In this document: one piece after another, positions 1 to 49,429 of the stretch
Numbering within the stretch: the first letter of the stretch is position 1
Layout of the letters: every line of letters begins with the position of its first letter
Virus record (IMG/VR): IMGVR_UViG_3300035034_000897
Location: 1 to 49,429 of that record
Source of the DNA: a virus
Length of the DNA: 49,429 nt
Strand: one strand, 5' to 3'
Notes under the pieces: generated by a model
Database searches by the model: none
Told to the model about the DNA's origin: nothing
What the model saw: the letters and a program-made list of their open reading frames with translations, nothing else
Made by a program: the position numbers and the translations under genes

Positions 1-2
1 AA

Positions 3-116
3 GTGACTCATGGGACCTGTTGCACTTGTCAATATTGTGGGCATGATTATGATGATTGTAGGTGTGAGGATATAGGTCAAAGATTTATAGAAGCACTTAA
101 TAAACGTAAGATATAA
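3..116 (+). CDS. Partial Cys-rich (zinc-ribbon-like) protein, 5' end missing
   Basis: An open frame runs in from the left edge and stops at TAA 114-116, giving about 37 residues. It contains a dense cysteine cluster (CCxCxxCGH, then DDCRC), as in small zinc-binding phage proteins. The start lies outside the window, so the true length is unknown. It lies upstream of and on the same strand as the recombination block, which suggests that the early operon continues beyond the left edge. No specific function can be assigned. Confidence 0.5.
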   Translation: MTHGTCCTCQYCGHDYDDCRCEDIGQRFIEALNKRKI

Positions 117-177
117 ATATGACAAACTAAATAATAATGAGCAAGTTAGATATATAACCAAGTTAAGAATTAAATAT

Positions 178-651
178 ATGAAAAAAGTAAAACAATTAAT
201 TGAGCTAGTAGCAGGTAGGTCGACACTACAAGCTGACTTGAAATCTAGGAAGGTGGAGTTTGAAAACTCTATTGCACTAGATAAGGCTAAGTTAGAAGAT
301 CTAATGGAGACCGAAGAGTCCCTTAGAGCTGACATCTTAGAAGATATGGGGCGATTGCACTTATCTAATATAGAGCTGGAAGATTATTCAGTCATATTAA
401 ATGAGAAAATGACGCCTCAAGTTGTAGATGCTAACAAAGTGTTGGCTGACGTAAGAAAGAACATCCAAGAGTTTACTGCTAGTGGTGTGAACATTGAAGA
501 CCTTATAAGTCAATCAATGGAGCAAGGCGTAGTGGTTACTAATAAAAAAGTTGTTCTTGAAATAAATGATATTTATTCTTCCCTTACAGGCTCTGGTCTG
601 GACGGTATGGATATTAAAAAAACTAAATATATTACACTTAAAAGTAAATAA
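178..651 (+). CDS. Coiled-coil protein of unknown function, first of the recombination block
   Basis: This is a 157-residue charged protein, probably mostly helical in its first 100 residues (Leu/Glu/Lys-rich, coiled-coil-like), followed by a short beta-rich end. The start is chosen at 178 because it has the context TTAAATATATG seen at many genes here. It directly abuts the SSB-like gene (TAA then ATG). Its position before annealing and nuclease genes is where Gam-type nuclease inhibitors or Gp157-like proteins often sit, but I see no diagnostic motif, so the function is left open. Confidence 0.75.
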   Translation: MKKVKQLIELVAGRSTLQADLKSRKVEFENSIALDKAKLEDLMETEESLRADILEDMGRLHLSNIELEDYSVILNEKMTPQVVDANKVLADVRKNIQEFTASGVNIEDLISQSMEQGVVVTNKKVVLEINDIYSSLTGSGLDGMDIKKTKYITLKSK

Positions 652-1521
652 ATGACTGAAGAAAACGCAATTGAAAAAACAAATGAAGAGGTGTTACAAA
701 TGGCTAAACAACTATCTGGAGAGTTCTCTGGAATAAAAGTGCCGTTCATTCCTATTCTAAAAATAAACAACACAAAAGAAAAGAAAATAGTGGACATAGA
801 AGGAGTAAAAAAGGAAGTCGAGTTGGCTGCCAAGAAAGGTTTTAATGTTACTACTAAAGGAGAGAATGGATATGATACTGTATTCTTTGGGGAGACACTT
901 AAGGGTGGCTTTCTAAAACAAAGATACTCTGTGAAATCTAAATACAAATCAGAGCCAGGGTTCTACTCTCGTGAGTTCGATGACTTCAATGAGAAAATTA
1001 ATTTAATCAACCCACAAGATAAGAACGACATCGTGGCATCTGGAACTTACAAGGATTTGAAGGAAATGTTTCAAACAGGAGAGACTAACTCAATGGGTAA
1101 ACCAAAGTCTAATCTTATTCTGTCTATGATTATCTATATTGAAGTAGAAGAGAAAATCTACAGGCTAGAGTTATCGACCAGTTCAAAAAATAACTGGTTC
1201 GACTATAAGAATTCATTTGGAGACAATGAAACAATCGCAGGCTTTGAAACCATCATTGGTTTAAAAGAGGACACTAACGGAAGTATCACTTACTGGTATT
1301 CAGAGGCTACTAGAGGTGAGACATTGGACTTAGCTGTCCAACTCAAGAAGCAAATGGAGTTGGCTAAGTTTATCACTGATATTAAAGGGGCGTATTCTAA
1401 AAAACCTAATTTGGATTTTCCCGATACAGACTTTAGTGTCGAGCCTAAAACAATCGGAGAGGCTGCACAGGGGGTAATTGATGGCGATGACGACATCAAA
1501 ATTGAGAACATCCCCTTTTAA
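652..1521 (+). CDS. Putative single-stranded DNA-binding protein (SSB-like acidic tail)
   Basis: A 289-residue protein whose last residues form an acidic stretch (DGDDD) ending in IPF. This matches the C-terminal tip of bacterial and phage SSBs (DDDIPF), the hook for partner repair proteins. The body is beta-rich and charged, compatible with an OB fold, but I cannot confirm the fold by eye. It is followed by an OB-like protein, a Rad52-like annealing protein and a Cas4-like nuclease, a setting in which an SSB is expected. The acidic tail is what I see; the SSB role is inference. A structure prediction or distant homology search would settle it. Confidence 0.55.
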   Translation: MTEENAIEKTNEEVLQMAKQLSGEFSGIKVPFIPILKINNTKEKKIVDIEGVKKEVELAAKKGFNVTTKGENGYDTVFFGETLKGGFLKQRYSVKSKYKSEPGFYSREFDDFNEKINLINPQDKNDIVASGTYKDLKEMFQTGETNSMGKPKSNLILSMIIYIEVEEKIYRLELSTSSKNNWFDYKNSFGDNETIAGFETIIGLKEDTNGSITYWYSEATRGETLDLAVQLKKQMELAKFITDIKGAYSKKPNLDFPDTDFSVEPKTIGEAAQGVIDGDDDIKIENIPF

Positions 1522-1525
1522 CTAT

Positions 1526-2035
1526 ATGATAGGCAAACTATTCCAGATACAACGTGGAGAAGGCAATGAAGTCACCCTTATGTTCAAAATTAGGGGTGGC
1601 GACACTGCCAAAGCCACGATACCCGATACTGAAACGACAAGAAATCAGACGTGGAAATATGTAGCCCAAGCTAAGATAGGTCAAGAATTTAGTGGCTTAC
1701 TTATTAAGGGAGATAAGGTGTTAGGGGCATCAGATATTACCTTTATACCAGGGCATATGACTAAACAGACCAACACAGTCCAAGGAGAGATTACTCGGGT
1801 GGACGAGATTAAAAAAAGCATCACTCAAAAGAATGGTGCAAAGGTATTCCAAAGGATATACTTTAAATTAGCTGATGATAAGTGGGCAAAGACAGATGTC
1901 TGCAACGGCTTTAGAAATTATGAAAGATGGAAAGAGCCTATTAAACGTGGAGCTGGCACAATCGTTACTGGACTCACACTACTCGACGATCATACAGTCG
2001 ATGCAGATAGCGATGTCACCTTATTACAGCCCTAA
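1526..2035 (+). CDS. Small beta-rich protein in the recombination block, possible OB-fold
   Basis: The start is placed at 1526, where ATG has the local start context (AACTATATG) and begins four bases after the upstream stop. The longer frame from 1478 lies inside the previous gene. The 169 residues alternate short hydrophobic strands with charged turns and contain the stretches QGEITRVDEI and FQRIYFKLAD, which look like strands of a small barrel. There are no cysteines in a zinc arrangement and no catalytic motif. Given its neighbours it may bind DNA or modulate annealing, but this is inference from position only. Confidence 0.7.
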   Translation: MIGKLFQIQRGEGNEVTLMFKIRGGDTAKATIPDTETTRNQTWKYVAQAKIGQEFSGLLIKGDKVLGASDITFIPGHMTKQTNTVQGEITRVDEIKKSITQKNGAKVFQRIYFKLADDKWAKTDVCNGFRNYERWKEPIKRGAGTIVTGLTLLDDHTVDADSDVTLLQP

Positions 2036-2039
2036 AAAT

Positions 2040-2858
2040 ATGACAGAGAAAAAAGATGTTAAAGCTTTAGACTCCATGAACAAAGTGTTTGAGGAGAAAA
2101 AAGCGAAGAAAGATGTTGAGATAGCTGATGCTAGAAGATTGGGTAAAACCGAAATGGTTACAGCTATAGCAGATAAAAAAGTGGAGGTTATTGTTGAAGA
2201 GGCTAGAGAAGAACTCTCAAAGCTAACTCCACCGAAGTCACAAAAACCTGTAGAAAAAGAGACTATTCAAGTGGATTTGTATGCAGTATTATCTGCCCCA
2301 ATCCCTAAAGAATTTCTAGTCACTTACACAGAGAACGGTAAAGAATTTACTGGCTACCACGCTCAATATGCTATAGACCTATTGAATAAGACTGTAGGCT
2401 ATACTGGTTGGAATACGAGAGAGACCATCTTAAAAGATGAGATATTCGGTAAAGCTTTCGCAGTTGGTATGACAATGACTATTGAGATAATCGGAGTAGG
2501 AACTAAAACTCATGTGACAGGTTATGGTGGTGCTTATGCAAAAGATATTGCTAATGCCTACAAAGGGGCGAAGACATCAGCCTTCAAAAATGCGTGTCGT
2601 TATCTAGGTATAGGTAAAGAACTTTATATAAAAGGATTTGAAGATGACATAAGAGATGTTGAGAAAGAAGAAACTGGTCAAGAAGAGGTTGTCGCCACTG
2701 ACTCAGATGAAGAGACTAATCAATTAATGAAAATGATTGATGCCTCTACCACTCACGAAGGACTAGGTAAAATTCTTACTAGAATAAATGCTATACCAGG
2801 AGCGAATACTAAAAAACTATTAATTAAAAAGTATAACGATAAGAAGTTATCAGTCTAA
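2040..2858 (+). CDS. Rad52-family single-strand annealing protein
   Basis: The start at 2040 (AAAAATATG, five bases after the upstream stop) is preferred to a longer frame from 1875 that overlaps the previous gene. The protein is 272 residues. The first 75 are charged and probably flexible. The core at about 85-200 carries the Rad52-type pattern: GYTGW near 120, a long strand (GMTMTIEIIG near 143), a glycine-rich GYGGAYAKD near 161, and the helix KGAKTSAFKNACRYLGIG (about 175-192). The last matches the conserved 'KGAVTDALKRAARxLG' helix of Rad52 and phage Sak proteins. The C-terminus is acidic. It would anneal ssDNA, with the Cas4-like nuclease at 3174 as likely resection partner. Confidence 0.8.
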   Translation: MTEKKDVKALDSMNKVFEEKKAKKDVEIADARRLGKTEMVTAIADKKVEVIVEEAREELSKLTPPKSQKPVEKETIQVDLYAVLSAPIPKEFLVTYTENGKEFTGYHAQYAIDLLNKTVGYTGWNTRETILKDEIFGKAFAVGMTMTIEIIGVGTKTHVTGYGGAYAKDIANAYKGAKTSAFKNACRYLGIGKELYIKGFEDDIRDVEKEETGQEEVVATDSDEETNQLMKMIDASTTHEGLGKILTRINAIPGANTKKLLIKKYNDKKLSV

Positions 2859-2863
2859 AACAT

Positions 2864-3181
2864 ATGAGAAAAAAAGTAGAAGAAAAAGTAGAGGATACAA
2901 AAGAAGAGACTATTGCAAATAAAATAAGCAACATGATAGAGGATATGCCGAAAGAGTTGCGTGAAGGTTTAGAGAAGGAGTTTGATATGGATAAGATTAT
3001 AGAGCTAGCTAGATTTAAACACATGCTAGACCAAGATCCTCAAATAACGAAAGAAATCGGACGTTTAATATCAGAAATAGATGGTTGCTTTAATCATGAT
3101 TTCTCAAATGTCCAGGCATTTCTAGCTAAGTTAATGATTGAAGGAATAATTACAGTTAACTTTGATAGAGAAGATGCATAA
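2864..3181 (+). CDS. Small acidic helical protein, unknown
   Basis: A 105-residue, strongly charged and mainly helical protein starting in the context AACATATG, five bases after the annealing-protein stop. It overlaps the nuclease gene by eight bases (ATGCATAA), so the two are likely translationally coupled. It contains no cysteine cluster or known motif. Location between annealing protein and nuclease suggests an accessory role in recombination, which is inference only. Confidence 0.75.
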   Translation: MRKKVEEKVEDTKEETIANKISNMIEDMPKELREGLEKEFDMDKIIELARFKHMLDQDPQITKEIGRLISEIDGCFNHDFSNVQAFLAKLMIEGIITVNFDREDA

Positions 3182-3890
3182 GGTAGAGTATTACTCTGCA
3201 TCAAGCCTAGGAACTTACGATACATGTCCCTATAGGTGGTGGTTAAACTATGTAAAAAAGCTTAAGCAACTAGACAATCCTGCTTTCATTATCGGGACTG
3301 CTTATCATAAGTCGCTTGAACTATTCTATGGGGGCATGAGTAAGGAACAGGTCTTAGAAGAACTTAAACAACAATTCATTGGGAGCAAAGAAGGTATAGA
3401 CCAGTTGGGTATTGTTAGACAATGCTTTAATAAGCACCAAGAATATCCAATTGACTTACCTGTTGTGAGCCTTGAATATAAGTTTGATTTCGTTGATCCT
3501 GTTACAGGACTAAGGTTTCTAGGTTACATAGATAGACTAGCCGAGAACGCAGTTATCGAATACAAAACATCAGCCTTCGATTATAAAGATAAAGATATAA
3601 ATGAAATCCAGGTAGTCTTATATGCTCTAGCCTTTCTGTTTAGAGTAGGAAGACTCCCAGATGTAGTTTACTTGAGTGTCATGAATAAGAAGAAGGCTAA
3701 GAAGGATAACTATGTTCCACAAATGATACCTGTGAAAGTCGGGCAAGAACATATAGATAGGTTCTATCTAAAGGCTACGTCGATAGCTGACAAGATCGAG
3801 CAAGAGAAGTTCGATGCAACCCCAGGTGTGCATTGTTACTACTGCCCCTTTGGAAAGAAGGGAACTAATAATTGTAAATTTTCAAGATGA
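3174..3890 (+). CDS. Cas4/RecB-type PD-(D/E)XK nuclease with four-Cys cluster
   Basis: The start is placed at ATG 3174, overlapping the upstream stop, rather than at TTG 3162. The 238 residues show the full Cas4/AddB-like plan: first cysteine in YDTCPYRWW (C18), a GTAYH motif with H45, the catalytic set D120 (GYID), E129 and K131 (IEYKTS), the QxxxY helix (Q146, Y150), and a C-terminal trio C221, C224 and C234 that together with C18 could hold a [4Fe-4S] cluster. Family knowledge: such enzymes resect DNA ends to give 3' overhangs. It lies beside the Rad52-like gene, and the pair resembles an exonuclease/annealase recombination system. Confidence 0.87.
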   Translation: MHKVEYYSASSLGTYDTCPYRWWLNYVKKLKQLDNPAFIIGTAYHKSLELFYGGMSKEQVLEELKQQFIGSKEGIDQLGIVRQCFNKHQEYPIDLPVVSLEYKFDFVDPVTGLRFLGYIDRLAENAVIEYKTSAFDYKDKDINEIQVVLYALAFLFRVGRLPDVVYLSVMNKKKAKKDNYVPQMIPVKVGQEHIDRFYLKATSIADKIEQEKFDATPGVHCYYCPFGKKGTNNCKFSR

Positions 3891-4126
3891 TATTAAGAAA
3901 ACTAGACCAACGATATACAGCAGCCGCAGAGATACTGAGCTCAGTCACAGACAAGGAGCGTTATGCTTTGATTTCTAGACTCTTGAAAAAGAATACTCTT
4001 AAAGAGGTAGGTGACAGAATGGGTGTAAGCCCACAAATGGTTAGACTGTTTGAACAACAAGCACTAATAAAAATAACGAAGGCTTTTGACGCCCATGCAG
4101 TCAAGCCTCCGAGAAGAAAAATATGA
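3887..4126 (+). CDS. Sigma-70 region 4-like HTH protein
   Basis: A 79-residue basic protein overlapping the nuclease stop (ATGA) and the next start (ATGA). Residues about 20-70 (ERYALISRLLKKN, then EVGDRMGVSPQMVRLFEQQAL) match the helix-turn-helix of sigma factor region 4, with the usual recognition-helix Ser/Pro-Gln-x-Val-Arg pattern. No region 2 is present, so it is not a whole sigma factor. It could bind a promoter -35 element or act as a small co-sigma or anti-sigma-like regulator of phage transcription. The fold assignment is good; the target is unknown. Confidence 0.7.
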   Translation: MILRKLDQRYTAAAEILSSVTDKERYALISRLLKKNTLKEVGDRMGVSPQMVRLFEQQALIKITKAFDAHAVKPPRRKI

Positions 4127-4623
4127 ACCCATCACTAGAACCATTCTTTAAAGCAAAGAAGATATTCGAAAAGGATAGGAGTGAAGAAGAAGGGAGCAAG
4201 GTAATGGAAAAGATAATCACTATCGTCAATTATGTTGGAAGTAATTTTAGCAATATAGACGGTGGAGAATTAGCCGAAATACAGGTTAAATTAGCAGGTT
4301 ATAAGTTTTATCTAGCAGACTACCTAAAAGAGCTTAATCGACGCTCAGAGGCAGCTAAGATAGAAATAAAGAACCATAGAGGAAGACGTTGGGGGGCAGT
4401 GACTGAAGACATCAAAATATTAGATGGGAAAGTAAAGAATAAAGAACAGATAGAAAATGTAATTAATCTAGAGACGGCTGAAATGGCGAATGAACAGATA
4501 CTGTTTGAAACCATGTATTATCAATATAGATTAAAACTGTCAGCTCTGGACGATATTATTACTGCTGTAGTTCAGCAGATAGCTCAGAAGAAAAGGGAGT
4601 TTGATTTATCTCAAAAAAACTAA
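4123..4623 (+). CDS. Helical protein of unknown function
   Basis: A 166-residue protein, almost entirely predicted helix, with alternating Lys/Glu and Leu/Ile; a long coiled-coil-like segment covers about residues 75-165. It starts inside the stop of the HTH gene (ATGA overlap in an AAAAATATG context) and ends exactly before the next ATG. I do not recognise the family. It may be a structural or accessory protein of the replication and recombination machinery, by position only. Confidence 0.75.
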   Translation: MNPSLEPFFKAKKIFEKDRSEEEGSKVMEKIITIVNYVGSNFSNIDGGELAEIQVKLAGYKFYLADYLKELNRRSEAAKIEIKNHRGRRWGAVTEDIKILDGKVKNKEQIENVINLETAEMANEQILFETMYYQYRLKLSALDDIITAVVQQIAQKKREFDLSQKN

Positions 4624-4878
4624 ATGACAACACTAGGACAAAGATACGATAAATACAATGAACTCGTAGATAGACTTAACGGCATTGATATAACCAACTC
4701 CGAGGAATTAATCGCTGTTGGCAGGATACAAAAACTATTCACCTTTTCTAGAGGTCGATTAACAACTATATGTAAGGCGTTGGATATAGAAGTTTACAGA
4801 AGAGGGGCACACAGAGCGAGATATTATAAGAAGTCAGATGTCTTAAGAATAATTAATTATATAACCAACGCCATATAA
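4624..4878 (+). CDS. Small putative DNA-binding protein (excisionase/MerR-like C-terminus)
   Basis: An 84-residue basic protein. The second half (GRLTTICKALDIEVYRRG, then ARYYKKSDV near the end) has the layout of winged-helix 'helix-turn-helix_17' or excisionase proteins: a helix, a turn with a basic pair, then YYKKSDVLRI. No gap separates it from its upstream neighbour. A role as a transcription or recombination accessory factor is plausible but not shown. Confidence 0.6.
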   Translation: MTTLGQRYDKYNELVDRLNGIDITNSEELIAVGRIQKLFTFSRGRLTTICKALDIEVYRRGAHRARYYKKSDVLRIINYITNAI

Positions 4879-4881
4879 CAT

Positions 4882-5208
4882 ATGTCAATAGAGCTACGAC
4901 CCGTTGAGAGAGACCAATCATATCAGATTGTTATCACCAACACATCAACTAAAGAAGTAATTTTCTCCGAAGAAAGTGATGCCTTTACTATAGCCTCTGG
5001 TTATGTGTTAGGACAAACTAAAGACGGAGAGCAAGAAGTAGACACCAAGGTGTTTGGGATGGGCAATCCCGAGGCACAACAAGAATTAATCAAAGATTTG
5101 GTTAACTCTTTCAAAGAAGCGTATCTAAAAATGAAACGCTATGCCAATACAAAATCAGTTGAAGAAATCTATTCCGAAGGTAAGAAAGACTTACCCTCTA
5201 AAAAATAA
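4882..5208 (+). CDS. Conserved-looking small protein, unknown
   Basis: A 108-residue acidic protein starting in the AACATATG context. The first half is beta-rich and the second half helical and charged. No motif is recognised. Its last 68 bases are shared in another frame with the following HNH gene, if that gene starts at 5141. Confidence 0.65.
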   Translation: MSIELRPVERDQSYQIVITNTSTKEVIFSEESDAFTIASGYVLGQTKDGEQEVDTKVFGMGNPEAQQELIKDLVNSFKEAYLKMKRYANTKSVEEIYSEGKKDLPSKK

Positions 5209-5563
5209 GTTCAGCCAAGAAACAAGAGACCTCTTTGATGAGGGTGGTTGGGCTAGAGATTGGGAAGATGGCACTAATACAGCTACAGACATACACCATA
5301 TACTAGGTAGGTGTTCCAGTAGCCCTTACAACGCTTGTCCGTTGTCTCCTAGAAATCATTCTCCAGAGGGGAGAAAGCGTTTACCTGCGATACATTCGCA
5401 GGAGGTTCAGAAAAAGTATTTAATAAAAACGAAGCGTTATCTAGATGAATTAGGTTACAAGCCTACAGAGGTAGACCTAGAGTTCCTAGAAACCAATAAG
5501 ATGTATTATGATCAAGTTAAAAGTAAGAACATTCGATTACCAATTATCTCTCAAGACGAATAA
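5141..5563 (+). CDS. Small HNH-type endonuclease-like protein
   Basis: The protein is 140 residues if it starts at ATG 5141; no other ATG precedes the conserved part, so the start is uncertain. The motif DIHHILGR (about residues 50-57), followed by NACPLS and RNH, fits the His-His...Asn...His arrangement of HNH nucleases, like small phage proteins annotated as NinG/Rap- or HNH-type. There are few cysteines, so no zinc support is obvious. Similar proteins process recombination intermediates or act as homing or packaging nucleases. Within this block a DNA-processing role is likely. Confidence 0.6.
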   Translation: MPIQNQLKKSIPKVRKTYPLKNKFSQETRDLFDEGGWARDWEDGTNTATDIHHILGRCSSSPYNACPLSPRNHSPEGRKRLPAIHSQEVQKKYLIKTKRYLDELGYKPTEVDLEFLETNKMYYDQVKSKNIRLPIISQDE

Positions 5564-6092
5564 CACTGAGTCAGCTTTTACTATAATTAAAGCTATTAGA
5601 GATAGAGAAAATGGAGTTAACGATGTTACAGAACACGTATTAAGCCAGACAGTAGAAAATATAGCTGATAAGATTGAGGCTTCCACCGAAGTCGCTAAAC
5701 CTAAAAAGCTTATACTGTCATACGGTGCAAGACAATCACAAGATAAGATTGAAGAAATCAAAGACAGAAGAGTGAGTATTACAAAACTGGGGAATGTTAG
5801 AAAACCATATCCCAAGGTGAGAAAATACTCTAGGGTAGGTAAAAATGGAGGAAGAGTTAAAGGAACGGGTAAATCATGGACAGCAGTTGAAGATGATTTA
5901 CTTCTTGGGTTAATGAAAGCAGAATTTACTATCCCACAAATTATAAAGAATAAAGAATTGCTACGAACCCATACAGTAGGTGGAATTAATACTAGAATTA
6001 ATGCCATTCTAAGAGGAGATAGAAGAAGTTTAAGTCAAGGATTATTCGACAAAGTTGCACTTGAGGATTTCTCAAACTTTAGACGAAGATAA
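5508..6092 (+). CDS. Basic Myb/SANT-like DNA-binding protein
   Basis: A protein of up to 194 residues, start uncertain (ATG 5508 overlaps the previous gene by 56 bases; no other ATG lies near the upstream stop). It is strongly basic, with a Lys/Arg/Gly-rich linker around 105-125. The C-terminal part (KSWTAVEDDLLLGLMKAEF, then RTHTVGGINTRINAIL) resembles a SANT/Myb tri-helix: Trp, acidic pair, 'LL.L...' helix, then a recognition helix. It probably binds DNA. Target and role are unknown. Confidence 0.6.
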   Translation: MIKLKVRTFDYQLSLKTNNTESAFTIIKAIRDRENGVNDVTEHVLSQTVENIADKIEASTEVAKPKKLILSYGARQSQDKIEEIKDRRVSITKLGNVRKPYPKVRKYSRVGKNGGRVKGTGKSWTAVEDDLLLGLMKAEFTIPQIIKNKELLRTHTVGGINTRINAILRGDRRSLSQGLFDKVALEDFSNFRRR

Positions 6093-6112
6093 TAAACTAA
6101 AGAATAAACAAA

Positions 6113-6364
6113 ATGCCTCCAGTGAAAGGTGAAAAAAATCCAAACATGGCTCGAAACGCTAAGTCCAACGGTCGTTGGAAAGGTGGCGTAAGCTCTGACT
6201 ATCGTCGTAAGCTTATGAATGCCAAGCCAGGTGAGTTAGTCCACCATAAAGACAAGACTAAAAGTAATAATAAAAAGTCTAACTTTAAAGTCTTGACTCC
6301 TAGCAAAGGAATAAGTGCCACAGGGAAACACAATCAGTCCCATAGGGAAAAAGGAAAAAAATAA
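6113..6364 (+). CDS. Small HNH endonuclease-like protein
   Basis: An 83-residue, very basic protein. The motif VHHKDKTKSNNKKSNFKVLT followed by a KHNQSH end is a typical minimal HNH module of phages (HH-x-D, NN, N-x-x-x-L, HN-x-x-H). It lacks the DNA-binding NUMOD parts seen in the late-region HNH genes. It may be a stand-alone homing or nicking enzyme. The ORF is intact, with no SD sequence; the start is preceded by an A-rich run. Confidence 0.7.
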   Translation: MPPVKGEKNPNMARNAKSNGRWKGGVSSDYRRKLMNAKPGELVHHKDKTKSNNKKSNFKVLTPSKGISATGKHNQSHREKGKK

Positions 6365-6368
6365 GAGT

Positions 6369-6557
6369 ATGACTAACGATAAAGATCTATCCGTAAGAAA
6401 CTTGCGTCATATACTCTCGTGGAGTGATGTCGCTAGACAGGGAGAGGGTTGGAATAAGTCAGACCAAAACTTGGTCGATAAAACAGTGGTATTGCTAAAA
6501 CATAAGTTGCATCTACAATATAAGCGTAGGCAATATAAATTGAATAAAAACATATGA
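6369..6557 (+). CDS. Small basic protein, unknown
   Basis: The start is taken at ATG 6369, four bases after the HNH stop; a longer frame from 6315 lies inside that gene. The 62 residues are mostly charged, with no motif. The stop overlaps the next start (ATGA at 6554), supporting a real coupled gene. Confidence 0.6.
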   Translation: MTNDKDLSVRNLRHILSWSDVARQGEGWNKSDQNLVDKTVVLLKHKLHLQYKRRQYKLNKNI

Positions 6558-6826
6558 TGAAGGGAAACATTAAAGACATTATCGAAAATCTGATGGAAGG
6601 TAGGTCAGAAGTAGTTAAGACTACTAAAATGACTGAAAAAGAAATCAAAGACTACAGAGCATATGATGCTCTATGTGAAGAGCGTCTAGCAGTAGAAAAG
6701 AAGAAACGTGAATTTAAGTTGCGTTTCTGGAATAAGATCGAAGGAAGACTAGATGTGTTCGATAAAAAACTAAAAGTTGATACGGACAAATGGGAAATAC
6801 AAGAGTTCGCAGAAGACCGTGAGTAA
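6554..6826 (+). CDS. Small charged coiled-coil protein, unknown
   Basis: A 90-residue protein rich in Lys, Glu and Arg, starting in an AACATATG context and coupled to both neighbours (ATGA upstream, GTGAGTAA downstream). One long helix with heptad-like spacing is likely at about residues 25-80. No known family. Confidence 0.65.
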   Translation: MMKGNIKDIIENLMEGRSEVVKTTKMTEKEIKDYRAYDALCEERLAVEKKKREFKLRFWNKIEGRLDVFDKKLKVDTDKWEIQEFAEDRE

Positions 6827-7109
6827 ATACAACAAGTTGAAAAATGAAGTAGCAGGCCAGTATCCTCAAGTAATATTGCGTGAGGGTATTGGTGCTTCAT
6901 ATGATGATATCAAGATAGGGCTTGAAGACATACTGTTAGCAGTCCCTCGGAACAGGCGACTCAGTATGACTATTGGGATTAAAACTGTTAAGATATTATC
7001 TAAAATTGAGGGGAGACAGCGAAGGGTTTACTGGAAATTGGGTAAGCCATTACGTTCGCAAAATAAAGATGCTATAGATTTTTTCTACAAGTTGATTGTA
7101 AAATTATGA
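6819..7109 (+). CDS. Small basic protein, GTG start, unknown
   Basis: The start is assigned to GTG 6819, which overlaps the previous stop; the nominal longer frame opens with TTG further inside that gene. The 96-residue product is basic with a beta-like middle (SMTIGIKTVKIL). Its stop overlaps the start of the 29-residue membrane peptide (ATGA at 7106). Function unknown. Confidence 0.6.
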   Translation: MSKYNKLKNEVAGQYPQVILREGIGASYDDIKIGLEDILLAVPRNRRLSMTIGIKTVKILSKIEGRQRRVYWKLGKPLRSQNKDAIDFFYKLIVKL

Positions 7110-7195
7110 TATCACTAACAGAGCTCGTAGCAGGATTTATAATCGGGTTAATGCTCGTAGGTATAGTCCTGTTGGCGATGAACGCAAAAATATGA
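7106..7195 (+). CDS. 29-residue single-pass membrane peptide
   Basis: A very short gene found from the overlaps at both ends: its ATG overlaps the upstream TGA, and its own TGA overlaps the phosphatase ATG at 7192. The peptide is almost one continuous hydrophobic segment (from LVAGFIIGLM to IVLLAM) with a short polar end, so it should be an integral membrane micropeptide. Its role is unknown; small phage membrane peptides can act in lysis timing or host membrane modulation. The double ATGA coupling makes a chance ORF unlikely. Confidence 0.6.
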   Translation: MISLTELVAGFIIGLMLVGIVLLAMNAKI

Positions 7196-7941
7196 AAGAG
7201 TTTGTAATAGGGGATATGCACGGGGGCTATAGAGCTCTCGTGCAATGCCTTGAAAGAAGTAAATTCAATTATGACAAGGACAGGTTGATTTGTCTTGGAG
7301 ACGTGGCTGATGGTTGGACTGAGACTGCTGAATGTTTTGAAGAGTTGTTTAAGATAAAGAACTTGGTCTATGTTAGAGGTAATCATGACCAATTTTTGAA
7401 GGACTGGCTCAAGAAAGGTAAGACTCCAGATGTGTGGGTATTACAAGGTGGTCAGAATACAATCAAGTCATACTACAAAAACCCACATCTAATGAAAAAG
7501 CATCTGGCTTTTCTAGCTAAGACTCCATTCTACTATCACGACGAAAGTAATAGAGTATTCGTTCACGGTGGAGTGAGTCAGAAGCAGTATGAGTTAAAAG
7601 ATACAGATAAAATGTTTTTGTGTTGGGATAGGACTATATGGGATAATAGAAAAGATCTCCCAGGGTTTCCATATGATGAAGTCTATGTAGGACATACATC
7701 TATTTGGAGACACTCAGAAACCCCTATCAATGTAGGCAAAGTATGGTATATGGACACAGGAGGGGGATGGGAAGGCAAATTGAGCATAATGGACATAAAT
7801 ACTAAAGAGGTTTTCCAATCCGATGTTGTAGCTGATCTCTACCCTGAGAGTGCAGGTCGTGATCTAGGACTATCTCCGTCTGAGAGATTAGAGATAATAA
7901 AGTTAAGTAAAAAAAGATGGGCCAAGCAGCAGAAGACATGA
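7192..7941 (+). CDS. Lambda-phosphatase-type serine/threonine metallophosphatase
   Basis: A 249-residue calcineurin-like phosphoesterase with all metal-binding motifs of the PPP family in order: GDMHG (D8, H10), GDVADG (D37, D40), RGNHD (N64, H65, D66), then later histidines in VHGG (about 126) and VGHTS (about 163). Length and spacing match phage lambda protein phosphatase and bacterial PrpA/PrpB. Family knowledge: it hydrolyses phosphate from Ser/Thr (or His) in proteins with Mn2+. It starts in an AAAAATATG context overlapping the micropeptide stop. The in-phage substrate is unknown. Confidence 0.9.
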   Translation: MKEFVIGDMHGGYRALVQCLERSKFNYDKDRLICLGDVADGWTETAECFEELFKIKNLVYVRGNHDQFLKDWLKKGKTPDVWVLQGGQNTIKSYYKNPHLMKKHLAFLAKTPFYYHDESNRVFVHGGVSQKQYELKDTDKMFLCWDRTIWDNRKDLPGFPYDEVYVGHTSIWRHSETPINVGKVWYMDTGGGWEGKLSIMDINTKEVFQSDVVADLYPESAGRDLGLSPSERLEIIKLSKKRWAKQQKT

Positions 7942-8102
7942 TAACAGGAGTATGTTGTGCACATTGTGGTGAGTTTCTAGAGTGTGATACCTGTGAAGCC
8001 ATGGAGATACCCAGATACTGTTCTCGTAAGTGTGCCTCTAACGGAGGTTCTGATTACGACTCAGTGTGTGAGCATACTCGTAACCATAATAAATATTACT
8101 AA
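7938..8102 (+). CDS. Small zinc-ribbon-like protein
   Basis: The start is taken at ATG 7938, overlapping the phosphatase stop (ATGA). The 54-residue product has cysteine pairs CCAHCG, CDTC and YCSRKC plus a late C/H pair, consistent with one or two zinc knuckles. It is probably a small nucleic-acid or protein-binding zinc protein; no further call is possible. Confidence 0.6.
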   Translation: MITGVCCAHCGEFLECDTCEAMEIPRYCSRKCASNGGSDYDSVCEHTRNHNKYY

Positions 8103-8112
8103 AGAGAAAAAA

Positions 8113-8442
8113 ATGAGTTGTAGTAAATGTGAAAAAGAGCCAATCAAAGGGGCTTACTATCGTTGGAGAAATGCCAACATAGAAATTGTTGCTTGTAAGA
8201 GGCATTGGTTTGAAATTCGTGAGGTATTAAATGAGGCTCAGAGAACAGATGACACTCAAGAGACTGATAATCCACACGACAATTTAATAAACGATGTGAA
8301 AAACCTTCTTAATGACGTAGAGAACTATGAGTTCCACGACTTTAGGAACTCAGCCTATGCTATGCCTAAAGTAGCTTTAATTACTAGGTTAGAGGCATTA
8401 ATAGAAAAAACTAAAGAGGGTAAATACGATAACATGGAGTAA
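8113..8442 (+). CDS. Small protein with N-terminal zinc knuckle, unknown
   Basis: The start is placed at ATG 8113 (an AAAGAG-rich leader lies just upstream); the longer frame from 7984 overlaps the previous gene. The 109 residues begin with CSKCEKEP and later CKRHW, a potential C2-CH zinc site, followed by an acidic helical part. The role is unknown. It precedes the structured intergenic segment at 8443-8564. Confidence 0.65.
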   Translation: MSCSKCEKEPIKGAYYRWRNANIEIVACKRHWFEIREVLNEAQRTDDTQETDNPHDNLINDVKNLLNDVENYEFHDFRNSAYAMPKVALITRLEALIEKTKEGKYDNME

Positions 8443-8564
8443 GTCAAATTGACTACCTCCACGCTGACCCTTGAAACACAGTGAGGAAGTTTTGGATTTA
8501 ATCTAGGGCTCTCCCCATTCAATTAGGGGGTTAGTTTGAAGGTAGTTAATTGTAATATAAATAT
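8443..8564 (+). ncRNA. Candidate structured RNA or leader between small genes
   Basis: The only sizeable gene-free stretch in the rightward block. Its ends can pair: bases around 8445-8457 (CAAATTGACTACC) pair with 8541-8552 (GGTAGTTAATTG) with one bulge and one G-U. Inside, CCCC at 8513-8516 pairs with GGGG at 8526-8529 as a hairpin, and a CCCT/AGGG pair (about 8468 and 8505) could form a third helix. The shape resembles a small multi-branched leader RNA or riboregulator for the following HTH/zinc-finger gene. I recognise no named riboswitch; covariation data would be needed. Confidence 0.35.
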
Positions 8565-9344
8565 ATGCAAAAAAAAGTAGACAATACTGAGCGTAATGAG
8601 AAAATCGTGGAGGACTATAAACAAGGGAGACCCCTTAGATTAATAGGTCCAGAACATGGGATCACGGCACAAAGAGCCTCCCAGATAGTCCGTGACAACA
8701 TGAGCTCTAAAGAGATAGAGGACCTTAATAATGCTAGAAAACAAGAAACCTTCCTCAAGAATAAGAAGGATATAATCATTAAGCTAAGAGAAGTTCATGA
8801 TATGAGTTATGATGAATATATGGACAGGCATAAGCTCATGAGGACAGGTAAAGTTTGGTCTATATTCCATGATGAGTGTGTGGCTTGTGGTTCTACTGAA
8901 TATATACATCATGTTGATGGCTATTGCAGGCTTTGCAGTATGGAGTATTATAAAGGTAAGCCTAGCATAGTAGAGTCTCAGAGAAAGTCCTCACATAAAT
9001 ACTTTTTAAAAAACAGGAAGGATGTGAACCAACGGTCTAGGGATTACTATGCGAAGAATAAATTCACGTTGATTGAATACCAAAAAGATAAGTATGATGA
9101 AAAGATGTCTACACCAGAAGGTAGAGCCGCTTACAACAAAGCACGTGCAGAATACTATAAGGAAAATAAGAAGGCTATCCTGGCAAATCAGAAACTAATA
9201 CGAGAGAAGAATGATAAAGACCCTGCAAAAAGAGAAGAAAGGCTAGCAAGGTATCGAAAATATTATCATGATAATAAAAAGAAAAAAGATGCTAAAAATA
9301 ATAATACCAGGAAAACCAATACCTCAAAAACGTCCTCGATTTAG
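8565..9344 (+). CDS. HTH plus zinc-knuckle, Lys-rich DNA-binding protein (endonuclease VII/HNH-like)
   Basis: 259 residues, start in a perfect AAATATATG context. Residues about 12-45 look like a sigma region 4-type HTH (IVEDYKQGRPLRLIG, then ITAQRASQIVRD). A zinc knuckle follows (C105, C108, then HH at 115-116, C121, C124), and the last 120 residues are Lys/Tyr/Asn-rich degenerate repeats (YYAKNK, YYKENKK, YYHDNKK). This combination resembles phage proteins of the recombination endonuclease VII or HNH type. The nuclease residues are not clear, so the function is tentative. Its end overlaps the RusA gene by 56 bases. Confidence 0.6.
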   Translation: MQKKVDNTERNEKIVEDYKQGRPLRLIGPEHGITAQRASQIVRDNMSSKEIEDLNNARKQETFLKNKKDIIIKLREVHDMSYDEYMDRHKLMRTGKVWSIFHDECVACGSTEYIHHVDGYCRLCSMEYYKGKPSIVESQRKSSHKYFLKNRKDVNQRSRDYYAKNKFTLIEYQKDKYDEKMSTPEGRAAYNKARAEYYKENKKAILANQKLIREKNDKDPAKREERLARYRKYYHDNKKKKDAKNNNTRKTNTSKTSSI

Positions 9345-9702
9345 AAGAATGGGAAACTTCGTATCCACCTACGACCCATCATCCACTGAAAAAAATGGAT
9401 TAAAGTTACTCGTGCAATCTCAAACAAATAAACAAATAGCTCCACCTATAAAGATGGAGCTTTTTGCTTATATGCCTATTCCGAAGAGTTTCTCTAAGAA
9501 GAAAAAGGCTGAGTTATTAGGTTCCTATCATGTGAAGAAACCCGATCTAGATAATATAGAGAAGTTCTATATGGACTTGATGAGTGGTATCTGTTATCAC
9601 GATGATGCAGAGATATGTGTTAAATCTGCCGTGAAGATATACTCAGAAGACCCTAGGGTAGTTATTCACTTGTCGACTCTAGACGCTGACGTTCAGCCTT
9701 AG
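9289..9702 (+). CDS. rusA: RusA-family Holliday junction resolvase
   Basis: The start is set at 9289 because the product then begins MLKIIIPGKPIPQKRPRF, the standard RusA opening; an in-frame ATG at 9268 would add seven residues. The 137-residue protein carries the catalytic block KKPDLDNIEKF (D86, D88) and CYHDDAEI (D105, D106), matching the acidic triad of RusA. Family knowledge: a dimeric endonuclease that cuts Holliday junctions, useful for resolving recombination or branched replicating DNA before packaging. It ends with TAG and overlaps the 3' end of the leftward giant gene by 41 bp. Confidence 0.9.
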   Translation: MLKIIIPGKPIPQKRPRFRRMGNFVSTYDPSSTEKNGLKLLVQSQTNKQIAPPIKMELFAYMPIPKSFSKKKKAELLGSYHVKKPDLDNIEKFYMDLMSGICYHDDAEICVKSAVKIYSEDPRVVIHLSTLDADVQP

Positions 9703-12700
9703 TCTTGCCAACAGTTTCTAAGCGAGCATCATTCTCTTTCTCCCTTTTCTCAGCCTGCTTAATTTGGGTTGCTACTCTCACAATGTCTTTAGCGATTATA
9801 GGGTTCGCCATTCCTTTGCTATAGGCTCTTCTAGCTGCGTTGAACTCACCTTTGTTGATCAACTGAACCATATCATAGATAATGTTTCTTTGCTTGTCTG
9901 AGATTGGCTTAATGTAGTCAGCCTTTCTAGCATCTGATAGTAACTGAGAGATATTGTTAACAGTATCATTCTGATACCCATAATCAACCTTCCCTGCGTT
10001 GGTTTTTATATTATGGGCTAATTCTCCTTTGACTGTATAGAACTGGTCGAACTCCCTGCCTACAAATAAGTATGCGTTGCCGTATCCAAATGATGTAATC
10101 TTCTCGTCTCCTGCTTGGCTTAGAATATCCCAAGCTGCTGACATTGGATTTTGATCATCTTCTAATGAAAACCCATATTTAGTATACATATCATAAGACG
10201 TTCCAGCCTCTTTCATTAAAGCCTCTATTAATAGGGGAGACCATTTTAATTTCTGAGCTATAGCCGTTTGCCCTAGGGCGACGGCTGTTTGGTTAGTATG
10301 TGGGAAGTATCTTTCTTCTGTCGGGATGTTGGCTAGGTCCATATAAGCTGGCTCTACTGGAGCAGCTTTAGGGAAGGTTTTCATCTTGAACTGCAGTAGT
10401 GTGAACACTTGTCCAATCTGCGTTGAATATGAATTGAACACACCTGTTGGGCTAGTAACATTAAGTGCTGGTGGGACTGGCCCAGTAGCAACGTCCAACC
10501 AATCCTTACCACTAAAGTCAGCACCAAGCTCTGCCTCGGCATACATCATTTTAAGTAGGGATGGGATAGTGTTGTATTGTTCTGCAGCTCTCAGTTTGAA
10601 CACTCCATGTTTATCACTGTGGTAAATATCTGAGAAGTTTCCTAATTGATATGAGTTTAAGTTTTTCAAATCATTGATAGTCTTCTCCAGTTTATCTTGT
10701 TCCTTCTCATCAAGATAAGTGTTGGCTAGTTTTCTCCCCATTTGGAAGTAAGTATTTAGTTCTAGGAAAGATAGTAAAGCGGTTACAAACATATACTTTT
10801 TCATAGAGCTATTCATTCCACCTTTCTTATACTGATTTTCTGCTCCTGTATATTTAGATTTCTTATCGCTTCCCCAGTTACCACCATTAGGCCCAGAACC
10901 ACCCTCTCCTCTTTTCGGTCTAGCGTCTTTTGATAATTTACCTCCACCGTCTGGACCGACATATGATCGGTTGTCTAGAAGTGCCTCTAAGGCTACTGCT
11001 GAAGCTTGTATCCCAACATTAGTATATGGAGTAGCTCTTACAAGCCATCTTCCAACACCGTATTTATCAAACTCTCCTAGATTACCCCAAGGGCCAGTAA
11101 CACTTTTAGCTCTTTCCATAGCAGCTGCTTGCGGCATCCCCATCTTTGTTAGCCTGTCGAACTCTGGGAATCTGTTAGCCATCTCTAGGTAGTCGGGTAT
11201 AAATGTCATTATATTCTCGATGTGCCCCCAAGCTTTTCTGAGTGACCTATTTAATGGATTAGCCTCTATCGCATTCATCTCATATTGGCTAAAAAGCTCA
11301 TTCGCTTTAAATTCTAGAGACCTAGCACGAGTAGCATTTCTACCACCGATTGTTAGGAATGTCTCCCAGTTTGTTCTAGTCTCTTTAGAGGCTGTCCTTG
11401 TTGTTAGTTGTAGGAAATCTTTCATGCCAGATACTAACGGGATGAACTTTGACTTAGATTGAACTAGTGCTGGCCAAGTATCGATAACAAGGTTAGTGAA
11501 TGGGAAGAAGATTTGATACCAACCAGTGGTAGCCTTCTGTGTTCCACTAGCTATCTTTTTAACAAATTTTCCGAATCTACCGATGTCATCAAACCCAAAG
11601 GCTATCTCTAAGGCATCTTTCATGGCTGGGTTGACCTTCATGGTCACAACCTTACCATCATTTTTAAATACAATATAGTTAGCACTGTTAGCTTTAGGAT
11701 ACATAACTCCTTTTCCAGCTGGGATAGGTGTTGTTTCTACTTCCCTTATGAAGTCACCCATCAATTCTTTATTGTTTTGGAATGCTTCATAGATTCTATT
11801 ATATGAGATGTGTCTTCCTGCGGCTTTCATCATTTCTCCTTGAGCCATCATAGTAGAGTAGAATGGATCTTTCCAAGCTTTTAAAGAACCAGCTCTTTGT
11901 TTGGCACTCCCAGATGTTCCTGCGAAAGTATTATACTTGCCATTTGATGTATAAAGATTGTCTCCGCCAGCATCTATTAAATCGTCTAGGAAGTATCTAG
12001 AAGCACTAGCATACCCACCGACTTGATTAAAATACTCTGCCTGTTCTTTGGTGAATTGCCCGATTAACACCCCGATGTCTAGGGTGTGCTTAGCTAGTCC
12101 ATCAAATATGTGGTCATTCTCTGCGAAGTAATCTTTATGCTCTTTATAAACTACAGCGGCCATCTCTTTGTTGGCTTGGTCTTTTGATAGTTTACTGTGA
12201 TAGTCGTTTACCAAGTCACCTATATCATTATATTCTTTCTCGAGCAATGCTATTTCCTGTGGGTCATAATCACCTCGGGTCATCATTTCAACTATCTTCG
12301 TTTGTTCTCCTAGCAAGCGATCTATTTCATTAAACTCAAAGTGCTGTCTTCTGGCTTTTAAATATCCACTATATAGCCTCATCTCTCCATTGTCTTTCAG
12401 TTTTTTAATAAGATAACCCCAAGGCTTTTGCCCCTCTATTTTTACAATCTCTTTTGCTTGATTGAAAGAGTAGAAGTCTCCTTTAGGCATATTTATATTA
12501 GCGTTGTAGATATTCGGGATTGCTCCATTAAACTGAACTTGAGCATGAATGTCTAATCCTGTATCCCTTACACCAGCAGCGTTAGATAAAACTTTAAGTG
12601 CGTGAGAACCGTTCGCCGCTTTCTTTAAGCTCCAGTTCAAAAAATTTAATGGTCCTTTATCAACAACTGTCTTCTTGCCAAATGATATTTGTGAAGCATA

Positions 12701-15700
12701 TCTATTAATATAATCTAGGGACATGTATTTACTAATAACAACATCTAAATCTTTCTTCAAGTTAACATAGGCCTTATCATAATATTTGCCATCTTTTAAT
12801 AGGACGTTGTTGTGTAAATACTTGTGGGCACTTTTAGTCATTGTCGGCTGTTGAGCCATGCGTTGAATAAACACAGCGAACCCCTCTTCCATTACTTGCT
12901 TGGTGCTCATTTTAGCTTTAGCTGTTTCTGATACTCCGTAGAACTCATCAAACAATTTCTCTAGAGATGCCATTGCTATCCTGTCATTGTTCTTTATTAT
13001 ATTGTCTGTAGTTCCCTTAGATAAGTCATAACCATGGGCTAACTCATGAGAAGTAGAAGTGATGTCTGTTAAAGATTTGACTGCTATATTCCCACTTCGT
13101 TGATCAAATATACCAGCAGCCCCTCTTGGAACATCTCCCTCTGATATTTTTTTACCATGTTTTTTCACCAACTTATACATGTCATCATGAAGATTTAGCT
13201 CTTTTTTGAAGAATGGGTTTGTCCTTTTCATTGGCCTAGACTCATAACTGTCTATGCTGTTGGAGAATCCAAACGACTTTTTAGTATAGTCTTCCATCTC
13301 AGCCTCCATTTCCTTCTGGTCTTTTTCTATTGCAGCCTCTTTAGCCTTTTTAGTTTTTAACCTGTCCATATAAGCTTGGTCTGCTGTGGTTGGTGTTTTC
13401 TTTTTAGGTTTAGAAGCTTCTCTAGCCGCAAGGTTCTCAGCTTCTTTCTTCGCCAAGCGATCTTTATAACTAAGCTCATTTTTCTTTTCTATTTTCGGAG
13501 CTTTAGGTTCAGCCTCCTTCGGGGTAGTTTTTTTCTCAGTGGCAGCCCCCATATCAACTCTCATCTCTGTATTGTCTGCGACCTGTTTAGCTGTCTGCTT
13601 TACTGGGGTGGCTTTAGCAGGAGTTGTCCTAGTAGCCATTGGAGTCGCTTTCGCTGGAGTAACAGTTGGCGTAACAGCTGTTGGTATTTTCTTAGAGAAG
13701 TAAGACTCTCCACCGCTTGTGCTGTAAACGTTAGTCCCTCTAGCTGTTTGGACAGCTACATAGTCATAGCCAGACTTGCCATAATTCTTGTTGATAAATG
13801 CAGAAATTTCTTTATGGCTAGACAGTCTTCCTGGAACCTTTATTCCTGCAGACTTCATATTGGTCCTAAGCTTCTCTATGGGCATTTTAGGATTATATAC
13901 ATTGCTAAGAGCGGCTGCACCTTTGTCGGCTGCACCCTGTAATCCTTCTAAGTTTTCATATTGGACAGTATCGCCTTTAGGCTCTGATACAACTTGCCCT
14001 ACTATTGGAGCCGCTACAGCTTTTTTAGGTTGAGCTGCTTTTGTAGCTGCTGCCTGTCCAGATGCAGTTACCTCAGGAACTGATGGAGCCGTTGGGGTGA
14101 TTGTCGCTTTCGCTCCTGGAGTTACTAAAGCATTATTATTTATCTCTGCTATTAGTTCGTTAATCTGTTGGGTAGCTGCTTGATTCGCCCTTAATTGGGC
14201 TAGATTATCATCAGTTATACCAGCTCTTGTGACCTGTGCGTCTATCTTAACTCTCTCTGCTCGTAGCTTCCCTAACTCTATATTTGCCTTAGCTCTAGCC
14301 ACTGATGATTTTTGGTCAGGCAACACGAATGAAGACCCACCAGTAACAGCTTCTTCTCCAGTAACCTGTGGGAACTTTGATGCCCCTGGCTTAGGAGCTT
14401 CTAGGCCTATTAATGGTTTTGGAGTAGTGAGGGGTATTCTTGTTGGTGGAGCAGGTAACTTAGGATTAACCACCTGAGGCATTAATGGTGTCATAGATCC
14501 AGAAGGAAGAGCTCCTTGGGCTGGAGTAGTTGGGCCATTAGTAAGTCTCGCATTCTGAGGGACTTCTTTCGCAGCAGCGATAGTATCATACTGAGGTCCA
14601 CCAGGTTTATTGGTGAAAGGGTTTTTGAACTTAGGGGTGAATCTGTGGAGTAGTGGTCGTTGAGCTTTCCCCCAGTTGGTTATGTTGTATATTAAATAGT
14701 TTACTTGAGGTATTGTTCCTGCTGGAGAAGCTCCTGGTGTCTCTTGCATCGTAACAAGAATAGTTTTTCCAGCACTTGTTTTCATGACATACCCATCGAC
14801 TGCCCCACCTTTTGCATCTACTGTGTGGACTAGTTTAGGAGTATTAGTTTTTAGCTTAGTGGGATCAACTGTCTTTAAAAGATTTTGAGCATCGGTTGTT
14901 CCAGATTCAGCGAACTGGTATGGTGTTTGTTTTGCAACGAACCTATTCACTTGTTTGCCTGTAGTTACAGCAGAAGCAGCCGCTGTCCCATAAAGCATAA
15001 GGAATCCAGCACCCATAGCCCATGAATAGTTTTTATCAACTTTGCCAGGATCAGTTAATATGGCGTTTGTAGTTTCTTCATCTAAGCCATACAGTTTCCA
15101 ACCTTCTTTAGCACTGTTCTCCATCCAGTTAAGAGTCGCTGTGGTCTTTGGGTTTTTTGCACCAGACATTTTCAATTCCTCATATTCTTTCCCTAGCTCA
15201 CCAGCTACTTCTATTATTGGGACACCAGAGTGGGTTAGCATTACTGCAGGTAAAACTCCAGCTCCTGCCATAGCAGCCGCCTCAGTTCCACCCTTACCAG
15301 TTTCAAATCCAAAAGTTGCAGTGTCTACTGCTTTATCTACTGCAGAATTAAATATCTTTTCATAATCAACATCTGCTCCTGTTTTAAGTTTATTCCCAGT
15401 TTGATTAAAAGCCTCAGCTGCACCACCGATTGTTCCACCGATTAAAGCTCCTGCAGCACCAACAACAGCACCACCTACTGTAGTAACAACATCAGCTCCT
15501 TTCTGTAATAGTTTCGGGACTTGCCCAACAGTCTTATTCAGAACATCTAGGTTTCTTAGTGCCCCTTCTTTCATCATGTCTTTAGAGCTTTTTCTTACAA
15601 TAGGCTCTGCAGTATCAGTAGGAGGGAGAGATACTCCAGGTGTCCCTGTGCCAGTTAGCGTTGGAGCAACAGGTGTGCTTGTAGCAACGGGGGCCGCTGG

Positions 15701-15856
15701 AGCAATCTTCGGCTCAGATGTATCAAAAACAGTCCTAGTGATGGGTCTGTTATTTGGTTGTCCAGAGCTGTCAAAAGTGGTGCGACCTCCTGTTTTGGAG
15801 GTATTGCCCTTCTTCAATGACTTGATGAGCTCTGTCTCTTTCATTTTAAATCCCAT
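9662..15856 (-). CDS. Giant virion/ejection-type protein with HELAH metallopeptidase motif
   Basis: 2064 residues from ATG 15856 (AACTATATG); a TTG nine bases upstream is less likely. The first 130 residues are Pro/Thr/Ala-rich and disordered. Gly/Ala-rich hydrophobic segments near 120-155 and 280-300 could be membrane-active. Lys/Glu/Pro-rich linkers reach about 850. HELAHGYD at 937-944 is a zinc-peptidase motif, with a downstream VMEEGFAVF helix as likely third ligand. The remaining 1100 residues are mostly helical. Size, last place in the late operon and architecture fit polyvalent or internal virion proteins ejected into the host. Role inferred; the peptidase might act on peptidoglycan-linked or host proteins. 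Confidence 0.8.
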   Translation of the reverse strand: MGFKMKETELIKSLKKGNTSKTGGRTTFDSSGQPNNRPITRTVFDTSEPKIAPAAPVATSTPVAPTLTGTGTPGVSLPPTDTAEPIVRKSSKDMMKEGALRNLDVLNKTVGQVPKLLQKGADVVTTVGGAVVGAAGALIGGTIGGAAEAFNQTGNKLKTGADVDYEKIFNSAVDKAVDTATFGFETGKGGTEAAAMAGAGVLPAVMLTHSGVPIIEVAGELGKEYEELKMSGAKNPKTTATLNWMENSAKEGWKLYGLDEETTNAILTDPGKVDKNYSWAMGAGFLMLYGTAAASAVTTGKQVNRFVAKQTPYQFAESGTTDAQNLLKTVDPTKLKTNTPKLVHTVDAKGGAVDGYVMKTSAGKTILVTMQETPGASPAGTIPQVNYLIYNITNWGKAQRPLLHRFTPKFKNPFTNKPGGPQYDTIAAAKEVPQNARLTNGPTTPAQGALPSGSMTPLMPQVVNPKLPAPPTRIPLTTPKPLIGLEAPKPGASKFPQVTGEEAVTGGSSFVLPDQKSSVARAKANIELGKLRAERVKIDAQVTRAGITDDNLAQLRANQAATQQINELIAEINNNALVTPGAKATITPTAPSVPEVTASGQAAATKAAQPKKAVAAPIVGQVVSEPKGDTVQYENLEGLQGAADKGAAALSNVYNPKMPIEKLRTNMKSAGIKVPGRLSSHKEISAFINKNYGKSGYDYVAVQTARGTNVYSTSGGESYFSKKIPTAVTPTVTPAKATPMATRTTPAKATPVKQTAKQVADNTEMRVDMGAATEKKTTPKEAEPKAPKIEKKNELSYKDRLAKKEAENLAAREASKPKKKTPTTADQAYMDRLKTKKAKEAAIEKDQKEMEAEMEDYTKKSFGFSNSIDSYESRPMKRTNPFFKKELNLHDDMYKLVKKHGKKISEGDVPRGAAGIFDQRSGNIAVKSLTDITSTSHELAHGYDLSKGTTDNIIKNNDRIAMASLEKLFDEFYGVSETAKAKMSTKQVMEEGFAVFIQRMAQQPTMTKSAHKYLHNNVLLKDGKYYDKAYVNLKKDLDVVISKYMSLDYINRYASQISFGKKTVVDKGPLNFLNWSLKKAANGSHALKVLSNAAGVRDTGLDIHAQVQFNGAIPNIYNANINMPKGDFYSFNQAKEIVKIEGQKPWGYLIKKLKDNGEMRLYSGYLKARRQHFEFNEIDRLLGEQTKIVEMMTRGDYDPQEIALLEKEYNDIGDLVNDYHSKLSKDQANKEMAAVVYKEHKDYFAENDHIFDGLAKHTLDIGVLIGQFTKEQAEYFNQVGGYASASRYFLDDLIDAGGDNLYTSNGKYNTFAGTSGSAKQRAGSLKAWKDPFYSTMMAQGEMMKAAGRHISYNRIYEAFQNNKELMGDFIREVETTPIPAGKGVMYPKANSANYIVFKNDGKVVTMKVNPAMKDALEIAFGFDDIGRFGKFVKKIASGTQKATTGWYQIFFPFTNLVIDTWPALVQSKSKFIPLVSGMKDFLQLTTRTASKETRTNWETFLTIGGRNATRARSLEFKANELFSQYEMNAIEANPLNRSLRKAWGHIENIMTFIPDYLEMANRFPEFDRLTKMGMPQAAAMERAKSVTGPWGNLGEFDKYGVGRWLVRATPYTNVGIQASAVALEALLDNRSYVGPDGGGKLSKDARPKRGEGGSGPNGGNWGSDKKSKYTGAENQYKKGGMNSSMKKYMFVTALLSFLELNTYFQMGRKLANTYLDEKEQDKLEKTINDLKNLNSYQLGNFSDIYHSDKHGVFKLRAAEQYNTIPSLLKMMYAEAELGADFSGKDWLDVATGPVPPALNVTSPTGVFNSYSTQIGQVFTLLQFKMKTFPKAAPVEPAYMDLANIPTEERYFPHTNQTAVALGQTAIAQKLKWSPLLIEALMKEAGTSYDMYTKYGFSLEDDQNPMSAAWDILSQAGDEKITSFGYGNAYLFVGREFDQFYTVKGELAHNIKTNAGKVDYGYQNDTVNNISQLLSDARKADYIKPISDKQRNIIYDMVQLINKGEFNAARRAYSKGMANPIIAKDIVRVATQIKQAEKREKENDARLETVGKTKAERQRLESTSE

Positions 15857-15870
15857 ATAGTTCAATTTAA

Positions 15871-17247
15871 TTATTCAAAATAGATGGCTGGCATCTTACC
15901 CTTTATCTTTATCTTTAATTCATCTGGAGAAAAGAACCCATATGAATTGTCTACTAAATATGCCAACATAGTATCTCCGTCGCTATAATCTGTTGCCTCT
16001 GTATCATCTAGCATAACTTTTTGCTCATTCAAGTAGTTGTCTATGTGCATATTAAGTTCTGCTTCAGCATCAGCAACCATTTGTATTTTGGTTTCTAGGT
16101 CTAAGTCCATCCACGCCTGAGCGTCCATGTCAGGATACATAGGATAAAGCTTTTCTATTTTAGCTATATTAGCAGCATCAGAATAGTTTCTATCATCACT
16201 CTCGCCACCACCCCAGTTAACTTGGCTGCCGACCCCCCAATCGCTCTTACTCTTAAGAGCATCCTTAATTCTGTTCTGTGTGGTTGGTGAATAGTATTTA
16301 TAGGCTGTCTCTCCTGTTGGGTTCATACCATCAACGCCTAAGTTCTCTACTGAGTATTTACCACCAGATAGCTTGTTTAAAGCGGCACTAAACCCCATCT
16401 CTGTATATCCGTATTTAGGATCAGTTAGTAATCTCTGGAATGCTTCCCATCCGTCATCTTCATTTTTGAAGGCCATAAGGAAACTACCATCTTCTTTTGG
16501 TGAGCCCTGTTTAACCTCTATACTATCTCCACCCATATCTCTTACTAGTTCTGGATTCCAAGCCATGGCCATAGGGTTCTGACTGTTCCATTCGTCTGTT
16601 CCTCCATACCTGTCGCCACCTATTAGTCCTGGGTAGAGGTTATTTTTAACTTCATCTGGGATTGGCCATCCATTGCTAGCATAAGTTGAAGCAGTTTTTA
16701 GCCACTCCTCATCAGCTGCAGCCTTTTCCGTATCAGCTGAGTTCATTTCTGCGAGGTATGTAGTGAGAGAGTTGATTGTGCTTCCAAGTGCGTTAGTCCT
16801 GTAGTCTCTCTCGGTCTGGACAGCTGACAAGTTAGCGTCAGCCATACTTCTTGTATTGGCTCTTAAACTTTGTTGTTGGTCAGTAGGAAGTTGTCTAAGC
16901 ATGATGTCCTTTGGATCGTTCATTATACTTGGAGAACCTTTGGGTTGTGGAGAGCCAAAAGCACCGATATCATTTCTTACTGTTTTCCAGTAAGCTTCTC
17001 GGTCTGTTAAGTCTTTGTTTCTTTTTTGTTTAGCAAGCATCATCTCTTTGGCAGCTTCTATCAGATTATTTTTCTTTCCTAGCACAGTAATACCACTAGC
17101 TGAACGGGTAATCGTTGGAACATCAGCAGTCGCCTCCACAGCTGGAGCCTCAACAGCGGCTGGGGATTCCACAGGGGCTGTAGGAGTTGGAGTAACATCA
17201 TTAGTATTGCTCTGCTCGCCTGTTTTGTTGTTATAAATTAGAGTCAT
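15871..17247 (-). CDS. Virion-associated protein with possible lysozyme/transglycosylase-like segment
   Basis: 458 residues; start in AAAAAAATATG. The first 75 residues are Pro/Ala/Thr-rich and unstructured. The middle (about 200-345) has the pattern FKNEDDGWEAFQRLL, then MGFSAALNKLSGGKY and NPTGETAYKYYS. This resembles the 'FxxxxxGWxAxxxxL ... NPTGETxxY' domain found in phage virion proteins linked to cell-wall-degrading or structural roles. No certain catalytic Glu can be named. It sits directly upstream of the giant protein, so it is probably part of the ejected or internal set. Confidence 0.65.
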   Translation of the reverse strand: MTLIYNNKTGEQSNTNDVTPTPTAPVESPAAVEAPAVEATADVPTITRSASGITVLGKKNNLIEAAKEMMLAKQKRNKDLTDREAYWKTVRNDIGAFGSPQPKGSPSIMNDPKDIMLRQLPTDQQQSLRANTRSMADANLSAVQTERDYRTNALGSTINSLTTYLAEMNSADTEKAAADEEWLKTASTYASNGWPIPDEVKNNLYPGLIGGDRYGGTDEWNSQNPMAMAWNPELVRDMGGDSIEVKQGSPKEDGSFLMAFKNEDDGWEAFQRLLTDPKYGYTEMGFSAALNKLSGGKYSVENLGVDGMNPTGETAYKYYSPTTQNRIKDALKSKSDWGVGSQVNWGGGESDDRNYSDAANIAKIEKLYPMYPDMDAQAWMDLDLETKIQMVADAEAELNMHIDNYLNEQKVMLDDTEATDYSDGDTMLAYLVDNSYGFFSPDELKIKIKGKMPAIYFE

Positions 17248-17258
17248 ATTTTTTTATA

Positions 17259-18350
17259 TTAATTTCTAGGATACATTCTATTATTCTTTGCTACCTTGAG
17301 AGCTGCCTGCTTATCTCTATCATAAGTAGCTGCGTATCTAGGCGATGCAGTTCCACTTCCTGGTGCGTATTCAAGTTGTTTCCCACTTGCTACATAGTCT
17401 GGAGCTGGTATACCATCAAGCTTTTTATTGGCTTCGTATGAAGCTGTCTTTCTACCTTCTTGGTAGTCTAGGCTTTTACCATCATATGGGTTATCGACTG
17501 CTCCCCATTCTCTTTGGACTTTATCAGTCTCAACGCTTCCATATCTAAGTTCTGCTTGTCTTCCTATATCTCTAGCTGATTGTTGTATAGAATTGTTAGC
17601 TCTACCCCAGGCCTGTCTTCTATCTGTTGGAATATTCCCTTCAACAAAAGCACTTCCTTGATCCTGTGCTCCAACCCCAGACTCTTTACCGAGCTCTCTT
17701 CTAGCTGAACCAGAGAAGGTTGCATTTCTAGCACGCAGAGCTTCTTTTGTTGTTTGTAGTTTTTGTTTGTAGTTTTGAGCCTCTTCTTGTTTATACATTG
17801 AGGCTGCCTGTCTGAGATCAGCCATCTGTGTTTTAGTCTGTTCTAAATCGTTGTATTTAATCAAGTCGTAACTTGTATTAACATCTAGCTCAGCTTGGCT
17901 TTTAGCGTCTAGTTCTAACTCTGTAGCAGCACCACTTACCATCTTTGCTATTTCAGCGTCTGAAACAAGACCATTAGTAGAGTATTCTTCTTTGCCTAGC
18001 ATGTCGAATATAGAACTATCAATACCAGTTAGACCATATTTCTTTTTAATAGCATCGAACTCGCCTGCAGTTATTTCTCCGTCAGCCATAGCTCCTGTAG
18101 CCTCTGTCGCTACAGCATCATTAGTTGTATTGCCAGCGAGGCTTACAAATTGATTATCCAATGGTTTGCTGACATACTGTTTCCAGTCATCGCCCTCATG
18201 ATGGCTTCCAGTAGCCCAAGCAATATTTCTAGCGTCATCCTCACTAAGAGGTGTGCCGTCTAATTGTTTTTGTTTGATGAGGGCTATAATGGACCTCCGT
18301 TGGTCTTCGGTCATTTGCCCCTTCACCGTTCCTAGTGGTCTAAACTCCAT
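17259..18350 (-). CDS. Putative internal virion protein, helical
   Basis: A 363-residue Ala/Gln/Lys-rich protein with long predicted helices (about 130-260) and a low-complexity end; start in AACATATG. It has no catalytic motif. It is one of three consecutive genes at the end of the late operon that look like internal or ejection proteins (17259, 15871, 9662), by analogy with podovirus gene order. The function is inferred from position. Confidence 0.65.
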   Translation of the reverse strand: MEFRPLGTVKGQMTEDQRRSIIALIKQKQLDGTPLSEDDARNIAWATGSHHEGDDWKQYVSKPLDNQFVSLAGNTTNDAVATEATGAMADGEITAGEFDAIKKKYGLTGIDSSIFDMLGKEEYSTNGLVSDAEIAKMVSGAATELELDAKSQAELDVNTSYDLIKYNDLEQTKTQMADLRQAASMYKQEEAQNYKQKLQTTKEALRARNATFSGSARRELGKESGVGAQDQGSAFVEGNIPTDRRQAWGRANNSIQQSARDIGRQAELRYGSVETDKVQREWGAVDNPYDGKSLDYQEGRKTASYEANKKLDGIPAPDYVASGKQLEYAPGSGTASPRYAATYDRDKQAALKVAKNNRMYPRN

Positions 18351-18373
18351 ATGTTTATATTATTAATAGTTTA

Positions 18374-19477
18374 TTATCTCCAGCTTGCTGGTATATCTAA
18401 ATAGTTAGTTAATGTTGTTGTGTATGAGCCCCGAAAAGTTCTTGCGTGGGTTGCAGCTCCCGTTCCATAATCACAGCTCCATAACTCTGGGGCTGTTCCT
18501 AAGTCTGGTAGTGGGACTGTCTGTGTTTGGAAGGCTCCACTGAAATCTACTGACTGGTTTAGGAATCTTGTGTTTTTCTCTCCTGCCGCATAGAACATAA
18601 GTGGATTTATCTTGTGATACCAGCACTCAAAGAAAACGTTACTGAAATTAATTGCATTTATATTATTTCTAAATAGATAATCTGGAGTATTAACTATTTT
18701 GCGGCATTGTTCAAATGTATATACAAACCCTCCTACTAATACATTAGTATCAAATAGTCCTGCTGGGACTTCTGTTAGCTGTGTGCAAGCAGAGAAGGTT
18801 CCGTTAAAGGCGAATACACCTGAGACTAATGTGTTGTATTTAAATAGATTTGCTGGGATTGCTGTAAGAGCTGAACACCTAGAGAATGTATGATCAAAAG
18901 CAGAGGCTCCTACTAATATATTGTTTTTAAATAAATTCTCTGGGATGGTTGTTAGTCCAGAACAGTCTTGGAATGTGTTAGCAAACGAGCCTGTGTAATC
19001 TGGGTATAAATCAAATAGTGTTTCTGGGATAGTCGTTAAGTTGGGACAGTTACTGAATAATGACGCTAGACTTAAACACCCAGGAGGTAATGATTGTAGG
19101 CTTGTAGGGTCAGTTGCAGTTAAGTCAGTTATTAAGGGGTTATTAGCCAATGAGAACACTTTGAACCCACTGAATAAATCTCCCGATTCTCCCCAGTCTA
19201 TTATAGCACTTGTTAATTGCCCTAAAACCATCTTCTCCATTGTTCCTCTGACTGATACCTCATACACCCCTCCAGTAGAATAAGTGTGCTTCATCCCGAA
19301 TGGGTTAATAATATGCTCTTCCGCTGACCCGTCTCCCCAGTTAACATAATAGTCATTAACGTATCCGAAGGAATACCCCGCTAAATACTGAAGCCCAGCC
19401 GTAACTATGACTTCAAATCTAAAAGGTCTACCTCCTCCTCCACCTGAGCTATATTGTATTATTCCTGGGATAAACAT
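18374..19477 (-). CDS. BspA-like leucine-rich-repeat tail protein (putative receptor binding)
   Basis: 367 residues. After a beta-rich N-terminus with a PKD-like stretch (YSFGYVNDYYVNWGDGS, about 35-52), residues about 120-290 form at least five repeats of the BspA/DUF285 type, pattern 'F..CS.LTTIP..LF..N' (NCPNLTTIPETLF, DCSGLTTIPENLF, RCSALTAIPANLF, ACTQLTEVPAGLF, QCRKIVNTPDYLF). Such repeats occur on bacterial surface adhesins and on tail proteins of gut and environmental phages. It lies among the tail genes, so host recognition or virion decoration is likely. The end is a beta-rich domain. Confidence 0.8.
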   Translation of the reverse strand: MFIPGIIQYSSGGGGGRPFRFEVIVTAGLQYLAGYSFGYVNDYYVNWGDGSAEEHIINPFGMKHTYSTGGVYEVSVRGTMEKMVLGQLTSAIIDWGESGDLFSGFKVFSLANNPLITDLTATDPTSLQSLPPGCLSLASLFSNCPNLTTIPETLFDLYPDYTGSFANTFQDCSGLTTIPENLFKNNILVGASAFDHTFSRCSALTAIPANLFKYNTLVSGVFAFNGTFSACTQLTEVPAGLFDTNVLVGGFVYTFEQCRKIVNTPDYLFRNNINAINFSNVFFECWYHKINPLMFYAAGEKNTRFLNQSVDFSGAFQTQTVPLPDLGTAPELWSCDYGTGAATHARTFRGSYTTTLTNYLDIPASWR

Positions 19478-19478
19478 A

Positions 19479-20021
19479 TTATGCTGTTAAATCACCGATT
19501 AGAACCCAAGCGTTGAGCCCTATCTTAATTAATGACACCCCCACCCACTGTCCATTTATACTAAGATTTCCATCTTTAGAAACTATTGTTACCCCAGCCC
19601 CTGCTACAAAAGTGGGGGTTCCTACTCCTGCTTGCATAAGGTCTATCTGTGAGCCTACAGCTATGGTTGATTCTAGTGGGACTGTTATCGTCATTGCTGT
19701 TGCATTATTAAGCATCAGCATCTTGCTAGTATCGCTTATTACTATTGAATAAGCTGCTCCTGTTCGTTCCTGGATTCTGTTTGTAATAAAGAAGATCGGT
19801 GATTCTACATAGTCTCTAGCTGTAACACTGTCTGCTGTGATTACTTCTGCATCAACCTCTGGTAGGTCTTTAAAGGCGACTGTTTCTGGTGCAACAAATT
19901 TAAAATCAAGAGCTCCAGTCTCCATGAACTGGTCTGCATTACGGGTATTTATTCCGTCAGCATTATCTAGAGCTCTATCAATGCCTAATAAAAAATTGTA
20001 TCCCTCATCTTGATAACTCAT
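19479..20021 (-). CDS. Minor tail/structural protein, beta-rich
   Basis: 180 residues, one base from the LRR gene and one base from the hub gene, so clearly in one operon. The C-terminal 90 residues (SIVISDTSKMLML, then MTITVPLESTIAVGSQIDLMQAG) match the common fibre/appendage module that ends in GxGxTxxxxxGxLxIxGQW. It is probably a tail fibre or hub-associated structural protein. No enzymatic feature. Confidence 0.65.
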   Translation of the reverse strand: MSYQDEGYNFLLGIDRALDNADGINTRNADQFMETGALDFKFVAPETVAFKDLPEVDAEVITADSVTARDYVESPIFFITNRIQERTGAAYSIVISDTSKMLMLNNATAMTITVPLESTIAVGSQIDLMQAGVGTPTFVAGAGVTIVSKDGNLSINGQWVGVSLIKIGLNAWVLIGDLTA

Positions 20022-20022
20022 A

Positions 20023-21498
20023 TTATGCGTCCTCTTTAATTTGTGTATCTATCACAAACCCTTCAAACTCCCAAGATAAACCGTCACTCTTCTCATAGAA
20101 GCGATAACGATATCTGTTAGCCGAAGCTGTTATTTCAATCTGTTGAACGTTTTGGTTTATAGTATCTTCGTTGTCTATAACGAATGTTCCTGCGTTGTCT
20201 GCGTCTACTGATACTTTCATGCCAGAGTTATTCTTTGTAAATACTGTCATGTGGTTAGTAAACTTCACATCCTCTGGAACTCCGTGATCTAGTAACCTTG
20301 TTTCAAAGAATGAGTCTATTTCTTTTCCTGCATCAGAGAATACTCTGTCAGCCTTTTCTGCAAACTTGTAAAGATTACCGTCAGATGACCCGAAGTAAGC
20401 TCTAGTATTGTCTGACTCTATGTGTTTGCAAGCAGCTGTTACATCTAGGTATGTGCATCTAATATAGCATCTCTGTCTAAGTGTATCGTAGCAGAACCAA
20501 GCGTTCTTATATAAAACATTGCTTACTGTAACGTCACCGATGAAGGCTCTGTATTCTTTCTTGTAATATTCAGTAGCCACTACCTTCCCAAAGGTTACTG
20601 GGTCTATAGCATCGATATACTCTTTAGCTCTTTCAGATATTAGTAATGGTGTAGAACCATCCCAAGCCCAGAAGCCGTGTCTGTTAAACCAATATATTTT
20701 ATTCTCTATAGTAAGTATTGATTTTGCACTGTCACATCCAGTCTCAGATACCTTAGTAGCACCAGACATAGATGAATCCATTTTCCATACTGATCTTTCT
20801 TTAAGGATTATAAGTCTGTCTACTGCTTCTCCACCACCTACTAGCACATCTCCGTCATCTACACCTACAGGCTCAAAGTTAGTCGCATTAACCCATTGGA
20901 CTACTCCACCTTCAACGTCTTCTGAATAATACACCCTGGAAGGATAATTAACACCAGCTACTCTACAGTTCATGACTATGAGTAGTTTTTTAAACTCAGT
21001 AATAAACTTCCCTTTAGGCATATCTACTAAATCCGTATCAGCCCCTGAGTCGCTTGTGTATGTAGTCCCTTTAATAGATATTGGGTCTATGAAATCTGTC
21101 CCGTCGTGTCCTACTATAAAGGCTTTTCCTACTAGGTTGATAGCAGATAGATTAGCATCAGCTGCTGTTGCTACTGTTGCCTTGACTGAAGACCATCCAC
21201 CGTTCTGTCTGTATTTGATAATAGTGTTTGTTCCGTCAAAAGCACCACCAATCTGGTAGTGCAGTGAATCGACGGTATTATAATAGAAATGTAGGAATGT
21301 TAAATCTGTATCAGCCAAAAAAGCTGTGTCATTAGCACTTCTAGTATAGCCAGGGACTTTCTCCAGCTTTCCTATTTTATAAGCCCATACATTCTTACAG
21401 GCGTATAATTCATTGTCTTGCAACAAAAAGTCAGTAACTCCGTTGTTTAGGAGTCCATCAAAGTTTGTATATCGAACTGGTGTTCCGTCTCTAGCCAT
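20023..21498 (-). CDS. Tail hub/nozzle protein, beta-propeller-like
   Basis: The start is moved to ATG 21498 (AAATATATG right after the adaptor stop); a frame from 21513 would overlap that gene. The 491 residues are built from repeated beta blades (KLEKVPGYTRS, DRLIILKERSVWKMD, KIYWFNRHGFWAWDG) like the tail-nozzle or stabilisation proteins that follow the adaptor gene in podoviruses. It likely forms the tail tube end below the adaptor. The neighbouring adaptor and the lack of a tail-tube gene support this. Confidence 0.75.
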   Translation of the reverse strand: MARDGTPVRYTNFDGLLNNGVTDFLLQDNELYACKNVWAYKIGKLEKVPGYTRSANDTAFLADTDLTFLHFYYNTVDSLHYQIGGAFDGTNTIIKYRQNGGWSSVKATVATAADANLSAINLVGKAFIVGHDGTDFIDPISIKGTTYTSDSGADTDLVDMPKGKFITEFKKLLIVMNCRVAGVNYPSRVYYSEDVEGGVVQWVNATNFEPVGVDDGDVLVGGGEAVDRLIILKERSVWKMDSSMSGATKVSETGCDSAKSILTIENKIYWFNRHGFWAWDGSTPLLISERAKEYIDAIDPVTFGKVVATEYYKKEYRAFIGDVTVSNVLYKNAWFCYDTLRQRCYIRCTYLDVTAACKHIESDNTRAYFGSSDGNLYKFAEKADRVFSDAGKEIDSFFETRLLDHGVPEDVKFTNHMTVFTKNNSGMKVSVDADNAGTFVIDNEDTINQNVQQIEITASANRYRYRFYEKSDGLSWEFEGFVIDTQIKEDA

Positions 21499-21503
21499 AT
21501 ATT

Positions 21504-22700
21504 TTATTCCCAATAAATAGATTCAGTAAACTCAACGCTCTCTGCGTCACCAACCTGTATAGGTCCAGTATACTCATCTACTTGTTGTTCAAGTAATTTA
21601 TTAAACATCGCATACATTTTATCCCCTCTTTTATCATTACCCCTGATATAGGCAAACATTGCTGCACAGTAGTATATAAGAATTGGAACAATGGCTAGAT
21701 TAACTGTATCTGATAATTCTGACAGAGTTACTGGTATAGCATAGTAATCGTAATTGATAACTAACTCTTTGCCTGGAGTCGGGAAGAAATGAGCCTGCTC
21801 GTTTCTAATTGTGTATGCTGATGGTTGACCAGTAGGTAGTGGGGTGCTTCCACTAGCCGCTAGTTGTAAGAATCTGCTTTCTGAGATGTAGTCGACTTTA
21901 GTTCCGTCTACTGTAACAAAGTTGATTACATTAACATCTGCTGGAAGAGCTGCGTAAGCTACGTTAGGAACAGTTACTATTGAAGCATCAGTGCTTCTAT
22001 AGAATGGCCAAGTTCTTTTTCTAGTAAGGACTTCATCAATCCCATCCTGAACTAGGTCAATACAGATGTTCCAGTTTAGTGGAGATGTAGGAGCTTCTTC
22101 TACTCTAGTAAGAGCTTTGCCTGCTGCAGACTCAATTATCCTCTTGATGGATCGTCTATTAAAAGTAGTTCCTTCTACTTGCTCTGATGATGGAGAGCTG
22201 TATCCATTTCTAGAGTCATAGAATACTGTTGAGAACCAACCGTATCTAGTGTCTCCAGACCCATCAACATATTCATAAACATATTCTGTAAAACTTTGGG
22301 TTGGGTCAATATCTATTTCAGCAATTTGTTGCATGTCTGCTATATCTCTTCCTGGTTGGACATCTCCGTAAACTACTAGTTTATCGTAGTCCATTACTGT
22401 TACTGGATCAGAAGCTGAATGAGAATTTGATAACTCATCTATAGGCAACTTCTTATCGTCTGTATCATTAGCAAACATTTCAACAATCTCTGTCTTCTCT
22501 TGGTTGTAATCACCCACTAATGCGTAATAGTAGTCTTTGTTTCGTCTATCCTTCTTAAAGAACCCTATCTTGGAGAGGATTTGCAGTTCAGTAGCGACGC
22601 CAGGAGAGGCATCCACATCTGCTGAGAGGTAAGTCCTTGGGCTGTCAGACACTTCTGGATTCACCACCTTCAGTTTTACTCGTATTGGTTGTATAGCCAT
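21504..22700 (-). CDS. Head-tail adaptor (tail tubular A-like) protein
   Basis: 398 residues. The N-terminal third is an extra beta domain. The C-terminal half has the layout of podovirus adaptor proteins: an early helix with VQDGIDEVLTRKRTWPFYR, ALPADVNVINFVTVDG, a strand with QAHFFPTPGKELVINYDYYA, and a long final helix containing IPILIYYCAAMFAYIRG. The adaptor joins the portal to the tail hub, which is encoded next. Family assignment is from pattern; fold prediction would confirm. Confidence 0.7.
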   Translation of the reverse strand: MAIQPIRVKLKVVNPEVSDSPRTYLSADVDASPGVATELQILSKIGFFKKDRRNKDYYYALVGDYNQEKTEIVEMFANDTDDKKLPIDELSNSHSASDPVTVMDYDKLVVYGDVQPGRDIADMQQIAEIDIDPTQSFTEYVYEYVDGSGDTRYGWFSTVFYDSRNGYSSPSSEQVEGTTFNRRSIKRIIESAAGKALTRVEEAPTSPLNWNICIDLVQDGIDEVLTRKRTWPFYRSTDASIVTVPNVAYAALPADVNVINFVTVDGTKVDYISESRFLQLAASGSTPLPTGQPSAYTIRNEQAHFFPTPGKELVINYDYYAIPVTLSELSDTVNLAIVPILIYYCAAMFAYIRGNDKRGDKMYAMFNKLLEQQVDEYTGPIQVGDAESVEFTESIYWE

Positions 22701-22709
22701 TTGTTTTAT

Positions 22710-25700
22710 TTATTCGTCAGAGGATATTCTAGGTTTACCTCTGCTTGTATATAATTTATAAAGTCCTCCAAAGAGTGCTGATAAGACGAATCCTACGCCA
22801 TCGATTATGACGCTGATTACTTTACCACTACCCTTTGCTAGATATATAGTTGCTTCAAGTGTTATTTGAACCACCCCCACTCCTTTCACAATCGGAGTAA
22901 GTAGAAGCCCTGCCATGAAGCTGTATAGTTTAGTTCTTTCTTGGAAGGCTGATAATGAGAAGTGAGCATCTCCAACCATATCTACAAACTTTCCAGCTGC
23001 TGTTCCTATCGCTACTGTTGCTCTGATTATCTTTGTTCTATATTTCTGTATGCTGAGTAGTAATATGAGCGTAGGTCTAGCAAGCTTCTTAACAAACTTG
23101 TTTTTACTAACTCCCATATCAAGTGCTCCTTCTACTAGCAGGAAGTAATCAAAGCTTTCTACTCCTCCACCTATTCCTATAGAAGCTCCGAAGCCTTTAG
23201 CGGCTATTCTAGCCTTGGCTAGTGGAGTTAATATGATTGTAGATAGAAGTGTTTTTGCAAGAGTTTTAATTTTACTGGGGGCAAGACCTATAAAAAGTAG
23301 TCCTATGAGCGAAATTGTTCTAGTGTCATTTCCAGTTAAAGAGATTGCAGTTGGAGTTTTTGATATCCAGAGCTTTTTAAACCCATTTGTTGCAAGTCCT
23401 ATAGTAGTTGAAAGTGTTTTCCCAACAACTCTCCCGAAATAAGATAACGACAAGGTGGCTGTTAATGTTCTGAAATACTGGCTGAAGCCTCTGCCTCCTG
23501 CTATAAACAATTCAACCCCAAAAACTCTACCTCTTAACCATCCCCCAACAATGTTCATAGTAGTGCTAAACGCTTTCGTTATAAAAGAATTTACGCCGAC
23601 TCCTAGTAATATTATCTCTTCTTGATATAGCTGAAAGTCTAGAGAATCGTTGAAAAGGTTTTTGTTAGCCCAAGTTGAACCGTTATATAGCTGGAACGAA
23701 TCTGGCCTATTAGCCTGATTGAAAAAGCCCATAAAGAAGTTTGCGGATGTGCCCTCAAACTCTAAAAAATATTCGTGTCCTGGTATAACCCTAACCCCTA
23801 GTTCAAATGTTGTCCTCCCCTGATACACACTTGTCACCTCTGACGCATCAAACTGTTTTGTTAATATTATGTTTCCACTTGGAGCCTCTCCACTAACTGA
23901 ATCATATAGATTAAAGCTAACTGACTTTCCAGTAACATTACCATCTGAAAAGATGCACATGTTTATTTTAGATATGTAAGGATCAGACGCTGTAAAGATT
24001 ATCCCACCTTTAAATGGGGACATTGGTATTTGAGAGCCTACTTTCTGGGTGTTAACCCATAAAGGGTTCTCATTCCCGTATTTGTGGACCCCCACTCCAA
24101 TGTCTATGTTTATAGTTTTTTTAACAGCCTTCGTAGTCTCACCATCTATCACTGCCTGGATAGGTGATGTGACAGTTGCTGCTCTGAATACTGTAGCAGT
24201 AGAATAGAGAGTGCCCCCACTATATCCGCCAGTTCTTGTCCAAGCCATAGTAACAGAGTCTCCTGTGAATACTTTATAGCTGGCCCAAGACTCTGGGGTA
24301 GAGTTCCCATTAAATAAACTTTCTTGACCGACTGTCCCTGGAATATATAAACCAGTATTATACTGATTGTAATAAGAGACACTATCGATTATCAGTCCTC
24401 CGCCAGTGAGACCAGCGTAAGTTCTAGAGTTGACCCCACTTAAAGCATCTGTAGGAGCCTCTGAATATAGAATAGGATCAGAAGTATCCACCCCAGACAG
24501 ATTAACAGCTGACATGTGCCAGCCATAATTGGGTTGGACTATATTAGCGATCCCTACTGCTGGATTAATTAGATAGTAAGTTATGGCTGTAGTTGTATTC
24601 GAAGATTCGTGGTGATTCTCATTAACTTTAGTCATAGCTACCCCACCATATGTTACGTTCGGAGCTGTCGCCATTTCACCGTAAAAGAGCTGGACAACTA
24701 GAACATTAGTCCCAGCCACCACCTCGTATGGCGTTGACAGGCCTATCGCTTTTTGAACAGCTCCACCTATGACAATCGGAAGAGCTCCGCTGTTTTCAGT
24801 TCTTGTTTTTGATATCTTTTTTATAATATTACCAGTGACTGTGAAAGCATCTGTCATCGCTCCTTTGGCAACGTCTATAATCCCATAAACTCCAAGAGCT
24901 ACAGAAGGTGCAGCTTGGTGGACTTTGAACACAGTATCTTTATACGAAATCTGGCCCCAGCCAGCAGTAGGATTAGCCCGAACAATAGTCCCACCATCGT
25001 ATACATCGTCATAAGAATATAAGTTTTTCCAATTGGCATCATCAGACGTAGTCATTATTACAGCATATTTATTCCCAATAACTAGAGACGTTTTTAGTGA
25101 CATAAAGAACCAGTCTGGGCCATTAAGAGCTGGACCGTTTAAAAAGGAATCAGTAGCTAAGCTATCACCGATTGGGTAGCCATCAACATCTGCGTTATAT
25201 ATGTTCGCAATCACTGTAGTGACCTTGTCTCCGCTCATATAAAAACTTACACCCTCTATAGCACCAGAGGTAGCAATAAATGATTGCCCAGTTGGATAGC
25301 TAAGCCTGAAAGAGTTAGAGCCTCCATCATTCAATTCTTGACTTGGTGAAACAATCCCCTCAGGGGCTATTATCTTGCTTGTTTTCTTTAGGATCTCTCC
25401 TGTTAAAATAGGAGAAGCCTCTCCTGGAGATGACACGGACAAGATATGAAAAACTTGGTTGTAAGTCAAATTTGCATCTGCATTATATGGTTCTGAATAG
25501 CTGAAAACCGCAGTATATCCACTGCCTATAAAGTCATCAACATCATACGGCTTTATTAACGATGGATTATACATCGCTATCATAAGCTGAGTAGGAGCTG
25601 GATCTGGTGGTGGTAATAGTTGTTCTGGTGTAGACCAAGTGGCACCATCTTTATATGTATAATCGATGTTGCATCGTTCGTTCCCCCCGTCATATCGACC

Positions 25701-26729
25701 TTGAACTGGTTGGAATGCGTGTATAACACCAGAAGCATCAATGCTCACGCTCAATGCACTACCACTCATACCAGTTAAAGTGCCGTTTCCTACATCAGTA
25801 AAAGGTATATTCTCCATACTCCAAGTCCCATCAAGTTCAAGGTGGTGATAGCCCTCCACAAGGTTTTCTATACGATTAGCTAAGAAAACGTGCAATTTGC
25901 CGTCTATGTCAAACTGAGAGTCTATTCCTCTAATTCCAAGAACATCAAAGACCCCGACAACATTTGCATCGGTAGTCCAAGTGGAGCCGTTGTAGTGGTA
26001 ATAGTCTACATAATATTTTTTAGAAATATTAGGGTCCCTGCTTACTGCTGTAATATGTGGGTTCCCTTCCCAGTCACAAGTGATAGATATTCCTCTCTCT
26101 TGATTATAATAAGTCGTGACTGGAGGAAGAGACATAGCAGTCGGTGTCCAAGTAGAGCCATTATATTTGCTACAAGTGAGATTATTCCCGCTTGTATATG
26201 CTACATATACACTCCCATCGTTCGCAGAGGTTGTGCCAAAAACCCAAGCTGCTGTAGTTATTGTGGTTTCAGCCGTGAAACTATCAGCAGAAGATTTGCA
26301 CTTTAAGATTGAACCTTGAGTATAAAAAACTAATATCTCAGTTCCTGCTCTCTCTATAGCAATATCTTCCAACTGTCCTGTGCTTTCTTTTACAAGCGTT
26401 CCAGCAGACCAAGTAGAGCCATCATCTGTAGAGATGTGGCGGTAAACTTTTCCAACTACTGTCTGTGAGAAAGGGAATCCACCAGTTTCTATAAAATCAA
26501 AAGACAACGCATTCAAATTCCCGTCTGCGTCCTTTACAATCATTTGAGAAGTCCTCGCTGCAGCTGGTCTTCCGATCGCTGGAGTCAATAAATTAACTTC
26601 ACCATAAGTAGACTCAATATCTATTGGACCGCCACCGCCAGCGACAATCTCAAGGTTCTTTTTTATATACTTAACAATCCCCTGAGAAATGGAGACTGCT
26701 GCAGTTTTTAGTTCATTAAATGTTGCCAT
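22710..26729 (-). CDS. Large modular tail protein: beta-propeller, beta-sandwich modules, hydrophobic 18-residue repeats
   Basis: 1339 residues, start in AAAAATATATG. Residues about 60-370 form a BNR/sialidase-like propeller (repeated DDGSTWS, YNGSTWT, CDWEGNPHI). At least three beta-sandwich-like modules follow (about 450-620, 650-860 and 900-1010; the third contains FNLYDSVSGEAPSGN and a late GHEYFLEF). Between modules and in the last 290 residues lie hydrophobic stretches of the same kind as the neighbouring repeat protein (KTLSTTIGLATNG, KTLLSTIILTPL). It is probably a tail fibre or spike involved in surface binding; catalytic residues of true sialidases are not evident. Confidence 0.75.
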   Translation of the reverse strand: MATFNELKTAAVSISQGIVKYIKKNLEIVAGGGGPIDIESTYGEVNLLTPAIGRPAAARTSQMIVKDADGNLNALSFDFIETGGFPFSQTVVGKVYRHISTDDGSTWSAGTLVKESTGQLEDIAIERAGTEILVFYTQGSILKCKSSADSFTAETTITTAAWVFGTTSANDGSVYVAYTSGNNLTCSKYNGSTWTPTAMSLPPVTTYYNQERGISITCDWEGNPHITAVSRDPNISKKYYVDYYHYNGSTWTTDANVVGVFDVLGIRGIDSQFDIDGKLHVFLANRIENLVEGYHHLELDGTWSMENIPFTDVGNGTLTGMSGSALSVSIDASGVIHAFQPVQGRYDGGNERCNIDYTYKDGATWSTPEQLLPPPDPAPTQLMIAMYNPSLIKPYDVDDFIGSGYTAVFSYSEPYNADANLTYNQVFHILSVSSPGEASPILTGEILKKTSKIIAPEGIVSPSQELNDGGSNSFRLSYPTGQSFIATSGAIEGVSFYMSGDKVTTVIANIYNADVDGYPIGDSLATDSFLNGPALNGPDWFFMSLKTSLVIGNKYAVIMTTSDDANWKNLYSYDDVYDGGTIVRANPTAGWGQISYKDTVFKVHQAAPSVALGVYGIIDVAKGAMTDAFTVTGNIIKKISKTRTENSGALPIVIGGAVQKAIGLSTPYEVVAGTNVLVVQLFYGEMATAPNVTYGGVAMTKVNENHHESSNTTTAITYYLINPAVGIANIVQPNYGWHMSAVNLSGVDTSDPILYSEAPTDALSGVNSRTYAGLTGGGLIIDSVSYYNQYNTGLYIPGTVGQESLFNGNSTPESWASYKVFTGDSVTMAWTRTGGYSGGTLYSTATVFRAATVTSPIQAVIDGETTKAVKKTINIDIGVGVHKYGNENPLWVNTQKVGSQIPMSPFKGGIIFTASDPYISKINMCIFSDGNVTGKSVSFNLYDSVSGEAPSGNIILTKQFDASEVTSVYQGRTTFELGVRVIPGHEYFLEFEGTSANFFMGFFNQANRPDSFQLYNGSTWANKNLFNDSLDFQLYQEEIILLGVGVNSFITKAFSTTMNIVGGWLRGRVFGVELFIAGGRGFSQYFRTLTATLSLSYFGRVVGKTLSTTIGLATNGFKKLWISKTPTAISLTGNDTRTISLIGLLFIGLAPSKIKTLAKTLLSTIILTPLAKARIAAKGFGASIGIGGGVESFDYFLLVEGALDMGVSKNKFVKKLARPTLILLLSIQKYRTKIIRATVAIGTAAGKFVDMVGDAHFSLSAFQERTKLYSFMAGLLLTPIVKGVGVVQITLEATIYLAKGSGKVISVIIDGVGFVLSALFGGLYKLYTSRGKPRISSDE

Positions 26730-26739
26730 ATATTTTTAA

Positions 26740-29700
26740 TTATTTTGAAATCCTTACTTTTGGAATAGAGCTTGTGACTCTACTACTTGATTGAGGAGAG
26801 CTTGTAACTTGTATCCCTTGAACAGAGCTAGTGGCTCTGCTCTTTTTTTCTCTTTCAGGGCTTTTAAACCAAGCTGGTTTAATCACCCTTTTATATAGGT
26901 TCTGATAGACACCCATGAAAAGAGAGAGAACAAGATCAAGTCTAACTGTTAAATAAAATCTTTTAGCACCCTTTCCAACCAGAGTTATTACGAGCGTAAT
27001 AGCTGATTTTACAATAGATTTTATAATATTGGGCACTAAACTAATAATTTGAGTAAGCAACTTCCTAATGGATTTCGTAATACTAGAGGTCACATATATG
27101 GCAACTTCAGCTATAATCCCTACGATTTTAAGCCCTTCTACTATAATTATAGCATTTTTCAGCTTTTTAATAAACTTGATAATTTCAGATATCAGGTTTA
27201 TCGTTATTTCTAAAAGTTTTTTCAGATACTTTGTTATTTTAGAACTGAGTGTAATTGTCAGATTAAATATCAGACCATAGATTACTCCACCAGTCCCTCC
27301 ACCTATGCTGATAATAAGTCTAAACAACTTATACACAGCCTTTTGCACAGTTGTGGATAAAGATATGGACAGTTCTACTAGAACACTGACTAATCGTCCA
27401 AATCCACCAGACATCCATATTATTACGTTCTTTATGGTCTTAAGTAACTTATTCACAGAAGTTACTAATGATATAGATAGTTCTACGATAAGTTCTACGG
27501 CTTGACCAAAACCACCAGAGATATCAATGATTATTCCTCTGATTAGCTTAATAAGTTTGGTGACCGAAGAAGTCACGCTAAGAGTAACCTGAATCATCGC
27601 CTCTATTACTCTTCCGATGACACCACTAATGAGTATTTCAACCCATCTAGCGATAGAGATAAGAATGGTCCTACCAGGGCTCAGGGCTAGCACATTCTCT
27701 ATTTTTATCCTCATGCTCTTGGTCAATTTAGAACCAAGTGTCAGTATTGAACTCACCAATAAATGGATTGCTCTATTGGCGACATAAGAGATTGTTATAA
27801 CTGCCCCTTTCACAAGCCCAATGACAAATAGGCGAACTGCATTTAATCCTAAAGCAGCGGAAAGCAGGATGCTAATAGCAACCGTCTTTAATGCTGTTAG
27901 TCCAATACTAACACTTGCTACCAACTCGTAAATCTTAGTTGAAGCATAAAATAATGTGATCTGAACTGACTTGAAATACTTCAAGAAAAACCTTTTGGTT
28001 GGAGTCAACGATATGGTCAACATAACCAACATTTGTATGACATTGCCAGCTGTTCCTGTCATATAAAGGAAACTGGAAAATAGCTTCTTAATATACTTTG
28101 CTATTGAAGCCGTCATATTGATAGATATATTAATAAGCATTTCAATGACTCTTCCTGTAGTTCCAGAGATTGTTACTGACACTGATTTTAAATATTTGAG
28201 ATAAAAAGACCTCAAAATTGATAATATAAGGCCAGTTGATACAAACTTTTGTATGAACTTGCTTAATAAGGCTGAAAAACTGATAATAAGTTCCACCAAT
28301 ATTTCTATCGTTCTTCCTGTCGCTCCAGACATATAAACTATAACTTGCTTGCCAGAACGAATAGCCTTCCTGATATATATTCCTAGTGTAAATGCAGTGC
28401 TCTTTATCAAGGTAATATATTTATTGACAGAACTGTATATATTCAGTATAGCTTCGACTGTCATGTCGATTACCTGTCCAAGTCCTCCAGATATATCAAT
28501 AGTCACAGATTTAAAATATCTCAAAAATAGACTTTTTTGTCCAAATAATGACAGAATTTGTGACTTTATCACAAATATTGCCTTTTTTTGGAAAGAACTG
28601 ACTAAAAAAGAAACATTTGCTATTAAGTCATAAGTCTTCCCAGTCCCTCCAGATATGCCAAGTGATATTGATTTAAAGTATTTTAAGAAGAACCTTTTTA
28701 CTGGAGTCAGCAATATGGTCACGTTTGCTACTAATGCATAAACCTTCCCAAACCCTCCAGATATGTCTAGTGTGATGCTCTTAAAGTATTTAAGAAAGAA
28801 ACGTTTTCCTGGTGTCAGGAAGACATCCAGCTCCACTAATATGGAGATAAAACGATTGTATGTAGTGGTCATGTATAAAAAAGTAGCTCTTCCTGCCTTT
28901 ATTAGAGCGTTCTTAACTAATCCTAGTGACAAAACCAATGTAACTACCATGTAGTAGGCTTTGACAAAACCACCAGAAATAGTCATAGTAACGCCCTTAA
29001 TATACTTCAAAAATACGCTCATAGAGCTTCCTAGGGCTAAAGAAAGGCTGATAACTAGCTGGTATGCGTTGTTTATACTCCCCGATATAGACAAAATAAC
29101 TCCCCTAAAGAATCTTACAAATATACTTTTTAGGGCACTAAGTCCAATATTAATCTCAACCAATACATCTATTATTCTACCAGGGGCTCCTGTTATAGAG
29201 ATTATTACTCCACCAAAATACTTTATCAGTTTAGAAACTGACGCACTTAAGTCCACTATTGTATGGACTAAAACGCTAATTAGCTTGTTAGTATATCCTG
29301 ATATACTAGTAGCCGCTCCTCTAAACATTTTAACAAGTAAAGAGAAAGATGGTGATAAAGTTAAAGCAACTTGAACCAATGTTTGATAAGCACTGTTGAT
29401 CCCTCCACTAATCCCTATAATAATTGACTTGTAAAGTCTAATTAACACTGACTTAGATACAGAGAGAACCACTGTAACATTAGTTAATAACTCTATAACC
29501 CGTCTGTCTAGGCTGCTCAAAAATAGCTGAGCAGACCTAAACAGCTGTATAAAGGCGGAGAATGACGAAGTAAGTAGCACGGTTGTGGCCATTACGATCT
29601 GTAGAACTTTTGTCCCAAAAGCACTAAACACTATCGTCACTCCCCTAGAAAGAGAAATTAACCTTGTCAAAGTGGGGACTAAAGACAAAGTAAGGTTGAT

Positions 29701-30807
29701 AACCCCTTCAATCGTTTTGTTAGCTAAACTCGAGATGGTGATTGTTATAGTTCTTGAGAGTCTTATAAATATCACCTTTAGAGCAGATAAGCTAATTGAA
29801 GAAGTTTTCAGTAAGCCAATACGCCTAGTAAGATCGGCAGATAAACTAAGAATACTGTTGAAAACTCCTTCAATTAACTTTCCACCAGTCCCAGATATGG
29901 TGAAAATAGCTCCTCGAATCATTTTAATAAATATAGAAAAACTAGCTGTTAGTGCTATAGAAACAGTTGCCATTATCTCAATTGCTCTCCCAAACCCACC
30001 AGATATACCGATAGTTACTGATTTAAAATACTTTAGCAAAAAAGCCTTACTTGGAGTAAGGTTGATAACTGTTTGTAGTATAAGTTCATATAAACTGGTC
30101 AAAGTTCCAGAGACTGCTAGAGTTGCTCCTTTAACGTATTTGATGAAGAATGCCCTGATTATTGATATAAACAAAGATACTTCTACCAGTATCTCTATGA
30201 ACCTGTTTTTAGTTCCTGAGAGCGTCATGGTGACGCTGTTAATCATTCTGATGAATATGGTCTTTGTTGCTCCTAAGGTAAGGGAGACGTTAGCCAGTAG
30301 CTCTATAACACGGTTCTGGAATGAAGATATCGTTACTGTTACTGACTTGAAATATTTTAGAAAAAAGCTCTTAGCTCCAGCAAGGGATAGTCCTGCATAG
30401 AACAAGAATGAGAATAGTTTTTCGAAGGCTGCAGTCATTGCCATAGTCCCAGACCTAATCATTCTAAGGAAGAATGAGAACTTGGCTGATAATGACATTG
30501 AAGCACTCGCTACTAAGCTATAAACTCTGTTTAGTAGTGTTGATATATAAAGTGTTACTGATTTGAAATATCTAAGGAAAAAGATCTTGCTTACACTGAG
30601 AGCCAGGGATACTGCTACTAGTCCGTATATAGCTCTAGATATAGATTGCGTTATAAAGAATGCACCACCTTTTCTGATTGCTGCTAATATTGTTCTTATA
30701 GATGACAAAGATAAGGCAACAGCAATTGTCTTATATAGTCTCTGTGGAATGTTACCCTTCGGTCTCCCTCCGTATGAGTGAGCCCCGTAAGAAAAAGAAC
30801 CATACAT
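26740..30807 (-). CDS. Giant hydrophobic protein built of about 70 tandem 18-residue repeats
   Basis: 1355 residues. It opens with MYGSFSYGAHSYGG, an N-terminal 'YG' motif seen on phage appendage proteins, then almost everything from about residue 24 to 1290 is a tandem array with a period of 18, usually pairing into 36 (FFLKYFKSVTVTISSFQN, then RVIELLANVSLTLGATKT). Each unit has a bulky hydrophobic/basic half and a Ser/Thr-alternating half (SVTLDIS, NVSLTLG) closed by Gly/Ser. It is very poor in acidic residues. The end is polar (Ser/Arg-rich). It sits next to the modular tail protein. Function unknown; a membrane-interacting or fibrous tail component are both possible. Confidence 0.85.
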   Translation of the reverse strand: MYGSFSYGAHSYGGRPKGNIPQRLYKTIAVALSLSSIRTILAAIRKGGAFFITQSISRAIYGLVAVSLALSVSKIFFLRYFKSVTLYISTLLNRVYSLVASASMSLSAKFSFFLRMIRSGTMAMTAAFEKLFSFLFYAGLSLAGAKSFFLKYFKSVTVTISSFQNRVIELLANVSLTLGATKTIFIRMINSVTMTLSGTKNRFIEILVEVSLFISIIRAFFIKYVKGATLAVSGTLTSLYELILQTVINLTPSKAFLLKYFKSVTIGISGGFGRAIEIMATVSIALTASFSIFIKMIRGAIFTISGTGGKLIEGVFNSILSLSADLTRRIGLLKTSSISLSALKVIFIRLSRTITITISSLANKTIEGVINLTLSLVPTLTRLISLSRGVTIVFSAFGTKVLQIVMATTVLLTSSFSAFIQLFRSAQLFLSSLDRRVIELLTNVTVVLSVSKSVLIRLYKSIIIGISGGINSAYQTLVQVALTLSPSFSLLVKMFRGAATSISGYTNKLISVLVHTIVDLSASVSKLIKYFGGVIISITGAPGRIIDVLVEINIGLSALKSIFVRFFRGVILSISGSINNAYQLVISLSLALGSSMSVFLKYIKGVTMTISGGFVKAYYMVVTLVLSLGLVKNALIKAGRATFLYMTTTYNRFISILVELDVFLTPGKRFFLKYFKSITLDISGGFGKVYALVANVTILLTPVKRFFLKYFKSISLGISGGTGKTYDLIANVSFLVSSFQKKAIFVIKSQILSLFGQKSLFLRYFKSVTIDISGGLGQVIDMTVEAILNIYSSVNKYITLIKSTAFTLGIYIRKAIRSGKQVIVYMSGATGRTIEILVELIISFSALLSKFIQKFVSTGLILSILRSFYLKYLKSVSVTISGTTGRVIEMLINISINMTASIAKYIKKLFSSFLYMTGTAGNVIQMLVMLTISLTPTKRFFLKYFKSVQITLFYASTKIYELVASVSIGLTALKTVAISILLSAALGLNAVRLFVIGLVKGAVITISYVANRAIHLLVSSILTLGSKLTKSMRIKIENVLALSPGRTILISIARWVEILISGVIGRVIEAMIQVTLSVTSSVTKLIKLIRGIIIDISGGFGQAVELIVELSISLVTSVNKLLKTIKNVIIWMSGGFGRLVSVLVELSISLSTTVQKAVYKLFRLIISIGGGTGGVIYGLIFNLTITLSSKITKYLKKLLEITINLISEIIKFIKKLKNAIIIVEGLKIVGIIAEVAIYVTSSITKSIRKLLTQIISLVPNIIKSIVKSAITLVITLVGKGAKRFYLTVRLDLVLSLFMGVYQNLYKRVIKPAWFKSPEREKKSRATSSVQGIQVTSSPQSSSRVTSSIPKVRISK
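26907..30738 (-). repeat. Coding tandem repeats, 54-bp period (108-bp higher order)
   Basis: The 18-residue protein repeat corresponds to diverged 54-bp units at the DNA level. The most conserved piece encodes FFLKYFKS and appears again and again on the plus strand as variants of TTGAAATATTTTAGAAAAA (for example near 27970, 28190, 28510, 28675, 28770, 30020, 30345 and 30565). Copies differ at many sites, so the array is old or selected at protein level rather than a recent duplication. Single extra half-units break the 36-residue phase in several places. Confidence 0.8.
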
Positions 30808-30812
30808 AGCAT

Positions 30813-31565
30813 CTATTTTTTATCTATTGTTAATATTCCTGATAGCTTGGCATTAGCTGTCCTCATTGCGTTATCACTTCTGGTGCATTCATCTCCGCTT
30901 GGTATTCTTGTCACCCAACTCATTCCGACTACCGCCATTAAATTTCCAGTTTCTAAATCAGTTACTGGACAAACCTTCATTCTTTTTATTCCCATTGAAA
31001 GTAACTTGCTTCTGATAGGTTCGGTTGACATTTCATCAGGGTCACGAGAAACACACTTGCCATCAAGTAAGTCTTCTATCCACCAACTTGGTATCATAGT
31101 AGTCGGTATATCCTTGAACGATGCCATCACATTGTCTACGTTCTGAGAGGTCGTTTCGTTGGTGGTTGTCATATACATAAAATGAGTCCCGTTTATATCT
31201 ACGCTTCCGTCATGAAACCTAATTAAATAAGCTCTCTCTCCTGCAACTGAAATTAAGTCCTTTTCTAAAACTCCATCTATCAAAACATTCTGTCTGTTTG
31301 TTGACGCAAGTAATTTCTGCATTTCCTGTGGACTTGGGTTAGCTGTATCAACTTTGTCCTCTACTCTGGCTGACGTGTCTATTGCTATCTGTGAGTTTGT
31401 TTCAATAGCATTTATCTTTTTGAAACCATAGAACAAGGACAGGGATAAAACTCCTATGAGTGCTATGAATATTATTGCTATAATATTTGCCCTCCAACTC
31501 TTTTTACTAAAAAGTGCAAAGTTCTCAAAGGTTTCTACAAGTATTGGTATTTTCTTATCTGGCAT
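30813..31565 (-). CDS. Membrane-anchored protein with GAF-like domain
   Basis: The start is chosen at ATG 31565, overlapping the upstream stop; a frame from 31625 extends into the previous gene. Of 250 residues, about 27-50 form one transmembrane helix (NIIAIIFIALIGVLSLSLFYGF). A soluble domain follows, with the pattern RAYLIRFHDGSVDINGTHF ... KRMKVCPVTDLETGNLMAVVGMSWV, which resembles a GAF-type sensor or inhibitor domain. Similar membrane-anchored proteins occur beside lysis genes in podovirus genomes. A part in lysis timing or superinfection control is inference. Confidence 0.65.
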   Translation of the reverse strand: MPDKKIPILVETFENFALFSKKSWRANIIAIIFIALIGVLSLSLFYGFKKINAIETNSQIAIDTSARVEDKVDTANPSPQEMQKLLASTNRQNVLIDGVLEKDLISVAGERAYLIRFHDGSVDINGTHFMYMTTTNETTSQNVDNVMASFKDIPTTMIPSWWIEDLLDGKCVSRDPDEMSTEPIRSKLLSMGIKRMKVCPVTDLETGNLMAVVGMSWVTRIPSGDECTRSDNAMRTANAKLSGILTIDKK

Positions 31566-31830
31566 AATTTTTTGTTTTTTCTCTAAGTATAGCGTCTTCA
31601 TTATTTTCGTCTGACTCAATCTCATTATTACAGTGATTGGGGGTCCAAAAGAAAAGCGTGTTAACTATTTTAGTAAGTAATGAATTAGGGTAATTTCTGC
31701 CCAGCCTTGAACTTATCGTTTCATCAGGTGATCCGCCAAAAATTACATTCACAAATTGGTCTATTGAAACCAAAATGTTCAAGGGGTATTTTAGTAATGG
31801 GTGTAGTTTTTTCTTTGTTTTGTCTTCCAT
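31555..31830 (-). CDS. Widespread small phage protein with PDETISSR motif
   Basis: 91 residues with IDQFVNVIFGGSPDETISSRLGR and a late FFWTPNHC, a pattern I recognise from small proteins common in many phages ('GGxPDETxSxRxxR ... HC'), usually close to lysis or tail-end genes and without an established function. A partly amphipathic N-terminal helix suggests membrane association. It overlaps the GAF-like membrane protein by 11 bases, implying coupled expression. Confidence 0.7.
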   Translation of the reverse strand: MEDKTKKKLHPLLKYPLNILVSIDQFVNVIFGGSPDETISSRLGRNYPNSLLTKIVNTLFFWTPNHCNNEIESDENNEDAILREKTKNYAR

Positions 31831-31834
31831 TTAA

Positions 31835-32161
31835 TTATTCAGCATCTCTAGCCGCAGCTAATTGCAAATATAAAGAATGCAAAATTACTTGTAAATCTTC
31901 GTATGTAGCTGTTCCTAGTGAAGCTCCTGTTTCTGGGTGAACCAAGTTGATAACTGTTGTCGGATCTGTGAACGCTTCATCAATAATAGTAATGTTTTCT
32001 GTTGGTAAATTTATAACAGCAGCATCTGGAAGGATACCCTTATACTCTTCGTGAAAGATTATGTGCGGAGTTTCATCATATGGATTATTGATAATAATTT
32101 GGTCAGCCCTCATCCACTTGGTCATTTCTCCATCAATAATCTCTTCTTTATAATTAGCCAT
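31835..32161 (-). CDS. Small tail-associated protein, unknown
   Basis: A 108-residue acidic protein, start in ATAAATATATG. It has a beta-rich middle (DEAFTDPTTVINLVHPETGASLG) and a final helix (LQVILHSLYLQLAAAR). Proteins of this type follow tail fibre genes and may be fibre assembly or attachment factors, but no specific family is recognised. Confidence 0.6.
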   Translation of the reverse strand: MANYKEEIIDGEMTKWMRADQIIINNPYDETPHIIFHEEYKGILPDAAVINLPTENITIIDEAFTDPTTVINLVHPETGASLGTATYEDLQVILHSLYLQLAAARDAE

Positions 32162-32177
32162 ATATTTATATTTATTA

Positions 32178-33248
32178 TTAAGTTAGTCTGGTAGCAATTA
32201 TGTATGCGTTCTTGATATAAGCAGTTGCTCCATCTACAGACCTATAATCCAAGTCTATGTTATGAGCAGCGGCTGTGAATGTGGCATAAAAGGCTCCCCC
32301 GTGACACTGATATTCTCCATCGTCTTCATCATCCTTCGGTTCATAATTAGCTGTAAAGAAAGTAGTTGTATCATTGTCCTGTATTCTAAATTCTAAATTT
32401 GACGAAGAAGATGAAAGAGCTGTCAGACACATAAATTCTATTTTCCATATACCAGCCGTTGTCGGTGTGAAAGTCGCTCTAACCTTCTGTTGAAATGTAG
32501 AACTGCTTGTTGAAGATATACCGGCAGAACTATTATACCCGACTGTGGGTAAACCAGCTGGAGGTGGAGCCCAAGTTGGAGCTCCAGCGGCGTTCCCTTG
32601 TAAGAAATTTCCTGCACTCCCTTGGTTATTAAAATCAGAAGAGGCTAAGCCGAGAGTAACATTGTTGGCGAGCGACTTCCCGTTTATTGTCCGAGAGGTA
32701 GGGACACCTCCTAAGTTGGTTAAAGTATAAATAGCATCAAAATATGTTTTTAGTGTAGCCTTGATATTCGCCCAAGATAATTTCTTCAAAACATTAGAGG
32801 CGGCACTATCAATTAACCCGACCATATCAGCGTCCACTGGAGTTGTTTTGGCTGTTGCTCCATTAATAATGGCCCCGAGTGTGACAGCTGTTTCATTCCC
32901 AGAGTTTGTGCCTGTAGTATTTTGGACAACTGTGTTTTTAGCAGAAGTTAAATGATAGTGTTCTCCGACTGCCCCTCCTTGTAAATTTAATAAAGTTTCG
33001 TGATCACCTGACGCTCCTGCAGGTCCTTCTGGTCCAGTGTCTCCTGTGTCTCCCTTTTCTGCCAGAACCTGCCAATAAGCTGTATCAGTTGGTAAATTGC
33101 CAGTAGTAGAAACAAGAGCTAAATAAGAGCCTCCATTATATTCTACAGAGTCGCCAATATTATAAGTGGTCGCACCACTATACGCCCCCATTGGGTGTAT
33201 CATACTTTCAATATTTATAATTGTAGGGTCTTGTGGTATGTAACTCAT
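32178..33248 (-). CDS. Tail fibre with carbohydrate-binding-like and short collagen-like segments
   Basis: 356 residues, start in AAAAATATATG. Residues about 19-62 match the small CBM5/12-type module (YNIGDSVEYNGGSYLALVST, then AYWQVLAEKG). A short collagen-like GxY run follows (GDTGDTGPEGPAGASG, about 69-84). The middle is a Thr/Asn/Ala-rich fibre shaft, and the last 110 residues form a TNF- or C1q-like beta domain (FTPTTAGIWKIEFMC, then DNTTTFFTANY-type strands). This is the order expected for a trimeric receptor-binding fibre. Confidence 0.75.
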   Translation of the reverse strand: MSYIPQDPTIINIESMIHPMGAYSGATTYNIGDSVEYNGGSYLALVSTTGNLPTDTAYWQVLAEKGDTGDTGPEGPAGASGDHETLLNLQGGAVGEHYHLTSAKNTVVQNTTGTNSGNETAVTLGAIINGATAKTTPVDADMVGLIDSAASNVLKKLSWANIKATLKTYFDAIYTLTNLGGVPTSRTINGKSLANNVTLGLASSDFNNQGSAGNFLQGNAAGAPTWAPPPAGLPTVGYNSSAGISSTSSSTFQQKVRATFTPTTAGIWKIEFMCLTALSSSSSNLEFRIQDNDTTTFFTANYEPKDDEDDGEYQCHGGAFYATFTAAAHNIDLDYRSVDGATAYIKNAYIIATRLT

Positions 33249-33257
33249 ATATTTTTT

Positions 33258-33875
33258 TTAAATTAAGAAGAAGTTGGCTCCGTCAGTAACTAATTTAACT
33301 GCTGTATATATCTTTTTTATTTCTATACTTGTTTCACCATCAATCGTTTCAGAACCATTTGGTATAATAGAAACCTCTTGGCTATTTGAACCAGCTATTT
33401 TTTTAATGGTGTATATTCGTCCTGCCAAGCCTGAGGGGTCAGGGAGGGTGATAGTGAGAGATCCGCTGCCGCAATCAGCCAAGATATTACCCCGACTGCT
33501 AGCAGTATAGTCACCAGTAATATTAACTGAAAGATACTGTATTGCAATTTCGTCATAAGTGCGTTTAGTAAACGGTAGAGCTATTTTATAAGTTTTACCT
33601 ACAACGTTATGGTCATTATCGCTAGTGCCCTCCTGTGCCCTGACGATCGTGAAAGCGTCAGTGCTCCTAGCGGTGCATCTTATTATTTCCCTTAGTGGGT
33701 CATCTGCTGGGTCCCCGAAGTCTGAAGCGTTCCACCAGACAAGATTAAAAGACCCATCGGTAGATGGATCTGGGAACTCTGCACCCTCTCCTGCAGCCGT
33801 GACAATAGTAACAGTGCCTGATGCATAGCCTGATAAGAGGGTTGCTTTTGAAAAATTTAATACGGGATCTAACAT
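33258..33875 (-). CDS. Tail fibre/baseplate-like structural protein
   Basis: 205 residues. The N-terminal part (KATLLSGYASGTVTIVTAAG, then EIIRCTARSTDAFTIVRAQEGT) is the well-known phage fibre attachment module that ends in 'R..EGT', and the C-terminal part (LADCGSGSLTITLPDPSGL, later GSETIDG) is a fibre tip module found in many fibres. It probably attaches the fibre encoded downstream. ATG directly follows the TAA of the 40-residue basic gene upstream. Confidence 0.75.
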   Translation of the reverse strand: MLDPVLNFSKATLLSGYASGTVTIVTAAGEGAEFPDPSTDGSFNLVWWNASDFGDPADDPLREIIRCTARSTDAFTIVRAQEGTSDNDHNVVGKTYKIALPFTKRTYDEIAIQYLSVNITGDYTASSRGNILADCGSGSLTITLPDPSGLAGRIYTIKKIAGSNSQEVSIIPNGSETIDGETSIEIKKIYTAVKLVTDGANFFLI

Positions 33876-33998
33876 TTATTTCTTTTTAACCTTCTTGCCT
33901 CTGTTATAAGGATGGTATATAGCCTTCCTTACTTGTTTAGAAACTTCTTTGTCTGTAACTTTTTTAGAAGCTCCTTTTAGATTTTTTGTTGTTTGCAT
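33876..33998 (-). CDS. 40-residue Lys-rich small protein
   Basis: A short gene not reaching the usual length limit. ATG at 33998, TAA at 33876-33878 immediately followed by the next gene's ATG (TAAATG). The peptide is highly basic (about one third Lys/Arg), with the middle KQVRKAIYHPYNRGKK. It could bind nucleic acid or be a small head-tail accessory peptide. Exact junction with the downstream gene and direction support it; the role is unknown. Confidence 0.5.
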   Translation of the reverse strand: MQTTKNLKGASKKVTDKEVSKQVRKAIYHPYNRGKKVKKK

Positions 33999-34002
33999 AA
34001 TT

Positions 34003-34620
34003 TTAGTTATAAATATGTTCTTCTATTATTGTGTGGCAGCTTCTACAAACCGTAATAGCTATATCAAGTTTCCAGAGATTTTCACAAGACACTGCTTCTT
34101 TGACAGAAGTTGTATTATTATCTACCAGCATCTCAAGAAATTTTTTCTTATGATGAACTTGCATTCTCTTTTTTCTTTTAGAACAAACTGCACAAGTATA
34201 ATTATCTCTTTCCAGAATAGACTTCCTCCAATGCCTATATTTAGCAGTTGCTCTAATAAAGTCTGATAGTGGTCTGTCTTTCCAGTCCTTTTTTTCTCTT
34301 CTTGCCCTTGCTCTTTCTGTAGCTTCTAAAGGCTTAGCTCCTTTATTCGCTTTATTAGCTTGGCTAATTTTATTTCTGTGTTCAAGGCTGTGAGGTCCAA
34401 GTATTTTTCCAGTATGAGCTTTACTCATTTTTTCTCTGGCTTCTTCAGTTTGAGTCGCTCCTCTTCTAAAGGTGTTTCCGAAGGGAGAATGGAAGGCTTT
34501 GCCTTTTTGATAATCCCCCTTACATCTGTGAGAACAATATTTTCTTAGTTCCCAATTTTTCTTGGAACAGTTCTGGGGTTTAGTCATGTCACACTGACAT
34601 TGAACGCATTGTTTTATCAT
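34003..34620 (-). CDS. HNH homing endonuclease with NUMOD3-type repeats
   Basis: 205 residues: an N-terminal zinc knuckle (CVQC, then YCSHRC, about 5-33), NUMOD3-like repeats (AREKMSKAHTGK, EHRNKISQANKANKG, about 61-95), and a C-terminal HNH domain with ILERDNYTCAVC, VHHKKKF and CRSCH. This is the complete architecture of phage homing endonucleases. It interrupts a run of fibre and tail genes and has its own sigma70-like promoter directly upstream (34650-34678), consistent with a mobile insert between genes. The frame is intact. Confidence 0.88.
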   Translation of the reverse strand: MIKQCVQCQCDMTKPQNCSKKNWELRKYCSHRCKGDYQKGKAFHSPFGNTFRRGATQTEEAREKMSKAHTGKILGPHSLEHRNKISQANKANKGAKPLEATERARARREKKDWKDRPLSDFIRATAKYRHWRKSILERDNYTCAVCSKRKKRMQVHHKKKFLEMLVDNNTTSVKEAVSCENLWKLDIAITVCRSCHTIIEEHIYN

Positions 34621-34743
34621 ACTATTTTATATTACTAATTAACAGTAATATTATATATGATATTATATCTTTTGTAAAGTGCCTATCTTTACCCCCATTT
34701 TACTAGGGATAAAGTAGATACTATACTAAGTAACAGTAATATT
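34621..34743 (-). repeat. 13-bp direct repeat flanking the gap upstream of the HNH gene
   Basis: TAACAGTAATATT occurs at 34640-34652 and again at 34731-34743, in the same orientation, around about 78 bp of A/T-rich non-coding DNA between the HNH gene and the next structural gene. The first copy covers the -10 box of the predicted HNH promoter; the second ends exactly at the stop codon of the 34744 gene. It may be a regulatory site or a scar of insertion. Confidence 0.5.
34650..34678 (-). promoter_or_regulatory. Sigma70-like promoter for the HNH gene
   Basis: Read leftward: TTTACA (34678-34673), a 17-bp spacer, then a perfect TATAAT (34655-34650). The predicted start of transcription lies about 20 bases before the HNH ATG at 34620. 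It is the best consensus promoter in the late block and suggests that the homing gene carries its own expression signal. Confidence 0.6.
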
Positions 34744-35115
34744 CTACGATACTGTCACTTTATAAGTTATCTGGATTGAGTCCTCCGCATCGACGTTAAT
34801 TGCGTTAAAGTCAGAATGAGCTAGCAATACACCAGCAACAGCGTCGTTTAGAACACCACATTCTCTCAATTCTTTAGTTGCAGTTGCAGTCCAAGTGTTT
34901 ACAAGTTGCAAAACATTTGCAGTATCAGTTGTAACTACGGCAGCAGCTCTAGCTAGTCCAGAGTCAGTTGCCTCGCTTGTTAGAGCAGTGTCGCCTACAA
35001 CAGCAGTTGCTCCATCGTATCCGATAGCTAGGTAAGTAAAGTCAGTAACGCTTCCAAGACCACCGATCTTTTCTGCTACAGCATCCTTACCAGCAGTTGT
35101 TATTACATCAGCCAT
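34744..35115 (-). CDS. Phage structural protein (tail/appendage), 123 residues
   Basis: The sequence DFTYLAIGYDGATA, then DSGLARAAAV, LQLVNTWTATATKELRECGVLND and LLAHSDFNAINVDAEDSIQITYKVT matches a family of small structural phage proteins with the pattern 'FTYLAIGxGxxA ... GLARA ... ExGxFN ... NVxxGDSxxxTxxxT'. It is probably a tail or capsid-surface protein. Nearly all hydrophobic/small residues, no cysteine cluster. Confidence 0.7.
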   Translation of the reverse strand: MADVITTAGKDAVAEKIGGLGSVTDFTYLAIGYDGATAVVGDTALTSEATDSGLARAAAVVTTDTANVLQLVNTWTATATKELRECGVLNDAVAGVLLAHSDFNAINVDAEDSIQITYKVTVS

Positions 35116-35301
35116 TTGGGTTGTTATATTCGATAAATTCGTATATTTGATGAAAAGTGAACTTTCTCATAAAATACCAACTTATTGATTATGTGCTTAG
35201 TTTATAAAGCCACAATTTCCGTTTATTCATTTCCCGTATTATGAACGATAATATGTCATACCCTATCAAAAGGCTTGGGAGCATAATCTCCTAGCAAGGG
35301 C
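35116..35301 (-). other. Gene-free stretch with one hairpin
   Basis: 186 bp without a convincing gene on either strand. Read leftward it contains CTTG-CTA-GGAG-ATTATG-CTCC-CAAG near 35275-35300, a hairpin with a three-base bulge just after the stop of the 52-residue gene, not followed by a T-run. Only weak promoter matches are visible (TTGTGG, 16 bp, CATAAT). It may be a leader or processing site for the abundant structural protein downstream. Confidence 0.4.
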
Positions 35302-35460
35302 TTAACCAAATATACTTTTCTTTTTCATTTTAATGCGTTTTTTCACTTTGCCTTCTTTGTCTCTGATTACAGCAGTTCCTTCAATGAACATACCCATCTT
35401 AGGGTTCATTCCTTTATTCCCGTTAACTAAAACCTTTTTTAATATCTCAGACACTTTCAT
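35302..35460 (-). CDS. 52-residue basic small protein
   Basis: A short gene: the ATG at 35460 overlaps the TGA of the glycosyltransferase gene (ATGA), and the stop TAA is at 35302-35304. The product is Lys-rich (LKKVLVNGNKGMNPKMGMF near the start, KRIKMKKKS near the end) with no hydrophobic segment. Translational coupling to the glycosyltransferase and the correct direction support it. Function unknown. Confidence 0.6.
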   Translation of the reverse strand: MKVSEILKKVLVNGNKGMNPKMGMFIEGTAVIRDKEGKVKKRIKMKKKSIFG

Positions 35461-36110
35461 AATTTTTTTTGCTTATTAATCATTAAATTTTGAACTCCAA
35501 CTAAGTCGAGGGTTTTGTAATGGCTACATGTATGTCCCCAGTGGACCCATATTGTGTAGCCTGCCTTCCAGACTTTGTCTGAGAATAGCATATCCTCACC
35601 TAGTATCCTTATACCGTCACTGTTCTTCTTATCTAAGAAAGGAGCCTTAATATTCTCAAGGACTCTTCGCTTGATAACAATACATCCAGTTCCTACTCGG
35701 TCAGCTTTTACTAATTTACTCCCTGCATTGTCTACAATAGTCTCCCATGAGTTCTTCGATTTCTTTTTAAAAACGTTATAAGGAATCTTGTCCCCTTTAT
35801 ACATAGGGGTGGGCAGACTAACAACATCTTTGTTGAGGTCTACCACTCTGAATGGGTTAGTTATCGGAGGGTTGTCTTCATCCATCATGATAAGGAACTT
35901 GCAGTTTGTAGTAAGAAAGTGTTTCGCAATAATATTTCTATTATTATCTACACCAGTCTGCTTTGAGAAAATGACAGTCATCTCATACTTCTTAGCTGTG
36001 AGAGAATCTCCTAACATTTCCATTAATCGTGTAGTTACTTCGTTGACAGTTGTCCCTTGTGATAATATTGCTATCATCACTGGGATTGGTTTACGCTTCT
36101 TCGTTGGCAT
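35457..36110 (-). CDS. GT-A-type glycosyltransferase
   Basis: 217 residues with the hallmarks of family 2-like GT-A enzymes: IPVMIAILSQG at the start, a DED acidic motif (D77-D79) after a hydrophobic strand FLIMM, VGTGCIVIKRRVLE (about 139-152), GEDMLFSDKVWKAGY as the acceptor/base region, and a late HxxxSH metal-site-like motif. Family knowledge: transfers sugar from a nucleotide sugar. In virions such enzymes may glycosylate capsid or fibre proteins, or modify host surface glycans. It is encoded among structural genes, which favours virion protein modification; this is inference. Confidence 0.75.
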   Translation of the reverse strand: MPTKKRKPIPVMIAILSQGTTVNEVTTRLMEMLGDSLTAKKYEMTVIFSKQTGVDNNRNIIAKHFLTTNCKFLIMMDEDNPPITNPFRVVDLNKDVVSLPTPMYKGDKIPYNVFKKKSKNSWETIVDNAGSKLVKADRVGTGCIVIKRRVLENIKAPFLDKKNSDGIRILGEDMLFSDKVWKAGYTIWVHWGHTCSHYKTLDLVGVQNLMINKQKKL

Positions 36111-36119
36111 AGTTTTGTA

Positions 36120-36263
36120 TTAATCTACTTTTTTAATTTCATCTTCTGTCTCCTCTACAGGAGCTGCTTCTGGAACTGTTCCTCCAGATGCCATCACTTC
36201 TTCATTGTTCTTTTTGATGTTCAATGAAGGTCCTGCGTTTTTTTCTCTGATTGTTATTTTCAT
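36120..36263 (-). CDS. 47-residue acidic small protein
   Basis: A short gene with ATG at 36263, stop TAA at 36120-36122, 17 bases downstream of the peptidase stop and followed nine bases later by the glycosyltransferase ATG. The product starts basic (MKITIREKNAG) and ends with an acidic tail (VPEAAPVEETEDEIKK). Shape and position resemble small head or tail accessory peptides. Function unknown. Confidence 0.5.
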   Translation of the reverse strand: MKITIREKNAGPSLNIKKNNEEVMASGGTVPEAAPVEETEDEIKKVD

Positions 36264-36280
36264 TGTTTTTATTTAGTGAA

Positions 36281-37333
36281 TTAAAATTCTTTGCCCTTTG
36301 GTATTTCGTTGAATGTCTTAGTATCCACGAAGGTCCCAATGCCATTATTAGCTAGAGCATATAAACAAGACGCTGTTGCCCTGTTGTTTGTAGGATCGAA
36401 GATCTCTCTCATTTCTCCATTAATCATTATTCCTTTTCTTCCAGGGCCTTCTGCCTCCATTATTATTTTCTTGTCATTATCTGCCATAATTTTTAGTGTT
36501 ACCGATGATACGCTAGACGGATTTGGTTTATCAGTCAGAGTCCAAGGGTTAAACATATATTTTGAATCAAAGTAGTCTTCTCTCAATTTCTGCCATCCAT
36601 CTGGATGTAGTTTATCTGTCCCTCTGTTGCCCCATGAGTTGGGAGTAGCAATGAACTTCCCTAAACTGTCTATCCCATATTTACCAAGAAAGATACTGTG
36701 TCCCCACTCTACAATTGTAGGCGGCTTAGGTTCAAACCCCCCCCATGTTCCATTGTTCTGACCGTTAACTCCTCCAACACATCCATAGTTATCACGGATA
36801 GCCATCGCAATGATTTCCATAGTCTTACCTGCTGTTCTGTATTCCTTAGACTGCAACCTCTTTGCGATAGCCTCAAGGTTATCGGTCATCCAGTCCTTCC
36901 TTCTGATGAAAGCTTCTGTAGGTGGTTTGCCATTGTCATATGAACTTACAAGCAATTCCTGTAGTGCTCCATAATTAACGGCTAGCTTAGCTCCGTCTCT
37001 AATATATGCTCCACCATTTGGAAGATATATCTGACTATAAAACGCTTTAGCAGAAACATCATCATAGATTCCGTGTTCTACTGCCTCTATAACAGCTAAA
37101 TAATAAGCCCAGGCTTGACCTACGCAAGAGCTGGACCCGTTCTGGTTCTTAATACCTATTTTTATATCTAATTCATCTTCTATGTCATAACCAGAGTCCC
37201 AGTTGACTGGAGCAGCCCCGAGTGCTACCTCCTCATACTTAAAATCTCTATCATCCCTGGGGTCAGGTGTCGCACCAGTCCCCATCGTATTGTCCAGGAA
37301 TATAAATTTTTTGCCGACGATTGCTTCACTCAT
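36281..37333 (-). CDS. Papain-like (C1) cysteine peptidase
   Basis: 350 residues. The catalytic set of C1 peptidases can be read in order: oxyanion Gln64 and Cys70 in NQNGSSSCVGQAWA, His212 in VEWGHSIFLG, and Asn232 in the signature PNSWGNRG. There is no signal peptide, and the N-terminal 45 residues may be a propeptide-like region. C1-like proteins in phages may mature virion proteins or cut host surface proteins or peptide cross-links. It lies in the structural block near the glycosyltransferase, so a virion or lysis role is inferred. The C-terminal 60 residues are an extra domain. Confidence 0.85.
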   Translation of the reverse strand: MSEAIVGKKFIFLDNTMGTGATPDPRDDRDFKYEEVALGAAPVNWDSGYDIEDELDIKIGIKNQNGSSSCVGQAWAYYLAVIEAVEHGIYDDVSAKAFYSQIYLPNGGAYIRDGAKLAVNYGALQELLVSSYDNGKPPTEAFIRRKDWMTDNLEAIAKRLQSKEYRTAGKTMEIIAMAIRDNYGCVGGVNGQNNGTWGGFEPKPPTIVEWGHSIFLGKYGIDSLGKFIATPNSWGNRGTDKLHPDGWQKLREDYFDSKYMFNPWTLTDKPNPSSVSSVTLKIMADNDKKIIMEAEGPGRKGIMINGEMREIFDPTNNRATASCLYALANNGIGTFVDTKTFNEIPKGKEF

Positions 37334-37359
37334 ATCATTATATTGTTACTCGTAAAAGT

Positions 37360-37384
37360 AGCGGCAACAGAAATTGTTACCGCT
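37360..37384 (-). terminator. Hairpin after the HNH gene, terminator-like
   Basis: AGCGG-TAACA and TGTTG-CCGCT form an 11-bp stem with one mismatch and a four-base loop, seven bases downstream of the HNH stop, followed leftward by ACTTTTAC, a short T-run. It could attenuate transcription between the HNH/zinc gene pair and the peptidase gene. The weak T-tract lowers confidence. Confidence 0.4.
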
Positions 37385-37427
37385 TTGTAGTTAAACTACA
37401 GTGGGTTCAAATCCCCTAAGCCACATT
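37385..37427 (+). other. tRNA-like 3'-half sequence antisense to the HNH gene end
   Basis: On the plus strand GTGGGTTCAAATCCCCTAAGCCAC looks like the T-arm and 3' acceptor strand of a tRNA (compare bacterial tRNA-His ends). TTGTA-GTTAAAC-TACAG just upstream folds like an anticodon arm, but there is no variable loop and no matching 5' acceptor strand. Read on the minus strand this piece supplies the last residues WLRGFEPTVV of the HNH protein, a telltale of antisense tRNA. Most likely a tRNA remnant or captured tRNA end. Confidence 0.3.
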
Positions 37428-37645
37428 GCGTGGAGTTTTGTATACTCTATTTTCTCCATTGGTTTCTTACCAACAAGGAGCTCTTCAATGTCTAGATGGC
37501 AGGCTTCGCAAATATATAACCTGCTATCATTTTTTTTGCCGTTCCCAAAGAAACGAACTGGGTGGACGTGATGGCCAAATAAGAAGCCTTGCTTCATACA
37601 CTTAGGACAGAATCCTTTAGCTTGTCTTCTTGGATTTCTTGGCAT
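37391..37645 (-). CDS. Small HNH endonuclease-like protein with zinc cysteines
   Basis: 84 residues: CPKCMKQGF (zinc pair), GHHVHPVRFF (HNH histidines), then YICEACHLDIEE (second cysteine pair plus His). Unlike almost all other genes here, it has a strong ribosome site, AAAGGAG, five bases before the ATG. The last ten residues are encoded by a tRNA-like sequence in antisense, suggesting that the 3' end was joined to foreign DNA. It is probably a small homing or nicking nuclease. Confidence 0.7.
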   Translation of the reverse strand: MPRNPRRQAKGFCPKCMKQGFLFGHHVHPVRFFGNGKKNDSRLYICEACHLDIEELLVGKKPMEKIEYTKLHAMWLRGFEPTVV

Positions 37646-37880
37646 TGTCTCTCCTTTGTTGACGTTTAAGATCTAATTCTTTCATAGCTATACGGAAATG
37701 CTTAAGGCAGAATCCATGTGAAGCATCGTCTGGGTAAACGAGTCTAATACTACAAGACTCCGTTTCTTCGCACTTATCACACGTCTTCCTTTCGCCTTCC
37801 CTATGACAGCCCATTATTGAAAGATGCCTCTTTCCAGTCGGTAATTCTCTTACACATTCGCAACAAGATAAAACAATCAC
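37617..37880 (-). CDS. Cys-rich zinc-binding small protein, GTG start with strong SD
   Basis: 87 residues starting at GTG 37880, preceded by AAAAGGAGGGACT, one of only two clear Shine-Dalgarno sites seen in the window. It has three cysteine groups (CCEC, CDKCEETESC, and a final C-x-x-H) suggesting zinc binding, and a basic tail. It overlaps the HNH gene by 29 bases. The different initiation signal suggests that the pair came from another genetic background. Function unknown. Confidence 0.65.
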   Translation of the reverse strand: MIVLSCCECVRELPTGKRHLSIMGCHREGERKTCDKCEETESCSIRLVYPDDASHGFCLKHFRIAMKELDLKRQQRRDNAKKSKKTS

Positions 37881-37894
37881 AGTCCCTCCTTTTT

Positions 37895-38080
37895 TTATTT
37901 TCTTAATGCTCCCATAACTGGAATAGTTTTGATGCCTGTGAACCAGCCAACAATTCCTCCCATAAGAGTTTGTAAGAATTTGATATTTTCTGACGCTCCC
38001 TCTGGTGTCCAGAAGAAACTTACTAAACCAGCTATTACGATTAACACGAGAACTATATCTCTTGTGATTTCTTTAGCCAT
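37895..38080 (-). CDS. Holin-like small membrane protein
   Basis: 61 residues with two hydrophobic segments: about 8-24 (IVLVLIVIAGLVSFFW) and about 36-50 (LQTLMGGIVGWFTGI), with charged ends. Size and topology fit a class II holin or pinholin-like protein. Start in AAATATATATATG. No endolysin gene lies beside it, so the call rests on topology only. Confidence 0.55.
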   Translation of the reverse strand: MAKEITRDIVLVLIVIAGLVSFFWTPEGASENIKFLQTLMGGIVGWFTGIKTIPVMGALRK

Positions 38081-38092
38081 ATATATATTTGT

Positions 38093-38407
38093 TTAGTTTA
38101 TAAATGTATCGCCTCCAGAATTAAATATATCAGCTACATTATCGGAAATTCGTTCATCTTTTCTTTTAGTCTTGATTCTACGGTTATTATCCATAGTATC
38201 TTGAATAATAGATTTTCGTTGCGTGTCCATCTTAATGAGCGTGTCCCTTATGTGTCTCCCACTTCCGAGATACATATTATCAAACCTCTTGATATCAAAC
38301 TCCCGTTCGGAGTTGAAGGGACTGCTTCTATATATAGTTTTAGAGCCGTCTAGGCTTATCTTGAAAGATAAACGCTTGTCATATTGTAACGCCTTTTCTG
38401 GTGTCAT
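38093..38407 (-). CDS. Small charged head-region protein, unknown
   Basis: 104 residues, basic and helical (MDTQRKSIIQDTMDNNRRIKT), start in AAATAAATATG. It lies two genes after the capsid gene and two bases from its neighbour. No known family; perhaps a head-completion or connector accessory protein by position. Confidence 0.65.
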   Translation of the reverse strand: MTPEKALQYDKRLSFKISLDGSKTIYRSSPFNSEREFDIKRFDNMYLGSGRHIRDTLIKMDTQRKSIIQDTMDNNRRIKTKRKDERISDNVADIFNSGGDTFIN

Positions 38408-38409
38408 AT

Positions 38410-38712
38410 TTATTTCTTACCTTTTCCTTTTACCTGTGCTTCTTCTTTTCCTCCTACTTTCTCTCCTACTAATGGTTCTTCAGTCACTTCTTCTTTAGGT
38501 TCTTCAACTACTGGTTCTATTGCTGGCTTGATCTCCTCTTGAGCTGCTGAAGAAACTACAACAACATTATAGTCGACCCATCCTGGTTTATTAACTACGG
38601 CAATAATATGTGCCCCTAGAGCTCTCGAAACATCAAACTTCCCTGCTGGGATAGTAAAAGGTTTGTTGTCAAATTTCAATTTAAATTCATCTCCCTTATT
38701 TTCTAAAATCAT
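38410..38712 (-). CDS. Small beta-rich protein with acidic tail, head region
   Basis: 100 residues. The first 50 form a beta-like domain (FKLKFDNKPFTIPAGKF, then HIIAVVNKPGWVDYN); the rest is Glu/Pro/Val/Lys low complexity. Such small proteins after the capsid gene are often head decoration or completion proteins. No specific match can be claimed. Confidence 0.65.
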   Translation of the reverse strand: MILENKGDEFKLKFDNKPFTIPAGKFDVSRALGAHIIAVVNKPGWVDYNVVVVSSAAQEEIKPAIEPVVEEPKEEVTEEPLVGEKVGGKEEAQVKGKGKK

Positions 38713-38747
38713 ACTTTTTATAGTTAAGTTTTATAATTTAACCGCCA

Positions 38748-38772
38748 CTAGCGGTGTTCAAGACTCCGCTAG
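38748..38772 (-). promoter_or_regulatory. Perfect 7-bp inverted repeat in the intergenic gap
   Basis: CTAGCGG (38748-38754) and CCGCTAG (38766-38772) form a stem with an 11-base loop in a 70-bp gap between two small head genes. No T-run follows, so it is more likely an RNA-processing or stability element, or a weak attenuator, than a terminator. Confidence 0.4.
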
Positions 38773-38782
38773 GGACAACAAA

Positions 38783-39079
38783 CTATATAGTTTGAATGAC
38801 AAATGTATTGTTAGCAGTAGCTGCAGCTGCAAGAGTAACTGTTAAAGTTGTTCCTGAAATTGCAATGCTTTCAATTATTTGGTCTTGAGCAGTTGGAATA
38901 AATCCAACAAGAGTAGAACCAGTTACGACTGTGGCTGTTCCCACAGTTTCACCTGCGTCTACTGTCACGTTATTAGCTACAGTAGACCCCTCGATAACAC
39001 CAGCAGCCATTTTGTCTGCAGTGATTGTTCCGTTCTCTATATTTCTTCCTCTAATCATTTGTTTGATAGTTAACCCCAC
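38783..39079 (-). CDS. Small Thr/Ala-rich structural protein, possible decoration protein
   Basis: 98 residues beginning at GTG 39079 (no ATG until eight codons later). It is rich in Thr, Val and Ala with alternating strands (VANNVTVDAGETVGTATVV, then SIAISGTTLTVTLAAAA), like small capsid-decorating or fibre-like proteins. It is the first gene after the capsid gene, separated by a strong hairpin. Confidence 0.65.
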   Translation of the reverse strand: MGLTIKQMIRGRNIENGTITADKMAAGVIEGSTVANNVTVDAGETVGTATVVTGSTLVGFIPTAQDQIIESIAISGTTLTVTLAAAATANNTFVIQTI

Positions 39080-39107
39080 CTTAGTTGGTGGATACTGGGT
39101 GATAGTC

Positions 39108-39133
39108 GGGGAAGAAGACTTAGCTTCCTCCCC
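39108..39133 (-). terminator. GC-rich hairpin downstream of the capsid gene
   Basis: Arms GGGGAaGAAG and CTTCcTCCCC (39108-39117 and 39124-39133) form a ten-pair stem with one mismatch and a six-base loop, 34 bases after the capsid stop. There is no T-run on the leftward side, so it may be a partial terminator or an mRNA 3'-end protector that raises capsid expression relative to downstream genes. Confidence 0.45.
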
Positions 39134-39167
39134 TCGTATCTATCTATTTTTGTTTCACTAGCTATTT

Positions 39168-40340
39168 CTATTGAATGTCTCTCAAAGCTGAACTTTTGTT
39201 CGGAGCTTTGATAGCCAAGTTAGCATAATATCTTAGAGTAGCGTTCCAAGCAGGAGTTGTTGAACTTCTGTCTAGGATAGCTCCATCCTCGTTTAGGAAA
39301 GACATAGGTGCTAGATCTTCGCAAGACATAGTTGAGTTGTCTATGAAATACCACTCATCTACTGGACAATCGTAATCTGCGATTACTGGCATGCTGTTAA
39401 ATGCTACACCAGTAAATCCACCCTTAAGTTTCATTGTATCTGTGTAACGACGATCTGGAGTAAGAAGTTGACCGTAAGTGCTATAAACATCGAAAGATGT
39501 TAGAGCGTATTTAGGATCACCTTTTTTCTTAGCTTCCAAGAAAGTTGTGTGAAGAAGTGCATCTGTTACAGCACGGACAGTTCCAGCTGAGTTAACATAT
39601 GATTTCCACCAGATGTTATCAGTTCGGTTAATAGTCTCAAGAACGTTAACATTTGTTCCATCATCGATAAGACCTTTTAGTCCCATCATTTCAGCGTCAA
39701 TGTTAGATTCTGTTGCAGAACGTGCGATGTATACAGCGTCACCTGCTGTTCCAACACCTGCTACTAATTCGAATGTTGTTCCATCTGTGATAGAAGCAAC
39801 AACTCCAATATCTGCTGCTGTTGCACCAAATCTTAGAGTGTTACCAACTTCGATATAGTCAGTAGGGTTTGCTCCAACCATAGGTTGTTCTAGAACAACA
39901 GTTGTTCCTGTAACAGAAGTTACAATTGCGATAGCACCAGTTCCGATACCGTATCCTTGGCGACTAAGTTGTCGTTGCATATCTTCTTTTGCTCCTGAAT
40001 ATTCTGATTCTAATACGTTTACCAAAAATTCTTTTGATTTTTTTGACGCTTGTAGAGAAACATCTGTCAATGAAATAGTATGGAAGTTGTATTTCATTGG
40101 AATACTGGCCTGCATGTATTTTTGGCTTCCTGCAGTTGGAAGAGTCAAGGTTTCTGACCCAGCCGCTGAACCAACATTTCTACCGTAGTGAACAGAGAAA
40201 TATTTAGTTGTGCTTCCGTTTGATTGTGCTACGTTACTAAGAATATTTTGAAACAATACATTCTTTGTAAACACTTGCTCGTGAACGACTTTGTCGTAAA
40301 CTCGCATAGCTGCACCCGCTAGAGTTGCTACTGATTGCAT
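39168..40340 (-). CDS. Major capsid protein (HK97-like fold, P22-type group)
   Basis: 390 residues, directly downstream of the scaffold gene. Features of phage capsid proteins: an N-terminal arm (VVHEQVFTKNVLFQNIL), KYFSVHYGR, a long helix SEYSGAKEDMQRQLSRQGYG (about 113-132), an inserted beta domain with GTTVVLEQPMVGANPTDYIEVG style strands, and a final LRYYANLAIKAPNKS. Fits an HK97-fold capsid protein of the coat-protein groups lacking a delta domain protease. Ends with TAG. Probably the most strongly expressed gene. Confidence 0.85.
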   Translation of the reverse strand: MQSVATLAGAAMRVYDKVVHEQVFTKNVLFQNILSNVAQSNGSTTKYFSVHYGRNVGSAAGSETLTLPTAGSQKYMQASIPMKYNFHTISLTDVSLQASKKSKEFLVNVLESEYSGAKEDMQRQLSRQGYGIGTGAIAIVTSVTGTTVVLEQPMVGANPTDYIEVGNTLRFGATAADIGVVASITDGTTFELVAGVGTAGDAVYIARSATESNIDAEMMGLKGLIDDGTNVNVLETINRTDNIWWKSYVNSAGTVRAVTDALLHTTFLEAKKKGDPKYALTSFDVYSTYGQLLTPDRRYTDTMKLKGGFTGVAFNSMPVIADYDCPVDEWYFIDNSTMSCEDLAPMSFLNEDGAILDRSSTTPAWNATLRYYANLAIKAPNKSSALRDIQ

Positions 40341-40373
40341 TTGATTTGAGCTTTAGTTTTTAAAAGCTACATC

Positions 40374-41183
40374 TTAGATTTCTGCATCCGCATTATTCAT
40401 TGCTTCCACGACAGCTGCCCTAGTTTCAGCCTCCGTTTTCGGAGTAACTTCTGCTGGGTCATGCTCTCCTGGAGCGGTTGACGGTGCTTCCACATCTTGA
40501 GTTGGTTTTGTGCCAGCCAACCTCTGTTTAACTTCATAGTCCAATAGCTCTGAATTTTTCATTACGCTGAAGGCTTCTAATGGTGATAGATATAATCTAT
40601 CATTATCTTTCTGCCACTGGAGGACTTCTGGGTCATTATACTTTGGTTTCCCATTAGAACCATCCCATTTAGCCTCTAAAGTTTTCACTTCATCGGTCAT
40701 CATTTGATGGCGTTTTTCCTGCTCAGCCCTCTCTAGACGTTCGGCCTCCTTTTTCTCCCAATGTGCGTCAACTTGTTCAGGAGTCATAAACTGCTGATCA
40801 GGTTCGGCCTCAGGAGTAGGCTCAGGCTCTGGAGCAAAGGCTCCTTTTAAACGGTCTAGCATTGATGAAGATTCTTCTAGCTGCGTTCTTAACGCAGCAG
40901 TTTCCTCTTTTCCAGCCTCTCTTTCTTTCTTCAGTGCAATGTTGAGATTATCAACTTGACTTTGAAGTTTGCTTACATCTACAGGCTCAGCCACAGGCTC
41001 TGGTTCTGCTACAGGTTCAGCTACTGGAGCTGGTTCTGGAGCGTCAACAGGTTCTGCTACTGGTTCCTCCACTTTTACTTCTGGCGAAGATACATCTTCA
41101 GGCTCTTTTTCGGTGGAAGGTTCCGAATCGTTACCCAATACGAGGTTCTCTACTTCCTTTTGTGTTTTGTCTTTCTCAAACAT
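40374..41183 (-). CDS. Scaffolding protein
   Basis: 269 residues between portal and capsid genes, the classic scaffold position. The N-terminal 70 residues are acidic, Pro/Glu/Val repeats (units of EPVAEP), the middle is coiled coil (SQVDNLNIALKKEREAGK, about 72-110), and the rest is charged helices. No enzyme motif. Scaffold proteins of P22-like phages show this composition. It should direct procapsid assembly and leave before packaging. Confidence 0.8.
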   Translation of the reverse strand: MFEKDKTQKEVENLVLGNDSEPSTEKEPEDVSSPEVKVEEPVAEPVDAPEPAPVAEPVAEPEPVAEPVDVSKLQSQVDNLNIALKKEREAGKEETAALRTQLEESSSMLDRLKGAFAPEPEPTPEAEPDQQFMTPEQVDAHWEKKEAERLERAEQEKRHQMMTDEVKTLEAKWDGSNGKPKYNDPEVLQWQKDNDRLYLSPLEAFSVMKNSELLDYEVKQRLAGTKPTQDVEAPSTAPGEHDPAEVTPKTEAETRAAVVEAMNNADAEI

Positions 41184-41254
41184 ACATTTTGTAAAGTTTA
41201 AAATCCTACTGCTATTTTTTACGTGCTAACAGGACACGAGGATTCCTTACTTTA

Positions 41255-41283
41255 ATTATATCATAAATTAACTAATTACTTAA
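41255..41283 (-). promoter_or_regulatory. Putative extended -10 promoter before scaffold/capsid genes
   Basis: Leftward: TGATATAAT, an extended -10 (TGn plus perfect TATAAT at 41260-41255), with a weak -35 (TTAAGT) 17 bp further upstream overlapping the portal stop. It lies in the 96-bp gap after the portal gene, which also contains a small CGTG/CACG hairpin at 41222-41238. It would boost scaffold and capsid expression. Confidence 0.45.
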
Positions 41284-43286
41284 GCGTTCGACATTGGAGT
41301 GCTTGTATCTACTGCCTCTCCTAGCCCTGGCATAGCTTCTTGAACTGGCTCTGGGGCCTGTTCTGTGGGCAATCCTTGCATTTCTCCACCTGGAATAGTA
41401 GGTCCTCCGCCTTGCATATACCCTTCTTCATTCTGAATATGTTCATCAAAGAGCCGTTTATTGTTCTGATAAGCATTATTATCCTCTTGGATAAATGCCA
41501 TATGCAGTTCTGTATGCTCTTCCGACCATAATGATTTAGGGGTTAATGGGACTTGTTGCCCAGCTGCCATTGACATATTCTCCTGGTCTGCCATATCTGC
41601 GGTATCTTCTGGACCATTTCCACCAGTATCGTGAGAAGCTTTCTGTTTAACCATTTCTTCCTTCATCTTCTCAGCTTTCATCTTCTCTACCCTAGCTAGA
41701 ATGTCACTAATATTAGATACTGATAGCTTTTCTAGTAAAGTTTGAGGATCAATAACTCCAGTTTGAGCAAGCATAAATAGTCTTTCTATTTTAGTTTCCT
41801 CGCTGTAAGCCACTTCAGGCACAATGGCCACTCTGACCTTAGAAGACTTAATAACTGTTGTTCCATTTGGGGCTGGGCTGTCTTCTGTAACTGCTCCACC
41901 ACCAATATATTTAATCTCTTCACCCTCTTCAACTATTTTATCGCTAACAACTTGATGGTCCTCAATAGCTTCTAAACAGAACTCTGCCATTTCTCCAAGC
42001 ATTTTCTCTAAGTTCTCAATAGGTTCTGATACTGTAGCTGCGTCTGCAGACTGCAGTGCTTCAATACCTTTACCAGATTGAACGCTTCCTGGGGCTCTTC
42101 CCATAGAAGCTGCTCCAATACCACCGAGTTCTTCAATCCATCTTTCGAGGTTAGCTAGATGGTTAAAAGGTGCGGCAGGTAATGGTTGTAGGTTTTGTTG
42201 GACAGGTGGGACAGAACCTTTATAGTAAATCTTCTCAGCCCCTTTGTCTGTAATTGTAGAAACTTCTACTCCTTGCTTGATAAGATATTTACCAGCAAGC
42301 ATCCTCTGAATGTATCCTTCGATCTGACTTGTAGACTTATCGAGAGATTTGTTCAGAGAGATAAGGTCTTTCACCCACGCATTTGAATAGATAGAGTTGG
42401 GATCTTTTTCTGGGTTGTATACAAACAATGGGTATCTTCTGTAGTTAGGGTCGTATACTCTAACAAATTCATTCCCGATAATAGTAAGTATCCTCACCTT
42501 AGTCCTACCCCCCTCTTCCCACTTCATAGTCAACTCCTTAACGATAACGCTCTCCAAGTCCTTACTACCTTTAGTAATTCCATCTTCGAACTTCTCTTGT
42601 TCTAGAAGTTGTTTATATTCAGAAGAACCGTCTTTGTTATCTGGAGTGATAACTGACTTGTCCTTAATAGTGTAACTCTTGTTGTTTAATACTGAAGTCA
42701 AAGGCTTCTTGATAGCTTTGAAATAATATCTAGCACCCTTCAGGTTTGGTGCGAATGGGTCAATGTAAATATCAAAAGAATCATCACACCAGAAATCTGT
42801 CTCTGTCTTACCATCACCTTTAACAGTAACTGATCCTTCTAAAAAACCAGCAGAATACTTCAGTCCGTTAATAACAACGTCTGTGAGAGAGCTTTTGATC
42901 TGTTTCTTTTCATAAATGTTCTGTAAGATTTTGTTCTTTTGTTTTGCAGCACTAAGGTCATCATCCTCAACTCCGTCTGGATGGACTTCCCATCTAGGCT
43001 GGTTTCGTTTGATGAAGTTTTTAATACCACGAACTTGGGACTTAATCTTGTTGACCGTCCTTCTAATTTCACCTTTAGAAATAGGAATAACCTGTATCTT
43101 GTTTGTAGTTTTGTTGTAGACGACCCAATGGTCTCCACGATAAAAACGCTCATTCGTATACCAATCTCTATGCAATTTAAGGTAGTGAGTCCTTGTATCG
43201 TCAAACAGTTTGTTTGCAAATATGGCGACGTTACTATCCCCAGGTTTTAAGCCTTCACCTCGAAGGTCTTTTAATTCATACTTCAT
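41280..43286 (-). CDS. Portal protein
   Basis: 668 residues, start in ACAAAATATG. The N-terminal region has WYTNERFYRGDHWV, NKIKSQVRGIKNFIKRNQPRWEVHP and AAKQKNKILQ, typical of podovirus/P22-type portals (NR.V..I.....RN.P...V.P...D..AA). A central stretch with DPFAPNLKGARYYFK and later SLNKSLDKSTSQIEGYIQR follow, and the C-terminus is Met/Glu/Pro/Gly-rich, as in long portals with a barrel or flexible tail. Order TerL - portal - scaffold - capsid supports the call. Confidence 0.88.
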   Translation of the reverse strand: MKYELKDLRGEGLKPGDSNVAIFANKLFDDTRTHYLKLHRDWYTNERFYRGDHWVVYNKTTNKIQVIPISKGEIRRTVNKIKSQVRGIKNFIKRNQPRWEVHPDGVEDDDLSAAKQKNKILQNIYEKKQIKSSLTDVVINGLKYSAGFLEGSVTVKGDGKTETDFWCDDSFDIYIDPFAPNLKGARYYFKAIKKPLTSVLNNKSYTIKDKSVITPDNKDGSSEYKQLLEQEKFEDGITKGSKDLESVIVKELTMKWEEGGRTKVRILTIIGNEFVRVYDPNYRRYPLFVYNPEKDPNSIYSNAWVKDLISLNKSLDKSTSQIEGYIQRMLAGKYLIKQGVEVSTITDKGAEKIYYKGSVPPVQQNLQPLPAAPFNHLANLERWIEELGGIGAASMGRAPGSVQSGKGIEALQSADAATVSEPIENLEKMLGEMAEFCLEAIEDHQVVSDKIVEEGEEIKYIGGGAVTEDSPAPNGTTVIKSSKVRVAIVPEVAYSEETKIERLFMLAQTGVIDPQTLLEKLSVSNISDILARVEKMKAEKMKEEMVKQKASHDTGGNGPEDTADMADQENMSMAAGQQVPLTPKSLWSEEHTELHMAFIQEDNNAYQNNKRLFDEHIQNEEGYMQGGGPTIPGGEMQGLPTEQAPEPVQEAMPGLGEAVDTSTPMSNA

Positions 43287-43555
43287 ATTTTGTAAAAATT
43301 ATTCTTAACTAGTTGTTCAAGTTCGAAGTATCGTTCGGCACTTAAAGGGTGACATATCTTAAAAACTTTTTCGTTTGGAGTCCCCTCATTTACTTTCTTC
43401 TCTGGGAAGACAAGCCGCACTTCGCCAGCCTGATCTCTTCTAGAGAAGATAGCTATGTTACCGATATAGAGCCAACCATCAACTACAAATGAACAAAAAC
43501 CTATAAGACCATTTTCTGCGTTAATTCGTTTTATTTTGATTTTACTTATTTTCAT
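43283..43555 (-). CDS. SpoVG-like protein
   Basis: 90 residues: MKISKIKIKRINAENGLIGF, then WLYIGNIAIF, RLVFPEKKVNEG and ICHPLSAERYFELEQLV. This follows the SpoVG pattern (short strand, 'R.....G.....AS', 'I.....G.F..MP', 'HP......R..I'). Family knowledge: SpoVG proteins are small dimeric regulators that bind nucleic acids in Firmicutes, Borrelia and some phages. It overlaps the portal start (ATGA). A regulatory or RNA-binding role is possible. Confidence 0.6.
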   Translation of the reverse strand: MKISKIKIKRINAENGLIGFCSFVVDGWLYIGNIAIFSRRDQAGEVRLVFPEKKVNEGTPNEKVFKICHPLSAERYFELEQLVKNNFYKI

Positions 43556-43814
43556 CTGTTTTTAGGGCCCTTAGTAATTGTTCTGGTTCAACTTGGTCTA
43601 AATCTACTAGCTCGTCTACCTCCTCAGTTGGGAGTTCTCCTTCGTCTACAACCACTTGGCTGTATTCGTGAACATCTTCGGACTTTGTTGCTAATACAAA
43701 TTCTCTAAATCGATCCTTTTCGACCTTATCTCTTCTGGTTTGTTCTTTGCCCATATAGGCTAGGATACCTAGAAAAAAGATCACAAGTATTGCTAGGGTT
43801 AATAAATTATACAT
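43542..43814 (-). CDS. Small single-pass membrane protein with acidic tail
   Basis: 90 residues: an N-terminal transmembrane segment (LLTLAILVIFFLGILAYMG, about 4-22), a basic stretch (RRDKVEKDRFREF), then an acidic tail (VDEGELPTEEVDELVD). Its ATG lies inside the last codons of the broken HNH gene, and its end overlaps the SpoVG-like start by 14 bases. The topology (N-terminal anchor, long cytoplasmic or periplasmic tail) recalls small lysis or anchor proteins; no certain family. Confidence 0.65.
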   Translation of the reverse strand: MYNLLTLAILVIFFLGILAYMGKEQTRRDKVEKDRFREFVLATKSEDVHEYSQVVVDEGELPTEEVDELVDLDQVEPEQLLRALKTDENK

Positions 43815-44263
43815 CTTTTTTAAAATACTTTATCCATCTCTGTCTATTATGGTTTGTTTTCATATGACAGCTTTTACATAAAGTTATTAAATTATTAGGG
43901 TCACAGTTCTTTTTATCATAATCTATATGATGAATGTGAAACGTCTCATCTCCTTGCTTGCTATTACAAACCTGGCAAACATATTTATCTCTCTCTAATA
44001 GCTGTTCTTAAGCTTTCAGTCCAATCAACAGTGTATGGTTCAAAAGAAGTTCCGCCTCTCCAAGACTTACTATTTTCCTGGACATATTTTCCAGTAAGAG
44101 ATTCACTTATGTTTCTCTTATGCTCTTCTGAAAATTTTTTCCCAGACCAGAATTTTACTGCCTTTCCTTTTCTTGATTTGCTCATCTTTTCTTTCGTCTT
44201 TTCAGAATGCTTAAAGCCCTTTTTTCCCTTATTCCAAGGAATATATCCTTTAAGAAACGCCAT
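43807..44263 (-). pseudogene. Frameshifted HNH homing endonuclease at the groEL 3' end
   Basis: ATG 44263 opens MAFLKGYIPWNKGKKG, NUMOD3-like repeats (KEKMSKSRKGK, EHKRNISESLTGK), SWRGGTSFEPY and ESLRTAIRER, then stops with TAA at 43987-43985. In another frame the expected continuation DKYVCQVC, FHIHHIDYD, NNLITLCKSCH and WIKYF runs on to 43807. The break lies in an AGAGAGAG run, where two missing (or one extra) bases explain it. Without a recoding signal the catalytic domain is lost. The gene starts inside the last codons of groEL and ends over the next gene's start, so it is an insert squeezed between the two. Confidence 0.8.
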
Positions 44264-45821
44264 TTTTTTCAGGCTCGTTAGCAATAGCAACATTGCTCGT
44301 GAGGAGAATCCCTGCAGTAGCAACAGCATTCTGAATTTCATTTCTCACCACTTTTTTGGGGTCAATGATTCCATTCTTAATTAGATTCTCGTAGTCGCCT
44401 GTTAAAGCATTGAACCCAAGCCCCTTATCAATGACTCGGCCTACAACTGCTTCACCAGACCAACCACCGTTGTCTGCAATTTGTCTTAATGGAGCTGAGA
44501 GGGCTTTTCTTACGATGTCTACTCCTGTGTTAAATTCCTTTTCTCCAGTTTCAAATATGAAGTCAGAACATTTAAGAAGTGCAACTCCTCCACCTTCTAC
44601 TACACCTTCCTCTATGGCAGATTTAGTAGCATTTAAGGCATCTTCAATTCTGTAACGTCTTTCCATTTGCTCAGCATCACTTGCTCCACCAACATTTATT
44701 CTGGCGATAGAGCCATTAATGATACCGAGTCTCTCTTTAAGTTTTTCTTTTCTAAAGATATCCTTTTCGTCTTTAAGAAGAGCCTTTATCTCCTTTAGTC
44801 TTCCTTTGATATTTCCTTTAGCACCAGAGATGATTGTTGCATCTCTAGACACTAGAATCTCTTCACAAGTTCCACAGTCTTCTGCAGTCCCGTCTTCAAT
44901 TCTTTTACTAGCGTCTTCTCCTAGAACTTCTGCTCCAGTTAAGGCTGCTAAATCGAAAATGATATCTCTATTGTAGTCTCCGAAACTTGGGAGGGAAACA
45001 GGGATGCAATAGAACTTTCCCTGAAGATAATTTTGAACTAGAAACGCTAGAGCTGAACCCTCAACCTTATCAGCTAGCAATACAATATTCTTCTTACCAG
45101 CTTCTAAAAGAGACTGGATAACAGGAATAATTTGAGAGGCCATGCTTACCGTGTCTAGGCACATAATGATACTTGGTTTCTCTTGACCTGCTGATAAACG
45201 TTCTGGTCTGTTTACGAATACATGAGATGCATACCCAGATTTGATCTGAGTCCCACTAACGTATTCTACTCCAGTTTCTAGAGAACTAGAGCTTGCAACA
45301 GTAACCACTCCGTCTATACCTACCATATCAATTACACCTGAAATCATTTTACCAGTAGCTTCATCGTTATTGGCACTTATTGTAGCAACTTGATTCTTTT
45401 CATCTAGGGTCTTGATCTTCTTGGCTTGTTTGTCTAGCTTAGCAAGAACATGCTCTAGGGCTTCATCCATTCCTCTTTTAATAAGGATAGGATTCATACC
45501 AGAGGCGACTGCTTTATGACCTTCGTTAAACATTTCTCTAAGAAGGACTAGGGTGGAAGTAGTGCCATCTCCTGCAGCTCTGTTAGTATTCTCAGCTGCC
45601 TCTCTTGATATCATAGCCCCCATTCGTTCAAAGCTATCTTTAGGGTATACCTGAGCAGCTGCCGTAACTCCGTCCTTTGTGATAGTCGGATACATACCTT
45701 CTTCGAAGATAACGTGTTGACCTCGTGGACCGAGTGTAGACGATACTACATCAGCTAAAATATTAACGCCTTTTTTTATTCTGTCCCGTGCGTCAGGACC
45801 AAACTTAATTTCTTTGTTCAT
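44250..45821 (-). CDS. groEL: Phage GroEL-type chaperonin (HSP60)
   Basis: 523 residues, close to the usual 540-550. Group I chaperonin signatures are present: TLGPRG (29-34), the ATPase motif AAGDGTTSTLVL with Asp85, SANNDE, an apical domain with SGTQIKSGYASHVF, DASKRIEDG, GRLKEIKALLKDE, GGASDAEQMERR, the C-terminal ATP-site block EEGVVEGGGVALLK, and NGIIDPKKVVRNEIQNAVATAGILLTS. The Gly/Met-rich C-terminal tail of host GroEL is missing; the protein ends EPEKNGVS. Start in AATAAATATG, five bases after GroES. It probably folds capsid or other virion proteins with the phage co-chaperonin. Confidence 0.95.
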   Translation of the reverse strand: MNKEIKFGPDARDRIKKGVNILADVVSSTLGPRGQHVIFEEGMYPTITKDGVTAAAQVYPKDSFERMGAMISREAAENTNRAAGDGTTSTLVLLREMFNEGHKAVASGMNPILIKRGMDEALEHVLAKLDKQAKKIKTLDEKNQVATISANNDEATGKMISGVIDMVGIDGVVTVASSSSLETGVEYVSGTQIKSGYASHVFVNRPERLSAGQEKPSIIMCLDTVSMASQIIPVIQSLLEAGKKNIVLLADKVEGSALAFLVQNYLQGKFYCIPVSLPSFGDYNRDIIFDLAALTGAEVLGEDASKRIEDGTAEDCGTCEEILVSRDATIISGAKGNIKGRLKEIKALLKDEKDIFRKEKLKERLGIINGSIARINVGGASDAEQMERRYRIEDALNATKSAIEEGVVEGGGVALLKCSDFIFETGEKEFNTGVDIVRKALSAPLRQIADNGGWSGEAVVGRVIDKGLGFNALTGDYENLIKNGIIDPKKVVRNEIQNAVATAGILLTSNVAIANEPEKNGVS

Positions 45822-45826
45822 ATTTA

Positions 45827-46096
45827 TTATTTTTCTTTATAATCACATTCCCCGATAACATCTTGCTCATCTAAGAGAAAGAAGTCCTCGCCTTGCACAG
45901 TCAGCTTGTAAACAGCATACTTGCCGAAGATAACCGTTTTCTTAAATCTATCACCCTTAGACAGAACCTCGCCTGTAATAAGAGTTTTGTCCTCATCCAT
46001 CTCATCGATGGCCATATCGTGCTTAAAAGCAGTTCGTTTATGCTTTCTTATTACCAGCACTCCTTCTTTTGGGCTTATCTTCATTTTTTTCTTCAT
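45827..46096 (-). CDS. groES: Phage GroES-type co-chaperonin
   Basis: 89 residues from ATG 46096 (another ATG at 46084 gives 85). GroES pattern: ISPKEGVLVIRKHKR, a mobile loop region (about 21-35), TLITGEVLSKGDR, KTVIFGKYAVYKLTV and DEQDVIGECD, matching 'I.P..D.VLV', 'GxVxxxG' and 'GD.V.F.KY..........L..E.DI'. It precedes groEL by five bases in the usual groES-groEL order. The mobile loop differs from bacterial GroES (more acidic), suggesting specificity for the phage partner. Confidence 0.8.
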   Translation of the reverse strand: MKKKMKISPKEGVLVIRKHKRTAFKHDMAIDEMDEDKTLITGEVLSKGDRFKKTVIFGKYAVYKLTVQGEDFFLLDEQDVIGECDYKEK

Positions 46097-46271
46097 TATT
46101 AATAATCATATCATTACCTTGCTCTGCTAACATATCAGACACTCTGATAACAGGAATAACTTCCTGGTTAGGCATAACAACGTTAGCTGCATAAATATTG
46201 ATCTTATGCTTTTCCTGTAAGAGTTGGATGTCTTTATTCATCGCCTCGTTACGTTCTGCAAATGTTTTCAT
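46038..46271 (-). CDS. Small charged protein upstream of groES
   Basis: 77 residues with a helical N-terminus (MKTFAERNEAMNKDIQLLQE), a beta-like middle (INIYAANVVMPNQEVIPVIRVSDML) and a Lys/Glu-rich tail. The last 59 bases overlap the groES frame. No known family; coupled expression with groES is likely. Confidence 0.55.
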   Translation of the reverse strand: MKTFAERNEAMNKDIQLLQEKHKINIYAANVVMPNQEVIPVIRVSDMLAEQGNDMIINNEEKNEDKPKRRSAGNKKA

Positions 46272-46288
46272 ACGCTTTTTCTATTTAA

Positions 46289-46450
46289 TTATTTATATCT
46301 TTTAAGTAACCTAAGAACGTCAATCACGTCCTCCTGTGCTAATTCTTCTAGCATTATTTTCATAACCTCTTTAATCTGTGCAATTGAAAGGCTTTTTACT
46401 TTACCTTCTTTGGCTGTGATCTCTTTTGCTAGTGTGTTTAAGTTTATCAT
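46289..46450 (-). CDS. 53-residue helical small protein
   Basis: A short gene whose ATG at 46450 overlaps the TGA of the upstream zinc protein, with stop TAA at 46289-46291. The product (MINLNTLAKEITAKEG, then SIAQIKEVMKIMLEELAQED and VLRLLKRYK) is a compact helical peptide of a type I have seen as small conserved phage proteins near terminase genes. Role unknown. The ATGA overlap supports reality. Confidence 0.65.
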   Translation of the reverse strand: MINLNTLAKEITAKEGKVKSLSIAQIKEVMKIMLEELAQEDVIDVLRLLKRYK

Positions 46451-46713
46451 AGGAATTTTACTTTACGCTTTTTACACTTAGAACAAGCAGAGACCTCATA
46501 TCCCCATGAGGCACAAAGGTCAACCTTTTCAGGTTCTCCCCATTCGTGCTTACACCTAAGCGTAGGTTTTTTAACTTTTCTTTTTCTCTGGTGCATAGTG
46601 GGCTCATCTAAGTAACCAGTTGTTTTTTTGAGCTTCTTATGTTGTTTATAGTCGGCAGATAGTTTTCCCAACTGCCACCTACGGCCCAGCTCAAAGTTTC
46701 TTTTTTTAGACAT
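46447..46713 (-). CDS. Small zinc-finger-like protein near terminase
   Basis: 88 residues, very basic N-terminus, then a possible zinc site formed by CKHEWG, CASWGYEVSACSKC and a basic end. It starts 107 bases after the tRNA and is coupled to the 53-residue gene. Probably nucleic-acid binding; no assigned function. Confidence 0.6.
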   Translation of the reverse strand: MSKKRNFELGRRWQLGKLSADYKQHKKLKKTTGYLDEPTMHQRKRKVKKPTLRCKHEWGEPEKVDLCASWGYEVSACSKCKKRKVKFL

Positions 46714-46820
46714 TACGCCAATTTGTTGATTAAGAATTAGTCCTCCCTCTTCTTGCCCAAGAGGTGGCGAGCCTAGTCGGGGCTTCTAAAATATGATGTG
46801 CACTTATCTATATTTCATTG
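46714..46820 (-). other. Untranslated gap with two hairpins between tRNA-Trp and the next gene
   Basis: Leftward sequence contains AGCC-CCGACTA-GGCT and CCTCTT-GGGCAAG-AAGAGG (a perfect 6-bp stem with a seven-base loop) followed by A/T-rich DNA. They could be tRNA 3' processing or mRNA leader structures. No T-run and no clear promoter, so neither a terminator nor a promoter is claimed. Confidence 0.4.
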
Positions 46821-46894
46821 CACAGGGGGCACGACTCGAACGTGCAATCGACGGGTTTGGAATCCGTTGCCTTAAACCATTAGGCCACCCCTGC
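46821..46894 (-). tRNA. tRNA-Trp (anticodon CCA)
   Basis: A full cloverleaf: acceptor GCAGGGG/CCCCTGT (7 pairs, first is G-U), D-stem GCCT/AGGC with AATGGTTTA loop, anticodon arm ACGGA-TTCCAAA-CCCGT (anticodon CCA, U33 present, with an A-C mismatch at the pair next to the loop), five-base variable loop, T-arm GCACG-TTCGAGT-CGTGC, and discriminator G73. CCA is not encoded. It lies two bases after the terminase nuclease stop, so it must be processed from the late transcript or from its own one. Confidence 0.88.
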
Positions 46895-46896
46895 AA

Positions 46897-47880
46897 CTAA
46901 TCTTGATCCCAATCACTTGCTTGTATCTTGGGTCTTAATAAGTTTTGTATATCTTTTTGTATTCTTGTTTGTTCTGGCTTCACCATCTCTGGGCTTATAG
47001 GTCTAGTCATCACCATGTATCTAAGAGAGTCTGGTCCATGGTCATTCTTCTTAACAGGTTCCTCTGGATCGTTGTAATTTCTTACATTTGCCTCTGTAAG
47101 TTCCTTATAGCGGTAATTAGTGAGCTCAGAGACTAAATTAGGGCACTTATCTTTGAATATATATAGGCTAGGGGTGCCATCCACACCCAGCTTCATATAC
47201 TCTCTAATACGAGTAATGCCTGCATCTATGTCATTTTGAGCCAGTTCGAAGTCCCATCCATGGTCATAAAACTCCTCTTTAATAGAATATGGGATCTCTT
47301 CACCTCCAGTAACCTTACTCCTGTTCTTACTCTTAGTAGAAGGGTCAATTACCATCGGACTAAAGGTGTTTGTAGCGATTAATCTACGTTGAGTAACAGA
47401 TTTCCACTCCAAAGGGGGCATAAGATAGGCAAATTCTTCGAACATGTCCTTGCTGGCTCTTGATGGCAGGGCTGGTTTGTAGTATTCATCTATAATATAT
47501 AGCTTCTGGTCCATGGTCCAAGCACCAACTAGTGCACAATTGGGGTTTCTCTGTCCAAAGTCTAGACTCAGTAGCAACTCATAAGGTTCTGGGAGTTCAT
47601 AAGAGTTGATTAGGTGAATATTCTTATCAAAGTCACAGTATTCAGGACCATAAATGAGTTTACCACTCTTAGTAGAGAAATCTATCTCATATTCCTTATC
47701 CCAGGTAGCTTTTGGAGTCCCTCTTCTCTCATTATCATACCACTCTGCACCATCTCTCTCTGGATCCTTGTTCGGATCGGCTGTATAATGAAGCATTGCG
47801 ACAGCAAATCTGTTCTTGGGATTTTTCCACACTTTCATTCCCTTTATTTTTTCTGGTTGGTTTACTTCTTCGTATTTCAT
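46897..47880 (-). CDS. Terminase large subunit, nuclease part (separate ORF)
   Basis: 327 residues with the RNase H-like nuclease of TerL: first Asp in LLSLDFGQRNP (D107), second in MVIDPSTKSK (D179), and third in the NDHGPDSLRY helix (D280/D284). Starts at ATG 47880 in a TAGAAATATATG context. It is in the same frame as the upstream ATPase ORF and separated by TAG-AAA-TAT only; joined, the two parts make about 561 residues, a usual TerL length. Either a real second gene with its own start or the second half of a readthrough product. Confidence 0.87.
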   Translation of the reverse strand: MKYEEVNQPEKIKGMKVWKNPKNRFAVAMLHYTADPNKDPERDGAEWYDNERRGTPKATWDKEYEIDFSTKSGKLIYGPEYCDFDKNIHLINSYELPEPYELLLSLDFGQRNPNCALVGAWTMDQKLYIIDEYYKPALPSRASKDMFEEFAYLMPPLEWKSVTQRRLIATNTFSPMVIDPSTKSKNRSKVTGGEEIPYSIKEEFYDHGWDFELAQNDIDAGITRIREYMKLGVDGTPSLYIFKDKCPNLVSELTNYRYKELTEANVRNYNDPEEPVKKNDHGPDSLRYMVMTRPISPEMVKPEQTRIQKDIQNLLRPKIQASDWDQD

Positions 47881-47886
47881 ATATTT

Positions 47887-48582
47887 CTAAATTTCGATGT
47901 TGTCGAATACTAAATCATGGAAGAAGGTGTTATCTTCTGCCGTGCTCACACCTGTAAACTTTCCCTTAGATGAAATGGTCGGTTTAGCTGCAGTATAGGC
48001 ACTCATGGCTGCTGGTTGAAATGCCATCTCATCTGCCAGTATTCCAGAAGCGGTATGCATACGGATAATATCACCTCCCTCTGGGATTCCCCGTATCTCA
48101 GAGTTTATGCCTGGGAAAGCCAGTCTACAGTGGGTATGGGTGCCACTAGCCTGTGGGTTGGCAAGTAATGGGTGAAACTCTCTATCTAAATGATATCTCT
48201 TAAGGAATTTAGGCTCATTATCATATACGAACTTAGCCCTCTTAACGAGATCGTTTGCGTCGTCTTCTTTTTTACTCTGAAAGAACGTCAGTCTACCGTG
48301 GTGGAACTGTGTGTCCCACAGATATAGGCTGGTAAATAGCCATGACATCATTAATTGTCGGCTTTTAGGGATTAATAGCAGGTTCTCTTTCTGCCATAAC
48401 TCAACTATTTCCTTGATATAGAGCTTTTTAGGAAATGCTTTGATAGTATTCTCACGATCATGGACATCTAAAGTGAAAGCCCAGTTAGTAAGAAAGTAAT
48501 AAGGGTCATCATGACATGCCCACCACTCTAAATCTTGTAATTTTTTACTCTTATGTATCTTTTGTAGGTCTTCAACATTCAT
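47887..48582 (-). CDS. Terminase large subunit, ATPase part (ends in in-frame TAG)
   Basis: 231 residues. Deviant Walker A around 71-80 (IPKSRQLMMS, with the K-S-R-Q type loop of many TerLs), Walker B GILADEMAF (D184, E185), and coupling motif VSTAED (213-218). The adenine-binding Q and the R/K finger pattern are plausible in the first 70 residues. It stops with TAG at 47889-47887; the nuclease part begins two codons later in the same frame. It overlaps nothing and follows TerS by 24 bases. Confidence 0.87.
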   Translation of the reverse strand: MNVEDLQKIHKSKKLQDLEWWACHDDPYYFLTNWAFTLDVHDRENTIKAFPKKLYIKEIVELWQKENLLLIPKSRQLMMSWLFTSLYLWDTQFHHGRLTFFQSKKEDDANDLVKRAKFVYDNEPKFLKRYHLDREFHPLLANPQASGTHTHCRLAFPGINSEIRGIPEGGDIIRMHTASGILADEMAFQPAAMSAYTAAKPTISSKGKFTGVSTAEDNTFFHDLVFDNIEI

Positions 48583-48606
48583 ACATCTTGTTGGATAAAA
48601 AAGAGA

Positions 48607-49086
48607 CTACAAATCTCTAAGGATCGCAGCCTTCAATTCTTCTCTCTTTTCTGGAGTAAGCTTGGAGACATCTACATCATCTATATTGTGGGTCTCAGTC
48701 AACTTAATCTCCTTTTGTTCTTTAAACGCTCCAGTAAGCTTACCAAACAGAGCAATCCCATTGTTCATAGCTGTGTAGTCAGGGACAGTATCTATCTTTA
48801 CTCCCTTGTCATATACAGCCTTAGTAGCAGTCATCATTTTACTGATAACTTTAATAACGGCCTTCTTATCTAGTCCTTCTTGCATACCAATAGTTGCATA
48901 GTTAAACTCGATCTGTTCAATCTTCTCACGGATCTTCTTCATTTCTAACAGTCTATTGCTATTAACATTAGCTGTGTTTTTTTTGTCTGTTTTAAAAGCT
49001 GACCTGTATGCCTTTGAGGCATTATAGCCATTCTTGATGTATTCTTCACAGAAAGCTGTTTGGCTCTCAGTTAGTTTATTTTGCAT
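48607..49086 (-). CDS. Terminase small subunit
   Basis: 159 residues: LTESQTAFCEEYIKNGYNASKAYRSAF at the start is the HTH of the Terminase_2 family, followed by a coiled-coil oligomerisation stretch (about 45-70) and an acidic C-terminal region (THNIDDVDVSKLTPEKREEL) that could contact TerL. Start in AAATATATG. First gene of the leftward late block, with a promoter directly upstream. Ends with TAG. Confidence 0.88.
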   Translation of the reverse strand: MQNKLTESQTAFCEEYIKNGYNASKAYRSAFKTDKKNTANVNSNRLLEMKKIREKIEQIEFNYATIGMQEGLDKKAVIKVISKMMTATKAVYDKGVKIDTVPDYTAMNNGIALFGKLTGAFKEQKEIKLTETHNIDDVDVSKLTPEKREELKAAILRDL

Positions 49087-49116
49087 ATATTTATATATTC
49101 ACAGTCTTATACCATT

Positions 49117-49145
49117 ATTATAGCATATAGCTGTATATGGGTCGA
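49117..49145 (-). promoter_or_regulatory. Extended -10 promoter for the late block (terS)
   Basis: Leftward: TCGACC (49145-49140) as a four-of-six -35 match, a 17-bp spacer that ends TGC, then a perfect TATAAT (49122-49117). The TGn before the -10 gives the extended -10 form. The expected start site is about 25 bases before the terS ATG. This is the only good promoter upstream of the leftward late operon inside the window. Confidence 0.6.
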
Positions 49146-49250
49146 TATGGGGCTTCTCTTGGCTTAAGTTTCTCTACTATGTAGAAAACTCTTTTAGGCT
49201 GATTCTTGGCTAACATTGGTATAGGCAAAATCAAGTTTATTGAAAATATG

Positions 49251-49291
49251 TGTTTTTTTATGTTTTTTTGGTGTTTTTTTGGTGTTTTTTT
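49251..49291. repeat. Phased T-tracts at 10-11-bp spacing
   Basis: Four TGTTTTTTT blocks start at 49251, 49261, 49272 and 49283. Spacing of 10-11 bp puts the T-tracts in phase with the DNA helix, which predicts intrinsic curvature. The stretch lies about 165 bp upstream of terS, next to the 21-bp repeats. Confidence 0.7.
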
Positions 49292-49323
49292 AGAAAAGTA
49301 TTTATATTTTTAGGATAGGGGGG

Positions 49324-49428
49324 TGTTTATATTTTTAGAAAAAGTGTTTATATTTTTAGAAAAAGTGTTTATATTTTTAGAAAAAGTGTTTATATTTTTA
49401 GAAAAAGTGTTTATATTTTTAGAAAAAG
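49324..49428. repeat. Five perfect tandem 21-bp repeats at the right edge
   Basis: The unit TGTTTATATTTTTAGAAAAAG repeats exactly at 49324, 49345, 49366, 49387 and 49408 and runs to the window edge; a degenerate copy precedes it near 49297-49315. Each unit carries one T5 and one A5 tract, and the 21-bp period equals two helical turns, so the tracts are in phase. It may be a packaging or replication site, or simply where assembly broke. Confidence 0.85.
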
Positions 49429-49429
49429 T

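Follow-up and report, generated by a model that had tools for sequence, protein, structure and literature searches.

What is a virus likely to do with a protein that consists almost entirely of an 18-residue hydrophobic repeat? This question is raised by an ORF with an ATG start on the minus strand (positions 26740-30807) of a virus record of 49,429 bases, which was analysed at its full length and is referred to here as the window. An earlier note, made from the sequence, had described the 1355-amino-acid product, here called P, as a virion-region protein built of about 70 repeats, and had allowed that these might form either a solenoid or a membrane-inserting rod.

Self-comparison of P confirms the period of 18 over nearly the whole protein. 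Specifically, self-correlation scored with BLOSUM62 peaks relative to shuffled sequences at lags of 18, 36, 54 and 72 residues (z of 12.5, 23.5, 16.4 and 22.1, respectively), and no significant signal is seen at lags of 6 or 12. A unit profile matches P 64 times, and by this profile residues 55-1152 (27352-30645, minus strand) form an array of 61 consecutive units whose spacings are all multiples of 18, with zero insertions or deletions. Only three off-register steps occur, all of them within the degenerate ends, where the final repeats (residues 1153-1299; 26911-27351, minus strand) lead to a basic, Ser-rich C-terminal tail (26740-26910, minus strand). The number of repeats falls from the proposed 70 or so to about 61-64 clear units, with a few degenerate ones in addition. 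Mean pairwise identity among the units is 20% for protein and 38% for DNA, which argues that the array is not a recent product of replication slippage. Moreover, a fixed unit length at such divergence implies selection on unit length, as is expected if the units stack.

The composition of P is hydrophobic and strongly basic (GRAVY +0.79; 13% Ile, 13% Leu and 0.8% Asp; 154 K/R versus 39 D/E; no Cys), and the repeat array by itself contains 114 K/R and 32 D/E. Acidic residues are therefore few, as the earlier note had it, but they are not absent, and Glu is concentrated at position 7 of the unit, where it often alternates with Lys. The unit approximates the consensus xxx[KR][FL]I[KE]hh[KR][SGN]V[TS]L[ST]L[ST][GA], in which positions 6, 14 and 16 are nearly always hydrophobic (mostly I/L), position 17 is S/T, position 18 is a small residue, and almost all K/R residues sit at positions 2, 4, 7 and 10. 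The pairing of units into 36-residue A/B repeats is real, but its phase slips along P, such that KRFFLKYFK-type units occur at both parities. An open frame of 271 codons that runs antisense to P (29585-30400, plus strand) is probably a by-product of the codon composition of this gene.

By sequence, P has no family match in Pfam, PHROGs, NCBIfam or the PDB. Searches by tblastn with P and with proteins of three contigs discussed below (L013, L225 and L231) yielded nothing credible among 50,697 GenBank phages when filtered for low complexity, nor did a tblastn search of plasmids with P, and the view that P belongs to no characterised family is upheld. A synthetic consensus did match Aeromonas phage 13AC503A (E 2e-3), but the protein is short and the match was judged to be due to chance.

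P nevertheless does not stand alone, since uncultivated phages repeatedly encode a related repeat of 18 residues. Direct scans of viral contigs with P and with the adaptor encoded near it gave no relatives, whereas a search with the major head protein as query turned up 25 loci belonging to a related clade of viruses. Contig L013, from the same virus clade as P, has an ORF that carries choice-of-anchor-like domains together with a clean period-18 array (z of 13.2 at lag 18). In addition, 15 real members were recovered from viral contigs by a degenerate DNA pattern that requires [L/I/V/F]-[S/T]-F-[S/T]-G three times in phase, and a looser scan provided one further member (L051), making about 16 viral contigs with LSFTG-type repeats (L129, L214-L216, L218-L220, L223-L225, L227-L231 and L051). 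In 84,980 species genomes, the same degenerate pattern gave 44 stretches, all of low complexity or in the wrong frame, and no members. A loose pattern of five [LIVFM][ST]G motifs returned mostly collagen-like and other low-complexity repeats and was set aside.

The members of this family all come from uncultivated phages and lie within virion gene blocks. They share the core KxLTAxLSFTGxLxK and the consensus [AS]-L-x-[KR]-x-[TI]-x-K-x-L-[TS]-[AG]-x-L-S-F-[TS]-G, with K/R at positions 4 and 8 of most units and with occasional units of 19-22 residues. The family is uncurated and, as judged by exact-pattern scans and low-complexity-filtered tblastn, which are not proof, it is absent from cultured phages. 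When unit profiles are compared, the observed score is reached in 0 of 2000 permutations for P against L013, in 0 of 2000 for L013 against the LSFTG family, and in 16 of 2000 for P against the family directly, a direct link that is only suggestive. A comparison of the P side with the family by hhalign gives 98.6%, a value that is biased because L013 rows stand in both alignments, and this comparison was set aside. L013 bridges the P form and the LSFTG form, and P accordingly appears to be a divergent relative of the family through L013, its membership not being proven by direct comparison. Like P, the LSFTG-type repeat has a period of 18, K/R at position 4, a strand-like xLxLSG end and a virion context. 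Unlike it, P has V/I rather than A/G at position 12 and more bulky residues, and it carries neither 19-22-residue spacers nor extra domains. P is the longest and most hydrophobic relative of the repeat family found here.

The company that these repeats keep bears on their function. Neighbouring or companion domains in the family are jelly-roll, LamG-like, CBM-like or head-spike-fibre domains. For example, the L220 repeat protein contains the phage head spike fibre domain GTA_spike_fiber (NCBIfam NF048003, E 1.6e-22), which is a companion of the repeat rather than the repeat itself and is absent from P, and L051 combines the repeat with a LamG-like virion domain. In the wider family, repeat genes adjoin MCP, portal, terminase or tail genes, and they are often followed by a gene for a protein of about 108 residues, three examples of which match BppU_N (two above the Pfam cut-off and one weakly). 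Other types of period-18 array were also encountered, namely ASGSLTLSG arrays in L234 and L151 and acidic LELSVGEIILDKTLKPVT repeats in L062 (2253-3608).

Within the window, the placement of P in a virion region is borne out by synteny with the genes for the portal (41280-43286; phrog_156), the major head protein (MCP; 39168-40340) and an SU10-type head-tail adaptor (21504-22700; PF24175, E 1.1e-15), all on the minus strand, as are the other genes described in this paragraph. Directly upstream of P is the gene for a 270-residue protein with one hydrophobic segment (30813-31625), and beyond it a tail-fibre-like protein (32178-33248; phrog_5073) shows a weak CBM5/12 match. On the other side lies the partner of P, Q (22710-26729; 1339 residues), which has BNR-like and jelly-roll-like stretches and a C-terminus of degenerate repeats (22755-23612) whose periodicity is weak (lag 36, z 3.0). 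The adaptor gene follows next, and then that of a virion structural protein (20023-21513; phrog_3287) that, from the gene order, may be nozzle-like. An adaptor of the SU10 type points to a short tail, and in SU10 the long tail fibres attach at the adaptor ring (PMC9509320).

Related contigs keep the order terminase, GroEL, portal, scaffold and MCP, and those that reach it also keep the downstream block from the adaptor onward. P and Q, situated directly upstream of the adaptor gene, occupy a variable stretch. The same slot holds a 953-residue jelly-roll/LamG-type protein with repeats in relative G006, a 207-residue period-20 array in G015 and G016, and a 682-residue protein with a period-22 array in G017; in G008 and G009 it holds no repeat protein. 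The N-terminus of the G006 protein matches a PHROG minor tail protein (E 3.9e-16), and its repeats have no significant match to the P unit profile. The array motifs are ISISDSLGLTD for period 20 (L042, 11180-11800) and FALTGNAI for period 22 (L040, 16425-18470). Several slot proteins of relatives end in the basic tails KPKIFK, TPKIFK or TPRLLK, comparable to SIPKVRISK at the end of P, and these tails could represent a shared docking element. Similarly, the N-terminal peptide of P, read directly as MYGSFSYGAHSYGG (30742-30807, minus strand), resembles YGSGPYGRGPFG of L220 and TYNDISTTYNDVDTNYNG of G015 and is possibly an attachment peptide.

Exchangeable content of this kind is as expected for host-recognition parts. 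We favor, with a probability of roughly 0.55, the reading that P is the stiff stalk of a host-recognition appendage on the virion and that Q is its binding partner. In support of this reading are the variable slot at the adaptor gene, in which repeat stalks and domains of a binding type are found; the role of the SU10 adaptor ring in holding long tail fibres; and the pairing of the repeat in relatives with head-spike-fibre, LamG-like and jelly-roll domains. Counting against it, P itself lacks a ligand-binding domain. As a virion structural protein, P would be a long, stiff and basic solenoid in which each 18-residue unit forms one coil stacked on the next, and a rise of about 4.8 Å per coil, as in beta-solenoids, would make its 61 coils a rod of about 29 nm. 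The appendage might be a variable head or neck spike or a fibre at the adaptor ring, with Q carrying candidate ligand-binding domains and working together with P. Hydrophobic residues would pack into the core and perhaps line a lateral face used for oligomerization, and outward-facing Ser/Thr and ladders of K/R might touch the negative charges of the cell surface or hold the binding domains in place.

The predicted fold is in keeping with such a stalk. AF2 was run on alignments of each protein's own repeats, using residues 145-288 of P (22 rows, including 14 family sequences and one from L013) and 12 units of L230. Both models are all-beta and contain no helix, with a pLDDT of 67 and pTM of 0.60 for P, and a pLDDT of 81, rising to about 90 in the second half, for L230. 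The L230 model most closely resembles the right-handed beta-helix 3p4g (Z 18.6, rmsd 3.4 over 216) and also resembles the tail fibre of phage 7-7-1, 9rkv (Z 14.8); the P model resembles another right-handed beta-helix, 3lyc (Z 12.5, rmsd 2.7 over 143). Foldseek searches with the models never gave significant E-values.

The entry 3p4g is region IV of MpAFP/MpIBP from Marinomonas primoryensis, a 19-residue-repeat RTX beta-solenoid of a giant adhesin in which 12 repeats make one roll (PMC6891781). As judged from the L230 model, the likeness is that of one repeat per coil (18 versus 19 residues) and a long stack within an adhesion protein. P differs in having no sequence match to it and no calcium-binding Asp/Gly motif. 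Indeed, an RTX or MpAFP beta-roll was rejected for P, which is almost devoid of Asp and has no GxGxD consensus, and a left-handed hexapeptide beta-helix of the LpxA type was rejected because P has no period of 6. The long tail fibre of Agrobacterium phage 7-7-1 has a beta-helical middle section and ends in jelly rolls (PMC12796354). It is trimeric and has no known 18-residue repeat family, and its Foldseek E-value is only 1.6.

Beyond the models, a solenoid is suggested by 61 units that diverge to 20% identity with zero indels, and by the pattern of charges. At the same position of successive P units, like-charged pairs occur 19 times versus 48 expected, and opposite pairs 23 times versus 12.7. 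This avoidance is consistent with stacked coils. Alternatively, it could stem from the duplication of a 36-residue pair, for which a parity-based A/B shuffle is an unclean control because of the phase slips. Nor is the avoidance general, as lysines recur in nearly every unit of the LSFTG family. A solenoid of some form is nonetheless the likely fold predicted for P, although the pLDDT of only 67 and the many family and L013 rows in the alignment behind the P model count against it. Confidence is lowered further by the tendency of AF2 to return confident but unrealistic beta-solenoids for repeats, as shown for perfect repeats of random sequence (PMC11795689), and by the helix-like amphipathicity of the first ten unit positions.

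This last property raises a second possibility, which retains the appendage role and which we regard as unlikely although worth serious attention: that every unit combines a short amphipathic helix (positions 1-10) with a following strand (positions 11-18), forming an unusually tight alpha/beta solenoid. The earlier note had observed that 18 residues equal five helical turns. A single continuous helix is not indicated, given the strand-like alternation at positions 11-18, but positions 1-10 do show a helix-like hydrophobic moment at 100 degrees (z of 7.0 for P, 5.9 for L013 and 20.1 for the family). This two-part pattern is common to P, L013, L230 and the wider family, and a beta bias of AF2 for repeats is documented. 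Against the mixed unit, neither AF2 model contains a helix, 18 residues leave very few for turns, and mean beta propensity exceeds alpha propensity at positions 3-11. A bolder proposal, to which we also give a low likelihood, is that the repeat constitutes a previously unseen fold class, either the tight 18-residue alpha/beta unit or a beta solenoid, that is confined to uncultivated phages and whose strongly hydrophobic form in P would build a rod of some 60 coils, either active on membranes or bundled side by side.

Might P instead be ejected, or become embedded in the host membrane, as a hydrophobic, basic rod that helps to form a DNA channel? Parts that act on membranes frequently combine basic charge with hydrophobicity, and the GRAVY value, Ile and Leu content and strong positive charge of P suit this role. 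Of the two forms first allowed for P, however, the solenoid is favored by the AF2 models and the charge pattern, and membrane insertion by composition alone. K/R residues break the hydrophobic runs every few positions, relatives either fill the slot differently or have no repeat protein there, which is unlike a core injection part, and conserved candidate internal proteins (15871, 17259 and 9662) lie downstream. An ejection role is consequently disfavored, and we consider it doubtful. It is quite improbable that P acts as an internal protein of the head or as a DNA-binding scaffold whose basic ladders bind packaged DNA, as the excess of K/R in the array and at family positions 4 and 8 might suggest, since the carbohydrate-binding-like, LamG-like and head-spike-fibre domains of the family point outward.

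Some tape measures contain repeats, and P is very long, repetitive and inside the virion block, but a tape measure is the most improbable reading and is rejected, because P has no PHROG or Pfam match to one, the slot is not conserved in relatives and has no repeat protein in G008 and G009, the adaptor points to a short tail, and in siphophage L219 a separate tape measure (phrog_27166, 5.3e-34) is encoded next to the repeat protein.

Solenoid stalks of phage appendages are a known kind of part, whereas the repeat family is uncurated. That this family turns up repeatedly among the virion genes of uncultivated phages, yet lacks a curated model and gave no match in searches of 50,697 GenBank phages, marks an annotation blind spot, and naming the family would flag attachment appendages in many viral contigs. 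P also offers a natural test of AF2-style beta-solenoid predictions for imperfect repeats, and a rod of about 60 equal-length coils is a possible scaffold for protein engineering.

Other features of the window were observed in passing. The large terminase (46897-48582, minus strand) is divided between two neighbouring ORFs, and the relatives that cover this gene show the same division, with gaps of a few bases to more than 2 kb. A tRNA-Trp gene (46820-46894, minus strand) lies between the terminase genes and that of a phage GroEL (44250-45821; phrog_5725, 6.3e-125), which is kept across the clade at 54-63% identity. Finally, the MCP gene of G015, G016 and G017 is present as two collinear pieces (L038, 11342-13119; L043, 1307-3084; L041, 6275-8053), and the interruption of about 0.7 kb between them suggests an intron or intein.

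Follow-up and report, generated by a model that had tools for sequence, protein, structure and literature searches.

The large terminase subunit (TerL) of the virus in IMG/VR record IMGVR_UViG_3300035034_000897 (positions 1 to 49,429; herein referred to as the window, meaning the whole 49,429-nucleotide stretch that was analyzed) is encoded in two open reading frames (ORFs) divided by a single in-frame TAG, which raises the question of whether this stop is an error, a site of readthrough, part of a spliced gene, a sign of decay or the end of a genuine gene. A first-pass annotation of the sequence had favored expression as two subunits, pointing to the context of the second start. Our analysis leads to the same reading on broader grounds: the in-frame TAG is best read as one form of a conserved two-gene TerL and is very unlikely to be a sequencing error, a readthrough site or the mark of a dying gene, and we consider a two-gene enzyme highly probable, the products of which would be obligate partner subunits, translationally coupled in this virus, that rebuild TerL in trans.

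The locus lies on the minus strand, a point omitted from the first-pass annotation, and reads in the order TerS, ATPase ORF, TAG, AAATAT, nuclease ORF and tRNA-Trp(CCA), with groEL, the portal gene and the major head genes farther down (table 1); TerS upstream of the TerL genes and the portal gene downstream, after groEL, are the usual neighborhood of TerL. The TAG-ended ATPase ORF is indeed followed in frame by AAA TAT ATG, such that the two ORFs share one frame and are separated by three codons (TAG AAA TAT). Reading through both gives 561 codons with the TAG counted, in agreement with the earlier estimate of a combined product of about 561 residues with almost nothing missing. The match of the nuclease half to Terminase_3C (E 5.1e-5) falls under the gathering score, and the same half also matches phrog_5653 and phrog_10250, both terminase large subunit families.

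Table 1. Features of the terminase locus and neighboring genes (positions in the window)
Feature	Position	Strand	Basis or remark
TerS (small terminase)	48607..49086	-	Pfam Terminase_2, E 5.7e-12
TerL gene for the ATPase core, 231 aa (ASCE core containing the P-loop, Walker B and coupling motifs)	47887..48582	-	ORF; phrog_5989/phrog_2, terminase large subunit
Deviant P-loop PKSRQLMMSW, residues 72-81	48340..48369	-	Lys73 and Arg75 invariant
Walker B GILADE, Asp184-Glu185	48028..48045	-	D184 and E185 in 82/82 rows
Coupling motif VST, residues 212-214	47941..47949	-	S213 in 77/82, T/S214 in 81/82 rows
TAG stop of the ATPase-core gene	47887..47889	-	Sequence
AAATAT spacer, 6 nt, belonging to the AAATATATG start context	47881..47886	-	Sequence
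TerL lid-plus-nuclease gene, 327 aa (lid putative)	46897..47880	-	ORF; phrog_5653, E 1.3e-15; Terminase_3C, E 5.1e-5 (under gathering score)
N-terminal part, residues 1-73, putative ATPase lid subdomain	47662..47880	-	Gap at T4 306-361; weak D6E match
RNase H-like nuclease domain, residues 74-298	46987..47661	-	Fold alignments of a weak AF2 model
tRNA-Trp(CCA), directly 3' of the nuclease gene	46820..46894	-	Anticodon does not pair with TAG
Phage groEL, with homing-endonuclease-like ORF over its 3' end	43985-45821	-	groEL: phrog_5725, E 6.3e-125
Portal protein, in the packaging module shared with the TerL genes	41280..43286	-	phrog_156, E 3.2e-26

The start context AAATATATG, which the first-pass annotation had proposed as one used by other genes of this virus, proved genuine: the window holds nine copies against 1.05 expected by shuffling, a count reached in 0 of 100 shuffles of the window. 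Seven of the nine stand at starts of the 46 listed ORFs, and an eighth (21496-21504) fits, in our reading, an ATG that lies inside ORF 20023-21513, itself started by TTG. Such a start signal at the second ATG argues against a sequencing or assembly error, in which one wrong base would have created a false stop, although a single base change could restore the open frame. That the halves lie in frame with nothing missing is, in turn, what recommends amber readthrough or suppression, in which the TAG would be partly decoded and the working product would be the full-length 561-residue TerL. However, separate genes in this window often share a frame across a stop (ten cases in which both open segments span at least 80 codons, one of them the TerS/ATPase pair at 48609), such that an in-frame TAG alone needs no special explanation. 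TAG terminates 8 of the 46 listed ORFs, and the tRNA search of the window yielded tRNA-Trp(CCA) alone. TGA ends a further 5 of the 46, from which we take the window to be translated in code 11.

The decisive evidence comes from relatives (designated here by L numbers). A nuclease-half scan of viral contigs yielded 145 relatives, 80 of which were retained. In all 30 loci of 55-70% identity the nuclease ORF stands alone, its match preceded by no more than 26 in-frame codons; at 29-34% identity, 41 of the 50 distant loci are uncut at the 5' side, and every one of these 41 encodes a fused TerL with 252-264 codons ahead of the nuclease match. Junctions are readable in 25 of the 30 close loci, and in all 25 (some of which are near-copies) the ATPase gene breaks off after the same residue (window residue 231 +/-2), whereas the start of the nuclease varies in frame and lies between 1 and 2240 nt farther along. 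A break present in 25/25 other contigs, even with some of them near-copies, leaves an error in this one record barely credible.

A second scan, with alignment of the ATPase halves, enlarged the relative set. The end of the ATPase ORF is present in 86 loci, of which 71 are split, 7 are fused and 8 lack a profile-recognized nuclease; 18 loci from contigs already represented were dropped ahead of the counts, as were 9 near-copies, which were picked out by hand. The 77 nonredundant relatives comprise 62 split, 7 fused and 8 without a recognized nuclease, shares that hold for the family reached by the two pattern scans rather than for phages at large. TerL therefore occupies two ORFs, not one polypeptide, in the window and in 62/77 nonredundant relatives, and the earlier statement that natural stand-alone terminase ATPase and nuclease parts are rare has to be given up for this family, which lies outside the cultured phages. 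The ORFs next door were scanned in five of the eight rows without a recognized nuclease: those of L130, L149, L155 and L142 match terminase PHROGs weakly, and that of L150 gave no terminase PHROG match (L140, L147 and L152 fell outside that scan). With four of five scanned neighbors weakly terminase-like, most of the eight rows are probably split as well, and they are kept out of the split count.

With first-ATG starts assumed, the two genes of the 62 split relatives overlap in 13, are separated by 0-25 nt in 11, 26-99 nt in 4, 100-999 nt in 30 and at least 1000 nt in 3, and are swapped in one (L159: nuclease, then TerS, then ATPase). The overlap of -205 in L124 is an artefact of an early ATG, and the distance in L157 depends on the start chosen (-8 or +16). 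Compact junctions, from overlap to 25 nt, number 23/62, and 9 of these 23 are ATGA overlaps. The ATPase genes end in TAA (34), TGA (18) or TAG (10), and the halves stand in the three relative frames in 25, 22 and 15 cases. The break is thus kept while frame, stop codon and spacing vary, which makes a stronger case for two genes than the start context alone and upholds the preference of the first-pass annotation for two-subunit expression over error or readthrough. Because most relatives have their halves out of frame or far apart and use all three stops, we consider readthrough highly improbable; separate translation of the two halves is, on this comparative evidence, well supported.

A tblastn search with both halves against 50,697 phage records returned matches that are all below 60% identity (232 and 85 records), and five more queries from other split branches gave the same outcome or no match; the 7 records opened among the nearest annotated phages are all fused, with the match inside one long gene. 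We built a tree of 82 ATPase domains and one outgroup, leaving out rows with inteins or short ATPase matches. The ATPase profile misses marine fused loci, and Burkholderia phage Magia, which has a very long branch, was therefore taken as the outgroup. The window falls in a clade of 38 rows (support 98/99), nested in a clade of 41 rows (support 95/95); all rows in both are split and the fused rows lie outside. Within the window clade, the split is old. The seven fused rows imply three changes on the tree, the starred branches allow one origin and several branches are long; given the three changes and the long branches, we make no claim on the ancestral state of the whole family. The first-pass annotation had named two findings that would count against it, reads or close relatives with a sense codon at the TAG and a difference of frame between the parts. 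Both need care: no row in the window clade is fused, and a frame difference in relatives argues for two genes rather than against them.

Pieces of one gene can also be rejoined after transcription, and under this alternative the halves would be exons flanking a group I intron or would be split by an intein, with a single mature protein. The terL of ICP1 has a group I intron and is spliced (PMC10448857). Within the present family, in-frame inserts occur near nuclease residue 282, at the last acidic motif, in L021, L024/L025, L029/L030 and others; those of L021, L024 and L029, which interrupt the motif, are inteins (PF14890, two with HNH_3). Further in-frame inserts lie near ATPase residue 183 in L002 and L115, and the one in L115, at Walker B, matches PF14890 at E 0.002, below the cut-off. 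Against splicing at the junction itself, no Rfam intron reaches the gathering threshold in the window or in 16 relatives (15 with long junction inserts, and L116 with 113 nt), the 23/62 split relatives at most 25 nt apart or overlapping have no space for an intron, and L159 has its gene order swapped. In the window, the 6-nt gap holds neither an intron nor an intein at the break. Spliced halves are accordingly a most improbable account, and the pattern at the junction reads instead as a pair of genes whose intergenic space tolerates insertions.

Those insertions are varied. An HNH endonuclease (L001), an HNH/NUMOD3 endonuclease (L115) and a LAGLIDADG protein (L012) are encoded between the halves of relatives, and no endonuclease gene stands at the split of the window; L012 also has a complete tRNA gene there. 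A small ORF with what we read as an HExxH-like motif lies between the halves in L002, L010, L012, L026, L028, L091 and L115; in Pfam scans of three of them, the L012 and L091 copies received no family and the L026 copy matched DUF4932 weakly, and this ORF is perhaps a metallopeptidase.

If the stop instead marked a broken, nonfunctional fusion, with packaging left to another terminase, nothing in the locus beyond the stop itself would speak for it. By two profiles the window, possibly an incomplete record, contains no further TerL, the catalytic residues are retained and both halves are under purifying constraint (in comparison with L006, pN of 0.16 and 0.24 against pS of 0.91 and 0.76 in the two halves). 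We assign decay next to no probability and retain the reading of two working genes.

The stop codons of some relatives bear on their genetic code. In L027, L028, L116 and L088 together, 24 of 37 in-frame TGA cases fall on a Gly column, and the one TGA of L088 falls on a Trp column; L027 and L028 gave equal nuclease counts and may be near-copies. Code 25 is described for phages of Gracilibacteria and Absconditabacteria (PMC10746230), and the TGA positions suggest that code 25 phages occur among the relatives. The high-identity genome matches are a contig labelled Mycoplasmatota and one bacterium, both of which may be stray phage contigs. Also in a contig labelled Mycoplasmatota, 17 tRNA matches stand in series upstream of the terminase genes (L087:11-1580). 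Apart from the terminase locus, the window itself has a 1355-aa ORF (26740-30807, minus strand) in which a hydrophobic unit apparently recurs many times in degenerate form, a 108-bp DNA repeat in 1.9 copies within the region of that ORF (28616-28818), and a 21-bp tandem repeat in 6.7 copies that runs up to the end of the record (49287-49429) and may reflect a genuine terminal repeat or the point at which assembly halted.

The first protein has an ASCE ATPase core with a Walker B acidic pair and, at residues 212-214, the coupling motif VST. Its P-loop is deviant: K73 and R75 are each present in 82/82 rows of the ATPase alignment, position 79, where the usual P-loop Lys would stand, is never Lys (M/V/L/I/A/C/F/Q/G across the 82 rows), and the canonical Lys (GKT/S) is found in none of them. 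One search pattern held RQMM (RQMMx[ST]W), which biases the Met columns and not Lys73. A leading-Lys P-loop is also found in lambda gpA. The distant relatives immuto and LR756508 are fused yet have an intermediate P-loop (K-S/A-R-Q-x-G-I-S), and so the Lys change probably predates the gene split. An AF2 model of the ATPase half built from 19 sequences (mean pLDDT 82) aligns over 211 residues to T4 gp17 65..305 (Z 21.0, rmsd 3.5) and, as far as residue 189, to D6E TerL. The ATPase-half protein thus ends at about T4 gp17 residue 305, just past the coupling motif.

The nuclease half is modelled less well (pLDDT 57, with residues 43-81 below 50), and on this weak model it aligns to D6E TerL (Z 14.1), to the P22 nuclease (Z 13.7), from residue 74 onward to T4 gp17 361..560 (Z 10.2) and, in its core, to SPP1 and others. 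The acidic residues D107, D179, D280 and D284 are invariant, and the half would, on the weak model, be an RNase H-like nuclease with three acidic residues (D107, D179 and D280/D284). Since the core ends at about T4 305 and the nuclease resumes at T4 361, the last part of the ATPase domain, T4 306-360, is expected to have its counterpart in residues 1 to ~73 of the second protein. No sequence is missing between the halves, as both profiles match one 544-residue ORF in series in the fused relative L158, where residues 32-217 align to positions 25-224 of the ATPase profile and residues 230-499 to positions 9-295 of the nuclease profile.

D6E TerL consists of an ASCE core, a lid, a 12-residue linker (230-241) and a nuclease, and its lid Tyr that touches the P-loop Arg is Y213 (PMC5727402). 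From position 25, the nuclease profile aligns to the D6E stretch that precedes the linker (chain index 194); this lid-region match is weak alone (9.6 bits) and collinear with a second stretch, with which it reaches E 3.6e-4. In that weak alignment, W47-Y48 of the window protein fall at or beside the lid Tyr, taking Y213 as chain index 216 on the assumption of three tag residues, and W47 is invariant (21/21). By these models and alignments, it is the ATPase domain itself that is interrupted, ahead of its lid, rather than the ATPase-nuclease hinge, so that the earlier picture of clean ATPase and nuclease parts needs revision: the ATPase lid is expected to belong to the second protein together with the nuclease, an assignment that leans on the absence of a lid from the first chain as much as on the observed match.

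We hypothesize that the first gene supplies the ASCE ATPase core, from the P-loop to the coupling motif, and that the second supplies, in one chain, an RNase H-like headful nuclease preceded by the ATPase lid. A ribosome that terminates at the TAG could reinitiate at the second ATG, 6 nt farther along, and so would keep the two subunits in near-equal numbers. Restart is reported to drop steeply with distance, and subunits of one complex to be enriched among gene pairs spaced -8 to +10 nt apart (PMC10666635); the +6 nt spacing of the window fits this range and is consistent with coupling by restart. The gaps of 100-999 nt (30/62) exceed what a single ribosome could bridge by restart; coupling is thus not a clade-wide mechanism, and these genes need initiation of their own. 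The two chains would meet at the portal, where the lid of chain 2 would cover the ATP site of chain 1, and ATP hydrolysis in the core chain would move the lid and nuclease arm of the other. How the split arose is a guess: by analogy with Aeh1 nrdA, it may have begun as the insertion of a mobile endonuclease.

How ATP hydrolysis is turned into DNA movement by the terminase motor is disputed, and models differ on the roles of lid and nuclease (PMC5727402). We see even chances that this uncultivated phage lineage keeps its ATP-binding core and its force-transmitting lid on different proteins, such that the firing subunit is a two-chain unit whose lid-nuclease arm is in principle exchangeable, regulable or dispensable with no change to the ATPase. 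If true, this would be a natural motor with a separate core and lid-nuclease arm, each of which could be added, omitted or mutated alone in a packaging assay. Because each half resembles a truncated gene, terL counts in metagenomes and terL trees may also mishandle the split lineage.

The closest comparisons are with single-chain terminases. The window TerL resembles T4 gp17 in its ATPase-core fold, in its C-terminal RNase H-like fold (the latter from the weak model) and in motif order; gp17, however, is one chain, whereas the window TerL is divided within its ATPase domain, at a point near gp17 residues 305-306, and its P-loop has the Gly-Lys of gp17 replaced and a Lys in front (KSRQ). D6E TerL (5oe8 and others) is closest to the nuclease half in both fold (from the weak model) and profile, yet it too is a single chain, with the window break at about its residue 189, ahead of the linker. 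Two-gene TerL annotations also occur in actinobacteriophages, as stand-alone entries of the type "terminase large subunit, ATPase domain" and "nuclease domain". Essential phage enzymes in two reassembling pieces are represented by Aeh1 nrdA (MobE) and the large subunit of T4 topoisomerase (MobA), splits that contain an endonuclease gene (PMC2988022), whereas 23/62 split members of the window family are compact, with no gene of any kind in the split, and the split is clade-wide. The terL of ICP1 is also interrupted, but its pieces are rejoined by RNA splicing (PMC10448857), and that of Campylobacter phage IBB_35 is described as interrupted by an intein and an intron (PMC3322345). Split phage enzymes and interrupted terL genes are thus already known; our searches of the open-access PMC literature turned up no published description of a TerL divided ahead of its lid across a whole clade.
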